DNA of 64,000 nt. It comes from Prostheceraeus crozeri (taxonomy: Eukaryota > Platyhelminthes > Polycladida > Euryleptidae). Within the stretch, counting starts at the first letter, position 1, and every line of letters starts with the position of its first letter. A program made the position numbers and the translations under genes. Below are positions 1 to 64,000 of the stretch, piece after piece. The DNA lies in NCBI GenBank assembly GCA_907163375.1, contig CAJQUW010003381.1, positions 496,001-560,000 of the forward strand, given 5' to 3'. The notes under the pieces were generated by a model. That model was not told the origin of the DNA, did no database searches, and saw only the letters and a program-made list of their open reading frames with translations.

Positions 1-297
1 TGTTAAAACCTTTCAATGGTGCTATTCATGTGTTAGCTCACTCATCTTCGTACGCTCGAACTACAATAGCAGCAACTAAATAGCAATTTTCATTTTTTTG
101 AGATTTCAGATTTTTAGTGATGCCTGTGATGATTGCTATTGAATACGCAAAAATTATATAATGAATACATTGACAAAACACGCTTGATAGCTAAGACATT
201 ATTGATTTGTACCTGAAATGCAAGTCAAAAATACCAGCATAAAGTCTTAAAGACTTCCTTTCAAATATAGATATTTACCAATATCTGTAAAATAATT
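1..297. other. AT-rich sequence without recognised gene
   Basis: No ORF or structural RNA signal that I can support. It is the left flank of the hAT-like element. Confidence 0.5.
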
Positions 298-1870
298 CAG
301 GCTTGCCGTGGGACGAGATTTCTGCGTTCTATTCCCATCTCATTCCCACGGAATTCCAATGGGAAATTCCATTTCCATAGGATTTTTCAGAAAGTACGAT
401 TTTTTCCCATAATCATTCCCATAAACTAGATATTTATTTGATTAGTTTAGCTGACAGGAAGCCCTTAGGTAAGGGGACATACTATTCCACTGCAGGCCTA
501 CTATGTACATGAATAATAGGTCTACATTATGTCTTAGAGTCTCCATTTGAACTTATGTTTGTCATTAGATAAAAAGGGCTGCTCTATAGTTAGATCTACA
601 ATCTATGATATCAGAATATACATGTATTGTATATGCAAGTGAGTTGTGGACTTGGACGCGGACGGACGCGACATTATTTGTCGGAAACATGGTCGACAAC
701 ATGGTCAGAAATCCTTCGCGTCCGCGTCCGATCAGCTTATTTGAAATTCAAACATGCCAATAAGAAAAGTCGAAGATTTAGTATATTTGCTTCTAGAGAA
801 TAGGATAATGAAAATTCTGATATGCATTCTAAAGCACTATTATGCTCATTGAAATAAAGTGCGCTTATAAAGTTTACGTTATCGCATGCATAGTGGGACC
901 AACATGTAACTCTAGAATATCATTCATAACTCACTTGTCATTGTCGACATTTTCCTAAGTCTTATTTACATAAGAAGAAAACTGTGTGGGAGATTATTGT
1001 TTTGTGTCCTAAAGAAATTCAATCCACATGCAGAATTGTCTCGTCGTTGCCGACGACCCAGATTTCAGTAGAACGACTTTTCTCGCACTTACGACTGATG
1101 CTAAGAGAAAACAGAGCAAGCATGTCTCCTGATTTGGCAGATGCAGTGGTGCTTCTAAGCACCATCAGATTAGTGTGATAGCCTACTTCCAATATGCCAA
1201 GATTCTGTGTTAGTTATGTGACATTCTTCCATGAGGTATTTCTTAGAATAACTTAGTCCCATATATGATCATCAGACGAGTGATTTGAAGTTTCGCAATT
1301 GCATTTTTTAATTAGCCTACACTTGTAATTATGAAATTTTGTAGCTTATATCGAAACAGGCCCTATATGCCAACATATGCAGTATTCCCTTTCAGTTACC
1401 ATATTATTGCATTTCATCGCACAATGCTTGTAATTTTCTTGATCTTAGTTTTTGGTACCCACAATTCGACACGTTAAATATCTGATTACTCACATAGTTT
1501 ACTAGTCGTCGGGAGATCATTTTATAACCAAAAGCATGTTAGAAAAAAGCTCCCCAAAATTTTGGTCGATAATTTCTTAAAATAAAAATAAAGTCAGACC
1601 TATTCAAGACTAAATAGCACCAATGCAAACAGTTAAGGGTCTATAGTTATCCAGTGAGTGTAAATAGAAGACGGTATCTGCTCATACTTTTGAATTGACC
1701 GATGCTGACTTCATTGAGCACTTGATAGAAAAGGCGGACGCGGACGCGTCCAAAATATTTTTCAGCTTTACTGGACTCTGTCACATTATTATGGGAATTC
1801 CCATAACTGAAATTGCTATTTCCATCCCATGGGAATTCCCATTGGAAATCCCGCTCCCACGGCAAGCCTG
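298..1870. mobile_element. Non-autonomous or decayed hAT-like DNA transposon
   Basis: The two ends are perfect 16-bp inverted repeats: CAGGCTTGCCGTGGGA at 298-313 and its reverse complement at 1855-1870. Imperfect inverted similarity continues inward through 'ggaattcccattgg'-type words near 350-375 and 1795-1850. Internal GGACGC motifs recur near 655-672, 714-730 and 1735-1750. Inside lies a plus-strand remnant of a hAT C-terminal dimerisation domain (about 1030-1178). The 8-bp flanks (290-297 and 1871-1878) do not match, so no target-site duplication is evident. The superfamily assignment rests on the protein remnant plus the CAG-type terminus. Confidence 0.65.
984..1178 (+). pseudogene. hAT transposase C-terminal dimerisation domain remnant
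   Basis: The translation holds 'LPTTQISVERLFSHLRLMLR' followed by 'LADAVVLLSTI'. This is the typical hAT C-terminal pattern in which a P-x-(S/T)-x-x-x-E-R-x-F-S core precedes a helix that packs in the transposase dimer. Only about 50 of the usual 600 or more residues remain, and no zinc finger or DDE core was found upstream. It lies between the inverted repeats at 298 and 1870, so it is probably the last piece of the transposase of that element. No ATG start is evident; treat as a fragment. Confidence 0.65.
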
Positions 1871-2960
1871 TATGAAATGATATTCTACCAGTCTAAGTAA
1901 AAATTAATAAATAAAGGTATCAATGTCTCAAAGAAATAAGACAATTAATGTGTAGATATCGCAACACTTGAATGAAATGACTATTCGATGTCTTACGGCA
2001 TAATCGATGATCACCATATTATTTATAGACTCATTTTTATGAAACCGCAGCGACATTGAAAATCAGCATGTTTCATTAGAATTCACCTTCAGAAAAATCT
2101 TTTCATAAATATGATCATGCAATAGACCAAGTCCAGCTATAATAGGCAAACGTTTCAAGATACACTAAAACTGAAAGCTACAAAAGACTAGGTCAAGAGG
2201 TTTAGCCTTACAAAAATATGAATGCTAACTTGTACTTTGAATGTCTACAAAATCCTGACTGTTAAGAAGAACTTCTCTTGCTCAAAAATCAATTCTAGTC
2301 GCTGAAAATCTCAATTCAAGCATTTTGAGTCATTTCTCATAGTTTCAACCATGTAAAGAAGAAATGTAAGTTTGACATGAAAGCTCACTGAAATTTGTAT
2401 TTGCTGTCTCAACAAAGTCAGATCAATATTTCATTATACAACAAGATGTTTCAGATTGAAATAAGGATCAAACAAAGTTTGATTTGATAACATGTCATCA
2501 GTTCTAATTCACGACAAACACTTCCGTTACGTTCCCATCTTTATTTATTTCCTGGGATCTTATGTGAGCCAATCATCTGAATTGTAAAACACACTTGTCT
2601 GTGAATGAAAACGCAACTGAATGTCTTGGTATCTGCGAGCGACAGAGGCGTAAAGTTTGTGAAAAATTCAAAGATTCTCAACTTTCATCAGAGAAGATTT
2701 TCGGTGATGAAACCAAAATTAGCCAAATTCGTATTAACGACATCACTCTTCTCTGTCTCATCAAACTGATGTGTTGTCCTAGATCGGGTTGTCTTCTGAT
2801 TTATTGTTCGATGATGAAATGCAAATTTCAAAATAAGTGCTTAGCTTTAGTGAAATCAAAAATGCATTAGTGATGTTCTAAATATTTTGATTAATGGAGG
2901 TTGGTCATAATTTGGAATAAAATAAACGCTAAGACTAATATGAAATAAAGATTAAATTTC
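1871..2960. other. Gene-poor AT-rich stretch
   Basis: Only short chance-like ORFs (for example one of about 90 codons near 2595-2870 with no recognisable motif). No repeat or RNA recognised. Confidence 0.4.
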
Positions 2961-2962
2961 CG

Positions 2963-3105
2963 CAGGAAAGATGTACAAGAGGTAAGACTCGAACATACAT
3001 CCTCAAGTTATCTAGACTTGTCGCTCTACCAATTGAGGTTCGATTTGCTTACATGCGACCGCATCAATTGGAAGGATTAAGCCCTCAACATCACATAACA
3101 TCTGC
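2963..3105 (-). repeat. tRNA-derived SINE-like repeat, copy 1 (diverged)
   Basis: On the minus strand it reads head 'gagggcttaatcc...caattgatgcgg', then a tRNA-like body with box A-like 'caattggtagagcg' and box B-like 'tgttcgagtct', then 'acatctttcc'. The same order occurs in better copies at 21949-22110 and 41991-42150. It is too diverged to be a functional tRNA. Confidence 0.5.
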
Positions 3106-3951
3106 CACAACAATTGTTTTAACATGCAATCACGCATATCGCAGCTACTCAATTTCTTGAAAATAAGCTGGTGATTCACACTTCTTTCTCAATATGGTTG
3201 ATGTAAAATTGTAAATTAGTAAAATAGTATTTGGGGATGTGCTAAAAAATTTTGGAAAGTCTTCAGTGTACACAAGTGCCAAAGCCAGTCTACTGTTTCC
3301 CTCAGGCATGTGACGTCGTGGAAGACAATCATAGAAATTTGGTGGTCTGTTGTTTCTATATGTCCGCGCGATCTAGCACTCTACAATATTTATGGCGTCA
3401 CAAAAATGTATTTACCTTGTTGACCGAGCAAGTTACCGACCATAGAGCTCGGATTGCCATCTTTGTTATCTTTGTTTAGACCTTAGAAAATACCACTTTT
3501 ATTTGTAATACTACTTCAGTATCCAGAAAAAGTTTTATATAGGTTAGTTTCCCTGCCCTGAAAGCAGCATGATCAATGGTAAAAACATAGAGCGTTGTCA
3601 AGGCAACTGGATGAAGATCAACATGGATATGTCTTTTCACTTGAATATCTAATAAGATATCTACAAATAAATTTCTGAGAACGATAGTTTTTAATAGCTA
3701 TATGCGTCATTTAGAGTGCTCTAGGACATTTCACCCAGGCCTAGAAATAAGATGGTGTTCTCTAAACCAGTTAGAGGATGAGTCACAAGTGATTGGCAAC
3801 GATATCTCGTGAAGACTATCCCAGCCAATCACATGAAATCCTCCGATATTACATATAAGAAAGTATATCTTATCATTTGCATAGTTTATAGAATCGTATT
3901 AAGAGTCCTTTCTGATAGATCGGGATTTTCAGCAGGTCAGATCTTGACAAC
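3106..3951. other. Gene-poor stretch upstream of the LTR element
   Basis: No supported gene. It ends in the CCTCG target duplication (3952-3956) of the BEL/Pao insertion. Confidence 0.4.
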
Positions 3952-3956
3952 CCTCG

Positions 3957-4790
3957 TGTAGAGATGATTCTTTGTTTTAGCTTTTGTGAAGGTTAAATGT
4001 ATACATGTATTCTGTAAAGTAAATGCAATTCTAAAGTTTGGTAAATATGTGTATGTAATATGCTTAATGTACCGGTATGTGGTTTTATTGTGAACAACGA
4101 TAACGTATTTTTTGGCAAGATACTGACACCAAGCCGCTTTCTTTTCATGTATACGAGTGGGCGATTCGATGAGCAAGGGCGGTGGAGAAGATCAAAGAAG
4201 AAGAAGAACAAGAACAAGCTAGGAAAGAAGACGGTGATGTTTCATGAGAGGGCTCTCACGGCAGCTGTGCGCGCGGAAGTCCCGACCCCCTGTTTCCCGA
4301 AAAGAGCGGGTTTTGAGGGCGGTCGCCCCAGTCGGCAGTTGTCCCACCGTGTGTGACATTTAGGATTACGATGGATGGATATGATGGAAGTACTATGGTC
4401 AAAGTATAATGTCACACTTACACGATGCTATGAAGGTTTAAGATCTGCGAGGGTGAAAGAAAGCTATGAGATGAGCAGTAATGACGAGCAAGGTGCTATG
4501 ATAGTTCAAAGACATTTTATGTAATGCTTTTTCTTAATAATGTGTTGAAGTTAGAAGGCATTAGGGAGCTGGCTGTGGGTGTTTGAAAGTGAAATTGAAG
4601 AGATTGGCAACATCATGAATTTTGAAAGTTGAAAGAAGGCATCGTGTCCACAGCCACTCTCTACGTTAATATCGGCTTGTAAGGTGCGAATGTAACATTA
4701 GAAAAGAAGTGAAAGTTTTATAAGCAACAAGTGAAAGTTTTTATGATTAAAAGAGAACGGGCGTCGCGAGAAGTAAAAGTTACGATAACA
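3957..4790 (+). repeat. 5' LTR of BEL/Pao element
   Basis: Begins TGTAGAGATGATTC and ends TACGATAACA. It matches 9992-10825 base for base except about six substitutions. Apparent ORFs inside it (for example about 98 codons at 4060-4356) recur in the other LTR and are not taken as genes. Confidence 0.95.
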
Positions 4791-4794
4791 TAAA

Positions 4795-4812
4795 GTGGCG
4801 TCGCGAGCAGGA
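4795..4812 (+). other. Putative primer-binding site
   Basis: TGGCGTCGCGAGCAGG lies four bases after the 5' LTR. TGG is complementary to the CCA end of a tRNA. I cannot name the tRNA. A related GGCGTCGCGAG also occurs inside the LTR near 4760-4771. Confidence 0.55.
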
Positions 4813-4817
4813 TAAGA

Positions 4818-5990
4818 ATGGACGAAGAACTAAGTAAAGTCTCAAGAAAAGTGAGCGGACATAAGAGTGTTATAACAAGAAATGTGAATAAGGTGAGAGC
4901 CTGTATGGAGGAAGGTGAAGATTCAAAAGACATAAGACACATACAAGAATGCATAGAAGAAGCGAGGGATGTATATGTAGAGGCGGTGTTTAACTACATC
5001 GACTTGTTACTCAAAAAAGGCAAAGATGATGAAGCCGCAAAGAAAGAAAAAGATATTGAGAAAGTTGATTCAAAGATAGAGAAAGTTAATGATGAAATTT
5101 CCCAATACAGTATCTCGAAGTCCAGAAAACCAATAGCAGAAGAACAAGAAATGACACAAAATCTTGAAAGACTAAATATACCAAGGTTCAGCGGTAAAGA
5201 CTACTTCCGATGGAAGTCCTTGTTTGAAGTAACAGTCAATGCACAGAACTATTCAAAGAAAATAAAAATGTTAAGACTTCTTGGATATTTGGATGGGGAA
5301 GCAAGAGACATGCTAAAGAACTACCCTCCAACAGAAAGTTCATATGATGTAGCACTGAGCCGATTGGAGAGTGAGTACGGTGGTGAAAAAAGACTGATGA
5401 AGCAAGTAATTCAGAAAGTGAGGTATAATAAGACTATAGAAGAAGAAAACATCAAAGATATAAGAGAGTTTGTATCAACTTTGGAAGCAGCGAGTATTAT
5501 AATTAATGACAACCATAAAATGAAAGGAGAGTTAGATGAATGCGGAGCGTTATACCAATGCGCAAGAGAGCGCTTATCAAGGAATATGGTTCGGAGCTAC
5601 ACAAAGTGGACAGTTGATCGGAATCGCTGTGAGTCATTTCAATCTTTAATTTTATATCTTTCTGAATGCATATACATATTAGATAATACCTCAGATTTAA
5701 AGAACAATGCATGTACTACCAAAAAGATGTTTAACAATGTTGTGACTTATAACACTACAAGTAACCGAAGTAATGTGAACATGTCATTCAAACCATTTTG
5801 TATTTGGCATAAAAGCATTTTGCACGAAAATGAAAAGCATTATCTTGATAATTGCGATAAGTTCAAAGAGCTTTCTCTTAAGCAAAAGCGAGACTTCGTT
5901 TTTTCTAAGAAGTTATGTAGTCTCTGCTTAAAGCCAAATCATTTAAGTTTGAATTGTAACAATTCAAAAAGTAAATGTAAAGTGTCCTGA
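4818..5990 (+). CDS. gag: BEL/Pao Gag polyprotein
   Basis: A 390-residue Gag of a Pao-type retrotransposon, expected to assemble the virus-like particle and bind the element RNA. It opens with a lysine/glutamate-rich helical, coiled-coil-like region (residues about 1-105). A DUF1759-like core follows ('IPRFSGKDYFRWKSLFE' at about 118-135). A CCHC zinc knuckle ends it: C367-x2-C370-x4-H375-x4-C380. The ATG at 4818 is the first in frame after the primer-binding site. The frame stops at 5990, just past the knuckle, while homologous reading continues in the +1 frame from about 5983 into the protease. In this family gag and pol are normally one frame, so this is probably a small frameshift; programmed shifting cannot be excluded. 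Confidence 0.88.
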   Translation: MDEELSKVSRKVSGHKSVITRNVNKVRACMEEGEDSKDIRHIQECIEEARDVYVEAVFNYIDLLLKKGKDDEAAKKEKDIEKVDSKIEKVNDEISQYSISKSRKPIAEEQEMTQNLERLNIPRFSGKDYFRWKSLFEVTVNAQNYSKKIKMLRLLGYLDGEARDMLKNYPPTESSYDVALSRLESEYGGEKRLMKQVIQKVRYNKTIEEENIKDIREFVSTLEAASIIINDNHKMKGELDECGALYQCARERLSRNMVRSYTKWTVDRNRCESFQSLILYLSECIYILDNTSDLKNNACTTKKMFNNVVTYNTTSNRSNVNMSFKPFCIWHKSILHENEKHYLDNCDKFKELSLKQKRDFVFSKKLCSLCLKPNHLSLNCNNSKSKCKVS

Positions 5991-8900
5991 CAAAAACAGG
6001 CATCATTATTTATTACATGAAAATCGCATCGATAAAGTTAATGAAAGATCAAATACTAATGGTTTGATTGAGAATAATAATTGCCATTTTGACGATGCAT
6101 GCCATGATAACGTTGTGAGTTTACAAACTGTACCAGTCGTCATTTCTAACGGTTTTGGTAAAAAGATGATCGTGAATGCACTTTTGGACATGGGAAGTAA
6201 TTCTTCTTTCATAAGTAAAACAGTAGTAAATGAATTAAAGTTAAATGAATTTGGAACAGAAACTAAATTAATGAGCACCGTTAATCATGCTAATGAATCG
6301 GTTTCCATTTCTAAAGTTCGCATAAATTTGGAAAGTACCGATGGTAGAATTAAAAGACGTGAGGTTGTATTGACAACCGAAAGTGACTTGACGGAGTCCA
6401 GACCTGCAAATTGGGTTTGTCTTAAAGCTAAATGGCCTTACTTGAACAAAGTCAGATTTCCAAAATTGGCTAACAGGGCTTGTCATGACCTGTTGATAGG
6501 TTCAGATTTGATATTCTATCATAGATGCTTGCAAGAAGTTTGCGGCCCTCATAACGGTCCTATCGCAAAATGAACTCCTTTAGGTTGGTCCTGTGTTGGA
6601 CCAACGAATCCCGAAAAGAAAGTGCATTTACGGTACTTGAATATTAATCGCACTGAACTGAATGACTTAAATGTTTTAGTAAAGAACTTTTGGGAACTAA
6701 ATGCTATCGGGATAAAAGATAATTTGATGCATGTTAGCGCTCTAAGTAAAGAGGAAAAGAGAGCTAAGGAAATATTAGACACTAAGTTAAAGCAGATCGA
6801 GGGTAGATATGAGGCTCCAATTTTGTGGAAACACGAAAAGCCGAATTTGAGTAACAATTTTTATGCTGTTAAAAAGAGAATGGCTAACATGGAAGTTAAA
6901 ATGCAAAAGTCTCCAAAAGTTATGGAAAAATGTTATGAAGTTTTAGATGACTATAAGGATAAATGTTACATTCGAAATGCTCCATTAAATCAGAGAGATG
7001 ATGAAGCATTTTATATTCTATATTTTCCAATAATTAAAGAAGATCGTGCTACCACGAAGTGTCGCATAGTGTTTGATTGTGCCGCTAAGTGCGATAATAT
7101 CTGCATGAATGACGAAATTCTTACCGGTCCAAAACTTCAAAATGACATAATTGATGTACTGATGAGATTTCGTAGGTATAAGTATGGAGTTATCGGTGAT
7201 ATTTCTGAGATGTATCTACAGATTTTGTTGAATGACGATGATAGGAGATTCTGCAGGTTCATTTGGGATAACAAAATTTATGAATGGAATCGAACCATAT
7301 TTGGCAGGTCGGATTCTCCATTTGTATCACTCTCAGTAATACGGAAACATGCATTACGTTATAACAACGATTATGAGAGCACGGTATCTTCCATACTTAA
7401 CTCAATGTATATTGACGACCTCGCCGATAGTAGAGATACAGAAGACGAGATTTCTTCTTTAATCAACCAGTCAATTAAGATCTTTTGTGACGCAAAGATG
7501 GAAATTAAAAAGTGGATGTCTAATTCCAAAAAGGTTTTAATGAATCTAAACGACGAAAGAAAGAATACATGTAGTGAGCAAAATATCCTAAATGACTCCC
7601 TTCCAACCACTAAAATGCTGGGACTGTCGTGGGATGCTGAAAATGACCATCTTTTTTATTCTACATGTTTACAAGATGTTCAGTCCATTAGGAAGCCTAC
7701 TAAGAGATCACTCTTGAAGACCATTGCCAGAGTGTATGATCCGTTAGGATTTCTTGATCCTTTAATGATTAAAGCAAGAGTGTTATTTCAGAGGGTTTGG
7801 GCCCTTGGCTTGTCTTGGGATGAAGAACTTCCAAATGAGATAGTTAAGAGCTGGGAGAAATGGTTAAGTCAAATCAGTATGTTAAATGTTATAAAAATAG
7901 ATAGATTTCTTCGTATAACACAACAGCAACCATTTATTTTCTCTTCATATTTTTGGAGATGCGTCAAAAGATGCTTATGCAGCAGTTGCATATGTAAGAA
8001 CAATTTTCGAAGAGACAGTTTACGTAAAGTTGCTAATTTCTAAGACAAGAGTAACACCACTGAAAGCTAAATCTATTCCACACTTAGAGCTGATGGCAGC
8101 CACAATTGCTGCAAGGTTGGGAAAGACAGTAGCAAGAGAAGTGAATATCCAGCAGGTAACCTTTTGGACTGACTCCATGAATGTTCTTTATTGGATAAGA
8201 CGTCCAGCTAAATATTTCAACCGTTTGTGTCCAATCGAGTTGGAGAGATCCAATCTGTAAGTGAACCAACGCAGTGGCGGTATTGCAATACCAAGATGAA
8301 TCCAGCAGATATTCCAACGAGAGGTGATGATATATTAACCTTAAAAGATAATGCCTTATGGTGGTATGGTCCACATTTCTTAAAGTTAAGAGAGAGTGAA
8401 TGGCCTGAAAGTAAGATAGATGAAACTAACATATGTGAGAGGGAAGAGAAGCAGGTCATTCAGTGCATGTTTAGTGAAGTAATGAAAGATGACTGTGAGC
8501 TTAATCCAAAGAGGTGGTCTGATAAAAGAAAATTATTAAAAAGAGTCGGTTATGTTTATCGGTTCATTTACAACTGTAAACGGAAGAGTAATGAAAGATT
8601 CTTGAGTCCAACATTACATACTGAAGAATGGCATAGAGCTGAAAATTTATTGATTAAAATCTGTCAAAGTGAATCGTTCTCGTTGGAGATTAGGCTCCTT
8701 CGTAATAGTAAAGGACTCAAAAACAGTAAATTAGTCAACTTAAATCCGTTTTTGGATGATGAAAGTATTTTGAGATCTAAACCTCGACTACAAAATGTTG
8801 AGTGGCTTGAAAAAGACTCAAGGTTTCCGATAATTTTGCCTTATCATCATTCCTTTACTAACTTGACAGTCAAAGAAGTGCATGAAAAGATAGGCCATCC

Positions 8901-9963
8901 AGTAGGTACGAATGCCACACTTCATCAGTTAAGCCAGAGATTTTGGATTGTGAAAGCTCGCAAAGTTTTGAAGAGTATTGGACGTCAATGTATGATATGT
9001 AGAATTAACAAAACCAAAGCAGTTCAACCACAAATGGCACCTCTACCGGAATATCGTCTGAGTAAGCCGTTGCAGTCGTTCGCTGTAGTTGGAATCGATT
9101 TTGCAGGTCCTTTTTTGAGCAAGAGTGGACGTGGTAGAGCTAGGAACAAACGCTACTTAGCTTTGTTCACGTGTTTGCAGACGAGGGCGGTCCACCTTGA
9201 GATGACATATTCATTAGAGACCAGCAGTTTCATGAATGCTTTATCACGTATGATAGATCGAAGAGGATGTCCACGTGAAATAGTAACAGATAATAGTCGA
9301 ACTTTTGTAAAAGCAGAAAAAGAAATTTCAAACTTAATGTTTAATGATAAAGATAAGTTAAATGAATTCCCTTATAAGATAAAGTGGCATTTTAACCCTC
9401 CGTATGGAAGTAACTTTGGAGGTGTGTTTGAAGTTATGGTTAAAGCTTCTAAGAGGGCACTGTATTCAATTTTAGAAAATGCTGAAATTAATGATGAAGA
9501 GTTGATGACAGCCTTCTGTCGAGTAGAATCATTATTAAACTCGAGACCCTTATCTTTTGCTAGTTCCGATATAAATGATAATGTACCTTTAACTCCTAAC
9601 AGTTTTTTGATTGGAAGAGTGAACCCTCACAATGTGATGACGAGAGATGAGAGTCCGGATTTGCATCCAACTCGCCGATGGAAGCTGATACAGACCCTGG
9701 TGCAACACTACTGGCTCAGATGGCAGAGGGAAGTATTGCACAGTTACAAGAGTAGAAGCAAGTGGGCGAAAGAGCAGGTGAACATGAAGGAAGGACAGTT
9801 GGTTATTGTCTTAGACCCGATAACAAGTGCACAAAGGTGGAAGATAGGCAAGATCGTGAGGGTGCATCCAGTTGTTGATGACATCGTGCGAGTGGTGGAT
9901 GTACTTTATGGCGGCAAGGTGTACCGGAGGCCTGTTAACAAGTTGTGCCCTTTGGAGTGTTGA
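5983..9963 (+). pseudogene. pol: BEL/Pao Pol (protease-RT-RNase H-integrase), multiply interrupted
   Basis: Pol is readable end to end but broken. Protease: 'LLDMGSNSSF' (about 6180-6212) holds the catalytic Asp. An in-frame TGA lies at 6571-6573, just before the Pao-typical 'TPLGW'. Reverse transcriptase follows in 6622-7940 with the YIDD active site near 7407. RNase H resumes in another frame near 7945-8260 ('FGDASKDAYAA'). A second shift near 8225 returns to the frame running to 9963. The integrase has an HHCC zinc site (about 8890-9000) and catalytic residues in 'GIDFAGP', 'VTDNSRTF' and 'GGVFEVMVK'; all three acidic residues are present. The integrase half is intact, so the element could still supply or receive function in trans. 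Confidence 0.9.
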
Positions 9964-9975
9964 ATCGGGATTGAT

Positions 9976-9991
9976 TCAAGGAGGGAAATTA
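9976..9991 (+). other. Putative polypurine tract
   Basis: 'aaggagggaaa' lies directly upstream of the 3' LTR, where the plus-strand primer of LTR elements is located. Confidence 0.7.
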
Positions 9992-10825
9992 TGTGGAGAT
10001 GATTCTTTGTTTTAGCTTTTGTGAAGGTTAAATGTATACATGTATTCTGTAAAGTAAATGCAATTCTAATGTTTGGTAAATATGTGTATGTAATATGCTT
10101 AATGTACCGGTATGTGGTTTTATTGTGAACAACGATAACGTATTTTTTGGCAAGATACTGACACCAAGCCGCTTTCTTTTCATGTATACGAGTGGGCGAT
10201 TCGATGAGCAAGGGCGGTGGAGAAGATCAAAGAAAAAGAAGAACAAGAACAAGCTAGGAAAGAAGACGGTGATGTTTCATGAGAGGGCTCTCACGGCAGC
10301 TGTGCGCGCGGAAGTCCCGACCCCCTGTTTCCCAAAAAGAACGGGTTTTGAGGGCGGTCGCCCCAGTCGGCAGTTGTCCCACCGTGTGTGACATTTAGGA
10401 TTACGATGGATGGATATGATGGAAGTACTATGGTCAAAGTATAATGTCACACTTACACGATGCTATGAAGGTTTAAGATCTACGAGGGTGAAAGAAAGCT
10501 ATGAGATGAGCAGTAATGACGAGCAAGGTGCTATGATAGTTCAAAGACATTTTATGTAATGCTTTTTCTTAATAATGTGTTGAAGTTAGAAGGCATTAGG
10601 GAGCTGGCTGTGGGTGTTTGAAAGTGAAATTGAAGAGATTGGCAACATCATGAATTTTGAAAGTTGAAAGAAGGCATCGTGTCCACAGCCACTCTCTACG
10701 TTAATATCGGCTTGTAAGGTGCGAATGTAACATTAGAAAAGAAGTGAAAGTTTTATAAGCAACAAGTGAAAGTTTTTATGATTAAAAGAGAACGGGCGTC
10801 GCGAGAAGTAAAAGTTACGATAACA
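9992..10825 (+). repeat. 3' LTR of BEL/Pao element
   Basis: Begins TGTGGAGATGATTC and ends TACGATAACA, followed by CCTCG. It has the same 834-bp length as the 5' LTR. No net indel separates the two, which argues against a high indel error rate in the sequence. Confidence 0.95.
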
Positions 10826-11186
10826 CCTCGTTTCCACGTGGTGATCCCTCATCCCATTCTTCAATGTTTTGGAATACGATTTCGGGCAAAAGAAACTCTA
10901 GGTCCGATTGATCAGTTACGATCGTAGCTCTCTACCTCCTCTTAATCTGCGATTTATGGAAAACAGGTATTGCACTGTGCATTTCAAAGTCTTTGGATTT
11001 CCGCTGTCTAAGTATCCATTTTTCCGCAAGTGTTTTCTTGATCGGTGTCGATTGCAGAAATCCGCTTTCTCTGTATATTGCTCGACGGACGATACATAGC
11101 CCTCATCATGCAATAAATATTATAGAAAAATTTATCGCTGCATGGCTGTTCAAATTTCTTATCGCACTTTGGTTCTATGCAATGTA

Positions 11187-11328
11187 ATTGAAAATTGTTT
11201 TGAAAGGAAGTCAAGAAAATTATTTTCTTGATAATGGCTATGGTATAAATAGTCGAAATATATTGACCAACTTTTTGTACGAATTTACAATGAAATTAAC
11301 TTGACTTTCTTTCAAAACAATTTTCAAT
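11187..11328. repeat. Hairpin repeat with 29-bp arms
   Basis: Arms 11187-11215 and 11300-11328 are reverse complements at 28 of 29 positions, separated by 84 bases. It has the form of a small MITE or a folded repeat. No duplication at the ends could be assigned. Confidence 0.7.
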
Positions 11329-11835
11329 TTCATGAATAGTCAAGGCATATTTCCTCAACTCTATACAATGTATTCGGCTGTAGACGTTCGGTACGGCATT
11401 TCAGAACATGAAAATAGAACCATTGATATTTACAATGGTTAAGTATGGAGTTATTCTGAAACACTTGACAAATATTTCTATGAACAACGCTATGATGACG
11501 CTAAGATAGCGCTCACCTTGAGATTTCTACAATGAAACATTCGACAAGACATAAATCAAATTATTATCAATGGCAATTATCTACCGAAATTGTCAAAAGA
11601 GTTCTACTGTTACACTCAGTCTAATTGACATAGCGTCATTTCATGAAGGAATACACTATGAAGACAATAACTTAGCGCTCTATCGGATAATTCTTTTCTT
11701 GTTGAACGACAGTGATGATTTGATGAATAGATTGAAGCGTTATCTGCAAATAATTTTCAAATGGTTGATTAAAGCATCAAAGCATGACAGCGTGCTGAAA
11801 CCAATTCGCTTCCGCCGCGCTGTCAAGCAATAAGG

Positions 11836-11900
11836 TAGTTATCGCACTCTAGTCTTCGTCTCGACCTTCGTTCTCGACGAATCCTAGAGTGCGATAACTA
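11836..11900. repeat. Perfect 17-bp-arm hairpin (palindromic repeat)
   Basis: TAGTTATCGCACTCTAG at 11836-11852 is the reverse complement of 11884-11900. The loop is rich in cttcg/gaac words. The left flank 'aaggtagttatcgcactcta' is nearly identical to 54368-54386, so the same repeat family also marks the edge of the insertion in YR gene A. Confidence 0.7.
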
Positions 11901-12670
11901 TCACTTGTTGACACCGTTTTCCGATGTTTCTGTCATAGCTGAGTCGAGAGTATGACGAGTGCCAGAAAATCCAGTCTCTGTCCATAGGTTTCATGATTTC
12001 TACAAAACGTTGTTTAGGTAGTAAGAAAGACCAATGACCAAACACCACCGAGAGTCACTAGATATCGGTCTCCAATTCTCTTCCTGGTTTCGATGAAAAA
12101 TAACTAAGGCATCATTCAAAGTGCCTTTTGTCATCTCTCGCACGATTGCTTCCCCATCGTCTAGCAGAAGAAGTAAATAATTCGAATTTGTCACGTTCTT
12201 CTATCCAAAAGTGTTCCTATCAAAGGTATTCCTTGCCCAATTAATGTTCTGTCTTGTTTTTACTAGTATTTGCTTTGTTTTAAGAGATTGGACTGTTAGC
12301 TTCTTTTTCTGTGTAATTGATAGAGGATGGCTACGCAATTCTCTGGGACATAGAGGCATTGATATTAAGAAAATACAAGGACGGAGAAGAATCTCTCGAA
12401 GCAATCGACTTCTAGTCAGACTGGGTAGAATTCACATATTATCGTCTGCAAGGGAGCATCTGTATCTGCGAAGGCAAAAGGTTTCAATGTGGACTGAAAC
12501 TCGACGCTTGCGTGATAGAGGATAAAAGAATTCCGGCGCCTCACCAAGCCAGCTCTCAGTGCCCAACACAAAGCCGCAAGATTAGAATGCTTTTTGCACC
12601 GAGTTCTATGGAGGAATATCTGGAACAGGGTGGTCTTCTTTTTTAGAACAACTGTATATGATGATGTCCA
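11901..12670. other. Gene-poor stretch
   Basis: Short overlapping ORFs on both strands (for example near 12211-12525) lack motifs. No gene supported. Confidence 0.35.
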
Positions 12671-12673
12671 GGC

Positions 12674-12862
12674 TCTCAATATTTCAAGACGGGCCTGCTT
12701 TCAGTTCTGATGACCGGTTTGAATCAAGTTCACATCGATAGTACAGGCCTCTTTTAAAGTTGTGAAATGAAGTTTGGGCACATTTGTCCATTTACCTTCC
12801 TCATTGCGAATCGTATATCGGACAGATTTATTCAATCGACAAGACATGTACCTCTATTCAAG
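12674..12862. repeat. Diverged dispersed repeat, copy 1
   Basis: About 185 bases ('ctctcaatatttca...tttattcaatcgacaagac') recur in the same orientation at 15300-15497, with scattered substitutions and small indels. It has no coding potential and its family is unknown. Confidence 0.65.
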
Positions 12863-15299
12863 TTTTATGAACATCCATTGAGCATTTTCGTGAAAATTTG
12901 GTTGTGGTGCGCCTGCTGTAAATGATTCCTACAGAGCTGATCATAAAAACTGACCACCTAAATTATGTCGAAGGTGTAAAACGGACTATCCGAATTACGG
13001 TATGTCATATTTTCGATTTTGTTTCATGCAAAAACTCGTACTGGCGGCCGGATTTCCAAGTTGATTAAGTGTGCTTTTCTCTAGAATTGATACAGATGAG
13101 CCACAGGTCAAATATGGAAGTAGTGCGACATCATGCAAATTGCCTTTCTGTTATTTGATCGGTTACAATGTCATTTTCGAGAAATTAAAAATTTTCTCAT
13201 TTTCAATAAGTTCAAAAATAATCTCATTTTTGAGGAACTATAAAGTTGACATTCTTCAAACCTAAGAGAGATATCAAAAACATTTGCAGACACTAATCTG
13301 TGTGTTATCTTTCTCATTGTCATATCATCACTTACTTCAACGGTTCATGCGCACTGATATGCACATTCCTATATCAATTTACTGGCGCCTAAGAACTCAA
13401 ATTTTGAACAAATCATCAGCTTGCGGTATTACTTTATCAACTGATGAAAACTTCATGAGCATTGTCTAAAAAGTGTTTTTAATATCATGCAAAATGTAGT
13501 AGATGAATAGTAAGATCAGAAATAACAACAGAAAGTGCTATTAAATTGATTTTCTAATTTATTCTTCTGAATGATTCACTAATATGATTGATTTGCATTT
13601 GTTGTAAAAAGTGTGTAGATGAATTCATGAATCCACATGAAGTCCTGTTGCTGCAAATGGTGAATCCGGCTGTTGCTATTATTTTCATTTTACTTACTTA
13701 GCAACTTATGAATTAATCTAATTATGGTTTCAAAATGATGGATGCCCGTGCATTTTTCAGCAACAATTTCCTTCATTTATAAATAATGCATTCATTCAAT
13801 AGCGTTGTAATGATTGCTATCTAAAAAATCTAAAACTATTAGTTAATTATAGTTAATGAAGATGGCTATTACACGGAATCAGACTGTCTGCTTACGTTGC
13901 ATGTGGCTGATTATGAAATAAATGTCCAATTTTCATGAAATAGAAATGAAGCGATGCACTTTACAAAGAAAAAACGGAACAATTAACAACAAACAGTAGG
14001 GGAGTTTTGTATGTACGACAAGTTCTAATGACTGGCATAGCTGTAACGGGGTCGGTTGTTTCCGCCCAGACCAGGCCAGAATTCATTGACTCCATAATAT
14101 CAGGTCGGCCGATGTTATGATTTGCATTTTCTTGTCTTGTACATTTTCCGGTAGGAAAATACATCATTAAATGGATACGATATAGATTTTTCGCCCGGTG
14201 TTCGAAATAAAAAATGGGACGATCGGAAAGGAGATAAATTCGAGTCAGCTTGGAGCAACATAGTGTTGATCATAGAAGCAGAACACGTTAGGAATACTTA
14301 CAGACGAGGTGTCACAAAAGTTCAAGAAGAAACTGGTAGATGATGTACATTTGAAACGCTTTTATGAATGAAGTATAACTGATGGATAAAATGCTGTTAT
14401 TAATTGAGATATTATTTCAGGAAAATTTAAAATGAGTGGTAGAATGTAAAATATGACATTATTTTTTCTATATACTAAACTCCTTAATTACATCAGCATA
14501 CACAGCATGTGACACAAGGTACATCAAGGAGCAATGTAATATGCGTGGTCTGCAAGACAGAAAATCTATAGTTACCATTGGAAAATTAGACTGTAGTTAC
14601 AGTTTCATACTACGGAAAATCCACCCATTATTCTGTTTCCGATCGGAGGCCAAATACGTAGGAAATTCTAAATATAGCATCGGCCGGAACGCGCAGTGAT
14701 TTTAATCCAAACAGATCAATCAGAAAAATTGATCATGTTCTAATCCCTAATTATTGATATTCTTATAAAATTGGCCATCCATAATGAAAAAAACCGATTG
14801 AGTTTGCGGAATGTAATCGCTTTAGCAATCAACTAGAATGGTAATTTTTTGCTTTATTGTAAGCTAGTCTGCTATTTAAGCTAACTTTGTTGTAGAGTAG
14901 GAAGTGAATGCAAGAAATATTAACCACATGATTATCTTTTCCAAATTCTGGTCGATGTCAATATTATCTTTGCTTCTTCAAAATTCAGATGTTGAGCCAA
15001 ATTAGCTAATGTCCGCTGTATCTATCATAATTTCTGTGATGAATGGGTGGTCGAAAGTCAGATGATATGATGTCATAAGACCATTGTCAAATTCATGCGG
15101 CTATATTCGCCATCATCGTTTAGTTCTTTCGGAATTTGACTTATGACTTCCCCTTGATGTGCCAATATTTCTACCTTCTTATTTTTCAAGAATTATACTG
15201 ATAAATCGTCACAATTGAATTGATGCACTGAATTCATTCGATCAACATATCCAATTGATGAACATTAATTTCAGACATGATGTGCATCTCGGCCCGGAT
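12863..15299. other. Gene-poor AT-rich stretch
   Basis: No supported gene. A 68-codon minus-strand ORF near 13961-14167 has no recognisable motif. Confidence 0.35.
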
Positions 15300-15497
15300 T
15301 CTCAATATTTCAGGCCCGGGTTTGCAACCAGCTCTGATGATCGGTTTGAATCAAGCTCACATCGGCGCAATGAGACCCTCCTTTAACGTTGTGCAATGAA
15401 GTTTGCGCATATTGATCTACTTACCTTCCTCATTCGGAATCATACATTCGACCGATTTATTCAATCGACAAGACCTGTCAGCATTTATCTGAATTCA
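15300..15497. repeat. Diverged dispersed repeat, copy 2
   Basis: Partner of 12674-12862. The most conserved part is 'atttattcaatcgacaagac' preceded by 'ttaccttcctcatt'. Confidence 0.65.
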
Positions 15498-18400
15498 TCC
15501 TAGGAAATATGGACGGTTGGACCATTTTTAATGAATGCGCAGCAATTCGCATGTGATATGAAGGACTTCTTTGCTCAACCACTGCCTTGAGCTTTATTTT
15601 ATCCCGCTGGGGTAACAAAGTGTAGATAGTAGATAAAAATTATTGCTGAGAATGAACCAACATAAAAATTCTGAATCGTCCCTTGCGGAGGGCGTAAAAT
15701 TTAAATACAAACCTGATAAGTCTAGTATGTCGACGACATCCGTGATATAACCCTGTAAATCGCTTACTACCAAGCATTCGCAGGATGAATACCAAAATGT
15801 TTAATACAAAATTAAAAGGCCCTACATGATGGAATAAGATAATTCATAGGTATTGCAAGACTTTAGGGTTGCCATTTAATTTTGCACAGGCAGTATAACT
15901 TTCATCGCCTGATGATGGAAGCTGTCGACTTTCAAAGCGCCGGAGTTTTACTTATATGATACTCAAGAAATCGCAGATATGCATGAAAAATATAGAATAT
16001 TTTCAAATATTTATATTTGAAAACATTAATATTTTCAAACACCTTCAAGTAGATAATTTGGCATGAATTAAAAGTTTTTTGGCATTTTAAGAAATCTGTT
16101 TATGTGGCGCCATATGGCATATAGCATGTTTGCAGCGTGTTTTTAACACGATCTGAAAATAATCATGCTTTAAAAGTGTGAGTTTTAGAACCATTCTTGT
16201 AATACAATATAAAACTCATGTTTAAAATCACTTTTGTTATAACACCATCCATGAAATCAGGGATTTTCAATATTGTACAAAACGCAGTTGCAAATCCATC
16301 TTTTAGATTTGTTATAAAACTATTGTTTCTTCCTTCTTTTTGAAAGCTGATTGCAGTATATAAAGTGGATATAGTCCTTGGATTTAGTAGACTGACAAGA
16401 ATGAGGTTCCTATTCCTCCTATGAACCATTTTTCCTCAATGGGATATAGGCAAGCGAGGACGAAGATGGAAGATTAAAATCCCTTTTTAGAGATCTCATT
16501 TCATTTAGAAAAACAAAACATGCAGTAATTCTGATTATCGCTCATAATGCTTGAGAGATCATTGGCATTACTACAAGATTGTCTTATCAGTGACTATCAA
16601 ATTCACATAAACACAATAAAACACATTGATGATAAGTTCTGATATTAATAAAGTCTACACTGTAAACTGTGCACATTGAAAGGCTAGTATATTTTAAAAT
16701 GATTGATTAATTAATTTTATATTTACAGCAGAAATTGGCTTCCCTGCTTTTTGTAGTCTGAACACAAAGCATCTGCAAACACAGGTGTTGTTCATCTGAT
16801 AAAATCGGAATTTATCTATGACGTCATCGATCATCACAGTGTATCGTCATCAATTTTATCTGACATAAATGAATATTTTCTGTGAAGCTTTAGTGAAGTT
16901 TATCGGTTGTATTAACTACTTTATAACGGTATGCAGTTTACAATGTCGCATGAGTGAAACTTAAATCGTATAGGGGCCTATCAATTGAAACATCGAGAAA
17001 TAGCAATATATCACCAAAACTGAAAGCAAAGTAATATGTTTTTTAAAAAATTTCTCGTTTAAAATCGCAGTAAAACATGTAGTTTGCCACTTTTTATCCA
17101 GAACAATTAATTGCAAACAAGGATGTGACTTAATGGAAGGAAAACGATATTTTTTGACTTGAGATTGCTTTAAAACAGGGAGATGATGATCATTTGAATG
17201 ATATTTTGCCATAATCAAGTGCTCTGTTTCACGTATATAATCTTGAAGTGCGCTTGACATGCTAGTAGAAGACAAAAGAAGTAGAATAAATATACTCCAA
17301 TGTTTAGTCAGATGTAAAGGGAAATGTGTAGAAACTCAAGATATCCATTATCTACGGCCTTGTTCCTTTAATATGAAACTGATTAAATCATGCGCAAAAC
17401 ACAACAGTAAGATTTTTCATTCAAATCACAAGCGATTGCACCCTTAGAATCAGAAATCAGTCATAGATGACTTGAGCAAGAAATCAAGTATGAATTCGGT
17501 ACGAAAAAGTAATTTTGAACAAAATAAGCCAATCCATTGTGGATGATATCTAACAGTCACACTTGGATAAAGTTCATGCTAAATCTACACTGACATAAAA
17601 TATCTATAAACAACATTGTTTTCAGGATTATATGATTCAAAGTAAACAGGCTCAAAAATGACATTCGAGTCGCTGATTCAGCATTAAAATTCTGCACTTT
17701 ATTGTATGTTAAGGCAACTCATATAGAAAATGGCATCAATAAAGCTGTAACACGCATATTTACACAAAATTAGCTCAATTAAGCCAAATGCTCAGTAACG
17801 GAAGTGGTCAATAATTTAAATCGGTTATCCGACTGTTGATAAATTTTCATAACATTGGTGGTCAACGTAAACTCTTCATTACAATTACAAGTATTGGGAC
17901 CCATCAGGGTTGAGAATATTTTTTTAATTACCGTCATTTCAATTCAAGAGGATGATGAAGTGTCGCTTCATATTGCTTCATATTGGATGGAATATTGCTC
18001 CAAGAATTAACTCTTTAATTTGCTAGAGAGACTTTACGTTTTTTCTTAAGTTAATCCAACTGAAATGGAAATCCGTTGTTTGTTCATAGCCACTTCATTC
18101 GATCATTTAGGTACCGATTTAGATAACTGCTGCTAGATCTTGGGAGGAGGAATCAAATCAGAGAAGCATGTAACAAATGAATCTTTACAAAATACGAATA
18201 CATTGTCACCGGTGCCTGACGGCTGTCATTCATTGAAACATCCATTTTTTATGGTCCTGTCATGGCAACGCGTGATTACGGTGCAGTGCTTCTTTCAAAG
18301 TGTACATGCACATTCGTATTAGCCCTTTATCATCGCAGTACCAGATTTCCATGAGATTTACAATCAATAGAACTCCTTGGCCCTATCTTTCGCTTTCAGC

Positions 18401-19400
18401 ATTGTGACATTGCAAAATATCATCAATTTTCTAACCAAAAATTTAGAACCTTTCCGAATAAACACCTCCTACCACCGCCATGAACCACGTCTTGTTTTTC
18501 GGATATCGCAACAAGTCGAACGGGATAGCATCATGCCGACATCCAGTCGGCTACCGCTGACAGCGTGTCATTGACAGCGAATGAAGAATCAGGAGAGATA
18601 TCGGATGAGGAGTTAGAAACCTGTGGCAAGGTTGCGCCAAAACTTGGAGTCAAAATCCAAAACCCAAGTCCAAGTTTAAATAAATGAATGAATTCAAGTA
18701 AACGAAGTGTATTCTTTGTATTTTGTGCTGACATAAAGATTCTTCTATAGGTCAAAATTCCTATTGGGCCCATGAGAAGTATGGTATTAGTGGGAAACGA
18801 TTTATTATTGCAATAATGTAATTAGTAGCCTAAGCACATGTGTTATGTCATCAAGTTTTCTTCTAATTTAACCTACACTAATATACTGACTAATTGAAGA
18901 TCTTTAATTTAATTATGATTGAGTTACACATTGCTCACAGCAAAGCAATTGTTTTCATTTTATCATTCAGAAATATAAACAAACTTGATAAATATCATAG
19001 CTGCGCAGTAAGTGCATGGTTAAACATATTTAGAATACGAAATCGGAATGAATTTATTTTTGTATAAATGCCGGTTATCGCAGAAAGTTAAGGGTGCGAA
19101 GATATAAAATATACGGAATGTATAAAAATTCAATGTGCACAAATGCAACAAAATACATGGTAGCTGACAGTAGATATAATATGTATGAACTTTCAATGCG
19201 CGGTATTTTCAAGTACAGAAAGAAATAGCTAATAATCACGTATTTCATTTTTGAAATATTCTGTGAATCCAGTGGAAATTTGATAAAAGATCAGAACTTT
19301 ATGCTCTTATCCTGTAGCTCTCCTAAGATTCAAATCAAAATATCAATTTTTGTAACTTGATCTGTATTAATTGAGCATTAATAGAAAGCACAAGTTTTGT
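15498..19400. other. Gene-poor AT-rich stretch
   Basis: About 3.9 kb without a supported gene. A short acidic reading frame at about 18540-18680 (plus strand, 'EESGEISDEELE') is followed by AATAAA-like sequence at 18678. It could be a terminal-exon remnant but has no clear acceptor. Confidence 0.35.
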
Positions 19401-19404
19401 ATCA

Positions 19405-19520
19405 CTTACCCAACCAAGGTCGACCCAAAACCCGAGGTCCAACATTGCCTGTGGCCGAACTGGCCTCGGGCCGAGCTGGAGCGGCCTTAATTTTAAGTCG
19501 ACTCGATCTTGTGCACAGAA
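19405..19520 (-). other. Candidate host coding exon (GC-rich island with splice donor)
   Basis: A GC-rich block in AT-rich surroundings. On the minus strand it reads 'KIKAAPARPEASSATGNVGP' and ends in GGTAAGTGATAC, a good donor, at about 19408-19412. A possible acceptor ('ctgtgcacaag') lies at the other end. No family recognised and no partner exon located. Confidence 0.25.
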
Positions 19521-19920
19521 TTCTTATTTTTGTAGAAAATATTGTTAATATATGAATATATATTAAATATATGTCAATATTGAAATACATGTCATCAACC
19601 TTCAAAATGGACATACAATTGTACATGCTTGTATTTGTAGATGACTCCGAAATGCTCTGTAATGGTTGTAAATTAAACACGAACATTGTGATAGTCAATG
19701 AGTCATGATCAGTATAATACCAATCGCAGCAGCGATTTCATGCGAATGTATCTCATGCACGACAAGAAAGAAAGTTTGATAATAGTGAGTTATGTATGTA
19801 GTCCATGGGATGAATTTTGTTATATACGTACAACTTCTTAAGTTTGAACTTCCCCTCCCATAAGTTAAATGAATTTACAATTAAACAATAAGAATGAAAT
19901 GGAGCTGTCATACAAAATAT

Positions 19921-19973
19921 TGTGCGACTGGTAGAACTCGAACCTACGATTATAGGTTATCTAGACATGTGAT
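19921..19973 (-). repeat. tRNA-derived SINE-like repeat fragment
   Basis: Minus strand 'gtctagataacctataatcgtaggttcgagt' matches the anticodon-arm to T-arm part of the SINE copies at 2963 and 41991. Confidence 0.45.
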
Positions 19974-21760
19974 TGATAAACATTACTATATATTTTGTAA
20001 TTTTCGAAATTACAATCTAATTTTGTATTATGACTAGAGCCCTTTATTATTTGTACCTTGTGTATGATGACTGAAGCATCACGATTTGAGCAGAATCTTG
20101 CATTAGATCGGAGTGAAGCTGTTATAAAATGACTTGCTAGAACCGTGGATTAAATCGACATGAAGCCGGCTTGAAACCGGCCTATCAGTTATTTAAGCCG
20201 GTCGCCGGACCGGACCGAAATCATCAACCGGTTTCCATCTCAGTCAAACTGAGGTGGATTTCGTCACAATTTCCTGTCACGTCGAACGAAGATTCACTTA
20301 ATGGTGTTCAGTAAATCTATCAATGGGTTTTCGTGAAACTTTCGCAATAAATCCTTTACGTGGTTAATGAGGGCTAATGTGGCATAAAAGCTAGCTTTAC
20401 AGAGTATTGAGCAATTAAAGTTGGTTTACATGTACTTAACAATCGGTTATCTCCGACACTGACCATTTTCCTACCACACTGCCGCGTATTCAGGATTTCA
20501 TAACTATGTACTTTCATCAAAGCTTTTCAAATTTCACTGTCATGTGGGAACAAAATTTCACTAGCTTTTGAATGATTGAAAATCCTCCATTACACAAGAA
20601 TCTTCCAGAAAAAACAGCAGCGATAAATCATTAAGAAAATTTGTTTCTCTTGTCAAAGCGCTGGAACACTGATTTTCATTAAACTTAGCGTGACTTGCGA
20701 TTTAATTAGTTTGACATTTTTCTTGGCATTTAAATTCTACACGCGAATTTACATTATGGAATCAATTAACTGAATGATCATGACAGCAGTTTTGAGTTAT
20801 TCACTTCTCGTTATTCCATTTCTACTCATGAGAAAATTAAAATGTCACTCACAAAAATATTCATTTATTCTGAAAGATAATCTCACAGTGAATGGATTAT
20901 TAGTTTTCATATGTAGATGATCAAGGAGTGCTCAGATTTAGGCATAAGACAAGATTTCATTTGGCATATCAAGCTGTTAATATAAAGTTTCCAATGCCAA
21001 GATTTGAAGATTACCAAGATAATATCATGCTTCTCACTAGGGTTGAGGACATTAGTCTATTTTTAACCGTTAGGTGGCCGTTCATATTTAAAAAGATAAT
21101 TTCAAAACGCCATTAGTCTGTCACATTATGCAGAAACTCACTTTGGCTGCCGGTCTATTTTCTTCTCATCTTCATCTCTATGATTTATCTGTGGAATTTG
21201 ATTATTTCTCCATTCCATTGATTTGACACATTTTTCAACTGTGTTCTCTATCGACTATATCTGATACTGAACATCACAGCCAAACATTTTTCGACTGTTT
21301 CGACTATATCTGATACCAATGTACTTCGACCTCCTTCCATCTCCTGCTCCAAATCTGAACCCACTGCAAACATAGAAGGTTCTCACGCGGTAGCCTTCAG
21401 TGACCTCATGACGTAAACGTGAAGAAATGTTATGAATGGTGGTCGCTGAATTCGTTTGAGATTACTTTTCCATCGCTAAACCGGCTAACATGAAATATAT
21501 TAAATGGTTGACCTCTCATTTCATCTGCTTTTTGGTCAATGCTCGATTTTGAGCAAGACAAGCGTGGGAATATGTCCATGCAAATCATTGAACTTGTGGT
21601 CTTTGCGAGATTGAGCTCTACGTCCTTCAACCAATGCAATAATGGCAAACATGACTGTTACAGTCGATTCCGCAATGATGGATGTTAGAAACTGTGGCCG
21701 CTTTTATACATTTTCAAATTCACGACATTCATTTTCAAAATCACGACATTCACGACTACC
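19974..21760. other. Gene-poor stretch
   Basis: A local GC-rich run of 'ccgg' words at 20160-20235 is the only compositional feature. No gene supported. Confidence 0.35.
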
Positions 21761-21764
21761 TACC

Positions 21765-21830
21765 AGCCGCACATCTTTTGCATGGTAATTTGATCTATTG
21801 TTTATTTAATTTCTCTGTTGTTAATTGCAT
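21765..21830 (+). repeat. SINE tail fragment
   Basis: 'cacatcttttgcatgg' followed by a T-rich tail duplicates the 3' part of the copy at 21949-22110. Confidence 0.5.
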
Positions 21831-21948
21831 TCACGACATGGTTTAAGATGCTTTGGTGGACAATCGATCCCCGCTACTTGCCTTAATGTCGGCGGTCACA
21901 ATTGTGATGTGTTGAATTGATTATTAACTGCCTTGACAACTGATGTGT

Positions 21949-22110
21949 GGTGGTGAGGGTTTGATCCTGCCAATTGACACAGTTGCGTAAGTGGCTCGTA
22001 GCTCAGGTGGTAGAGCACAGCAAGTTAACCTTGGTCTTAGGTTCGAATCTTACCAGCCACACATCTTTTGCATGGCAATTTGATCTATCGTTTATGTAAT
22101 TTCATTGCTG
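21949..22110 (+). repeat. tRNA-derived SINE-like repeat, best plus-strand copy
   Basis: The order is: head 'ggtggtgagggtttgatcc', 'caattgacacagttgcgtaa', tRNA-like body with box A 'gtggctcgtagctcaggtgg' and box B 'ggttcgaatct', then the tail 'cacatcttttgcatggcaa'. The head and tail outside the tRNA part are conserved among copies, which is why I call a SINE and not a tRNA gene. The anticodon stem pairs poorly. Confidence 0.6.
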
Positions 22111-23435
22111 CTAATTGAAATTGATCATAATTCTCACACACATTTCACGCTCAATAGCGCTTTTCGTAAATTCCATCAGAAAAATCATTCAGTGCAGCAA
22201 AGAGAAACCAGGACAGTAAAATAGCTTTATTGATTGAGCGATAGGACTGCGCTTCAGTATGCAGGTGAAGAAGATGTTTTGAGTCAGTCCGCCTGAGAAG
22301 GTACTGTCATGCTCGATTATACTCTCTCATATCTTAAATTACTCTTAAGTAAATATTAGTGATTAAAGATGACCCAATAAACTTTAAATCTCTCACATGG
22401 TACGCAAACTAACATTACAAGCCTTACTTAAGTTTAAAAATTGGTTGAATGTAAAATGGCAATTTTATTCCCATTACTCATTCATGCCTATGCTTCTGAC
22501 TGTCTTTGCTCTTTAGGTTATACGGTGTGAAGTTGCTAATATGCAATTAGTAAGGCGCATATGCTGCACGAACTTCAATTTGTTTTCAATGCTAGAAAGT
22601 TCGGAAATTACTTCAGATTGATGACCCCTCTCCTAAACCTCTCTTTTGTGTTGTATCCAAATGTGAGGTGGATCATCTCTTCCTTATCGAGAAAGCGATC
22701 CGCTTATACTTGGGAGTGATGATTATGGAACACAAAACCAAAGTCTCAGTTATCTATGATTCACATATCTTTAATTTTGAGACGGGCAATGGGAAATCAA
22801 ACTTATTTACTTTTACAATTTCATTCACTCTTAACTCTTGCTTTTTAATTATTCTGCTTCAGGGTGGATTTTGAATGACGTATATAGCTACATTAAGGTA
22901 ATCTTACGGAAAGAGCATGTTATCATTAAGATACAATTTTAAAGAATATACACATGAGTAATTAATGCATGAAATGTACGTGTACGTCGGTGATATCTTT
23001 GAAACTGGCATAAATATCTTTGAGTTTTAAATCTTAGTCGAATTTTGTAGATTTGCTTCGCTGACTTGTGAAATGATGAATAAGCAAATGTGCAAGCAAA
23101 TGAATATCTGCACCGAGTCGCATGTGCGAGAATTGATGAAGTCTAAGATCCACAAATCAAGCAGACAGATCTAACATCATCTGTCTGTATTAGGGATTCC
23201 CCTAAGAAAACTTTTTGTCTAAAAATAGGGTTTCACATTCCTGCACATGTACATCGCACATTCGCACTTCAACTTTGTGCATGTGATAATTTGACGATTA
23301 AAATTTGCTGTCTCCATTAGAAAATAACAACATCAAGATTTTCCTTCCTGATGATCACAAAACAGATTGCATGGCGCTTCATTACTCTAGCACTGACTAA
23401 TGTACAATAGTAATACCACCATACATCTAACGAGG
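22111..23435. other. Gene-poor AT-rich stretch
   Basis: No supported gene or RNA. Confidence 0.35.
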
Positions 23436-23763
23436 ACCACAGAATTAGATTCATCTGCGCGCGGTTCAGCTTCCTAGAAAGGAAGAATTATATCTAACCG
23501 TCCATAATATCGAAATGGCACATCATACAATTACTCGTAGACAACTTGCTCCTTCTCGAATGGATAATTCGTGTATCGCTTGCTATTGGAAACAATAAGC
23601 TGTCAGCAGAGGACACCAGAGCCCACAGAATTAGATTCATCTGCGCGCGCTTCCGAAGCAGATAAACAAAATATTTAATTCTGTGCCAGAGCCAGTGAGA
23701 GATGCGTGCGTGCTGTGATATCCACAGAACCGAAGCGCGCGCAGATGAATCTAATTCCGTGGT
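23436..23763. mobile_element. 328-bp MITE with 28-bp TIRs
   Basis: ACCACAGAATTAGATTCATC... at 23436-23463 is the reverse complement (27 of 28) of 23736-23763. A third direct copy of the same 25-bp core sits inside at about 23625-23652. It is non-coding. The superfamily is not assignable from the ends. Confidence 0.65.
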
Positions 23764-24244
23764 GATATCACTTCGCATACACCAAAACACACATCGATGC
23801 CTGACTTCGATTCAGTGTATGCACTATACAGATAGAAATACCGAGGAGAGGATGTGAAAACATCAAGTGAACTAATTTTCGTACGCCTGCTACTTTTCTT
23901 AATAATGATCGGAAGGGCCAACATTATGGAGAAAACTTGTGCACAATGATCTGAATTGTTCGAATCTGAAGGAATTGTGGCAATCGAGGCACTTTGCTGG
24001 AACTCACATTAATCCGCAAGCGACGCGCGACTTTTCCCCCTATCTCTGTAAAGTATAATAGGAGTCCCTCTAATTTCTTTGTGCAGGACCGACGTGCTTC
24101 AGAAGTCTTTCTTTCCTTTCACTGCAACTTTATTAACTCATCGTTAATCATTGCTTTCTTTGCTTCATGATGTATATATTTGCTCTTATGAATGTATGAC
24201 AACCATTTTGTGTAAACTACGATTTTCATTTTTGAATAAAACAC

Positions 24245-24275
24245 TTCTATTCTATTCTATTCTATTCTATTCTAT
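24245..24275. repeat. (TTCTA)n microsatellite
   Basis: Six consecutive pentamers. Confidence 0.95.
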
Positions 24276-25024
24276 AAGGAATTCCTTTTTGCCCACTTTA
24301 ATAGGTTCCTCGATATGCCGTCAATTTCGCATTAATCACACTTCTAGCAAATCGAAGCAGATAAACAAAATATCTTAAATCTGTGACTAGAACAGTTTTT
24401 ATGTGCCATCAATAAGATTGATTAACGTCACATTTTATTCAAAACTCTTCTAGAATGCATTAACTTTTAGAATACAGAACGCAGCGTCTACGGCTGCCAA
24501 GGAATTGTTGTGCTTAAATTGATCAAGTCTGAGGACATCTTTCTATAGAATACATTAGTACAGATATGTTCATTTAGTTTTATTGAAAGCAAACATACTC
24601 GCAGTTTTGTTTTGTCCAAATACTTATCAATTTTCGAGGTTCGGCTTATGCACAGGGCTTCGATGTTAGCCGGAGCCTGAGCTGCACGGAGCAGTGGTAG
24701 CATGGCACAAAATACCACGGCTCCAGTTTGAAGCTTTATGTGTATTCGAATTCAGTCACTTTACGAGAAGTGATATTTAACAGTTTAGCTGAAACGAATG
24801 CAAATGTGTCATCGTTGTAGGTAATCATTGTAGACCTCCCAAAATCTGCTGGCATTCTTCTCCTCTCAATACATAATAACCTACTTCGAATCAGCCATCT
24901 GGATTTTAAAGGAGATCGCGAACTTTTTGATATTGTCTCAGCCGAAAACTCAACTATCGGGTGAAAAACTCTTGGCGAACAACTTTCACGCCTCAAATTT
25001 AGTGTACTTATTCTTCAAGCATAG

Positions 25025-25027
<3 letters not shown>

Positions 25028-25054
<27 letters not shown>
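25028..25054. repeat. (AT)n microsatellite
   Basis: About 13 AT dinucleotides in a row. Confidence 0.95.
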
Positions 25055-25055
<1 letters not shown>

Positions 25056-27250
25056 AAGATGTATAAAGAAGTACACTTCTTAGAAGATGTATAAAAATAC
25101 TTTTGAAGAAATGCTTTTAAAATAAAAAGAATTTTTCTTCAATTTGGAAATATCAAATGGTTTCACTTGATTGATGAATATTAGAGGCTTGTTGTCGTTG
25201 AATCATCTAGCCCGACCAGCAGCACGAGTTTCTGCAGGGAACAAGGCTAAAAATGAGACATTCGGAGAAAACAGTGAACCCTAGCCATAGCTATCACGAA
25301 TATGCGCGTCTGCCGAGTTCTACCCGGTTCCAGTTACCATCAGACAGGATACAAAAGCACTTATAAATCCAAGTGTATGCGGATTTCAGATTTTGAAAAT
25401 CTTTTCACAGTGGTCGCCATGTCTCACGAAAATGCCTTTTTTATTTAATAATGCCTCACTCAGAAAGAGTGACATGTTTTTACTCGAATCTGATTAAACG
25501 CTAACAGCAATAGTGGTAGGACTAATTCAGAGACTTCAATAATTTCCCTAAAAATAGAGAAACATTTCCTGACTCCCTCTGAGACTCATGCCCCATAAAA
25601 AAGTCTCAATTGGGAAGCACCAGCTAAGTCATTAGTCATGATTTTTAGCAGGGAATATCTTCAGGTCATTTTCTATTCTGCATTTCTTTATGCCTCCGAT
25701 CAGTGATGTGTACGAAAATGAATTTAAGGCAGTGAGTTTCAGCTGCAATTTAATCAGGATGTTGTGTTTGACGACAAAATATTGCGATTTGATAAATCTA
25801 AATGCGTTTAGCTTATTAAACAGAGGTATATAAATTGCATAACTTGGAAATAGTTCAATACTTGCCACACAGAAGATCTTCGATTGTATGTCGAAGGGTA
25901 TTGAGTCGGAGCCGGAGCCGCCCGCAGCCGTGGTAGCTGGTTTCTAAACCATGCAGTTGTGCATAATTATAGGCTACTTAGCTCCTACTTAACCCCGCAT
26001 TGCCTACTTAACTCAGAAAGGCAACAAACCATGCGATTTGTTCTTGTAATATATCGTTAAAAAATATTTTTTTTCAACGCGCTTTCAATTATTAGAAATA
26101 TTTAGTATTTACTAGGATACACTTCACGATTTGACCCCTTAACCAATAAAGCTTATTGTTCATACAGTTTACTTAAGCACAATTAGACAATTGCATGATA
26201 CTGTTGGTGCTTAAATGCAGGAAATGAATTTCTTTTCAATCTTGGAAAAGATCTATTGCAAAAGTCCTACATTAACGTGATTGTATTCCATCAGAAACTT
26301 ATCTTCTTACTAATTCCTTTTCTTCATTGTCAGAGAAAATTCTCGAATATTGAAACCTGACTATAAATCTGGTTTAATATTTCTGCGTTGATGTCTTGTT
26401 GAACAAAAAAGTCAGTTGTTAATCAACAGTATCATCCTTTCTTTAAATAAATTGTTTGCATGATGAATGCAGCTTGCTAGATTTCATCTCATCCATTCCA
26501 TATTATGTTTGTGAGTAAAATATGAAACAATTGATGTCAAATTTGGAAAAAGATAGCAAGGTTGCATCCAATACATCAATGAAAAGATCAAATCACAGAA
26601 AATCTGAGAAAATGAGCCTCTTCTTTATAACAGGGTCAATCATAGCCTCAAATAATCAGATTTTGTCTTTACATCAAGCAGCTTGTCTCATCAGTCATTC
26701 ACTTCAGTTTTTTTAGACCTCAAGTGATCCGCTTCGACGGATGGAAGATTTTAGTAAGCTATCACATAGGCTGATATATATGAAAACTCATTGTGATATG
26801 TAAACTTCAAAAGCATAGGCCCATCTGCAGTGCTGACCGAATTTATCTCTCTTTAAATTACTTATATTCCGTGGTGTATCTCGTCAGAGAGAGAAAATCA
26901 TTATTTAATGCATGCATGTACAATGACTACAATGACTGGATGATGAATTTCATTCTATTTTACAAAACTATTTTTCGAACAGCATGACATTTTTATCAAT
27001 TGAAGTACTTCAATTCTGTTATCCAATCGTTTTTTGTTAGCACAGAAATATGCCAACTTTCATTTATGGCATGTCAACGGTCAGCATTACAACCGGACTC
27101 AATGGTGTTTCAGTTGTAGTTAAACTTGAATTTCAAGGAAACTAGCAAACTTTGCTGGTCACCGACTTCGCTCAATTTCACTTTTATTGGCATCTCAATC
27201 TACGAATACTTTAAATGAAGAGGATGATAGCTTCATGCTAGCGTTCAAAA

Positions 27251-28537
27251 TAGTGAATTCAATCTCGAGATCTCGAGATCAAAAATTCGAAATTATACAA
27301 GTAGGCCTATATCAGATTCGCTTCAATTACTCAGAAAGTGTAACAATTACATGCAACTACCATGCTGTGTAGTAGTTTAATTGTAGGCCTATTTGTAATT
27401 ACGTAGTTTTATTTGTAATTGAAATTGCAATTACAATACAATTCTGGATTACTTGGCGGTCATTAATGCAATTTAGCACATGTACATATAGGTGCATAAG
27501 AATATCCTCGCAGCTGAGATTTATTCCCTACCGTGACGAAGTCACCTGCACTCCCAGGCTAGATTATCAAAATGCTGATTTTGCTCGCATAAGTAGTAAG
27601 TTATCATCTATCCTTTCGTCCAAAAATCAAGCACATGATGAATGATGCCGCAGTTAGGTCATACAATTGGCACTCAAGTAGGATGGCCACACAAAAATGT
27701 TAAGAGCGTCGCGTTCGAACCGCAAAATCGGCGCAAGAATAAGATTGTTTACAAATGCAATAGGCATACATGACAGAAACTCATGAAGCCTCGTGTCTGA
27801 CAGAGCCCGATTTAATTTCATAATTTTGTCTTTATTCATAATTGCAGAAATATTTCATTCATGATGAATCGAGATTAACGATCCTCATTTGTGTAGACAC
27901 GATAAGAATTATTTTTCCGAAAATTTTATACTTCGATATCTCAAGTGAGAATAATTCTCTTAATCCAAGTTCTAAATATTCAGTTAGATCAAGCACAATC
28001 TGTATGGAGAATAACTTAATTACCGGAACTTTCGCAAGTCAGTTAAAAGACTGAGGTTAATCCCTTTCATTGAAGATTTAGGAACCTAAAAGTTATTACC
28101 GCAAACGTTTGATAACTGTGAAGTCCTCTACACCTTAACCAAACTTTATTCGTGACATCACAGGACCGACTATATATCGTCCGAAATGAAATGCTCTTTT
28201 TGAAATACTCCGCCCCGCAAAATATGGTGCAAAATCATTTCAAATTCGCAATTTTTATGTTCAGCATGAAAGTGGCTGGAAGAAATCGACATTCCTTAGT
28301 CAACTTTAAATAACACATCATTTTGTACACTGTCCGTAGTTTTGTCACCATTGACGTAAAAGCTCTATAAATTCCCGCAAATATGACGACAAGTCAGTAT
28401 TCTTGATCTTGAGGCCATGATTCGTTACCCTATGCCTAATAAAAATATCCAATCTCGAATAGTTGAGATCTCGGCACTGTAATCTCGAGAACTCAAACAC
28501 TTACAAAATAGTCGAGATCTCGTGATTGAATTCACTA
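27251..28537. mobile_element. 1.29-kb non-autonomous DNA transposon with TA-flanked TIRs
   Basis: TAGTGAATTCAATCTCGAGA at 27251 and its reverse complement at about 28518-28537 match at nearly all positions over 27 bases. Further CGAGATCTCG palindromes lie just inside both ends (27265-27280, 28455-28523). The outermost TA on both sides fits a TA target duplication as in Tc1/mariner-type elements. The interior has no transposase. Confidence 0.6.
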
Positions 28538-31500
28538 GTTCAGTATTTATTTATACGGCAACTTGTCTCTGTTTGAAGTTACATAGAAAATCAGCAATAT
28601 GAATATTTTGCTTTTGCAGAAATCGCGTGACTGGTTGGCCTATATGAACAACTCGACATAAATCAGTGTGCGAAATGAAAGCTATCATTATATCCATAGT
28701 TCAACACTAAAAGCAGACTGTTGGCAAAGTTTTCACAGCAGTAATTGATGAGTTTCAGATCTCCACAGCAGTTTTAAGGCTCTAAAAGTACAGCAATTTT
28801 GACTCATAGGCCAATTCCTGATGGGCATGGAAGAATTTGAAAAAATGGACAAATATAAGGGTTCTGTTGAATGGAATAAATCACTTTCATTCAAATCAAC
28901 TATTTGAGGCTTTATGGTAACAGCAAACATCGTAAAGCTGCCTTCTAGTGCTGATAGTGTAATGAATATGGTTGACTTATAAAAACACCATACTTTCGCA
29001 TGTGTTTACTGAGAATACTGCAAGACACTCAAAGGATTATTTATATTGACCTGCTACGCGCAAACATCATTGTTTTACTTAAAATCGACTTTCCTAAACC
29101 TTTGATATTGATTTAAGTAGCTAAACTAAGAGGACCCCACCGGACCCCCTCAGGTCTCAGAGGATGTGAAAAAGCTCAGGTCTCTGAGAGTCAAATACTG
29201 TCTGTGAAATTGAGCGTAGTAGTTGCCAATCGCCAAGTTCAGCACCATAGTCTTGTTTTCAATAATTTCGTTAATATTTTTTCGTGTTTCGTTCCGTCCC
29301 TTATAATGCAAACCGATATAAACATTTGAAGTCAATGTGTGTAATCAATCATTAAATAGCTAAAAGTTTGGAACATAGTATTCGTATTGTCTGATGCAGA
29401 TATTTTGTGCAAAGTTGCATGTAAATTTATAATTACACCGAACAAAACTAACCAAGTTATTAAGTTGCATAATACTTCTAACGATCTAGGCGATCTCATG
29501 ATGACAAATACATGCATGTCCTATTCAATGAACGGAGTAGCCTATCATTACTATGTTATAACATGTAGTACTGTAATCATACATAACATATACATATTGC
29601 ACAAGCTTTATTCCACTGCAGGGTTTTCATTTTACATGTAGTTTAGGCTAATATATTTTATCAGTTACTACTTTGTTGGAGTACACAGAAGGCTGGAGCT
29701 GAAGCTGCTCCAAGTGCATTTGGTCATGTAGTCAATTATGGGAATAAATTGGAGTTGAGTGAAGGACACTAAAGGACAGCGATCAAATGAAGGTACAAAA
29801 AGAAAGATTTGCTTGCATGGGAAAGTTGCGGAGAGATTGACTGTGACGTTTGTCTAGCAAATCCGAGGAAGTCCTGGTCGTCTATCAACCCTAATATTGT
29901 TAAAGCCACCCAAAACGTAGAGGTTGCTAACCCTGCGCAGCAGTTCACTGATCGGCAGGACATTGGAAAAAAGCCACGTGCTTTTCGTTCCTCTTCAACA
30001 AAACAAATCTGTTCACGAGCAAAGTGTGTGAAGTGTCATCTTCAAATGACTTTCGATAAGAGCTGATTCACTCTTTTCCACACATGTTGGGTAGCATAAT
30101 AACATTTTGTTGAAATCCACCTTCTTGGTTCTGAAATTTTTTTTAAGTGAATCTAAATAGTGAAATGCATTGCTTTTATAAGTATTTACAAGAGAATCAT
30201 TTTTTATAATTTTTTGCTTATGGAGTAATTCACTTTTGGATTGAATGCTATAATCTTTACGAGGCTTTGGTGCCTCAAGTTCTCATTTGGCAACTTTTTG
30301 TATTCTTTATAATTCTGCAGCTACTTTTAGGATTTCATACTATTTAGGCAACAAATAGATGGTTTACCAAGGTAAATAATTTTCCTTGAATTTCTTCATA
30401 CTGCCGGCACAAATGCGTTCAAACCAGAATTTTAAACACTGCTTTGCATCCATGCTTTGAACAAAAATGTCTTTAAAACCCCGCCTTTGAACATGGGTTT
30501 ATATTATGTGATAACACTTGCAAAAACCTTGCTTCTAAACAGTGTTTTTAAACATGCCTTCATGCACCCAATTTTTCAAATTAATTGAAATCTCAGTAAT
30601 TGATGAGTATCGGACCGGTTGAGAGCGATCCTGGTGCTTCATACACAGCGAGAGGAAATTAATCCAAGTGAACCAGTAATCCCGGTGTCATTCCATGGCT
30701 TGCTAGAGAGACGAATGTGAAGTCGCAGAATGCTTCCAACAAATTGAGTCGCTATCAGGTAAAATATGTGGTGTAATGTAAACATACAACCTTGCATGCG
30801 ACATACTAAACTTGTGAATAACATGTCATCGTCAATACAGGTGCTATATTTCACACATCAAAACAGTTTTGAATTTAGCCGACACTTTAAATAGGTTTTC
30901 AGTTGAAAAGAAACGATGCAAAATGTTGGAAAAAGAAAACAGCAAAGACGAATAAAGCTAAAAAATTCATTGTTTTTACGATGCTTTTTTTCAAACCCCG
31001 CAGTCAAGATGCGTGCTGCGTTTGTTTCATCTGTGAGCTCTGTCGGCATCGGATTTTGCAAGGATACAGAATTCCGACACCTATTGATACTAAAGGAATA
31101 GAGCGGACATGCGCGTTGAGAACAATTTTATGCTCTAGTCAGACTGCTATTATGCGCAGTACATACAGAATGACAGTTTCCATTGACTGCCTGGCCTTGT
31201 TTTATATCCTTTTTGAAGTCAGACCAGTGTGATCTGTAGCAAGTATAATCGCTTATTTCAATATCTCATTTCTCAACAGCTACGTGTTTTAAAATTCCAA
31301 TTCTTTAGATCTAGAATCATTGACCAACATGCAGATATTTGAACAACTGAAGTGACCATCAGCAAATAACCGTTTTCCATTCTAATTAGTGTTGCTAACT
31401 GAAATAATAGAGAATAATCAGATTCTTATGGAACAGACATTCTTCTCATAGCTAGCTCTTGACCAGTTGAAATACCTGCCTATAGACTGCCACATCTCAA
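28538..31500. other. Gene-poor stretch
   Basis: No supported gene. The 85-codon frame at 29809-30066 contains 'CVKC' near its end and vaguely recalls a piggyBac C-terminal zinc region, but too weakly to call. Confidence 0.35.
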
Positions 31501-31579
31501 ATGAATGCAAAGGGAGGATTTTTTAACATTTTTATTGTTGTTTCAACAAACAGATGTACTTAGTATAAGACTCTTTGTT

Positions 31580-31741
31580 ATTGTAAAACGTTGTTTAACA
31601 AATAATTGCTTGTCATGTGATTCAGTCTACATTGGAGAAGCCTATCATTGCATCAAAACTAGAATTAAAGAGCATTTGTCACCTGCAGCGCTGTCTCAAC
31701 ATCTTCATAATTGTCATGTTAGTGAAATTAATGCAATATGA
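31580..31741 (+). pseudogene. GIY-YIG endonuclease remnant (Penelope-like element)
   Basis: The frame contains C-x2-C ('CLSC'), then 'SVYIGEAYHCIKTRIKEHL' and 'LSQHLHNCH'. A Cys pair before a YIG core, an Arg about ten residues on, then E-H and a distal His is the pattern of the GIY-YIG nuclease of Penelope-like retroelements. Only about 50 codons remain and no reverse transcriptase was found beside it, so it is a dead fragment. Other GIY-YIG sources are possible. Confidence 0.5.
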
Positions 31742-34261
31742 ATGCATCTTTTGTCATAAGATTTCAAATTCTTGTGTATACTTACCATGACTTACCTATA
31801 GAATATTGTAAATGCTGATGGCATCGCCATGAGCATTCCTTCAATCACAACATAGCCCACTGTATATTGAAATTATGCCAACAAAAAATGTAATTAAGCA
31901 CAAGCATTAATTATCATGGCAATTATCAAAGCTGAATGGAAGATATCGGTCTAAATAAATACGGAATATCATTTTTTGCAGAAAAACAAATTACTCTTGA
32001 CCGAAGGGCATATACTCATCAGATTTCTTACCATTCCCTATGGATCGAAGTAAATGATCATGCTTAATCAGTCATGTATTGCGAATCATGCTTTAAATTA
32101 ATAAATCATGTCATGTAGGCATTCATTAGACTATAGCCTATAGGCCTAGTAGACTTGATTTCTGTATCTGCATTATCAAGATCTTTTTTCTGCAATCTGT
32201 GAGCTGATTGAGTAGGATTGGTCAATCCATATTCATGATTCTCCTTACCCTTCTTATTCAATCAACTTTTTTCTTTTTCTTTATGTTTGCTGTATGAGAC
32301 AATAAAGACACACTTTATTACTTAAATGATTCTAACTTGTTGGCCAAGCAAAATAAACAAAAAACTCTTCTCTAGAATGCTAATCTGTCTCCACATGTGA
32401 TGTGTAAGCCTACTTTGGAAGAGTGGATGAGAAATTGGACTTTCTGCTTTTAGATATCTTACATGTACTCGTACTTGTGATATATGTAAATATCAATTGT
32501 CAAAATGCCAGCAATACCTCGAGATTGACGAAAGGCGTGGATCATATGATTTTCAGTTTTTATCTCTGATCTGCTGACAGATGAAAGGAATGTCCTACTT
32601 TGGTTGAAATGATGCTTATATTCTTAATCTTGTGACTTACTTATCCATAAACCTATTATTCATCAGAAATCGTATATAATTCTTGTTTATGGAAAATGGC
32701 GGTTAATAATGAAAATAAACACATTTGAAATATGTAGCCTAAAAACTAGCGTCTAAAAATCATTTGTGATGAGCATTGTTCAATGTGAGTATGTGACAAT
32801 TAGGTCAGATTGATGGTGATTACCTATACAGTTTTGAGACACTATGATATGATGTTGTGGGTCATTTATCTGAAGTGGCGCATTCGACGTGGTTGACACT
32901 ATTTGTTTGCTTCTACATTTCGCGGATAAGTTTGTTATTACTACTTGAGAATGATGAATAGCGTCATCATTGGTTGTCATACCATGTCAAATATATTTTT
33001 GTGAAATGATTAATACTCACTTATCAGATTTGACTCTCATGAGAAAATGTTGAACTGTGTAACAAAAAAAGTAGTTCGTCGCTGAAATCTAAGAAATGAA
33101 TGACAATCTCATTGCAACACCGAATGTGTGTAGATTCAACATTTTTGTCGACACTCACATTGTGAATTATAATACGTGCTTGAAGACGGGTGGAGCATTC
33201 ACCAGAAAGCTCGCAATAAAATAGTTGAAGAGAACTTGGTTTTTGAAGAATTCATCATATTATAACTGCTAGTTGTTCTCTGAGAAGAAGGATATGGATG
33301 AACTCATTGTGAATTAGTTGGCAAATTACATGTTGCCGAAAATTAAATCACACCACAAGTCGTTGGACATAACATTGAAATGCCCCTTCAGCTTTATGTT
33401 GTTCATTTTCAGTTTTTCACTTTATTTATCGTTTGATTGAATAAATCATCTGATTTGATTGCGAAAAACTGAAAAAATTGATATTGCAAGGCAAATTGGT
33501 ACCACGAAGTCATGCCATATACATGTAGTATTATGTATGCCAGATTGCCAGTTCATTTCTTCGCCATACATACTCCTGGGTGAATAGATCTGATTCATTG
33601 ATTTCAGATCTGAAGTCGATTTCTGCATCAAAGTACTATTTTCTATGACTTTCTCAGGTATACCGGTACTTCAAGTATTTGGAGCAACAGCAAAATCGAC
33701 ACAAAATGTTCTTTGAAAGGGTAAGGCATGGTATATCTAATATTTTATTTCAATACTGTGATTCTATGCCGATATCAGTATTCTACCCCAGCTGGATATC
33801 ATATGATGGTGATTAATGATGGTATGACTTGAATTCTAAATACTTGAGGTACTGTCATTCCCCCGAACATCATAGGAAATAGAGCTCTGACGCAGAAATC
33901 AGTGACTTTTGTTCACCCACAATTATGTAAATGTACTTATGACGAAGAACTAGACTAGCATACATATGTGGTATGATTTCGTGCCATCAAACATGTCGCA
34001 TATCAGCATGCCAGCTATTATCATATATATCAAAACTAAAGGGAATAAAATACAATTTATCAGATATGACTATTTCCGCATCAATTTATGGGAAGTTTCC
34101 AACATGGCGTCGCGCAAATCAGATACAAAAATGAGCATTAAAGTTTCAAGGCATTAAGAGTATACGAATGTTTGCCGCATGTCAAACACATATCCCCTTT
34201 GAAGTTCAGTTATTACGTCATCCTGTAAAGTAGCAATTTAAGAACATGACCCTTCACTTAC
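31742..34261. other. Gene-poor AT-rich stretch (probable intron)
   Basis: Lies just 3' (minus strand) of the GPCR exon, so it is presumably intronic. No exon recognised. Confidence 0.4.
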
Positions 34262-34442
34262 CCAACATATTGAGGACAGATCGCTTGGCTTTCATTTTCT
34301 TCGCATTGTAATCTCGGCGTCTTAGATTTGAATTGCGAACTGCCAGTCCGATTTTGATGTAGAGAACGGTGATGATGACCATGGGAATGACAAAAAGGAA
34401 AATCGAACTAATTAGAAATGATCGACCCATTTCTCTCTCCGG
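34262..34442 (-). CDS. Rhodopsin-family GPCR exon (TM5, intracellular loop 3, start of TM6)
   Basis: A single internal exon of a host G-protein-coupled receptor. On the minus strand a pyrimidine-rich 'cttcattttcatttcag' acceptor (CT at 34443-34444) opens a 181-bp frame that ends at a GTAAGT donor (34256-34261 on the plus strand). The peptide has a hydrophobic helix 'SSIFLFVIPMVIITVLYIKI'. Its Pro and the Tyr eight positions later have the P5.50/Y5.58 spacing of class A TM5. An Arg/Lys-rich loop follows ('NLRRRDYNAKKMKAK'), then 'RSVLNML', as at the entry to TM6. It resembles neuropeptide-type receptors but the ligand class cannot be told. The exon ends in phase 1. No other exon was found, so introns exceed several kilobases on both sides. 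Confidence 0.8.
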
Positions 34443-35603
34443 CTGAAATGAAAATGAAGCCAGTTGAAAGATCTGATGAATAATTAGATAAGGTCAGCGC
34501 AACCGATGGATTAATGAGAATAATTTTGATGCAATTGGAATCATTTCCAACTTTTAAATTTCCCTTAAATCTGAAAACCTGTGCAATTACATTAAATTGA
34601 AGCGCCATGCTTTAACTCTCAAGCTAGATAAATACAATCCAATTTCTTTGTTAAGTAAATTAATATTATAATGATTAAAATAATAAGCTAAATAACAGAA
34701 GGTCTGAGTCCCGTATGTTGTTGAATTGTAAATGCATCTTCTTAAAGTGAATTTTCAGGATTAGCATATTTGCAGATTTTCCATTCAATTCTGACAACTT
34801 TTGCAAGCTGGAAGATCAAATTAATCAGTTTTTTAAAAGATACGGTACTTGTTCAATGGCTTGAATTTTGCTACTTCTACTCGAATACCCTGAATGGAAA
34901 AAATTGCTGAAACGCATTTTCAAGATGACTCCAGTGATTTTGAAATGTGAATTTATCAGCTCTTTCATCATATAAATCAGGAAAAAGCACACTTAATTTG
35001 CAACATGATATTGAGTGGCATAAAAATGTGCTTTATGATGAATATTCTTCAAACAATGAAATTGTGTAATTAATGGTGCAAATATGATATATCGGAGATC
35101 GCAACGTTGATCAATGTGAATAATGATAAAATCAATGCTTTCCATGTCATAATTTTCTTTAGAAATGCAATTCATGTTATCAGTAGTGGCGTCTTCTCCG
35201 TACCTGCGAGGCCTTCGGCGCATCCTCAAAAATAGTTTCCAACAATTATAAAAATGAAAAGTGTCATCATTCATTTAAATTCGATAGCTTCTCGTGATAG
35301 CTGTGCACAGCTTTCCGTCTCAAAATCAGACGCTCAACCTCAAGAGTGAATAGATTTGCAGCACGTGCTTGAATCACAGCTGTTTTCTTCGAACAATTAG
35401 ACACACAAACTAGTCGTGTGTTCAGACGGAGCACTGATGTTCAGACAGCGAAAGAGAGTTGTGTGCGTGTGAGGCAGTAAGCGCACGCGCCCGCGACAAT
35501 AATGGCTTTCCCGATAGACATAATGCTTTACCTTCTCCAATTTTTGCAATGAAATTCTACGCAATTATTGATCGAGGCGCGGTGCCTAAATATAGTAAGA
35601 GAA
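34443..35603. other. Gene-poor stretch (probable intron)
   Basis: 5' of the GPCR exon on the minus strand. No further exon recognised. Confidence 0.4.
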
Positions 35604-36277
35604 GTGCAACCCAATTGTTCCCGGATTCACTTAATGTGAGAGAGGCCACTACGTCGACAGTAGCAGATGGCTGACGTTCAGACAAGACTGTGATCAGACG
35701 ATGAGCGTTCTCCAATGAATGCAGAGTAATGCAACTGACTCGAAAACCCAGATTCGGTAAAATTCCATAATTTGTTTTTGCGTGATTGATGTGACGCTAT
35801 GTTGAGTACTGAAGATGAGATCATAACCACGCCTTTCGTCCGAAGGGAATATACTGAAAAGATGACAGTCGTCAAGCAAGGCAGGCCAACACCTGATATA
35901 AAATTGAAAGTACTCATAGAGAAAGAAATAAGAAATACGCAAGATATTTTAATGCATCAAAATTTCAAACATGTGAGTGGCTGACCGGCCATTAGAAACG
36001 CAAGAAACGGTTGACCTTGCCTCTTTTTTTTCTCGAGAAAATGTGGTCTGGACAGAGAGGGATATAGTAATCTCAGCTCTTTAAGTAAGGCTGTTAAGCG
36101 ACATGAGCAATCACTTCTCATGTGCACTTTCACTTGACCTTAAAAAATGTTCGGAAAATTGTTATTAAAAATTCAGCTTTTATGAAAATTAATGTTATAA
36201 CATGAAAGTGCTTCGTATAGAAATAGTATTCCAATGCCGAGTGAAGGCCTATGGTCAGGGAGCACGCGACGCCACTG
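35604..36277. repeat. Long dispersed repeat, copy 1 (674 bp)
   Basis: Starts GTGCAACCCAATTGTTCCCG and ends GCACGCGACGCCACTG. The same segment recurs in the same orientation at 46461-47124. The first about 330 bases are nearly identical; the rest is more diverged with small indels. Apparent ORFs of 60-80 codons occur in both copies but carry no motif. The reverse complement of the right edge (CAGTGGCGTCGCG) is hAT-like, but no inverted partner is seen at the left edge. Confidence 0.8.
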
Positions 36278-37406
36278 GTTATCAGCATATCCTGCATGAT
36301 ATTTAACAAATTGTGTGTAGCAACTACGAAAACGTGCAACAGTACCACGCAAATGTCATTCAGTTCTACATGCCATGATATGGGAAATCCGGCTTCCGTG
36401 TCAATCATGTCTTTTCTACCTTATTCTGATCACATCTCCGAAACACTAGTCGCTTCTTTTCTGTCATACAAGCTCCATTCTCATCCTTGCTAAGAAATAT
36501 TTTGCCCAATTTCCACTTTCTAGAAATACCTGCCGTAGAAATTTCATAGAATTGTGTTCTCTTGTCTGTCTCTTTGAATGTCTCCCAACTGTTGGATTTT
36601 GATGTCATTTTTTTGTCTTATTCACTACACGCAGAGTGGTATATCAAAGCATCTACGCTGGGCGACCTCAAAATTGAATTTCGAGATATTCTTCGAGTTG
36701 TCGCGGTTACTTTGTTCCCTGGGCCCCAAAGATCTTTGACGCTGACTCAGACGAAGATAAGTTCAGGCCAATACAAATAAGCAAGAACCACATGCAGCTT
36801 AACTTTGTTCAATTATAGACAATTCTGTCACAAAGACATCCGTTTGGAAAGCACAAAGTCTATCAAACGATTGAGGCAGGATACCATCGTAATCAAAGCA
36901 GAAATTCTTTAAATCTTCTTCTAATGATGCACATACCTTTTGTGGTTCACAAACAATTTTTCGAACTGTCACGTGCTATCATGATTGTATTGATGACATC
37001 CATTTTTTGCAGTCAGAAGGCAGCTACATAGCACATTTCATTCCATCATTTCGCATTATTTTGTAGAATGACTTACACGCTAAATTCTAGAATTCGTTCA
37101 TTATCATTTAATAACAAATTTGATGGAACGATCTGATAAGGAGGAAACTAAATTCTGATTCTTTTCCTGTTATTCTTATTCAAATCTGCTGTTTCGTCGA
37201 TAATGATGAACAAAAACGTTCAATTGTAGGATATATGCATCACTAGCTATAGTATACTTTCCTTGGTAATAAATTATCGATGATAATTATCGCTTTAGAC
37301 TGTAAAACCATTTTCTATCGATGGTTATTCGGTTTGCTCTAGCGATGTGTGAAGTGATGGATGTCAGTAAATTTCTGTAACATTTCACTCATATATCTCG
37401 ATATTG
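36278..37406. other. Gene-poor stretch
   Basis: No supported gene. Confidence 0.35.
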
Positions 37407-37784
37407 TTAAGCAATCAAGTGTAATATCCATCGCGCATGCATCAGCGTCTTTTCAATGCTTTCTGTCAAAATGCGATAGACGCACTTTCGGAGAGGTCGT
37501 ACATCATTCCAAGCTCTAAGATTGCCATCTATTCTCACTGTATTCTCACCGCATGTTCTCACTGCTTCTTCAGTTGATGACATATTATTAGCTCGTGTTT
37601 CACTAAATTCAAGTGATTGTCTAATGCCATCTCTTAGTTCTTGAACAATATGTTGCTCTCTTCGAAGAGATGGTGTTTTGTCAGGCCATTTGCCGCGCTG
37701 GGCCATAGAAATTGATAGCAATAAAACCTCTAGAGTGGAGGTAAAGCTTCCGTGCAATACATAATAGTGGCACAAAAATCGCAC
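37407..37784 (-). CDS. Unrecognised ORF or exon, basic/helical
   Basis: One of the longer open frames outside the mobile elements (125 codons). A more plausible start is the internal ATG that gives 'MAQRGKWPDKTPSLRREQ'. A predicted helical, charged stretch follows ('IVQELRDGIRQSLEFSETRA'), then 'LRAWNDVRPLRKCVYRILTE'. The amino-acid make-up is more protein-like than neighbouring chance frames. I recognise no family with confidence (a RUN-like helical domain crossed my mind but is not supported). No splice sites or promoter assigned. Confidence 0.25.
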   Translation of the reverse strand: MRFLCHYYVLHGSFTSTLEVLLLSISMAQRGKWPDKTPSLRREQHIVQELRDGIRQSLEFSETRANNMSSTEEAVRTCGENTVRIDGNLRAWNDVRPLRKCVYRILTESIEKTLMHARWILHLIA

Positions 37785-39230
37785 GCATTTTCACTTAGAT
37801 ACACTTGTCAACGGCTGAATCATTGGGTTAGAAGCAGTCACATGTACGATTCTAAGCTTATCATTGGTTCTTCATTCCAACTAAGTTCCCCCGGATGTGC
37901 CGCGACCTTGAGATAACTTCCATTCTAGTCAACTTCAGATAAACAGATCAGATAATTCTATGCGCTAGGCTGTCTTGAGAATTTTGTGAATGAATGTGAC
38001 ATTTGTATCATTTCTCCGTAGCAGCACTTTAATCAGGAGCATCAGATTTGCACTATTGAATTGCGTAATTACTGGTTTGTCGTTCTACTTAGGCCTGTGC
38101 AGGATGATTTAAAGGTCTCCATGTGTAGGAAAAATCATAGAAGTCATCAACCGTTACATCAGATGACTACATCAAGTTATCTATGTGAGGCTCACTCTCC
38201 GGTGACATGTTCTTACATTCAACTTGGGTTACTGTGTCAAATTAAACGTGTGCAGGCGCGTCATGAATGCGGTCCTTTATGTGTTCCATGCTTCGGAGGC
38301 CAATCACACAGACTTCCGCGCGCAATTCACTTTCTCGCAATCTGTTTATCCAGCCATTAACGAACACAAACACATTAATGTGGTGGACCCCATCATGTTA
38401 AAAGCATGAAGGAAATTATGAATGACATGTTCCATCAGCAAATCAAATAGTGTTCGATGGAAAAATGTTCGATTATTCCTGTGTTTCATATTCCACAATC
38501 CCACATCACACGATCAACCTTTCAGCGCTCATTCCACGCAGTGTGTGTTCCACTATGGGTCCCACTATCAAAAGTTTTGCCTATTGACTTTGCCATTGAT
38601 ATCAAATTGGCTTTACTCGTAGAAGGTATTCCAGTAGAAAGCCTCGAGTCGCTGTCAATATTGTTAATGCATAGCTCCATCATGATGCGAACGGCACTGA
38701 ATTGGATTGGCTCTTATTTCTGCAGATAATAGTCGAAGGATTTTCCTTGCGCTTTTTGAGAAAGCAGCTAGCACATTCGCAGACGTGTCTTCGTCTGCCG
38801 ATGTCCGTGGCCGACCATATTCCTCTTTTATCTTCCACAGTCCCAGTTACCTTGACCATGTCACTGAGTTTCGCAGCAGTATCGTGAGAGGCCTGTGTTC
38901 ATCCATAGTGTCTTTCGTTGAATTCTGCTACAACTTCGAAGTTTCTTTTTTCTAGATAGGAGAATATTTTCACTGCGTTCTTCTCTAGATTGTGGCATTG
39001 AAGTGTGCAACACTTTCGGATGGGTGCAACAAATGCATTCTGTAAAGATAGATTTGTGCTCTATCTGGGGACTCTTGAGCCACTCTGTTTTGCGATCTCC
39101 ACATATACTGCCTGACATAAAAAATGCTCCACTCAAATATATGAACTTTATTCCACTCACACTCATGAATTATAAGATAGCATTTTATATAAAACATTAT
39201 ATTTGAATAAATGGGAGACATTAGTACCGA
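37785..39230. other. Stretch without a supported gene
   Basis: Several overlapping ORFs of 60-100 codons on both strands (38060-39200) without motifs. Part of it may belong to the Tc1-like element that follows, but no TIR was found. Confidence 0.35.
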
Positions 39231-40060
39231 CTACCGAGTATGTCCTCCCCGCACTGAAATGCAGCTTTGAAGTCTCATCGGCATCGAGTCGCAAAGATGA
39301 TCAAGCCGTTCCTGATCCAGCAATGACCATTGATCGATGAGTCTCTCTGAAAGAGCTGTCAGTGTTGATGGCGGATGATCATATGCATCTCTCACTTTCC
39401 GACCAAGTTCATCCCAAGCATGTTCGATCGGAGACAGGTCGGGGGAGCGTGAAGGCCAATGAAGGATGCGAATTCCAGATCTCACTATCGCTGTTGTTAC
39501 ACAATGAGCTCTGTGTGGTCGAGCGTTGTCATCCTGGAATATGTGGTTGAGTTCATTTACCGTTGGGATGACGATTGGAGATATGATATTCGATAAATAT
39601 CGCTCTCCGTTCAAGTTCCCATTCACAATGACTGCGACAGTTCGACCTCCGTACCAGATACCGGCCCAGATCATCACGCTACCACCACCATAGCGGTCAT
39701 GCTCAGATATGCAGCAGGGTGAATACCTCTCACCAACCATTCGATGCACTCTAATGCGACCATCGTGAAAATCCAAAGTGAAACGGGATTCATCCGTCCA
39801 CATCACTTGACGCCATTCCTCTGTGCTCCACGACAGATGCTGCTCACACCATTCCACACGCTTTCGCTTGTGTTCGAGACCTGCGGAGAAAAAAATTGGC
39901 AGTGAAACAATGTCATTGTGTGAAATTCTCGCATTACTTACTTAGAGGAATTCTTACAGCAGGTCGGTATGACCTCAAGCCCGCTTCTGCTAGACGGCGA
40001 TATGCTGTTCGTATACTGCATGCAATTCCTGCTGCAGCTTTCCAGCTGATGGCCAGTCGA
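39231..40060 (-). pseudogene. Tc1-like transposase with a 61-bp intron, 5' incomplete
   Basis: Minus-strand transposase of the Tc1/IS630 group (cut-and-paste, TA target). Exon 2 (39231-39880) carries the DDE domain: 'WTDESRF' (first Asp), 'FQDDNARPH' (second Asp) and 'SPDLSPIEHAWDELGR' (Glu at DD34E-like spacing). Exon 1 (39942 to about 40060) supplies the second helix-turn-helix, 'SIRTAYRRLAEAGLRSYRPA'. The exons join in frame across GTAAGT...CCGCAG (39881-39941). Upstream of about 40060 the frame soon closes and the first paired-type HTH is missing, so the copy is 5' truncated or another intron lies there. All catalytic residues of the core are present. Terminal inverted repeats were not located. 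Confidence 0.85.
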
Positions 40061-41990
40061 GGAACACTATATATACAGAGAAATGCCTAATATAAAACTT
40101 TCGAATGAAGCAGTTCAACAATGTGCAACACTTCATATCAATTGATTGAGCATTTTCAACCCAAGATAATTTTTCTTTCGTTCAAAACACTCACTCCCTA
40201 GCTAACGTCACTCCACAGTAACTTTGGCCAGTCCAAAGTTACTTTCCTTTTATTATGCCTTTTTTAGTTTGTTTCAGGGTGTTTCCAATCTAAGTCAGTG
40301 CTACATTGTCAATTCAACCTTGCCGAGTACGCATCTGCAATCAGATTTCAGAAATATGTAGTCGTTGAGTTGGAATGCGAATTTAAAACGTAGGCCTATA
40401 GCAGATTGAATTGCGAAGTTAGCGGGACCAAGCAGGAACATTTTGCGTAAAGATAAATTTTCGACAACAATGCAAATTTTTCACTTGAAATATTAATCAA
40501 AATAGTTTCTACTACACGGTAGAGCTCTGTTTTGACAAATTTGGTAAGGTAATCACGAGATTGATGGAAATCTTGACATAGGGGGTCGGGGGGTCGGAGT
40601 AACTTTTCCTAGGGGAGCAACTTTGTCATAGGACAAAATAACTTTCGACGGGAGTACATGTAATTTTAGCCGGCACACCGGTGTCCCAGCATCCGTTGCC
40701 ACATCAGCATCGTGCTGATTACATTTGAGAAGTACAGAAGGTCATCTATGAATGATGTGCCAGGCAACACCACAGCAACAACGTTCAAAATGTGCTAATT
40801 AGCATCGACTGCTTCTTTACTATGCAATGCATAATCATAGCGTAGTTCAAAGCTGACGTCACTGTCTCAAACGAATGGCATAGTTTAAGTATCAGCTGCT
40901 TGCGAATTCATCAAAAATTGTCAGTTGAAAATTTCTTTACATCTAGCTTTTGAGATATAAAGTCGCCCTCTGCTCTGTTTCAAATCACTGCAAATCGGTT
41001 ATCATCAAATCATAGTAGCAGAGTACAAAAACCTCAAACACTGTGTTGAATCTGTGTTGTTATCACAAGTGAAACAGAAAGATTTCATATTTTACAAGCT
41101 CAGAAGCAAAGAGACAGTTTTAAATTTGCCATGTGGGTATCTATCAATCTTGTGTCAAGATTTGGCGGTGCGACAGATCATCTTCCAATCTTGTTAATAT
41201 TTCGGAACGCTTCAAGTATAACATATTTGCGAAGAGAAGAGATAATGTTATCTTAGCAGTTTTCAAGTTTTAGAAAGAATTCATAGAATTTGCAGATGTG
41301 AAAATGAACTTTTCATTTTCTTCTAAAACGTTGATAGGATAACAGCCATAAATTTCAATATTCACAGTTTATCAATAATTTTTAACAATATTTTAATGTC
41401 ACGGATTTGTTTCATTGAATTTATCACTTATCATTCATCTTTCGCTTTTTATCTAAGTTTATCAATCGTGAAGATGCAAATTTATTACCAAAGGTTCATT
41501 ACTATTATTTCGCTAAGTGCGCTATTGAAAGCAGATAAAATCATTTTGAAATCTTCTATTCCACGACCTCCTAGGAATTCTTCCCTCTACAGAAGCAAAA
41601 CTGTCAGTTTTTTGTCCCCTCTAACAAGAGATATTTTCCTTTCGCAAAGCGCAAAAAAAGACCTCATGTCACATGGTATGTTTATCCATCAAAATGCTAG
41701 TTCATTTATTCATGTACTTTTTCTGCTGCATTCCACAATTCTTAGGTAAAGAAGCTGGAGCATTGCAGTAGAAATTTAGAGTGTCCCAAAATTGGTGCAG
41801 CTTCATCGCAGCATGGAAACTGCTATTAAAGTTTGAGAATTATTTTTATTCAGAAAATTAAGGCTGTCGTGAGACTTGAAGTATAAGCATCTGCTCGAAA
41901 TCATCCACTTATATAATGTAACCTTAGTATTAGATATCAAACACAATAATTATTGAGATAACCCTATAATAAAGTTTTTAACAACAATGA
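40061..41990. other. Stretch without a supported gene
   Basis: A 117-codon plus-strand ORF at 41396-41749 has no motif and a low-complexity hydrophobic start. Not called. Confidence 0.35.
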
Positions 41991-42150
41991 AATTAAATAA
42001 ACGATAGATCAAATTGCCATGCAAAAGATGTGCGGGTGGTGGGATTCGAACCTACGACCAAGGTTAACTAGACCTGCGCTCTAACCAACCGAGCTACGAG
42101 CCACTTACGCGGCTGTGTCAATTGGTAGGATCAAACCCTCACCACCTTAT
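41991..42150 (-). repeat. tRNA-derived SINE-like repeat, best minus-strand copy
   Basis: On the minus strand: head 'ggtggtgagggtttgatcc', 'caattgacacagccgcgtaa', tRNA-like 'gtggctcgtagctcggttgg' (box A) and 'ggttcgaatcc' (box B), then 'cacatcttttgcatggcaa'. It matches 21949-22110 along the whole length, including the non-tRNA ends. The anticodon loop reads as a Thr-like AGT but pairing is imperfect. Confidence 0.65.
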
Positions 42151-44688
42151 GAAATAGACCACATGAGTAGAGATGATTTATGAGATGTGTCACAATTGTA
42201 TAATTTTTTGTCATATTGTAAATAATAATATTGTCATATTTGGTATAATCCAGAAACTTTAGTGTTTTTTTGGAGTGGTTCTTTGTCATTTGCATTTTGC
42301 GGCCAAGATATAGGTCTATTGTCAATGTTCCACACACCATTCAATTGGTCTTCGTCTGCTCTAGCCGAAAATGTCTTTCATTTTAAGCTTCATGCAGTAG
42401 CTTTGGCATAAAAATTCATTTGAACTTCAAAAGCACCTCACTTTTTCAAGTCCACACGAAAAATACATTCATTGGATTCCTGGACAGCAAAGAAATACCG
42501 TAAATTTTTAGGCGGACTTTGGCTCAAGGAACCCCCAATACCCTTAAACCAAAGAAATATAAAGAGTTGAGAAATCAAACTCATTAAAATCTGAGCTACG
42601 TTGACATATATAGGTGTCCACAACTTTTTCCGTCATCACATCGACGCCATTTTCGCCATCACATCGACGCCTCTAAATTTGAACTGAATGAATTCAAAGG
42701 AAACTTTACATGTAGAATACTTAACTGGTCTTAATTGATAATCAAATTTCGTTTAACTACCGGTAATTCTCTTTGATATTGTGTCATTTTTCTTGAAAAA
42801 AATGACATATTTTCTCTAACAAAAGTGACCACAATTCGTCATCACATCGACGGCTACTTATTGTGATCTCCTAACCAAAAGAAATTCTCAATGGATCTAA
42901 TATTTTCATGATAAGTAGCTTGTCCTAAGACTTCCATAATGGAACAAGTGGATTTGTCGTTCGACGTTTTGACTTCGCTCTATGCTTAGAAAATAGCACA
43001 AAGTGTCATCATAATCATGATTTACAGCGTCGCTGTGATGATGGGAATTTAAGTCGCTATTTAGTCTACAATGCTTGACATGGGATACTTGGAAGATACT
43101 TGATGTACCGTTGGCGCAAATGTCTTATTGGTGTATCGACTAAAAAAGTAAGGCGCCGATTGCCTGTTTCTACATCTGCACCTTGCAAACAGTTTCTTTG
43201 CATCAATCAAGTACTGCTTAAGTTTCCCTCTTTTCATCTTTCAATCAACGAGTCGCTTCTTTCAAAGGAGAAAGTGATAAAAGAAGGAACCGGATTATTG
43301 ATCACGAACTCCGACACCGATTCTGAACCATTGATGTCTACATCAATGTTCTGAACATTCTTTACAGTTAATCCAAATGAGGTATCATAGTCTAAGAATA
43401 ACATAACAAGATGAGGATAGCCGAAAGCACCGGAGAGATCAGCAATTGTCATGGCAGCTGGTATTGATGATTAAACTATATTAGCATCTTATAGGGGCAT
43501 TCGAGTTTTTAAGTACAATGTAGCCTACCGGTACCTAATTTTTTTAATGTAATACAAATACACAACTGATATCTGTGTAAAGATCGACATTCTTTAAAAA
43601 GTCTCACACAGCCTATATCAAGTCAAGACCATAGGAATCTCTTCAAGCATGCAAGTAGGCCTAGACCCAGATAATTTTATCAAATCTCTATTGAAATTTA
43701 ATAAAGGACACAACATTAGTTATAATAATTCCAATACCCTGCGAGTACCTTTTTCATGCTGCACTCAAATGCTATAAACTTTATGTTAGATTGTGTCAAT
43801 CACTTCAGCTGCATTTTGATACTGTGGATTAATGCAATATTGCTGTGGTCCCTAAGGATCACAATGATGTGATCGAAAAATAGTAGAGTAGGAGAGCTAT
43901 CTTGAATGGCAGTATGAAACATGATAATGAGCTTAAGTTTGGGCATTGTACATGTACATCATGGCACATTTTGTTGATGAATTATTTATGATTACATTTA
44001 TCTCTTTTGTGTGTCTGTTAAGCACACTTAAATTCAATTCTTTATTGATTCTTTATCATCACATTATGAAAAAAATTGTCAACAATTTCGTCGGCAGAGC
44101 TTTGATGAGTTTCATGCGTTAAATGTTGTATAGGCCTATCACGACTCCGTCTGATAAAGCAATCACATTGAAAACGATCTATGAGACACAGGCTTCTAAG
44201 AAAAACACTGAACAAAACATAAAATCCAACTATAAGGCAATCGCAAATTTCTCCTAAACCAACCCTAAAAAAATTCCATTGACTAATAACCCAAAGCTCG
44301 GTTTGGTTCTAAATTAATTTTCGCGTAAACTGCATGATAAAAGGGTAGCAATTCGAAGTCGATGTGGCATAAATGAATTCCACCCATGTCCTAGTCACAC
44401 CACTTATTCATAGACATCCATACTCATCTTAAGCTCAAACTTGCATAACTTTAAACGCATAACTTTAAAGCTTCAATATCAAAAAATATAACTGTCAAAA
44501 GAATCTCATTTCTACTACTCTGCTCAGTCGGTAAATGCTATTTTATGAATAGATTCTTACTGTTTACTTTAAAAACTACCATAGTGTTTCAACAAACATT
44601 TTATATCATGGAACCACTGAAACATGGAATAAGGAGGTAAATCGAATAGGTAAATGAAGTAGGTAAGTAAAAGAGAAAACAGACACTA
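42151..44688. other. Stretch without a supported gene
   Basis: Contains three copies of CATCACATCGACG (near 42633, 42656 and 42842). Two of them lie in direct 33-bp repeats about 215 bases apart. An uncharacterised 72-codon minus-strand ORF lies at 43234-43452. No recognisable gene. Confidence 0.35.
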
Positions 44689-45957
44689 TCAAACTCTGAT
44701 TGTAACAGTCTTATCACCTGTCCCCGACAAACAAAGACAATCCGCGGACTTCCGTCGGAATTCCATCGGAATTCCGCGGATTGTCTTTGTTTGTCGGGTC
44801 GTTACTTGTATTACGACCTTCTTGTCAGTATCTTTTTTCGCTGTTTCCTCTCGCGCCGGCTCCTTCACGCATCCATATAGTGAATCTTGAATTCTTTCAC
44901 GAAAGAGTCCCTCTTTGATATATGTTTCGTCTGCGTCTGACAAATGTCCAATCCATTTTTTGGAAAGCTCCCTAGGAATATTAGCCTCCACCATCCGTGT
45001 TTTGGCTGTCCTTCTCAGGCTGGTATTGGAATAGAAGCCTTCTTTCCCCAATCCACCACACATCACTCTTTTAACAACTTGCTCGATGGAGTGAATTCCC
45101 AGCCCTTGCTGCTTATACCATACGTTACTCTTCGGATGCAGAATGCAAGCCAGATGAAGTGGATCTCCAACTTTGCGCGTCGGTCTATGTTCAATATACT
45201 TTCGGTATAACCTTACCAAGCATCTTTCTGGTTGGGATTCATTTGGCGTAATCGTCAATAGCTTAGGCTCAACACGCGCTTGTTTCAGCCCGAAGTTCTT
45301 ACTTTTGGAGACAGTTTCTTTGTAAATAAGATTTTCTCCTTCTATGTAAAAGTTGACACCGTACTTCATCTCGTAATGTTCGGTCGATGCTCTCAGTCCA
45401 CAGATTAATCCAGACATGAAAATAAAAGTGTTTTGCAATTTCCATGCATTGTCTTCTCCTAAATAGCCATTTTTCCACAAATCGTTCTCGTCGTCTTTAG
45501 TAATCGCTTCTGCTCGCTTCGTTCTTGTGACGCTTCCTTCGATGGCGCTCATTTTCATTTCGGCATCAAGTACCTGCCTGGCCTCTAAAAACTCGCTGTC
45601 TAGAAACAATGACCACGCCTTTTTGAGTTTGTAATTTAGATAGTGTTGAATCATCGCAAATAGAATCTTCAGGGACTTTGGTGGATATTTCCCTCCTTTG
45701 ACTTTTCTTACATCCGCCACAAAAAACTTGAGACAGTGGTTCAAATTTGATTTGTTCATATCATCTAAATCATTGAATACTTTCAACGTTCCGTCGTTTA
45801 ACTCAACTTTCCACCCTGAATGCCATGATCGGAAGAGTTTGATTGCCCACTTCTCCTTTGCTTCTGTATTTGATGGTATTACGTCTTTCATATGATCTTC
45901 GATTTCTTTTGCAGATGTACTTGCGAATCGAGAGGAGCTGCTACTGCTTTCACCCAT
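44689..45957 (-). CDS. Crypton/DUF3504-type tyrosine recombinase, full length (YR3)
   Basis: A 422-residue tyrosine recombinase (site-specific strand exchange through a 3'-phosphotyrosine) of the DUF3504/Crypton lineage. A Ser-rich N-terminus is followed by a helical core-binding-like region ('KWAIKLFRSWHSGWKVELND' at about 36-55). The catalytic domain holds box I Arg in 'CGLRASTEHYEM', 'VWYKQQGLGIHSIEQ', box II 'SNTSLRRTAKTRM', and 'GHLSDADETY' with the His and nucleophilic Tyr in place. The C-terminal about 45 codons run through a 76-bp palindrome, so the true end may be earlier. It is the best preserved of four copies in 10.5 kb. It is unclear whether it belongs to a Crypton transposon or to a larger virus-like element. 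Confidence 0.85.
   Translation of the reverse strand: MGESSSSSSRFASTSAKEIEDHMKDVIPSNTEAKEKWAIKLFRSWHSGWKVELNDGTLKVFNDLDDMNKSNLNHCLKFFVADVRKVKGGKYPPKSLKILFAMIQHYLNYKLKKAWSLFLDSEFLEARQVLDAEMKMSAIEGSVTRTKRAEAITKDDENDLWKNGYLGEDNAWKLQNTFIFMSGLICGLRASTEHYEMKYGVNFYIEGENLIYKETVSKSKNFGLKQARVEPKLLTITPNESQPERCLVRLYRKYIEHRPTRKVGDPLHLACILHPKSNVWYKQQGLGIHSIEQVVKRVMCGGLGKEGFYSNTSLRRTAKTRMVEANIPRELSKKWIGHLSDADETYIKEGLFRERIQDSLYGCVKEPAREETAKKDTDKKVVIQVTTRQTKTIRGIPMEFRRKSADCLCLSGTGDKTVTIRV
44723..44798. repeat. 76-bp near-perfect palindrome
   Basis: Arms 44723-44748 and 44773-44798 are perfect 26-bp reverse complements (CCCGACAAACAAAGACAATC...). The 24-base centre is itself nearly palindromic around GGAATTCC. 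It overlaps the 3' end of the YR3 reading frame. Confidence 0.9.
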
Positions 45958-46020
45958 TCTTCAATATCCTTTGCTTTAGAATGAATGATTTTGCTAATCA
46001 TACCAAGTTACTATTCAAAA

Positions 46021-46165
46021 TTTGATTGACCAGATGATCTCCTGGTATACATAGATTTTATGATATTCAAAATTTGATACACATAGATTTTATCATGTAT
46101 TAAATATTTGATTGACCAGATGACCAGATGATCTCTTGGTTTTAGATAGATTACATAGATTTTAT
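46021..46165. repeat. Short tandem-like repeats 5' of YR3
   Basis: 'ttgattgaccagatga' occurs twice and 'catagattttat' three times, interleaved, in the upstream region of the minus-strand recombinase. They could be recombinase-binding repeats or simple duplication. Confidence 0.6.
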
Positions 46166-46367
46166 TGTATATGCTTCCATGGAAATCTAAATAGTAGTAT
46201 GGACATCTAACTTTTTTAGATTTCCATGATACATCGTAGTAGAAATCATGAAAAAAGCACTGATTACCACTGATTACTCACTGTTTACCTCCTCAAATCA
46301 GTGCTTTATCATATACTTATTTCACTCTTCCCTGGAGATATGTCATTTATCTACGGTAGATTCTGAG

Positions 46368-46394
46368 CATTTATTCTACAGTGTAGAATAAATG
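46368..46394. repeat. 27-bp palindrome
   Basis: Perfect 12-bp arms CATTTATTCTAC / GTAGAATAAATG around AGT. Confidence 0.85.
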
Positions 46395-46460
46395 ATTCTT
46401 AGTAGATTTCATTTATCCCCAAAACTAGGATCCTGTACCATAGTTTATGACTTTCATCAC

Positions 46461-47124
46461 GTGCAACCCAATTGTTCCCGGATTCGCTTAATGTGAGAGA
46501 GGCCACTACGTCGACAGTAGCAGATGGCTGACGTTCAGACAAGACTGTGATCAGATGATGAGCGTTCTCCAATGAATGCAGAGTAATGCATCTGACTCGA
46601 AAACCCAGATTCGGTAAAATTCCATAATTTGTTTTTGCGTGATTGATGTGACGCTATGTTGAGTACTGAAGATGAGATCATAACCACGCCTTTCGTCCGA
46701 AGGGAATATACTGAAAAGATGACAGTCGTCAAGCAAGGTAGGTCAACACCTGATATAAAATGAAAGTAGTCACTGAGAAAGAAATAAGAAGCACTACATA
46801 AGACATTTTAATGTATCAAAATTTCAAACATGTGAGTGGCTGACCGGCCGTGAGAAACACAGGAAACTATTGGTCTTGCCTCCTTTTTTCTCGAGATAAT
46901 GTGGTCTCAGCTAAGACAGCTCCTTGAGTAAGGAGGTTAAGCGACATGAGCAATCACTTCTCATGTGCACATTCACTTGGCCTTAAATAATGTTCGGGAT
47001 GTTGTTATTAAAAAATTCATTTAAATTCATGAAAATTAATGTTGTAATATAAAAGTGTTTGGTATAGAAATAGTATACCAATGCCGAGTGAAGGTCTATG
47101 GTCTGGCAGCACGCGACGCCACTG
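46461..47124. repeat. Long dispersed repeat, copy 2 (664 bp)
   Basis: Direct repeat of 35604-36277. It lies between the two minus-strand recombinase genes. Confidence 0.8.
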
Positions 47125-48174
47125 ACTTTAAACTAGTCCTCTGCTGGAATAGTGCTCCTGAGAATATGAACAGGAAACACAAAGGAAAGTTAGGATTTAA
47201 AGTTAATTGTCACATTTGAGCAGTTATTGAAAACAGGAGCAAAAGTCACCTTTCCTTGAAACTCCTGAGCACTTTCGCAGGTCTTGGTCGCTTCGTATAC
47301 TACCGCATCTATATTTTCAAACATCGGGGTTTCCTTACTTAACGTTGGAATCAATGAACTTTCACCTTGATCGCTTAGCTTCGCATTGCAGTACAGAATT
47401 TCTGTCATTCTTTCATTATAGTGTTCGGCAGTGAAATAGCATTTGTCAGCCTTTTCAGAGATACGACTTGTCTTCGTTTGGGCAATTTCCTTTGAAACTT
47501 GAATCAAAGGAAACCTTTGATTTCCTTTGAAAAAATTTCCTTGATCAGTCTCTGCTTTGCAGATCGGTGGAGGCTGGTATTTGAATAAAAGATTTCTTTT
47601 GAGTTTTCATTGTTTGAAAATGCACTCAAGTCTTCATTGTTTAGTGTTTTCATAAGTTCACGTGTGACTTTCTCTATGGCGTGAATTCTAAACGGACTTT
47701 GCTTGTACCATTTATCTCCTGTAGGGTTCTGCATAGGAGTCAAGTAAAAAGCATTGAGACCTTGAATTTTTTTACGATATGAAACATATAATTTGTACAT
47801 GGCGATTATGCATCTGTCTGAATTTTCTTTGTTTGGGTAAATGACTGTGGTCTTTGGCTCCATTCGACTACAATTTAAGCCAAACTTGTTGCTTTTAGAT
47901 GTTCTCTCTACATACCGCAAAGTTTCTTGTCCGTTCATGATTTCCAAGAACAACTGGGAGTTATCACCGTATTCGAGATCCCTATGTTCTTGACCGGCGC
48001 GTAAGGAAAGATGGACGCCCAGATGATATATGAGTGTATAAATAACTGTCTTGGGTTAGAATAACCAAATGATCCGTTCCGCCACAGCATTTCTTCGTGT
48101 TCGCACTTTATCACAGCCGCTCTTCTTGCGGGCTTCAGGTAACCCTCTCTTGCAGATAACTTCATCTGTGCGTC

Positions 48175-49546
48175 TAAGGCCGCTGTCACACAGGAAAAGG
48201 CGTCTTCCATGGCCCGTCTTCCGTTTTGGATTTCCCTTAAATTGCATGTAGAAAAGAATACAACCTATCACACAGAAAAAGTCATCTTCCATGGCCCGTC
48301 TTCCATAAGTCATCGCCCGTCGTCCATTACGCTGTCACACAGAAAAAGTCATCGCCCGTCGTCCGTCGGACAAAAGGCGTGAGAATATGCGGATGATGAT
48401 GATCTTTCCTAACATCCATCAGCCGTCACCCGCTAGACTGTTCTAAAATTAGAACAACGTGATCTGACGTCTGAGTAAAGATATAGAAAGCTGTGATTTG
48501 CAAAGAGAAGCAATGTATAAGAAAACAGCTCATTGTTCACCATGTCGGACTTTGATATTGAGGAAGATTGACACAAAATTCATTCTGGCCGGGTCCGGGC
48601 AGAAAATAGCGGCCCGGTTCCACCTATTATTGCAACCAAGACTTTTGACGGTGATATAGGCGAACAGTGTAGTCTGAAATGCATCAATTGCCTTTTCATC
48701 ATTTCGAACTTTTCATTGGTTGCATCTATTCATTAGTTCGTTACCTTTGGTTCATTTTGATGCAATGACGTGACTGTCCTTTACTAACTATGCTAAACGT
48801 ATGGTCATGTAAACTATAGCGGCATCTCTGATTGTTAAGGTTTTTTCTTAAATTAAACTAAATGCTTGAACATTTTGAAGATTTTTGCTGGTAGTGCCTA
48901 AATGCAATTTCAGCAAGTCTGCGTAACAAAATCGATGAGTAGGAACTTACCTCAATGTATCAAGTAAACGTTGTTCGGCGCCAATAGATGCCCTGTAATT
49001 CGATTGACCAGGGGTAATCCTCAGCTCGATCAGGGATAGTAACTCCGAAAAAGACCCATATGACATTCTTGTATAATTAAAAAATTTCTCGGGATCATCT
49101 TTCATCTTTGGGAATAATGTGTGGTACTCGCATTCCTGCTTATTGGCGAAAATCGGCCGAACCCAAGTTCGCCGTCTTTTCCTGTTTTCCATGCGTGTGT
49201 AGTAATACAGTATCACAGGATGTAGCCGATTGGCAGCCATCAGAACGAAATTGAATGAGCCCTGTCTTGTGTTAATCAGCATGAGAAAGCATTGGTAAAT
49301 CAAGACAGTAGTCATGAGACAGTAGTCATTAACAGCAAAAAAGGCGATGACGTATCGGAAATGGATTTCCCTAGAGCGACTGTAGAAGGTGAAAACGGGT
49401 GATGGACGATTGGAAAGTGGAAGACGGCAGATGAAAATCTGATCATCACGCCTTATGGAAGACGCCTTATGAAGAATGTGCAATGAGGCGAGTAACATGG
49501 AAGACGGGCCATGGAAGACGCCTTTTCCTGTGTGACAGCGGCCTAA
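48175..49546. mobile_element. PIF/Harbinger-type element with 45-bp TIRs and TAA duplication
   Basis: The element spans 48178-49543. Its 45-bp ends (start GGCCGCTGTCACACAGGAAA) are perfect inverted repeats, flanked on both sides by TAA (48175-48177, 49544-49546), the 3-bp duplication of the superfamily. Related CTGTCACACAG words recur inside near 48268 and 48330. The interior holds only a minus-strand N-terminal part of a Harbinger nuclease gene, so the copy is non-autonomous. Confidence 0.85.
48947..49225 (-). pseudogene. Harbinger nuclease N-terminal fragment
   Basis: The minus-strand frame holds 'RRRTWVRPIFANKQECEYHT', 'DDPEKFFNYTRMSYGSFSEL' and 'RASIGAEQRLLDTLR'. This is the conserved opening of HARBI1-like nucleases, which precedes their DDE core. 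It stops before any catalytic residue. It lies within the TIR element 48178-49543, supporting the superfamily call made from the ends. Its frame happens to read through into the interrupted recombinase, which gives a misleading 329-codon ORF. Confidence 0.8.
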
Positions 49547-50245
49547 CACTTTCCTACACTCCATAAATTCTTTATCCTTAAAAATGGACCATGATTTATT
49601 GAAAGTGTTATTGAAATGGTGCTGTATCATTGCAACCATTTCTTTTAGTGTCTGTGGAGGATACTTTTCATGATTCTCCTTCCTCACCTCGCACAAGAAG
49701 TAACGAAGGCAAAAGTTTAAGTCACTTGTACCAAACTCATCTAGATCTTTCAAAACTTTCAATCCACCATCTAGTCTACATCTCCACTTAGTGAACCAAT
49801 CTCTAAATATTTTCATTGGCCATTTAACTTTCTTTGCGGTGTTTAGTGGTATTCTGTTTTCAATAAAGCTATTAATATCGCTTTCATTTACTAGAACAAA
49901 TCTGTTGCTTGTTGACTGCATGATGACTAATATCAAAATGACGACCGTACAAAATTCAAATATATACAGTACCTAGAAATCATTATTTCATATCCAAACT
50001 ATGGATTACAGTATACATGTGCTATCACCTGCGTACGAGATTTACAAAGTACAAAAGTTACCACCTAGATACTCGAGAATACATCTACACGTATGTTTAT
50101 ATTTATGGAATAGCAAAATGACTTCATTTCAAAATATCATAAACACGGAGATATGGCAATTTTTTACATTTACGATTATAATGAATAGAAATTCCTTGGT
50201 AAATTCCTAGAAATTTCATAGAGCATAGCTCGTGAAATAAGTATA

Positions 50246-50344
50246 AGATATTCCATGATATTTCTGAGTGATATGTAAATATATCCCGAGAGCCGAAGGC
50301 TCGAGGGATTTATTTTAATCACTCAGAAATATCATGGAATATCT
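50246..50344. repeat. Palindromic element with 26-bp arms
   Basis: Arms 50246-50271 and 50319-50344 are perfect reverse complements (AGATATTCCATGATATTTCT...). The loop holds a second hairpin, gagccgaaggctc. It lies 165 bases upstream of the start of YR gene A. Confidence 0.85.
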
Positions 50345-50757
50345 CATATATACCATGATATTTTTTATGGGAGTTATTTAGATAACTCCCTCCCTTTGAT
50401 TTGAATTGTAAATTTGTTTGTGATCAACGCATCATAGAATTCTTATTGCGCGTACATGTAGATCTACTTCGGTTGCATTGACAATTTTAGTGTAAACATT
50501 TGCCAGACATGGATGGTAAATTGGGCATTGTCAAACCTCTGGTAGACCTCACTAATGGATTCATCGGCAATCACGATCCGAATATAATATCATATGATGA
50601 ATTTGAAACTATTGAAGATCTGTTCCCACTACTAAGTGATTTGCAAAACCACAACACGAATTACAGCAGATTTGCCAACTACTCACAACAAGAGCTAAAT
50701 GAATTGAATAACAAGAACACCAAAAAGCGCAATAAATGGGCAAATAAAATATGTGAT

Positions 50758-50895
50758 AGATATAGCACTTGAAGGGATGCTATATCATTTTCCTGCACGA
50801 GTTTTCTAGATATACGCACGAAGCGAAGCTGAGTGCGTATATCTATGAAAACGAGTGTAGGAAAATGATATAGTAACTCTTCAAGTGCTATATCT
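50758..50895. repeat. 138-bp palindromic element at the left junction of the insertion in YR A
   Basis: Outer arms AGATATAGCACTTGAAG (50758-50774) and its reverse complement (50879-50895). Inner arms pair through most of the length around a 'cgcacgaagcgaagctgagtgcg' centre. The design (long arms, GAAG-rich loop) resembles 50246-50344 and 11836-11900. Confidence 0.85.
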
Positions 50896-51247
50896 ATTTT
50901 ATACCATTTTCCATAAATATCTGTGACTAGCATTGGTCAGTATATGGACTCCTAGATATTTGATCTCTTAATTTTTTAAATCTCTTAAAAGAATGCAGGA
51001 TAACTTATTCATTTTCAAATCTGGAAAGTAAAGACAAGGTTGAATTTAACGATGAATGATCTCACAGAAGAACTTTTTCTCTCAATGGAAGGACATAACA
51101 CGCATAGACGATTCAAGAAAAGATCTGACGAAGAAATAAACAATATGATCCAAAATTCCAAACCAAAAAATACAGAAAAGTCAACAAAGTGGTGCATGAA
51201 AATCTTTAATGATTGGAAAGAAAATAGACCAGAAAATATTCCTGATA

Positions 51248-53170
51248 TACCGTATTTCTTCTAATAATCGCCCACCCTCAAATAATCGCCCAACCTCCAA
51301 TAAGCGCCCCTGTAAATAGAGTCGTATTCGATAATCGCCCAGCCTCTAATAATCGCCCAACCTCTAATAATCGCCCAGTTTCTAATATCCACTCATTTCA
51401 GTCTGCCAACTGATACTAGTTGCGCCTATGCGATAGCTATGGAAGCTACGTCTTATGTATGAGCCAGGTAGCCTAGTTTCTTCATATATTCGCACAACTT
51501 TACTGAGATTGTTCTGTATCCAGCCATGGACGTCACTTATAGTATGTCACTGATCGAGCAGACACCGCAGCAGTGATTGGTGTTCCCCTCCTTATTAATT
51601 TGATAAGATAGCGAATAGATGCCTAAGACTTTGCAACGCAGAATATTTCATGGCAGTCTATAGTTATCACGTCGAGATGGGCAAGTAGAAGGTTTACTCA
51701 CTAAAGTACAAGGCAGCTGCTACTGATTATTTGAAACACCATACGATATCTGACACCGCTAAAGTGTTTAATGTTGATAGGAAGCGCATCCGTGAATGGA
51801 GGGACAATGAAGAAAACATCAAAGAACAACTACAGAGTGGGAACACAGATCGCAAACGCGTTGCTGGTGGTGGAGCTAAGAAGAGATCCGAAGAGCTTGA
51901 AGAACGACTTCGAAATCGAATTCTCCAACATCGTGAAAGGAGGATGCATGTTTCCCGTAGGCGTGTGCAGCTGTGGGCCAAGGAAATGACCAATCATCCA
52001 GAATTCAAAGCTAGCAATGGATGGCTTGATAAATTTATGGTCATGGATGAACTATCTCTTTGGATGGAGCCAGTTTCTGAAACCACTGTCAATTTGAAAG
52101 GTGAGAAATCGGTTCCCATCTTGTCAAGTGGGAAGGAGAAGATGAGACTGACAGTAATATTGACAGCCAGAGCAAGTGGCAAGAAAGTGACACCGTTCGT
52201 CATCATTCCCAGTAAGCGACCCATAAAGGAGTTAGAGGCGATGACAGATCTTCACTTTGGTTATTCCAGTAAGTCTTGGATGAATGACGGAATGACTGAG
52301 AAATATTTGAAAAGTGTCATTGGTTCATTTGCATTCGCTCGACGCTGTATCATCTGGGATTCCCTCTCCTGCCACAAATCAAGTGCTACCAAGAAAGTAT
52401 TGAAGCAGATGCGAATGGACGCCATAATTGTACCATCTGGTTGTACCGGGTTGATATAGGCTCCCGACGTATCATGGAACAAATCCTTCAAAGCTAACGT
52501 ACGAAAGGAATATGAGAATTTCACATCCGTCAATGGTGACAATATCCCGAAGCCCTCTTTCTCTACCGTTGCTGGCTGGATTTCTCAAAGTTGGGATTCA
52601 ATCCCCGAAGAGCAGATTGCAAGATCAATGAAACAATGCGGAATCACATTGGAGCCAGATGGATCCGAAGACGAAGTCTTACATTGCTTCCATGTTATAG
52701 GCAACGAAGAAGGATTGCAGATTCTTCAAAAGAAACGAAGTGAGTACACCTCATGTGATCTTGATGCTACTTGTGATCTCGATGCTTCTAGCACTTACCT
52801 CAGTGATGATTCTATTTCCTTGTGATTCGGATGAATCTAATTAAGTGAAACAAGAATTCATTTTTGGAATGTCTCGTTTTTTCTTTCTGAGTGAGGGGCT
52901 TTTTATGATTAAATGCCTAGTGTTTACACGCGGTTTCTTTCTATCTAATATACATATAGGCCTACATAGGTAGGCCTGTATAGGAATATCTTAGCCTGTT
53001 TGCACGTAAATATTTGATTTCACATGAATTGGCATTTTTGGTGATATTGATATGCAGCTCGACAGAGTAATCGCCCACCCTCTAATAATCGTCCAACCTC
53101 TAATAATCGCCCATGTACATAGCGTCGAATTCGATAATCGCCCTGGGCGATTATTAGAAGAAATACGGTA
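51248..53170 (+). mobile_element. Pogo-like DNA transposon (1.92 kb, perfect 27-bp TIRs, TA)
   Basis: Ends TACCGTATTTCTTCTAATAA... (51248-51274) and its exact reverse complement (53144-53170), each including the TA target. Inside both ends lies a direct repeat of about 75 bp built from AATAATCGCCC units (51268-51343 and 53069-53143), a likely array of transposase-binding sites. It interrupts recombinase B without loss of bases and carries one degenerate transposase gene. Confidence 0.92.
51677..52827 (+). pseudogene. Pogo-like transposase (Brinker/CENP-B HTH plus DDE), degenerate
   Basis: An N-terminal Brinker-type helix-turn-helix ('AKVFNVDRKRIREWRDNEEN'), a CENP-B-type HTH ('MHVSRRRVQLWAKEMTNHPE') and a DDE domain. 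The D positions are 'MDELSLWMEP', 'CIIWDSLSCHKS' and 'APDVSWNKSFK'. Between 'NGWLDKFM' and 'MDE' about 60 residues typical of the family are missing. Stop codons interrupt the frame at 51686 (TAG, three codons after the ATG at 51677) and at about 52456-52458 (TAG, where CAG is expected). The tail is acidic and ends at 52824. It is inactive, yet the element ends are perfect, so it was probably moved in trans. Confidence 0.85.
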
Positions 53171-55195
53171 GTCGAAATGACCGACAATGAATTAAACAGC
53201 TGGCTGGCCCGATTCATATCGGAAGCATGTAAAGTCAATGGTGAAGAATACCCAGCCAAAACGCTTTATTTGATCGCATGTGGAATATTAAGACACTTAC
53301 GTGATAATGGAATACAAGATAAAAACATTTTAGACTTTCGAGATAACCGTTATACATACTTCACCAATGCTCTCGATAGTCGCATGAAAGATCTCACGTA
53401 TCGAGGTATTGGTATTGAAACGAAACAAGCAGATGTGTTTTCTGAAGCGGAAGAGGTCGAAATGTGGCAGAAAGGTGTTTTTGGAAATTGTTCAAGCGAA
53501 GTATTGCAATACACCGTATATTTTTATAATTGCAAATTATTCGGACTACGTGGAAGGGAAGAGCACCACGACCTGCAAGTCAATGACTTCATCATTGGAA
53601 ATGATAGTGATGGAAAAGTGTATATTAAATACACCTCAAGATCAAGAAAAAATTTTAATGGTGGTCTAAGGCAAATACATTTTAAACCAAAAGCTATCAA
53701 ACATTATGACACTGAAGGGAGAAAGTCTATCATATCTTTGTACAGAGAATATTTTCAAGCATTGGGGAAAACTGAAGGCCCATTCTACTTGAGGACTCTT
53801 CCAAACTTAATGAACTCAATTCGCTTTGGCAAACAGCGTGTTGGAGTGAATACACTCTCAAAAATTTTACCTATCCTTGCAGCAAGGGCGAATTTGAAAG
53901 GGAATTATACTAGCCCTTCGGGTAAGGCTACATGTGCTACAAGACTGTCAGAAAATAGTCTCGACGACAAAATAATTAAAAAGCTACTCGGAAATCGCTC
54001 ATCGAAAGGATTAGAAGCATACAAACGAAGACGAGATGATGATTACAATGCCTCTATTGTTTTGAATCCTCCCGAAGTTTCCCCAAATTCAATCCCAACC
54101 CCAGAGTTAAAACCGAATTTTGAAGATTTAGAACCGACTTTCTTCAGTGAAATAATGGAATGTGGACCCCCTCCTCAATCTTCGAACAGAAACGACAATC
54201 AAAATTATTCTGGAATCGCACAACCAGCTCAGAACTTTTATAATTGTTACTTCTATGTTTACAGAAAGTAATGTGCATGTACATTTTGTATATAAAATTC
54301 TTCGTTATACATAGATATCATAAGCTTCGTTATACTGCACACTTTTTAGTTATACTGCACTGTTTTAAGGTAGTTATAGCACTCTAAAATACATATCACT
54401 GGGAACTGAAAATGGTATAACTGAATCTTGGAGAAAAGAACGACTGGATTATGTAAATTCAAACATATGTGACTTATCCGATGATGCATTATGCCAACTT
54501 ATGACTAAGTTCATTCACGAAGTAAGGAAATCAAATGGTGAAAGATACCCAGGCAGATCTCTCGTGTCGATTGTTGCGGGAATACAATCACATATTTCGC
54601 TTACACGAAAAGTCGACTTCTTTCGAGATGAAAAGTTTTCAGCGGTGACAGTGAGTCTAGATTCATCGATGAGAATATCCAATGAAAGCGGTGCCAGTTT
54701 GAAATCGAAGTCGGCTGATGTGATAAGTGAAAATGAGGAAAAATTATTATGGAACCATGCAATGGGGGCCTCCGATGGACAGTCATTGTTATATGCTCTG
54801 TTTTACCTGAATGGATTGAATTTTGCTCTTCGAGGCGGTGAGGAACACGTACATCTTCTTATTGAGCAATTTTCTTTTGAAGTTTGTGACGGCAAACGAT
54901 GTCTAGTCTACCGTGAAAAACATTCGAAAACAAATTCAGGAGGTTTGAATAACTTGAGGCACAAAACCAAGGAAGTAGTACATTTTGAGAATGTATCGAA
55001 CAGATCAAGATGCCGTGTAACTTTGATGGAGCTTTTCCTCAGTAAACGACCTCAAAGCTCAAATCGCTTCTATCTGCAACCTTTAAAAAACCAAACAATT
55101 TATGTTGGTACACATCTAAGCCAATAGGCAAGAACAAGCTCAACAAATTTATGAAATCAATACGTGATCAAGCTGGAATAGATTCAAGCAGCTAA

Positions 55196-55268
55196 AGTAA
55201 CCATAGTAGGACAGTCTAGCCCCTTTCCACCGCATTTGCACTTAAGTACATGCCCTGCTCTGTCATCG
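55196..55268. other. Possible left boundary of the virus-like cassette
   Basis: Sequence after the truncated recombinase A and before the first promoter repeats. If the cassette is an inserted element, its terminal repeat should start near here ('agtaaccatagtaggacag'). The other end is outside the window, so this is untested. Confidence 0.3.
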
Positions 55269-55398
55269 GAGCACACACCCACGCATCAGAGCACGGAGCA
55301 CACGCCCACACATCGGCGCACTTGGGGTAAGAGCACGGAGCACCAATCGGAGCACGCGGCGCCGAGCACGTGTGATGAGTCACAGCAAGTTATATAAG
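55269..55398 (+). promoter_or_regulatory. Promoter P1: seven GAGCAC boxes, E-box, AP-1 site and TATA
   Basis: GAGCAC occurs at 55269, 55289, 55296, 55331, 55338, 55350 and 55364. GGAGCACCAATCGGAGCAC (55337-55355) also holds a CCAAT. CACGTG (55367-55372) and TGAGTCA (55376-55382) precede TATATAAG at 55391. The layout is a compact polymerase II promoter driving the gene at 55432. Confidence 0.7.
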
Positions 55399-55431
55399 GA
55401 AGACGCTGCCAGAGAAAATCATTCTCATCAT

Positions 55432-55857
55432 ATGTCGACAACATTAACGGGTAGATTACGCCCTCTGGCTGAGACACGTCATCCCAAGGAGGAGATATCC
55501 TATACACCTTATTCATCGAAAGACTTTATTGTGGAACGAGACTGTAATACACTGTATATTATTCCGACAAAGGAGAAGAGTGTGTCGTTAGAGAAGATTA
55601 TTTCAGAGCTTCGTATTCAGTTGCTGAATGTAATACTGTATGGACCACGCTTCTTGTTTGATATTCGATCATCTGCAAAGTTCCCCAAAGGTGCACTGGA
55701 CGTGTCCTATCGCTATTTGAACATTGGTGACGATTGGGACGTGGAAGAACTGATTGATTCATTGCAGAAGAAGTTACGTTCTCAACTGGAGTGTCGTTAT
55801 TTTGGAGGAATCTTGTGTATGCAGATTGACATTGGGTTTGGTTCATTGTTTACGTAA
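55432..55857 (+). CDS. Virus-like cassette protein V1, unknown (141 aa)
   Basis: No family recognised. The start at ATG 55432 is chosen because the TATA box at 55391 lies inside the longer open frame, so upstream codons would not be transcribed; ATG follows TATA by 41 bases. The protein has a polar N-terminus, 'NTLYIIP', 'LEKIISELRIQ', an acidic stretch 'GDDWDVEELIDSLQKK' and ends in 'GGILCMQIDIGFG'. A similar order of motifs occurs in V6 (59186-59581), suggesting a duplicated gene family. No membrane segment or signal peptide. The next gene starts 25 bases after its stop. Confidence 0.6.
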   Translation: MSTTLTGRLRPLAETRHPKEEISYTPYSSKDFIVERDCNTLYIIPTKEKSVSLEKIISELRIQLLNVILYGPRFLFDIRSSAKFPKGALDVSYRYLNIGDDWDVEELIDSLQKKLRSQLECRYFGGILCMQIDIGFGSLFT

Positions 55858-55882
55858 GATACATTATCTGAACCACGATATA

Positions 55883-56797
55883 ATGGAGCCACCAACAAAG
55901 AAGAGGCGAACCACAGTCCGTCCCCGCCCTCAACCCTATTATGAGTGCGAGTTTTGCAATAAACGCTTCCGACTGTTTTCACAATGCATCCGTCATGGAC
56001 GCAAGGAGATAGGGAAGGAGTATTCCGATCGTTGTGGAAAATGATGGACTACCGATCATTGCTGCTCTCTGGATAGGGGTTACTGGGGCGACAAGGAGAG
56101 TGAGTTCACCTGCCTGCTTTGCAAACAAGACTATAATATGGAAGCTTACCATAAACATCCATGTGTGGGTCGGTGCAGGTACTGTGATGAGAAGATTCAG
56201 GAGGAGGAGAATGAATGGAATGAACATTTATGTCCCTATTTGAGCATGTATATTCCCACCGAACCCTTGGACCCGAATCGCCCAGTGGAGTCGGAGAGTA
56301 CGAATTCATATCCGTACGACTTGTCAAAAGTGAAGTTGGCACGCTGTCCCTGGTGTCATAACATGTACCAAGCATTCTTCTTATGGGAACATGTTTGCAG
56401 ACATCATAAGGAGGTGCGTGGAAGCAATCTGACGTGGAGCAAGACGAATGAGGCATGCGACAACTTTGTCTATATGTGTGTCTGTGGTGAGATGCTGCAC
56501 CGTGACGTGGAGGAAGAGAAGGTCCGTCAATTTGTCTCGCTGCATAAGGAGCATATGGCCAAGAAAATATGGAAAAATCAGTGCGAAAAGTTGAAACGGA
56601 TATATGAGAGTCAACCGAATCCACCCAAGGAAGTGAATAGTGTCCCCCAAGCCTCGCTTCGACCAGAGAATAGAAATCGGGACCCACGCAAATATTCATT
56701 TGAATTTAGTAAGAAACGAGGGAGACCTCTAAAACCCATTGTTTTGAAGAACCAATTGAATTGGTTCACGTATAATGTAGATTTGGATGATAAATAA
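55883..56797 (+). pseudogene. Zinc-finger protein V2, interrupted by one in-frame TGA
   Basis: A multi-finger protein, probably nucleic-acid binding. From ATG 55883 it opens with a basic 'PPTKKRRTTVRPRP' (nuclear-signal-like) and a first finger 'CEFCNKRF'. A TGA at 56042-56044 interrupts; the same frame continues through 'FTCLLCKQDY' to the stop at 56797. Counting from Met 56138, fingers include C13/C16 and H30/C32. A distinctive double module follows: C70-x2-C73-x11-H85-x4-H90, then C114-x-C116-x19-H136-x2-H139. The module recurs in V8 with the same spacings. The C-terminus is basic. AATAAA overlaps the stop (56793-56798). The TGA may be inactivating, read through, or removed by splicing. 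Confidence 0.7.
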
Positions 56798-56877
56798 ATG
56801 TAGTGATCAATCTCCTATTTTTGTGACTATGGGAAGTGTCAGAACTAAGTAAGGACATCTAGCCTATCACGGTAATC

Positions 56878-57150
56878 ATGCAACGTGGAGGTATTTATCG
56901 CGGAAGCCGTCGTCAGAAAGGGGGAATTTACCGTGGGAGTCGAAGACAAAAGGGTGGAATCTACCGCGAGAGTCGTAAACAAAGAGGAGGCATCCTCCCA
57001 TTTTTACTCCCCCTCGTCCCTGCACTTATTGCCGCAGGGAAAGCTGCAGCGTTGGGAGCAGCGGGTGCAGCCGGTGCCGCAGGCGTAAGTGCTTTAGCGA
57101 ATAAAATATCAGGAGGAGGAAAACGTCGAAGGAGACGTCATCATCGCTAA
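56878..57150 (+). CDS. V3: adenovirus/adintovirus X-like small core protein (90 aa)
   Basis: A tiny, extremely basic protein with a hydrophobic centre. Three 11-residue repeats GGIYRGSRRQK (residues 4-14, 15-25, 26-36) are followed by 'GGILPFLLPLVPALIAAG', an Ala/Gly-rich helix with repeated GAA units, then 'KISGGG' and the tail KRRRRRHHR. The architecture (GG-hydrophobic-Ala-rich segment plus Arg clusters) is that of the X/mu-type core proteins of adenovirus-lineage viruses, which bind genomic DNA in the virion. 'ISGG' at 77-80 fits the (M/I/L)-x-G-G consensus cut by adenain-type proteases. ATG 56878 is the only suitable start. Confidence 0.7.
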   Translation: MQRGGIYRGSRRQKGGIYRGSRRQKGGIYRESRKQRGGILPFLLPLVPALIAAGKAAALGAAGAAGAAGVSALANKISGGGKRRRRRHHR

Positions 57151-57183
57151 ACCAATCATGTTGTACACCACCCTAGGGACGGG

Positions 57184-57190
57184 TATATAA
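57184..57190 (+). promoter_or_regulatory. TATA box of V4
   Basis: TATATAA 39 bases upstream of ATG 57223; an ACCAAT lies upstream at 57151-57156. Confidence 0.65.
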
Positions 57191-57222
57191 GTCGAGACAC
57201 ACAAGGTGAGATTCATTTCACG

Positions 57223-58226
57223 ATGCGTCGGATTCAGCACTTGGGCGAGCTCATGCAAGGTTCTTATACCATTACATTTGATCATCCTAAAGTACAACAA
57301 TGGTGGGTGGAGCAGAAGAAGCCGGTGCGCAATTTCATCGTATTTGATACGGAAGGAGATCCCATGCAGGAAGTCGCTGCCATTTGGTGTCATTATACGC
57401 CCAGAGATGATAAACCGACCGGATATGTGACCATTACATCGCGCTTCCATGACTTTATATCAAACATGAAACATCGGGGTGTGATGTTTTTGCGACTCAA
57501 TTTATTCATGGTCTCAACCCACGTGTGATTGGGAAATGTGGTGCAGAAGAGAGTGCGATTATTCACCGTTTTAATTGCTGGGTCCTTGAAATGACACGCA
57601 AGTATGGAGACGCCGAACTGATTGTAGGGAATGGATTATCGGAAATGGAAAGAGCTTGGTTGAAAAGCATAAAACTCTTGGAAAAAGTGACCATGGATAG
57701 TATTTCTCTCCCCGAATGGTCTCAACGCATTGACTCTCATTGGAATATATTCGCCTCATGTATGCGGGATAGTGAACTGTATAGACTTGGCTATAAGGAA
57801 CATACGTGTCGCGGATGTCACTGGATGAATCATTCCCAGTATGAAGGGAAAGAAGCGTACCGTCGAGCCCTGTTACATTTACGCCGAGGGAAAGCACTCA
57901 CAGAAACGCAAGCTGCCAAGGTACAGTATGGGTACCACTGTGCGCTGTCAGATGTGGTCGAGATTCTCCTTCATTATTGCTTTGAACTACACTATCGACT
58001 TTATGTGCATACGCTGTATTTAAATTATGATTCATGTGAAGCTGCATGGGCCTGGACCAAGATTGATCACATCACTGTGATGCATGAATCAACCATGGTG
58101 GACAATGGACAACTCCACAAGTCTTACATTGTTCATTATTGTAACTTCAGTGACTATGCCGAACATCGTACCTTGTGCAAGAATAATGCATGTTGTGAAA
58201 TAACTCAAGAAAGTGCATCTCTATAA
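57223..58226 (+). pseudogene. V4: DEDDh-type 3'-5' exonuclease, one frameshift
   Basis: Reads as a DnaQ/TREX-like nuclease. The first frame (57223-57528) has ExoI 'NFIVFDTEGD' with Asp42 and Glu44. The second (from about 57486 to 58226) has an ExoII-like 'VGNGLSEMERAWL' and ExoIII 'YHCALSD', whose H-x4-D spacing marks the DEDDh class. The frames meet near 57480-57486, where one base appears lost beside a T run. A Cys/His cluster 'HTCRGCHWMNH' and a C-terminal region without known domain follow. The ExoII acidic residue is not certain. AATAAA overlaps the stop (58225-58230). It could be a genuine break, a sequence error or a programmed shift. Confidence 0.65.
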
Positions 58227-58435
58227 TAAAATGTTATTCCAATCACCTGTTATTTTTGATAATCATTGACTTGGGAATGATAGCATTTGTCAATTTTATA
58301 AACCATTTTCAACATTAAAAATAATGCTAACTTGTAATTTTATGAACGATTTCCAATCTTAAAATTCAATCATTCATTTTAACTTCTATTCTATCATGAT
58401 ATGTCCTATAACCCAGTCACCCTTGAATAAAATAG
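58227..58435. other. Short AT-rich spacer between convergent genes
   Basis: Two imperfect direct repeats of 'aattttat(a/g)aac(c/g)atttcaa'-type sequence at about 58290-58370. No ORF. Confidence 0.5.
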
Positions 58436-58972
58436 TCATAGCTTACCATGTATGTTTATTGAGAAGAAATCAAGATAGAAAGAATAATTACACATATATT
58501 TAAAAACCCAGTCACTGACTTCACTTATAAAGTCCACACTATCCAAGTTGGCGATGGCTTCGTTGATGTTATCCAATTCAGTGCGACAGTTGAATCTACT
58601 GCTGATATCCGTAAGAGGTTTGCGAAAGGGACGGCGAGTGGATGGAAGATCGAGTCCAAGATAGTCATCGATGCTAGGAGGAATATTCTCCTGCTCATCG
58701 TAAAGAAAGTCAAGTTCCCAATTCTCGCTGATCAGACTTGACGATCCGGGATCGGTGACGGAGGGTGACGGTGGGATGGGAAATGGTCCATCAATGGTGG
58801 GTGGCGTCGGAGGTAGGGAATACGGTCCATCGGGATCGGGAATGGAACCCCAGTGGGATGGCAGATCCGTTGGGAAATCATCTTCTTCTGGGGTCGGTGG
58901 TGGAGTGTCTGGGATCACAATCGCCTCTTCTTCTAACGCGTTCCGAACCCTTAATCCGCTGAGATCGACCAT
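58436..58972 (-). CDS. V5: acidic proline-rich protein with degron-like motifs (178 aa)
   Basis: The only minus-strand gene of the cassette. The first about 75 residues are acidic and Pro-rich ('IPDTPPPTPEEDD', 'PIPPSPSVTD') and look disordered, like a transactivator or adaptor. Later come 'DEQENIPPS', close to a KEN-box context, and 'RKPLTDISS', an R-x-x-L-x-D-I destruction-box-like motif. Both types are recognised by APC/C in cell-cycle proteins. ATG 58970-58972 follows a minus-strand TATAAAGC (59021-59028) at a normal distance. The last about 30 codons are hydrophobic and may be out of the true coding end (a GGTAAG lies there). No homologue recognised; function inferred only from motifs. 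Confidence 0.6.
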   Translation of the reverse strand: MVDLSGLRVRNALEEEAIVIPDTPPPTPEEDDFPTDLPSHWGSIPDPDGPYSLPPTPPTIDGPFPIPPSPSVTDPGSSSLISENWELDFLYDEQENIPPSIDDYLGLDLPSTRRPFRKPLTDISSRFNCRTELDNINEAIANLDSVDFISEVSDWVFKYMCNYSFYLDFFSINIHGKL

Positions 58973-59020
58973 CCTCTTGTATGTTCACGAGTGTTATGAA
59001 TGCGGAACATTTTCAACTTG

Positions 59021-59160
59021 GCTTTATAGTTTTGCAGATGCTCCATTCCCTTGCTCCGAGCATTAGACGTGCCCCATTCCATGCTCGGAGCACAGAACGG
59101 AGCAATGGGTGTGCCCCATTCCATGTTCGGAGCATCTATCGATTGGAGAACTAGGTAAAA
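59021..59160. promoter_or_regulatory. P2: divergent promoter between V5 and V6 with tandem GAGCA repeats
   Basis: A 24-bp unit (GTGCCCCATTCCATG then YTCGGAGCA) occurs at 59069-59092 and 59111-59134. Further GAGCA(C/T/A) words lie at 59058, 59088, 59100 and 59130. A minus-strand TATAAAGC at 59021-59028 serves V5. The V6 side has only a weak A/T-rich box ('gtaaaaatgg', about 59154). Confidence 0.6.
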
Positions 59161-59185
59161 ATGGATAAACGTTCAAGACACATAC

Positions 59186-59581
59186 ATGATGGAAGACTTT
59201 CACGTGTACACCTATCCAAATCAGCTCATTATTTATCCGAAAACGTCATGTCAACCGCACGCGATGTTGGAGAAAGTGATTCCCTATGTGAAGGAGAAGA
59301 TCAAAGTAAAGCCTGAATGTGAACTCTCCATGGATACATTCACGATTTATGAATACAAAAGAAATGGTTCTCCACCATTGATGGGTGCCAGTGAACGTTA
59401 TTATGAAAGTGACATCCAAGAAATGGATGACTATTTATCCTCACTGAGGAACGTATGGGACTATGAATTTATGGACAGTGATAACAAAGAGATTCTTGGT
59501 GTCTATTGTATAACGTTTAATTTTGAATATATCTCTGTTGGATGGACATCAGAAAAAGAATATGTAAGCGATACAGACTAA
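59186..59581 (+). CDS. V6: unknown acidic protein, probable paralogue of V1 (131 aa)
   Basis: No known family. Motif order matches V1: 'NQLIIYPK' / 'NTLYIIPT', 'LEKVIP' / 'LEKIIS', an acidic 'DIQEMDDYLSSLRN' / 'WDVEELIDSLQKK', and a C-terminal beta-like 'GVYCITFNFEY' / 'GILCMQIDIGF'. Two adjacent ATGs (59186, 59189) open the frame; the first is chosen. AATAAA at 59587-59592 is six bases after the stop. No membrane segment. It shares its upstream region with the divergent V5. Confidence 0.6.
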   Translation: MMEDFHVYTYPNQLIIYPKTSCQPHAMLEKVIPYVKEKIKVKPECELSMDTFTIYEYKRNGSPPLMGASERYYESDIQEMDDYLSSLRNVWDYEFMDSDNKEILGVYCITFNFEYISVGWTSEKEYVSDTD

Positions 59582-59731
59582 GTATGAATAAAGAAAATGT
59601 CGTCGTATGAATCATGTTGCTTTTCCATATTATAAGTATTCTGCTATTGGGGTTGATAGATTTGGAAAAACATGCTACTTGTACTCCTTTTTCTTCTGAG
59701 AGAGATTGTACGCATACTCACCGCGATGAGT

Positions 59732-59739
59732 AACTATTT
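59732..59739 (+). promoter_or_regulatory. TATA-like box upstream of small basic ORF and V7
   Basis: TATTTAAG. A start about 30 bases on would precede ATG 59775 and ATG 59858. Confidence 0.45.
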
Positions 59740-59744
59740 AAGTT

Positions 59745-59912
59745 ATGGATCCTCACGCTCTCTCAAATAAGATCATGTTACTTCTGCCCTATTATCGAAA
59801 AAGACGACATCGCCCTATTCGGACAAGACACTCTCGAAAAAGACGACCACGTGGAAGATGGACATCACACCCACAGAAAGTTCGACATCTCCTTCTCACC
59901 AAGCGCGGGTGA
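59745..59912 (+). CDS. Small Arg-rich protein (55 aa, or 45 aa from ATG 59775)
   Basis: A short frame overlapping the start of V7. Eighteen of 55 residues are Arg or Lys, concentrated in 'YYRKRRHRPIRTRHSRKRRP'. Such protamine-like composition is typical of virion DNA-condensing proteins, and the neighbouring V3 is also of core-protein type. ATG 59775 suits the TATA-like box at 59732 better than ATG 59745. Short, so chance cannot be excluded, although the clustering of Arg codons is striking. Confidence 0.4.
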   Translation: MDPHALSNKIMLLLPYYRKRRHRPIRTRHSRKRRPRGRWTSHPQKVRHLLLTKRG

Positions 59913-60307
59913 AGATCCTTATTGATTTTTGGTTCGATGAACGCATCCGAGGCAATGATATCCCCACATTAGAAGAGTTTACCGACACGTCCACCGTCTA
60001 TTTGAATCAATTGGTACTGAATGACCGCTATTCCATCGTGGGACGTGTGTATTTACTCATGGCTATTTTTGAGGATGATGTTTTGTATGAGGACACACTA
60101 TGGAAGTTTATGAATGAGAAACATTTGAACTATGTACAAGAACTGTATCATAAACGTGTGATTTCAGCAGCAAGTCTTATTTATATCAAAGAGACATTGA
60201 ATCGTATCTGTGCTCATTTCAGTATTTTGTTTCAATGGCCAACGAATGTATTTAAGCATGCACAGGATCACACAACAAAAATCAACCATGAAGGGAGGAA
60301 CGCGTGA
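59858..60307 (+). CDS. V7: unknown, helical (149 aa)
   Basis: No family recognised. A Ser/Thr/Pro-rich first 15 residues precede a mostly helical protein ('QARVKILIDFWFDERIRGND', 'YSIVGRVYLLMAIFEDDVLY', 'NEKHLNYVQELYHKR'). There are no metal-binding motifs and no clear membrane segment despite hydrophobic helices. The stop overlaps the ATG of V8 (60288) by 20 bases, so the pair may share a transcript with reinitiation. Start at ATG 59858. Confidence 0.6.
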   Translation: MDITPTESSTSPSHQARVKILIDFWFDERIRGNDIPTLEEFTDTSTVYLNQLVLNDRYSIVGRVYLLMAIFEDDVLYEDTLWKFMNEKHLNYVQELYHKRVISAASLIYIKETLNRICAHFSILFQWPTNVFKHAQDHTTKINHEGRNA

Positions 60308-61556
60308 AAGTGAAGAGACATTGACGTTGCGAAAATTGAGAATAACCCTATGTCCTGTCTGTAAATGCCCTTATCAAAAAGATCGTCTGAGAAGGCATAT
60401 TTATAATTCACACCATCTAATATATAAAACAAAAAAAGAGATAAAAGCAAGTGAAGAGTTCATCTATGCATGTCTATGCGGGGAAACACTCGATGGAACG
60501 GTGGATAGGAAGACAGCTCAACAATTTGCGCGTCGACATACCCATATTTTAAACGAGCGAATGGAGGGAGAAAATGTGAGAAAACTCAAGTATATTATTC
60601 AACAGCATGTTCCGAGATCCTCTTTGAAGGTGTCCTCTACGTTGACAGGACAAGATCGTCAATTATCACCCACCGCACGTCGTGCAACCCCCTTGCGACC
60701 CCCTCAACCTATGAATACAGATTTGGATGCAGACGATAGTCTAGAAGCACTCATTCGACCTTCTCCAGCGGATCATCGCGCCTTAGCAACACCTGATCCG
60801 TCTCACGCTATGCTGCAAGCTGTCGTGAAAAGTATGGTTGACGATCGAGCCAGAGTGGATGCTCCCCCGGATCCCACCCATACGGTCCATCAAATACAAG
60901 AAGAATGGAATCGATTGCCGCCCGATGTGTTAGCCATGGCTGCGAATAAGATTGACATGAGTCCTCTATCGTTAGAGAATATTCAACCTACACTAAGTCA
61001 TGTGACATTTGATAACTACCCAGGTCCTGTCAATGATCACAACAGTTATGTCCAAACCATGTCGAACACAGTGGGAAATCCAAAGGTTGATCAACAAGAA
61101 TCAAGAGAACCTCGCCAACAACACTCGGTGGGGGTAGGAACCCCTCAACAACAACACTCAGTGGGGGTAGGAACCTCTCAACAACCCATGGACACACACC
61201 CCGTGGAGGAAAGAATGTTTTACCCAGTCAATTCACCTGTCATTGACAACTCCCACGAGTACATTATTCAACTGAACAATTTGAAAAACAGCGCCATTGT
61301 TCAACTGTTGAACGATTCTATTCGTCTCCATGAACGTCATTTAAATGCTCGCAAACGCATCTTGCACGTGTTGGAAGATGCATTTAATCAACACATTCAT
61401 GAACCCAATCGTACAGATGGCAATGGAGACTATTTGGATGAGACATTGGAAAGCATGCGTGACTTGCTGACTCAAAAGGAAGAGTTTATTGCCCACTTAA
61501 CCAACCAAAATGCAGACGTCCACGCACGCTACATGAATTTGGTGAACACCATGTAA
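60288..61556 (+). CDS. V8: zinc-module protein with disordered middle and helical C-terminus (422 aa)
   Basis: ATG 60288 (context aaccATG) is preferred over further upstream codons, which overlap V7. The N-terminus carries C22-x2-C25-x11-H37-x4-H42 and C62-x-C64-x19-H84-x-H86, the same double module as V2. The middle (about 105-310) is Pro/Asp/Gln-rich and disordered, with a 13-residue tandem repeat 'QQHSVGVGT(P/S)Q' near 280-305. The last about 110 residues are helical and coiled-coil-like ('IQLNNLKNSAIVQLLNDSIR', 'ESMRDLLTQKEEFIAHLTNQ'), suggesting oligomerisation. A DNA-binding structural or regulatory role is inferred. No homologue recognised. Confidence 0.65.
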   Translation: MKGGTRESEETLTLRKLRITLCPVCKCPYQKDRLRRHIYNSHHLIYKTKKEIKASEEFIYACLCGETLDGTVDRKTAQQFARRHTHILNERMEGENVRKLKYIIQQHVPRSSLKVSSTLTGQDRQLSPTARRATPLRPPQPMNTDLDADDSLEALIRPSPADHRALATPDPSHAMLQAVVKSMVDDRARVDAPPDPTHTVHQIQEEWNRLPPDVLAMAANKIDMSPLSLENIQPTLSHVTFDNYPGPVNDHNSYVQTMSNTVGNPKVDQQESREPRQQHSVGVGTPQQQHSVGVGTSQQPMDTHPVEERMFYPVNSPVIDNSHEYIIQLNNLKNSAIVQLLNDSIRLHERHLNARKRILHVLEDAFNQHIHEPNRTDGNGDYLDETLESMRDLLTQKEEFIAHLTNQNADVHARYMNLVNTM

Positions 61557-61591
61557 ACTAAGTTATGTGGGATAGAGGATGATAGACAAGA

Positions 61592-61987
61592 ATGACATGT
61601 CAGTGCGAATCATGTTCAAGTCGACGACAGGACTTTACCAATGTACTGAAATCCCTAAGTTCAGGGATAGGATGCTCGAAAAAGAAAATTAACCGTCATC
61701 TCGATCAATTGCCTGAGGAATATGTCAAGGATATGCAAGCACTCATGAGCAGAATGCGAGAGAATCCAGGGAAATTAACGCCTTTACAGCACGAGTTTAT
61801 TCAATCTTACAAAGGAATTCTCCGCAAATTTGTGAAACCATCCCCTCAAACTCGCAAATACTTGGGTCAAAAACGGAAATTTAACAAGAAACAAATCCCC
61901 TTCGCACAAGCCTATGCCATGGCATATCACGATAATCCAGCAGCTTTCAAACAAGCCTTACATGCATCGATCGGCTCCAAACACTAA
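61592..61987 (+). CDS. V9: unknown Cys-start basic protein (131 aa)
   Basis: Opens with a Cys cluster 'MTCQCESCSSRR', then a basic helical protein ('KKKINRHLDQLPEEYVKDMQ', 'KYLGQKRKFNKKQIPFAQAY'). Net positive and without membrane segments, so a nucleic-acid contact is plausible but not shown. It starts 36 bases after V8 and ends 34 bases before V10, in keeping with tight packing. No family recognised. Confidence 0.6.
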   Translation: MTCQCESCSSRRQDFTNVLKSLSSGIGCSKKKINRHLDQLPEEYVKDMQALMSRMRENPGKLTPLQHEFIQSYKGILRKFVKPSPQTRKYLGQKRKFNKKQIPFAQAYAMAYHDNPAAFKQALHASIGSKH

Positions 61988-62020
61988 GTAAACCATACCC
62001 ACGTCATCAACAATATCATC

Positions 62021-62383
62021 ATGGACAATGTTCAATCCATAGTGAACACACTTTCAACAGCCAACGGAGGAGATTTAAAATGTTCACTCATTGGTTCATT
62101 CAAAGAAACCCTATCACAATTCTTTACACTCGTCATATTCATTTTGGTTACCCTCTTATCTGGTCGAAAAATGATGAAAGATATCAAAAAACGTAAAGAT
62201 AGTAGAAAACCCTTACTCGATATGGAAGTCGTCAACTATGATATATCCAAAACGCCTATACTCAACCCCACCAAACCGCACAATGAAATTCCCATGAAAT
62301 CGAACGATTTACCGAAGAGTGTGAATAAGTCACGTTCACACAGTAAAATTCCTATGAAATCAAACGATGTACCGAAGATTTAA
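62021..62383 (+). CDS. V10: single-pass membrane protein with repeat tail (120 aa)
   Basis: A short N-terminus (1-33) is followed by one hydrophobic segment 'FFTLVIFILVTLLSG' (34-48), a basic stop-transfer region 'RKMMKDIKKRKDSRK', and a tail with two 20-residue repeats starting IPMKSND (about residues 90 and 110). The topology suggests N-out, C-in. The repeat is part of a DNA array that continues after the stop. No family recognised. Several viruses of this lineage carry small membrane proteins, but that is only an analogy. Confidence 0.6.
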   Translation: MDNVQSIVNTLSTANGGDLKCSLIGSFKETLSQFFTLVIFILVTLLSGRKMMKDIKKRKDSRKPLLDMEVVNYDISKTPILNPTKPHNEIPMKSNDLPKSVNKSRSHSKIPMKSNDVPKI

Positions 62384-62610
62384 AGGTTGATTTTCCCATG
62401 ACATCGTTAAAAATACTACGGATTTGATGTGTTATTTTCCCATGATATCAATCGATTCACTGTGACTTTGAAGAACACACTCTGTTACAAATCCTCGTAA
62501 AATCAGGTGATTTATCGAGAATTCTGAGGTACTTTTCCACACCAAATCGACCAATGTTATCGTAAAATGACTCAGCAAATTCCCATGAAATCAAGCGTTA
62601 TCTCGTGAAT
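62288..62610 (+). repeat. Decaying repeat array of 'ttcccatgaaatc' units
   Basis: Units begin near 62288, 62348, 62392, 62436 and 62579. The first two (60-bp spacing) encode the V10 tail, the next two are 44 bp apart and non-coding, and the last is isolated. Confidence 0.6.
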
Positions 62611-62675
62611 TTGACCTACAAAAAGGGACAAGCCCCGTACACCACCAAAAATGAATGATTCATCGTGAATTTCAT

Positions 62676-62753
62676 GGAGCACCAATCAGAGCACTTGTAG
62701 GCGTGGGTGTCAACCAATGAGAAGAAATTTTCCCACGCTCAACTCTATATAAA
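62676..62753 (+). promoter_or_regulatory. Promoter P3: 19-bp GAGCAC/CCAAT module and TATA
   Basis: GGAGCACCAATCAGAGCAC at 62676-62694 differs from the P1 module at one base. A second CCAAT lies at about 62713-62717 and TATATAAA at 62746-62753. TCATTC around 62776 is an initiator candidate about 30 bases on. It drives the gene at 62784. Confidence 0.75.
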
Positions 62754-62783
62754 CTGAGCCATTTCAGTCATTTTCATTCAGTC

Positions 62784-64000
62784 ATGGTTAAACGTACGAA
62801 CACGTTGGAAGCTCCTCTCGCGAAGGTGAAAGTCACGTATTCGTCAGATACACCGACATCGAAGCCAGTCTTTGTTGAAGCGACGGAACCCTATTTCCAT
62901 ACGAATGGGAAAGCCGAGAAGAACTACCTTACCAAGGCACATACACAGTTGGAGCCTCTGCCCATCACACGTCTGGTATTGGACAAACAATGGGGTATCA
63001 CTGGATATTATCCGATTCGCGGAGAGAATGCGATGATGAATGCGATGGATTGGCAATCACGACGAGACATCTCAAAACTCGTGTTTGCCACGGGATTTTA
63101 TGGATGGCGTGCACAAACGTACAATAACACTGGGTACGGTTCCGATCAACTCACCTCCCTCTTCACCATTTCTCGAGCCGTCTCACACGATCTGGAGACG
63201 TTGGAAGATGCGATACAATCCCTCTACAAACAAGTCCAACCCGAATCTGCCTACAACTTCACCTCCTGTCTCGGTTATGTACACAAGAAATCGGCCTACG
63301 ACAGTGTCTTTATGAAGCTGAAGCAGGACACACCCATCTTCCTGATGAAGGAGAATGGAAAGAACAAGAAGGTTAGTTTGGCCAATATTGGACATCTTCT
63401 TTCCAATCTCAAGGCGAATACCTTCCTTCAAGCAAATACCATCTTCCGCGTCACAGTCATATACTGTAATCCACAGACAAAGACTCTGAAACTGTGCTTT
63501 ACCGTGGATCAAATCCAAGTCCGTATCAAACAGGCGGAGGAAGGTCAGAGCACAGCGGTGGAGGAAAAGAAGAAGAAGAAGACAAAGCTGACACTCGATA
63601 TAAAGAAGGCACACATTCCCTCCAGTGGTTTATTTAATCTGATACACATGGTGCAACCTAAACAGGACATTGATTGGGAGGAACTCAATCACTTTATAGA
63701 GGATCTCGATCATCTCTCCCAATCAGAGGATAGCACTGTACTTATGAAAGAAAAGGAGGATGAGATGACAAGCATGCTTTCTCAAAGGTGGAGTGCTCAA
63801 CCCACGGAGGAGGAGGATTGGAAGAGGATGCGGACGGATTATGCCAAGGCGCAAGCACTCGGTGTGCACATTCGCATCCGGGAAGAGTCACACGCGCTGC
63901 ATATCTTTGACGGTAATCAAATACAAGCCGAGAAATGGATCAATCGATTCCTCGAAATGTTCAAGGATATGGTGGAACACAAACAGGAGAGTCAGTGGTA
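62784..64000 (+). CDS. V11: large unknown protein, open at the right edge (at least 405 aa)
   Basis: ATG 62784 is 38 bases after the TATA box. The frame stays open through the edge, so the protein is partial. The first about 60 residues are polar. A well-folded-looking region follows ('LDKQWGITGYYPIRGENAMM', 'LVFATGFYGWRAQTYNNTGY'), then an acidic/lysine-rich linker with KKKKK (about 260-268), and a helical acidic part with many Glu. A beta-rich 'RVTVIYCNPQTKTLKLCF' lies near 230-247. I recognise no family; a virion or replication protein of the element is possible but unsupported. It is the strongest GC and coding signal of the cassette. Confidence 0.7.
   Translation, partial: MVKRTNTLEAPLAKVKVTYSSDTPTSKPVFVEATEPYFHTNGKAEKNYLTKAHTQLEPLPITRLVLDKQWGITGYYPIRGENAMMNAMDWQSRRDISKLVFATGFYGWRAQTYNNTGYGSDQLTSLFTISRAVSHDLETLEDAIQSLYKQVQPESAYNFTSCLGYVHKKSAYDSVFMKLKQDTPIFLMKENGKNKKVSLANIGHLLSNLKANTFLQANTIFRVTVIYCNPQTKTLKLCFTVDQIQVRIKQAEEGQSTAVEEKKKKKTKLTLDIKKAHIPSSGLFNLIHMVQPKQDIDWEELNHFIEDLDHLSQSEDSTVLMKEKEDEMTSMLSQRWSAQPTEEEDWKRMRTDYAKAQALGVHIRIREESHALHIFDGNQIQAEKWINRFLEMFKDMVEHKQESQW

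Follow-up and report, generated by a model that had tools for sequence, protein, structure and literature searches.

Identity of the element

What kind of genetic unit packs eleven genes into one end of a stretch of flatworm DNA that is otherwise rich in transposons? The window, the 64,000-nucleotide stretch of Prostheceraeus crozeri DNA analysed here, had been read from its letters as holding, from position 55196 to its end, a compact virus-like gene cassette representing one arm of an adenovirus-lineage element of the Polinton/adintovirus type. The cassette is present where it had been placed, with 11 genes counted between 55.2 kb and the end of the window, most of them on the forward strand (+) and one divergent (−). 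Its dense ORFs are not a product of chance, because near-identical proteins from metagenome contigs (P0002, P0003 and P0004, 93–95% identical) match three of them.

When the contig was extended by 30 kb to the right of the window, hallmark genes were found within the next 16 kb; neither a lack of viral hallmarks nor a match of every ORF to an ordinary host gene with introns was observed. The cassette forms the left end, or left third, of an integrated and complete element of the Polinton/adintovirus type, 24,637 bp long (C2806:551205–575841), which starts at window position 55205, slightly inside the boundary first proposed, and runs past the window end. Its left terminal inverted repeat (TIR) of 224 bp (55205–55428, +) contains CGGAGCA repeats as well as a TATATAAG box, and the partner lies at L010:5618–5841 (C2806:575618–575841). 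The pair is 97.8% identical as an inverted match over 225 positions, including one base of the target duplication, and 98% identical in the genome search. Comparison of both ends revealed a 6-bp target-site duplication, AACCAT, at 55199–55204 on the left and at L010:5842–5847 on the right. The proposed adenovirus-lineage affiliation is supported by these TIRs and this duplication, together with an rve-chromodomain integrase and an adenovirus-type cysteine protease (Peptidase_C5), the protease being recognised narrowly. Long TIRs, a 6-bp target duplication and a size of about 25 kb are also traits of Polinton/Maverick elements. The genome of 2.05 Gb contains at least 103 copies of the element when the last ORF of the window is used as query and 150 with a gene of the right arm, so that the original prediction had touched one member of a family of at least 100–150 copies.

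Endogenous nimaviruses carry tyrosine recombinases, according to the accessible part of PMC10871703, which had prompted the idea of a nimavirus; this identity, like that of another large DNA virus, was dropped in view of the TIRs and the rve integrase in the element.

Insertion into a Crypton-type transposon

The insertion interrupted a gene for a Crypton-type DUF3504 tyrosine recombinase, whose 5′ part lies immediately to the left (54369–55198, +; Pfam DUF3504, 4.4e-22). This gene is a host transposon hit by the insertion and lies outside the element. Two DUF3504 ORFs immediately upstream of the cassette on the same strand, and the report, in the available text of PMC11071296, of a genome with both adintovirus virion genes and a tyrosine recombinase, could suggest that these recombinases are the integrase of the cassette and that it is a Crypton-virus hybrid. 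However, both ORFs lie outside the TIR, the recombinase reading frame resumes beyond the far side of the element, and the element has an rve integrase of its own. Two other DUF3504 copies align straight across the insertion junction, and this empty site refutes DUF3504 as the integrase of the element, making a hybrid extremely improbable.

The DNA to the left of the element had been described as simply gene-poor; it is instead transposon-rich, and most ORFs of at least 120 aa elsewhere in the window belong to recognisable transposons. The left flank contains BEL/Pao (4794–9963), DDE_3 (at 39 kb), a Tc5-type transposon (51–53 kb), and four DUF3504 copies with a QRICH1-domain fragment (44–55 kb).

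Genes of the left arm

Gene 1 (55432–55857, +; frame open from an ATG at 55375) begins just inside the TIR, as the PolB gene does at the other end. It gave no Pfam match above cut-off, and its suspected paralogy with the ORF at 59186–59581 (+; ACTAGGTA element at −36) is unsupported (BLASTP E 0.47). The anticipated zinc-module proteins were recovered as two paralogous genes (7e-12). Zinc gene 1 (55883–56797, +) is broken by a stop in frame, immediately ahead of 56045, and its intact 304-aa relative (P0004) shares its zinc module with the N-terminus of PolB (47% identity over 105 aa, 1e-31). Zinc gene 2 (60288–61556, +), whose start is taken from its relative P0003 (94% identical), has a frame open from ATG 60246 and overlaps a further ORF (59858–60307, +). 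The putative DEDDh exonuclease (57223–58226, +; TATATAAG at −39) is frameshifted and has an intact 333-aa relative (P0002); its label stands on motifs read by eye, and the intact homologue matched nothing in Pfam or the PDB. With this frameshift and the stop in zinc gene 1, two genes are broken and the window copy is decayed, which had escaped the original prediction.

An X-like core protein and a membrane protein had also been named, and the ORFs exist, but neither label received Pfam support above cut-off. The first is an Arg-rich protein with a Gly/Leu/Pro/Ala-rich stretch (56878–57150, +; ACTAAGTA element at −34), which presumably resembles adenovirus core protein X and had no PHROG match; the second is a small protein with one hydrophobic stretch (62021–62383, +; ACTAAGTAA element at −38). 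The arm further comprises the divergent Pro-rich gene (58436–58972, −; TATAAAG at −56), a small basic protein (61592–61987, +; ACTAAGTTA element at −35) and the last ORF (62784–64000, +, running on to base 307 of L009; 528 aa in total). The last ORF matches at least 103 places genome-wide, and no relatives were found in a set of 5.8 billion proteins, the PDB, viral contigs or phages. Scanning viral contigs with the last ORF, the zinc genes, the exonuclease, PolB, TBP and the capsid likewise returned nothing, and PHROGs gave no useful match.

Hallmark genes of the right arm

Among the hallmarks suggested for a search, the adenain-like protease and the TIRs were found, and PolB, the ATPase and the capsid are more weakly marked. 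The integrase (Pfam rve 1.1e-11, Chromo 5.3e-8) also matches solved integrases in the PDB (8e-11), and the protease narrowly exceeds the Peptidase_C5 cut-off (1.8e-4, 21.7 bits against 21.3). The ATPase-like gene has a P-loop, its matches to AAA_14 (2e-4), Pox_A32 (0.025) and FtsK (0.041) all lying under the Pfam cut-off. A 1304-aa ORF is called PolB-like from its motifs, which we take to be PolB A, B and C, and from where it lies and how long it is; Pfam gave no polymerase match at E ≤ 1, and no PDB entry matched. The capsid-like ORF of 403 aa (L009:8377–9588) shows 18–22% aligned identity to ORFs beside other TBPs, with a weak match to that of L021 (5e-4), and scored above threshold in none of Pfam, PHROG and the PDB; capsid and penton are tentative labels drawn from weak matches. 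A RING gene, recognised by Pfam, lies next to the TBP gene. Over 30 loci, the pN/pS values of the PolB C-terminus (0.12) and of RING (0.25) indicate purifying selection.

With its rve integrase and chromodomain and its adenain-like protease, ATPase-like and PolB-like genes, the element resembles Polinton/Maverick elements and adintoviruses. An rve integrase with a C-terminal chromodomain is an adintovirus trait, and the accessible part of PMC11071296 gives as further marks a PolB with an N-terminal OTU-like domain and a hexon that BLASTP can match to reference adintoviruses. The element differs from these relatives in having genes for a TBP, a RING protein and a putative DEDDh exonuclease, as well as two that are built around the zinc module found in its PolB-like gene, and its capsid-like ORF gave no match to a known capsid family.

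A TATA-binding protein in the right arm

An unexpected gene of the right arm, outside the window and beyond the sight of the original prediction, encodes a two-lobed TATA-binding protein (TBP; Pfam TBP 1e-10, 41.8 bits against a cut-off of 22.9, in two stretches). In class A, to which it belongs, the gene is packed between PolB and RING on the same strand, with a gap of 16 nt after PolB and an overlap of 20 nt with RING. No internal stop occurs in 149 of the 150 scored places, which are 98–100% identical; the class A pN/pS of 0.01 is biased, the 30 loci having been picked by TBP similarity. Against solved TBPs, one sequence reached 0.0029 at best and a profile built on seven sequences, drawn from four classes, 1.2e-18. 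A Polinton-type element carrying a TBP gene is new in the literature searched.

Diverged TBPs adjoin Polinton-type genes in at least three further classes of the same genome (B, C and D; E 1.8e-23, 1.7e-18 and 2.2e-21; 66.6–82.6 bits), 27–31% identical to class A. Two genome searches gave 296 non-host TBP places, and capsid, protease or PolB tails were recognised by eye beside the TBP in 12 of the 16 non-host loci read. The neighbours tested with tools were PolB (2e-33, L025), a Ulp1-type protease (8.4e-5, L016) and a capsid-like protein (5e-4, L021); one of three proteases tested in other TBP classes exceeded the cut-off (L016).

Cellular TBPs typically have four DNA-intercalating Phe residues, although these do not define the family. 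Classes A–D keep three of the four, the first Phe of lobe 1 being Pro. Both TFIIB-contact glutamates of the C-terminal lobe, described in the available portion of PMC7221094, are kept as ExE before (L/F)FP in classes A–D and in a piece of class E. Constraint on the TBP is only mild in classes B, C and D (pN/pS 0.40–0.45; stops in 4 of 15 copies).

Host TBP exons occur in the same genome (L012, 2e-42), and the TBP genes could in principle be host retrocopies or paralogues lying next to Polintons by chance. This is highly improbable: the PolB-TBP junction is present at every one of the 30 class A loci read, the gene lies between the TIRs in the window copy, the Pro in lobe 1 is common to the Polinton TBPs and absent from host TBP, and the Polinton TBPs look like one diverged set in the alignment.

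Relation to known viral TATA-binding proteins

In the literature found, insofar as its accessible text goes, viral TBPs belong to large-DNA-virus lineages and to mirusvirus-type elements: TBP-like proteins are described in phycodnavirus and poxvirus cases (PMC7221094), in megavirus chilensis (PMC11464507) and in mobile elements of Cymbomonas that putatively derive from mirusviruses (PMC10675990). As in these, the DNA-contact Phe residues are largely kept here. According to the same partial sources, the TBP-bearing dsDNA virus lineages almost all have their own TFIIB as well (none was found in poxviruses), and in the Cymbomonas elements no genes for a DNA polymerase, a packaging ATPase or a double-jelly-roll capsid were recognisable (PMC10675990). 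In contrast to such viruses, our element measures 24.6 kb and has no TFIIB among its Pfam matches, while the TFIIB-contact glutamates are kept. The TBP-like proteins of beta- and gammaherpesviruses, such as EBV BcRF1 (PMC4893493, in excerpt), offer an analogy of a viral TBP with host RNA polymerase II; they have very low TBP similarity and act with five other viral proteins at TATT boxes, whereas the TBP of the element, which is not known to have partners, is plainly homologous by sequence.

The virus lineages known with a TBP (phycodnavirus, poxvirus, megavirus) are large. A limited search of mostly non-subscription literature found no report of a TBP in a Polinton or adintovirus. That a 25-kb Polinton has a TBP, and that several diverged classes in one genome keep it, suggests that small members may also control their own promoter choice, and the 296 non-host places in this genome are a natural setting in which to test TBP function and the origins of viral TBPs.

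Promoters and proposed mechanism

The predicted TATA boxes hold: TATATAA lies 38–41 nt upstream of the ATG of gene 1, the exonuclease and the last ORF. It also occurs upstream of PolB, on whose side the right TIR carries a TATATAAG promoter. Four CGGAGCA repeats (55267–55354, +) lie upstream of the TIR promoter, a second cluster of four (59052–59134) between the divergent genes, and a GGAGCAC repeat accompanies the TATATAAA box of the last gene (62673–62753, +). No TATA(A/T)A was found within 150 nt of the TBP or RING start; because of this, and of the shared strand, small gap and overlap, PolB, TBP and RING may be read as one unit driven by TATATAAG in the right TIR, so that the TBP would be expressed along with the polymerase.

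We propose, with a probability of about 70%, that the locus is an integrated Polinton/adintovirus-type virus-transposon of 24,637 bp that supplies its own TBP. As in its family, replication would be protein-primed from the TIRs, capsids would form and insertion would be integrase-driven. The viral TBP would bind the element at its promoter boxes and bring in TFIIB and RNA polymerase II from the host; we infer TFIIB recruitment from two residues, since both contact glutamates are kept (ExELFP). Neither TFIIB nor an RNA polymerase subunit is among the Pfam matches of the element and, lacking the latter, it presumably uses host RNA polymerase II, offering a simple system for what a second TBP can do. 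Viral transcription would thereby be freed from limited or regulated host TBP.

The loss of one intercalating Phe from a far-diverged sequence, the mild constraint on the TBPs of classes B, C and D, and TATATAAG boxes that look suited to host TBP would also fit an ordinary Polinton whose TBP-like protein plays no part in promoter choice, being either a relic or a protein repurposed for DNA bending or packaging. We consider this unlikely, as two TBP stretches persist in four classes, the TFIIB-contact glutamates are kept in all of them and nearly all class A copies are open.

The element with its own TBP might go further and use it for an early-to-late switch in a 25-kb virus-transposon lineage, which is a distinctly doubtful extension. 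An early set (PolB-TBP-RING, gene 1, the exonuclease and the last ORF), with TATATAA and GGAGCA repeats, would be readable by host TBP; the TBP made early would then serve a second set, likely including virion genes, without TATA and with boxes of the ACTA(A/G)GTA type where TATA would lie, 33–38 nt before the ATG. Such a switch would parallel, in minimal form and with host TFIIB, the late TBP system of herpesviruses. Upstream of the protease and penton-like genes inspected in classes B and D, no ACTAAGT element was seen except for a chance-like match in one D locus, an absence that counts against this switch. Within the element, ACTAAGT occurs 5 times against 1.7 expected and up to 6 in shuffles, and is thus not clearly enriched. 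Conservation of ACTAAGT and TATA across copies was discarded as functional evidence, control stretches being equally conserved (6 of 8 loci aligned upstream).

A TATT-type box (TATTTA) lies 43 nt before the TBP start, and given this box the TBP gene may have a promoter of its own.

Structure and completeness of the element

Extension of the contig to the right, as the original prediction proposed, covered 30 kb of assembly G000 (2,048,925,868 bases in 14,165 contigs), in which the window is C2806:496001-560000, and brought to light ORFs for an rve integrase, an adenain-like protease, a PolB-like protein and a capsid-like protein. That the genome is an animal one is suggested by the Polinton type, the host TBP and the transposons. 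The integrated Polinton to which they belong is 24,637 bases long and runs from window position 55205 to position 575841 of contig C2806. Its left and right ends form a terminal inverted repeat (TIR) in which 220 of 225 positions are identical; the repeat itself measures 224 bases, as one of the matched positions belongs to the target duplication. AACCAT flanks the element on both sides. The five differences between the two repeats make a very recent insertion improbable.

The right extension comprises three pieces, of which L009 and L010 hold the rest of the element; the end of the last window ORF (62784 onwards) comes first, at the start of L009. It is followed by a P-loop ATPase-like ORF (L009:364-840, with a second frame at 819-1529; Pfam score under the cut-off), an integrase with a chromodomain (L009:1716-2804; Pfam rve 1.1e-11, Chromo 5.3e-8), five ORFs of 432, 126, 540, 102 and 290 aa in this order, and a capsid-like ORF of 403 aa (L009:8377-9588), the capsid label, like the penton label, being tentative and drawn at best from weak matches. 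L010 holds the adenain-like protease (2-496; Pfam Peptidase_C5 1.8e-4) and, on the minus strand, a RING protein (620-1123; Pfam RING 2.2e-10), a TATA-binding protein (TBP; 1104-1679; Pfam TBP 1e-10) and an ORF of 1304 aa (1696-5610). The latter gave no polymerase match against Pfam, and we take it to be PolB-like by its motifs. Within the 432-aa ORF (L009:2814-4112), a segment of roughly 40-50 residues (CVYHLSLKDVVRIHTRLSIHRKQ...) is duplicated in tandem, which may reflect damage of the window copy. Across L009:8377-9700, the capsid-like ORF falls about 50 residues short of its counterparts in the other classes and the reading frame carries on beyond its stop, so that this ORF, too, may be broken in the window copy.

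Reading of ORFs between 55.2 and 64.0 kb bore out the claim that they are densely packed. Searches of these ORFs against Pfam and PHROG returned no convincing family match, and the X-like label of the Arg-rich gene (56878) is tentative. Short metagenome contigs encode near-identical and intact relatives of three cluster proteins: P0002 (333 aa) is 93% identical to the C-terminal piece of the exonuclease and 100% identical across 79 residues of its N-terminal piece, while P0003 (414 aa) and P0004 (304 aa) share 94% and 95% identity with zinc gene 2 and zinc gene 1, respectively. With a frameshift in its exonuclease and an in-frame stop in its zinc gene 1, the window copy is in decay, and intact relatives are present elsewhere. 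P0004 also matches the PolB N-terminus (47% identity over 105 residues, 1e-31), and the two zinc genes are paralogous (7e-12); on these two similarities, the polymerase's zinc module appears to have been duplicated by the element to form further genes, which may regulate the TIR or promoters.

Copy number and TBP classes

Only the best candidates were scored for the last ORF and the TIR, so that their copy counts are lower bounds: at least 103 places for the former (552 first-look candidates; 91-100% identity; 95 of the 103 without internal stop) and at least 40 for the latter (808 candidates). TIR pairs lie 23-25 kb apart on contigs C4442, C1676, C9091, C6602, C8255 and C8343. The element's own TBP type, class A, was found in at least 150 scored places (9,593 candidates) with 98-100% identity and no internal stop in 149 of the 150. 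The Pfam TBP search of the genome likewise gave at least 150 scored places (10,982 candidates), all above the cut-off and nine with stops, among which four (L012, L013, L014 and L020) resemble exons of the host's TBP or a host-like copy. This copy, at L013 / L020 (C3829:151570-151938), is diverged, has a stop and is perhaps a TBP paralogue or pseudogene. Both lists combined give at least 296 non-host places, as no overlap between them was seen, judged by open-frame length and place.

Class assignment comes from 16 loci read out of the 146 non-host places of the Pfam list (B, 3; C, 6; D, 6; E, 1). Visual inspection of the TBP neighbourhood showed capsid, protease or PolB tails in 12 of the 16, and none of the three at L019, L029, L030 and L031, all class C. 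Examples put to a sequence comparison gave matches for a PolB tail at L025 (2e-33), a Ulp1-type protease at L016 (8.4e-5) and a capsid-like protein at L021 (5e-4); protease matches at L022 (0.01) and L021 (0.093) were under the cut-off. A second long ORF, read from the same strand but in a different frame, overlaps that of TBP in classes B, C and D (for example at L022:1213-2089 and L016:936-1749); the two may be overlapping genes.

TBPs of classes B-D are 27-31% identical to class A. A profile of classes A-D matched solved TBPs at 1.2e-18 to 4.2e-12 across both lobes, with archaeal TBPs ranking first, compared with 0.0029 for class A alone. In an alignment with host TBP (L012, L014), the first Phe of lobe 1 is replaced by Pro in all four classes and the other three Phe positions are retained. 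Both glutamates of the C-terminal lobe are retained as well; these are reported to contact TFIIB (PMC7221094).

Selection

Over 30 class A loci (L032-L061, the window copy included), pN/pS was 0.12 (PolB C-terminus), 0.25 (RING) and 0.01 (TBP), the last figure being biased because the loci were ranked by TBP similarity. For the other classes, with sets ranked by Pfam score, TBP values were 0.45 in class B (3 loci; stops in none), 0.40 in class C (6 loci; stops in 3) and 0.40 in class D (6 loci; stop in 1); the last ORF gave 0.64 (8 loci). These ratios indicate that the elements descend from constrained lineages and subsequently decay, and are no proof that they function today.

Promoters and proposed mechanism

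Two promoter-box types, TATATAAG and ACTAAGTA, are putative targets of the viral TBP. TATATAA lies 38-45 nt ahead of the ATG in gene 1, the exonuclease, the last ORF and PolB, the gene 1 and PolB boxes being the two TIR copies. With 9 observed against 2.4 expected in the element pieces and a maximum of 10 among 100 shuffles, its count is not significant, and its regular position is what matters. ACTA(A/G)GTA is present 5 times (0.52 expected; maximum 3 among 100 shuffles), the shorter ACTAAGT is not significant within the element (5 against 1.7), and ACTAAGTW is significant across the whole window (10 against 3.7; 0 of 100 shuffles), all three tests being optimistic because the motif was picked after inspection. 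Four of the five ACTA(A/G)GTA stand 33-38 nt before an ATG (X-like gene, 59186 gene, membrane protein at 62021 and 290-aa ORF), and the fifth has no gene downstream at this distance; variants occur at -35 (61592 gene) and -34 (capsid-like ORF). In classes B and D, the stretches upstream of the genes inspected showed no motif of this type. GGAGCA repeats are carried by the TIR, by the intergenic region between the divergent genes and by the stretch upstream of the last ORF.

We propose that, as in the family at large, the rve integrase would insert the element and replication would start from the TIRs. TBP and RING follow shortly after PolB on the same strand and neither has its own TATA(A/T)A box, so that TBP is probably produced together with the polymerase, despite a TATTTA 43 nt ahead of its start. 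The viral TBP would recruit host TFIIB and RNA polymerase II to the element promoters, as suggested by the retained TFIIB contacts and by the lack of TFIIB among the element's Pfam matches. Viral TBPs are described from other double-stranded DNA viruses (PMC7221094), megavirus included (PMC11464507), and from herpesviruses (PMC4893493), and are reported to occur sporadically among mobile elements of algae that putatively derive from mirusviruses (PMC10675990). No TBP of a Polinton or adintovirus was found in the literature searched.

Insertion target and neighbouring transposons

The tyrosine recombinases beside the cassette were considered as part of the element and rejected. When the flanks are joined without the element, they yield the frame of a DUF3504 recombinase, which one stop beside the junction and an earlier frame change disrupt, and two other DUF3504 copies align across the empty-site junction; the neighbouring recombinases are thus the target. 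Four Crypton-type DUF3504 recombinases and a QRICH1-domain fragment lie within 11 kb (window 44689-55127), on both strands and some of them broken, with a further DUF3504 copy about 38 kb rightward of this cluster (L011:8844-9665). A Tc5-type transposase remnant with internal AATAATCGCCCA minisatellite repeats is located between perfect 27-bp inverted repeats (window 51248-53170), and a BEL/Pao-type retrotransposon comprising four long ORFs occupies window positions 4794-9963.
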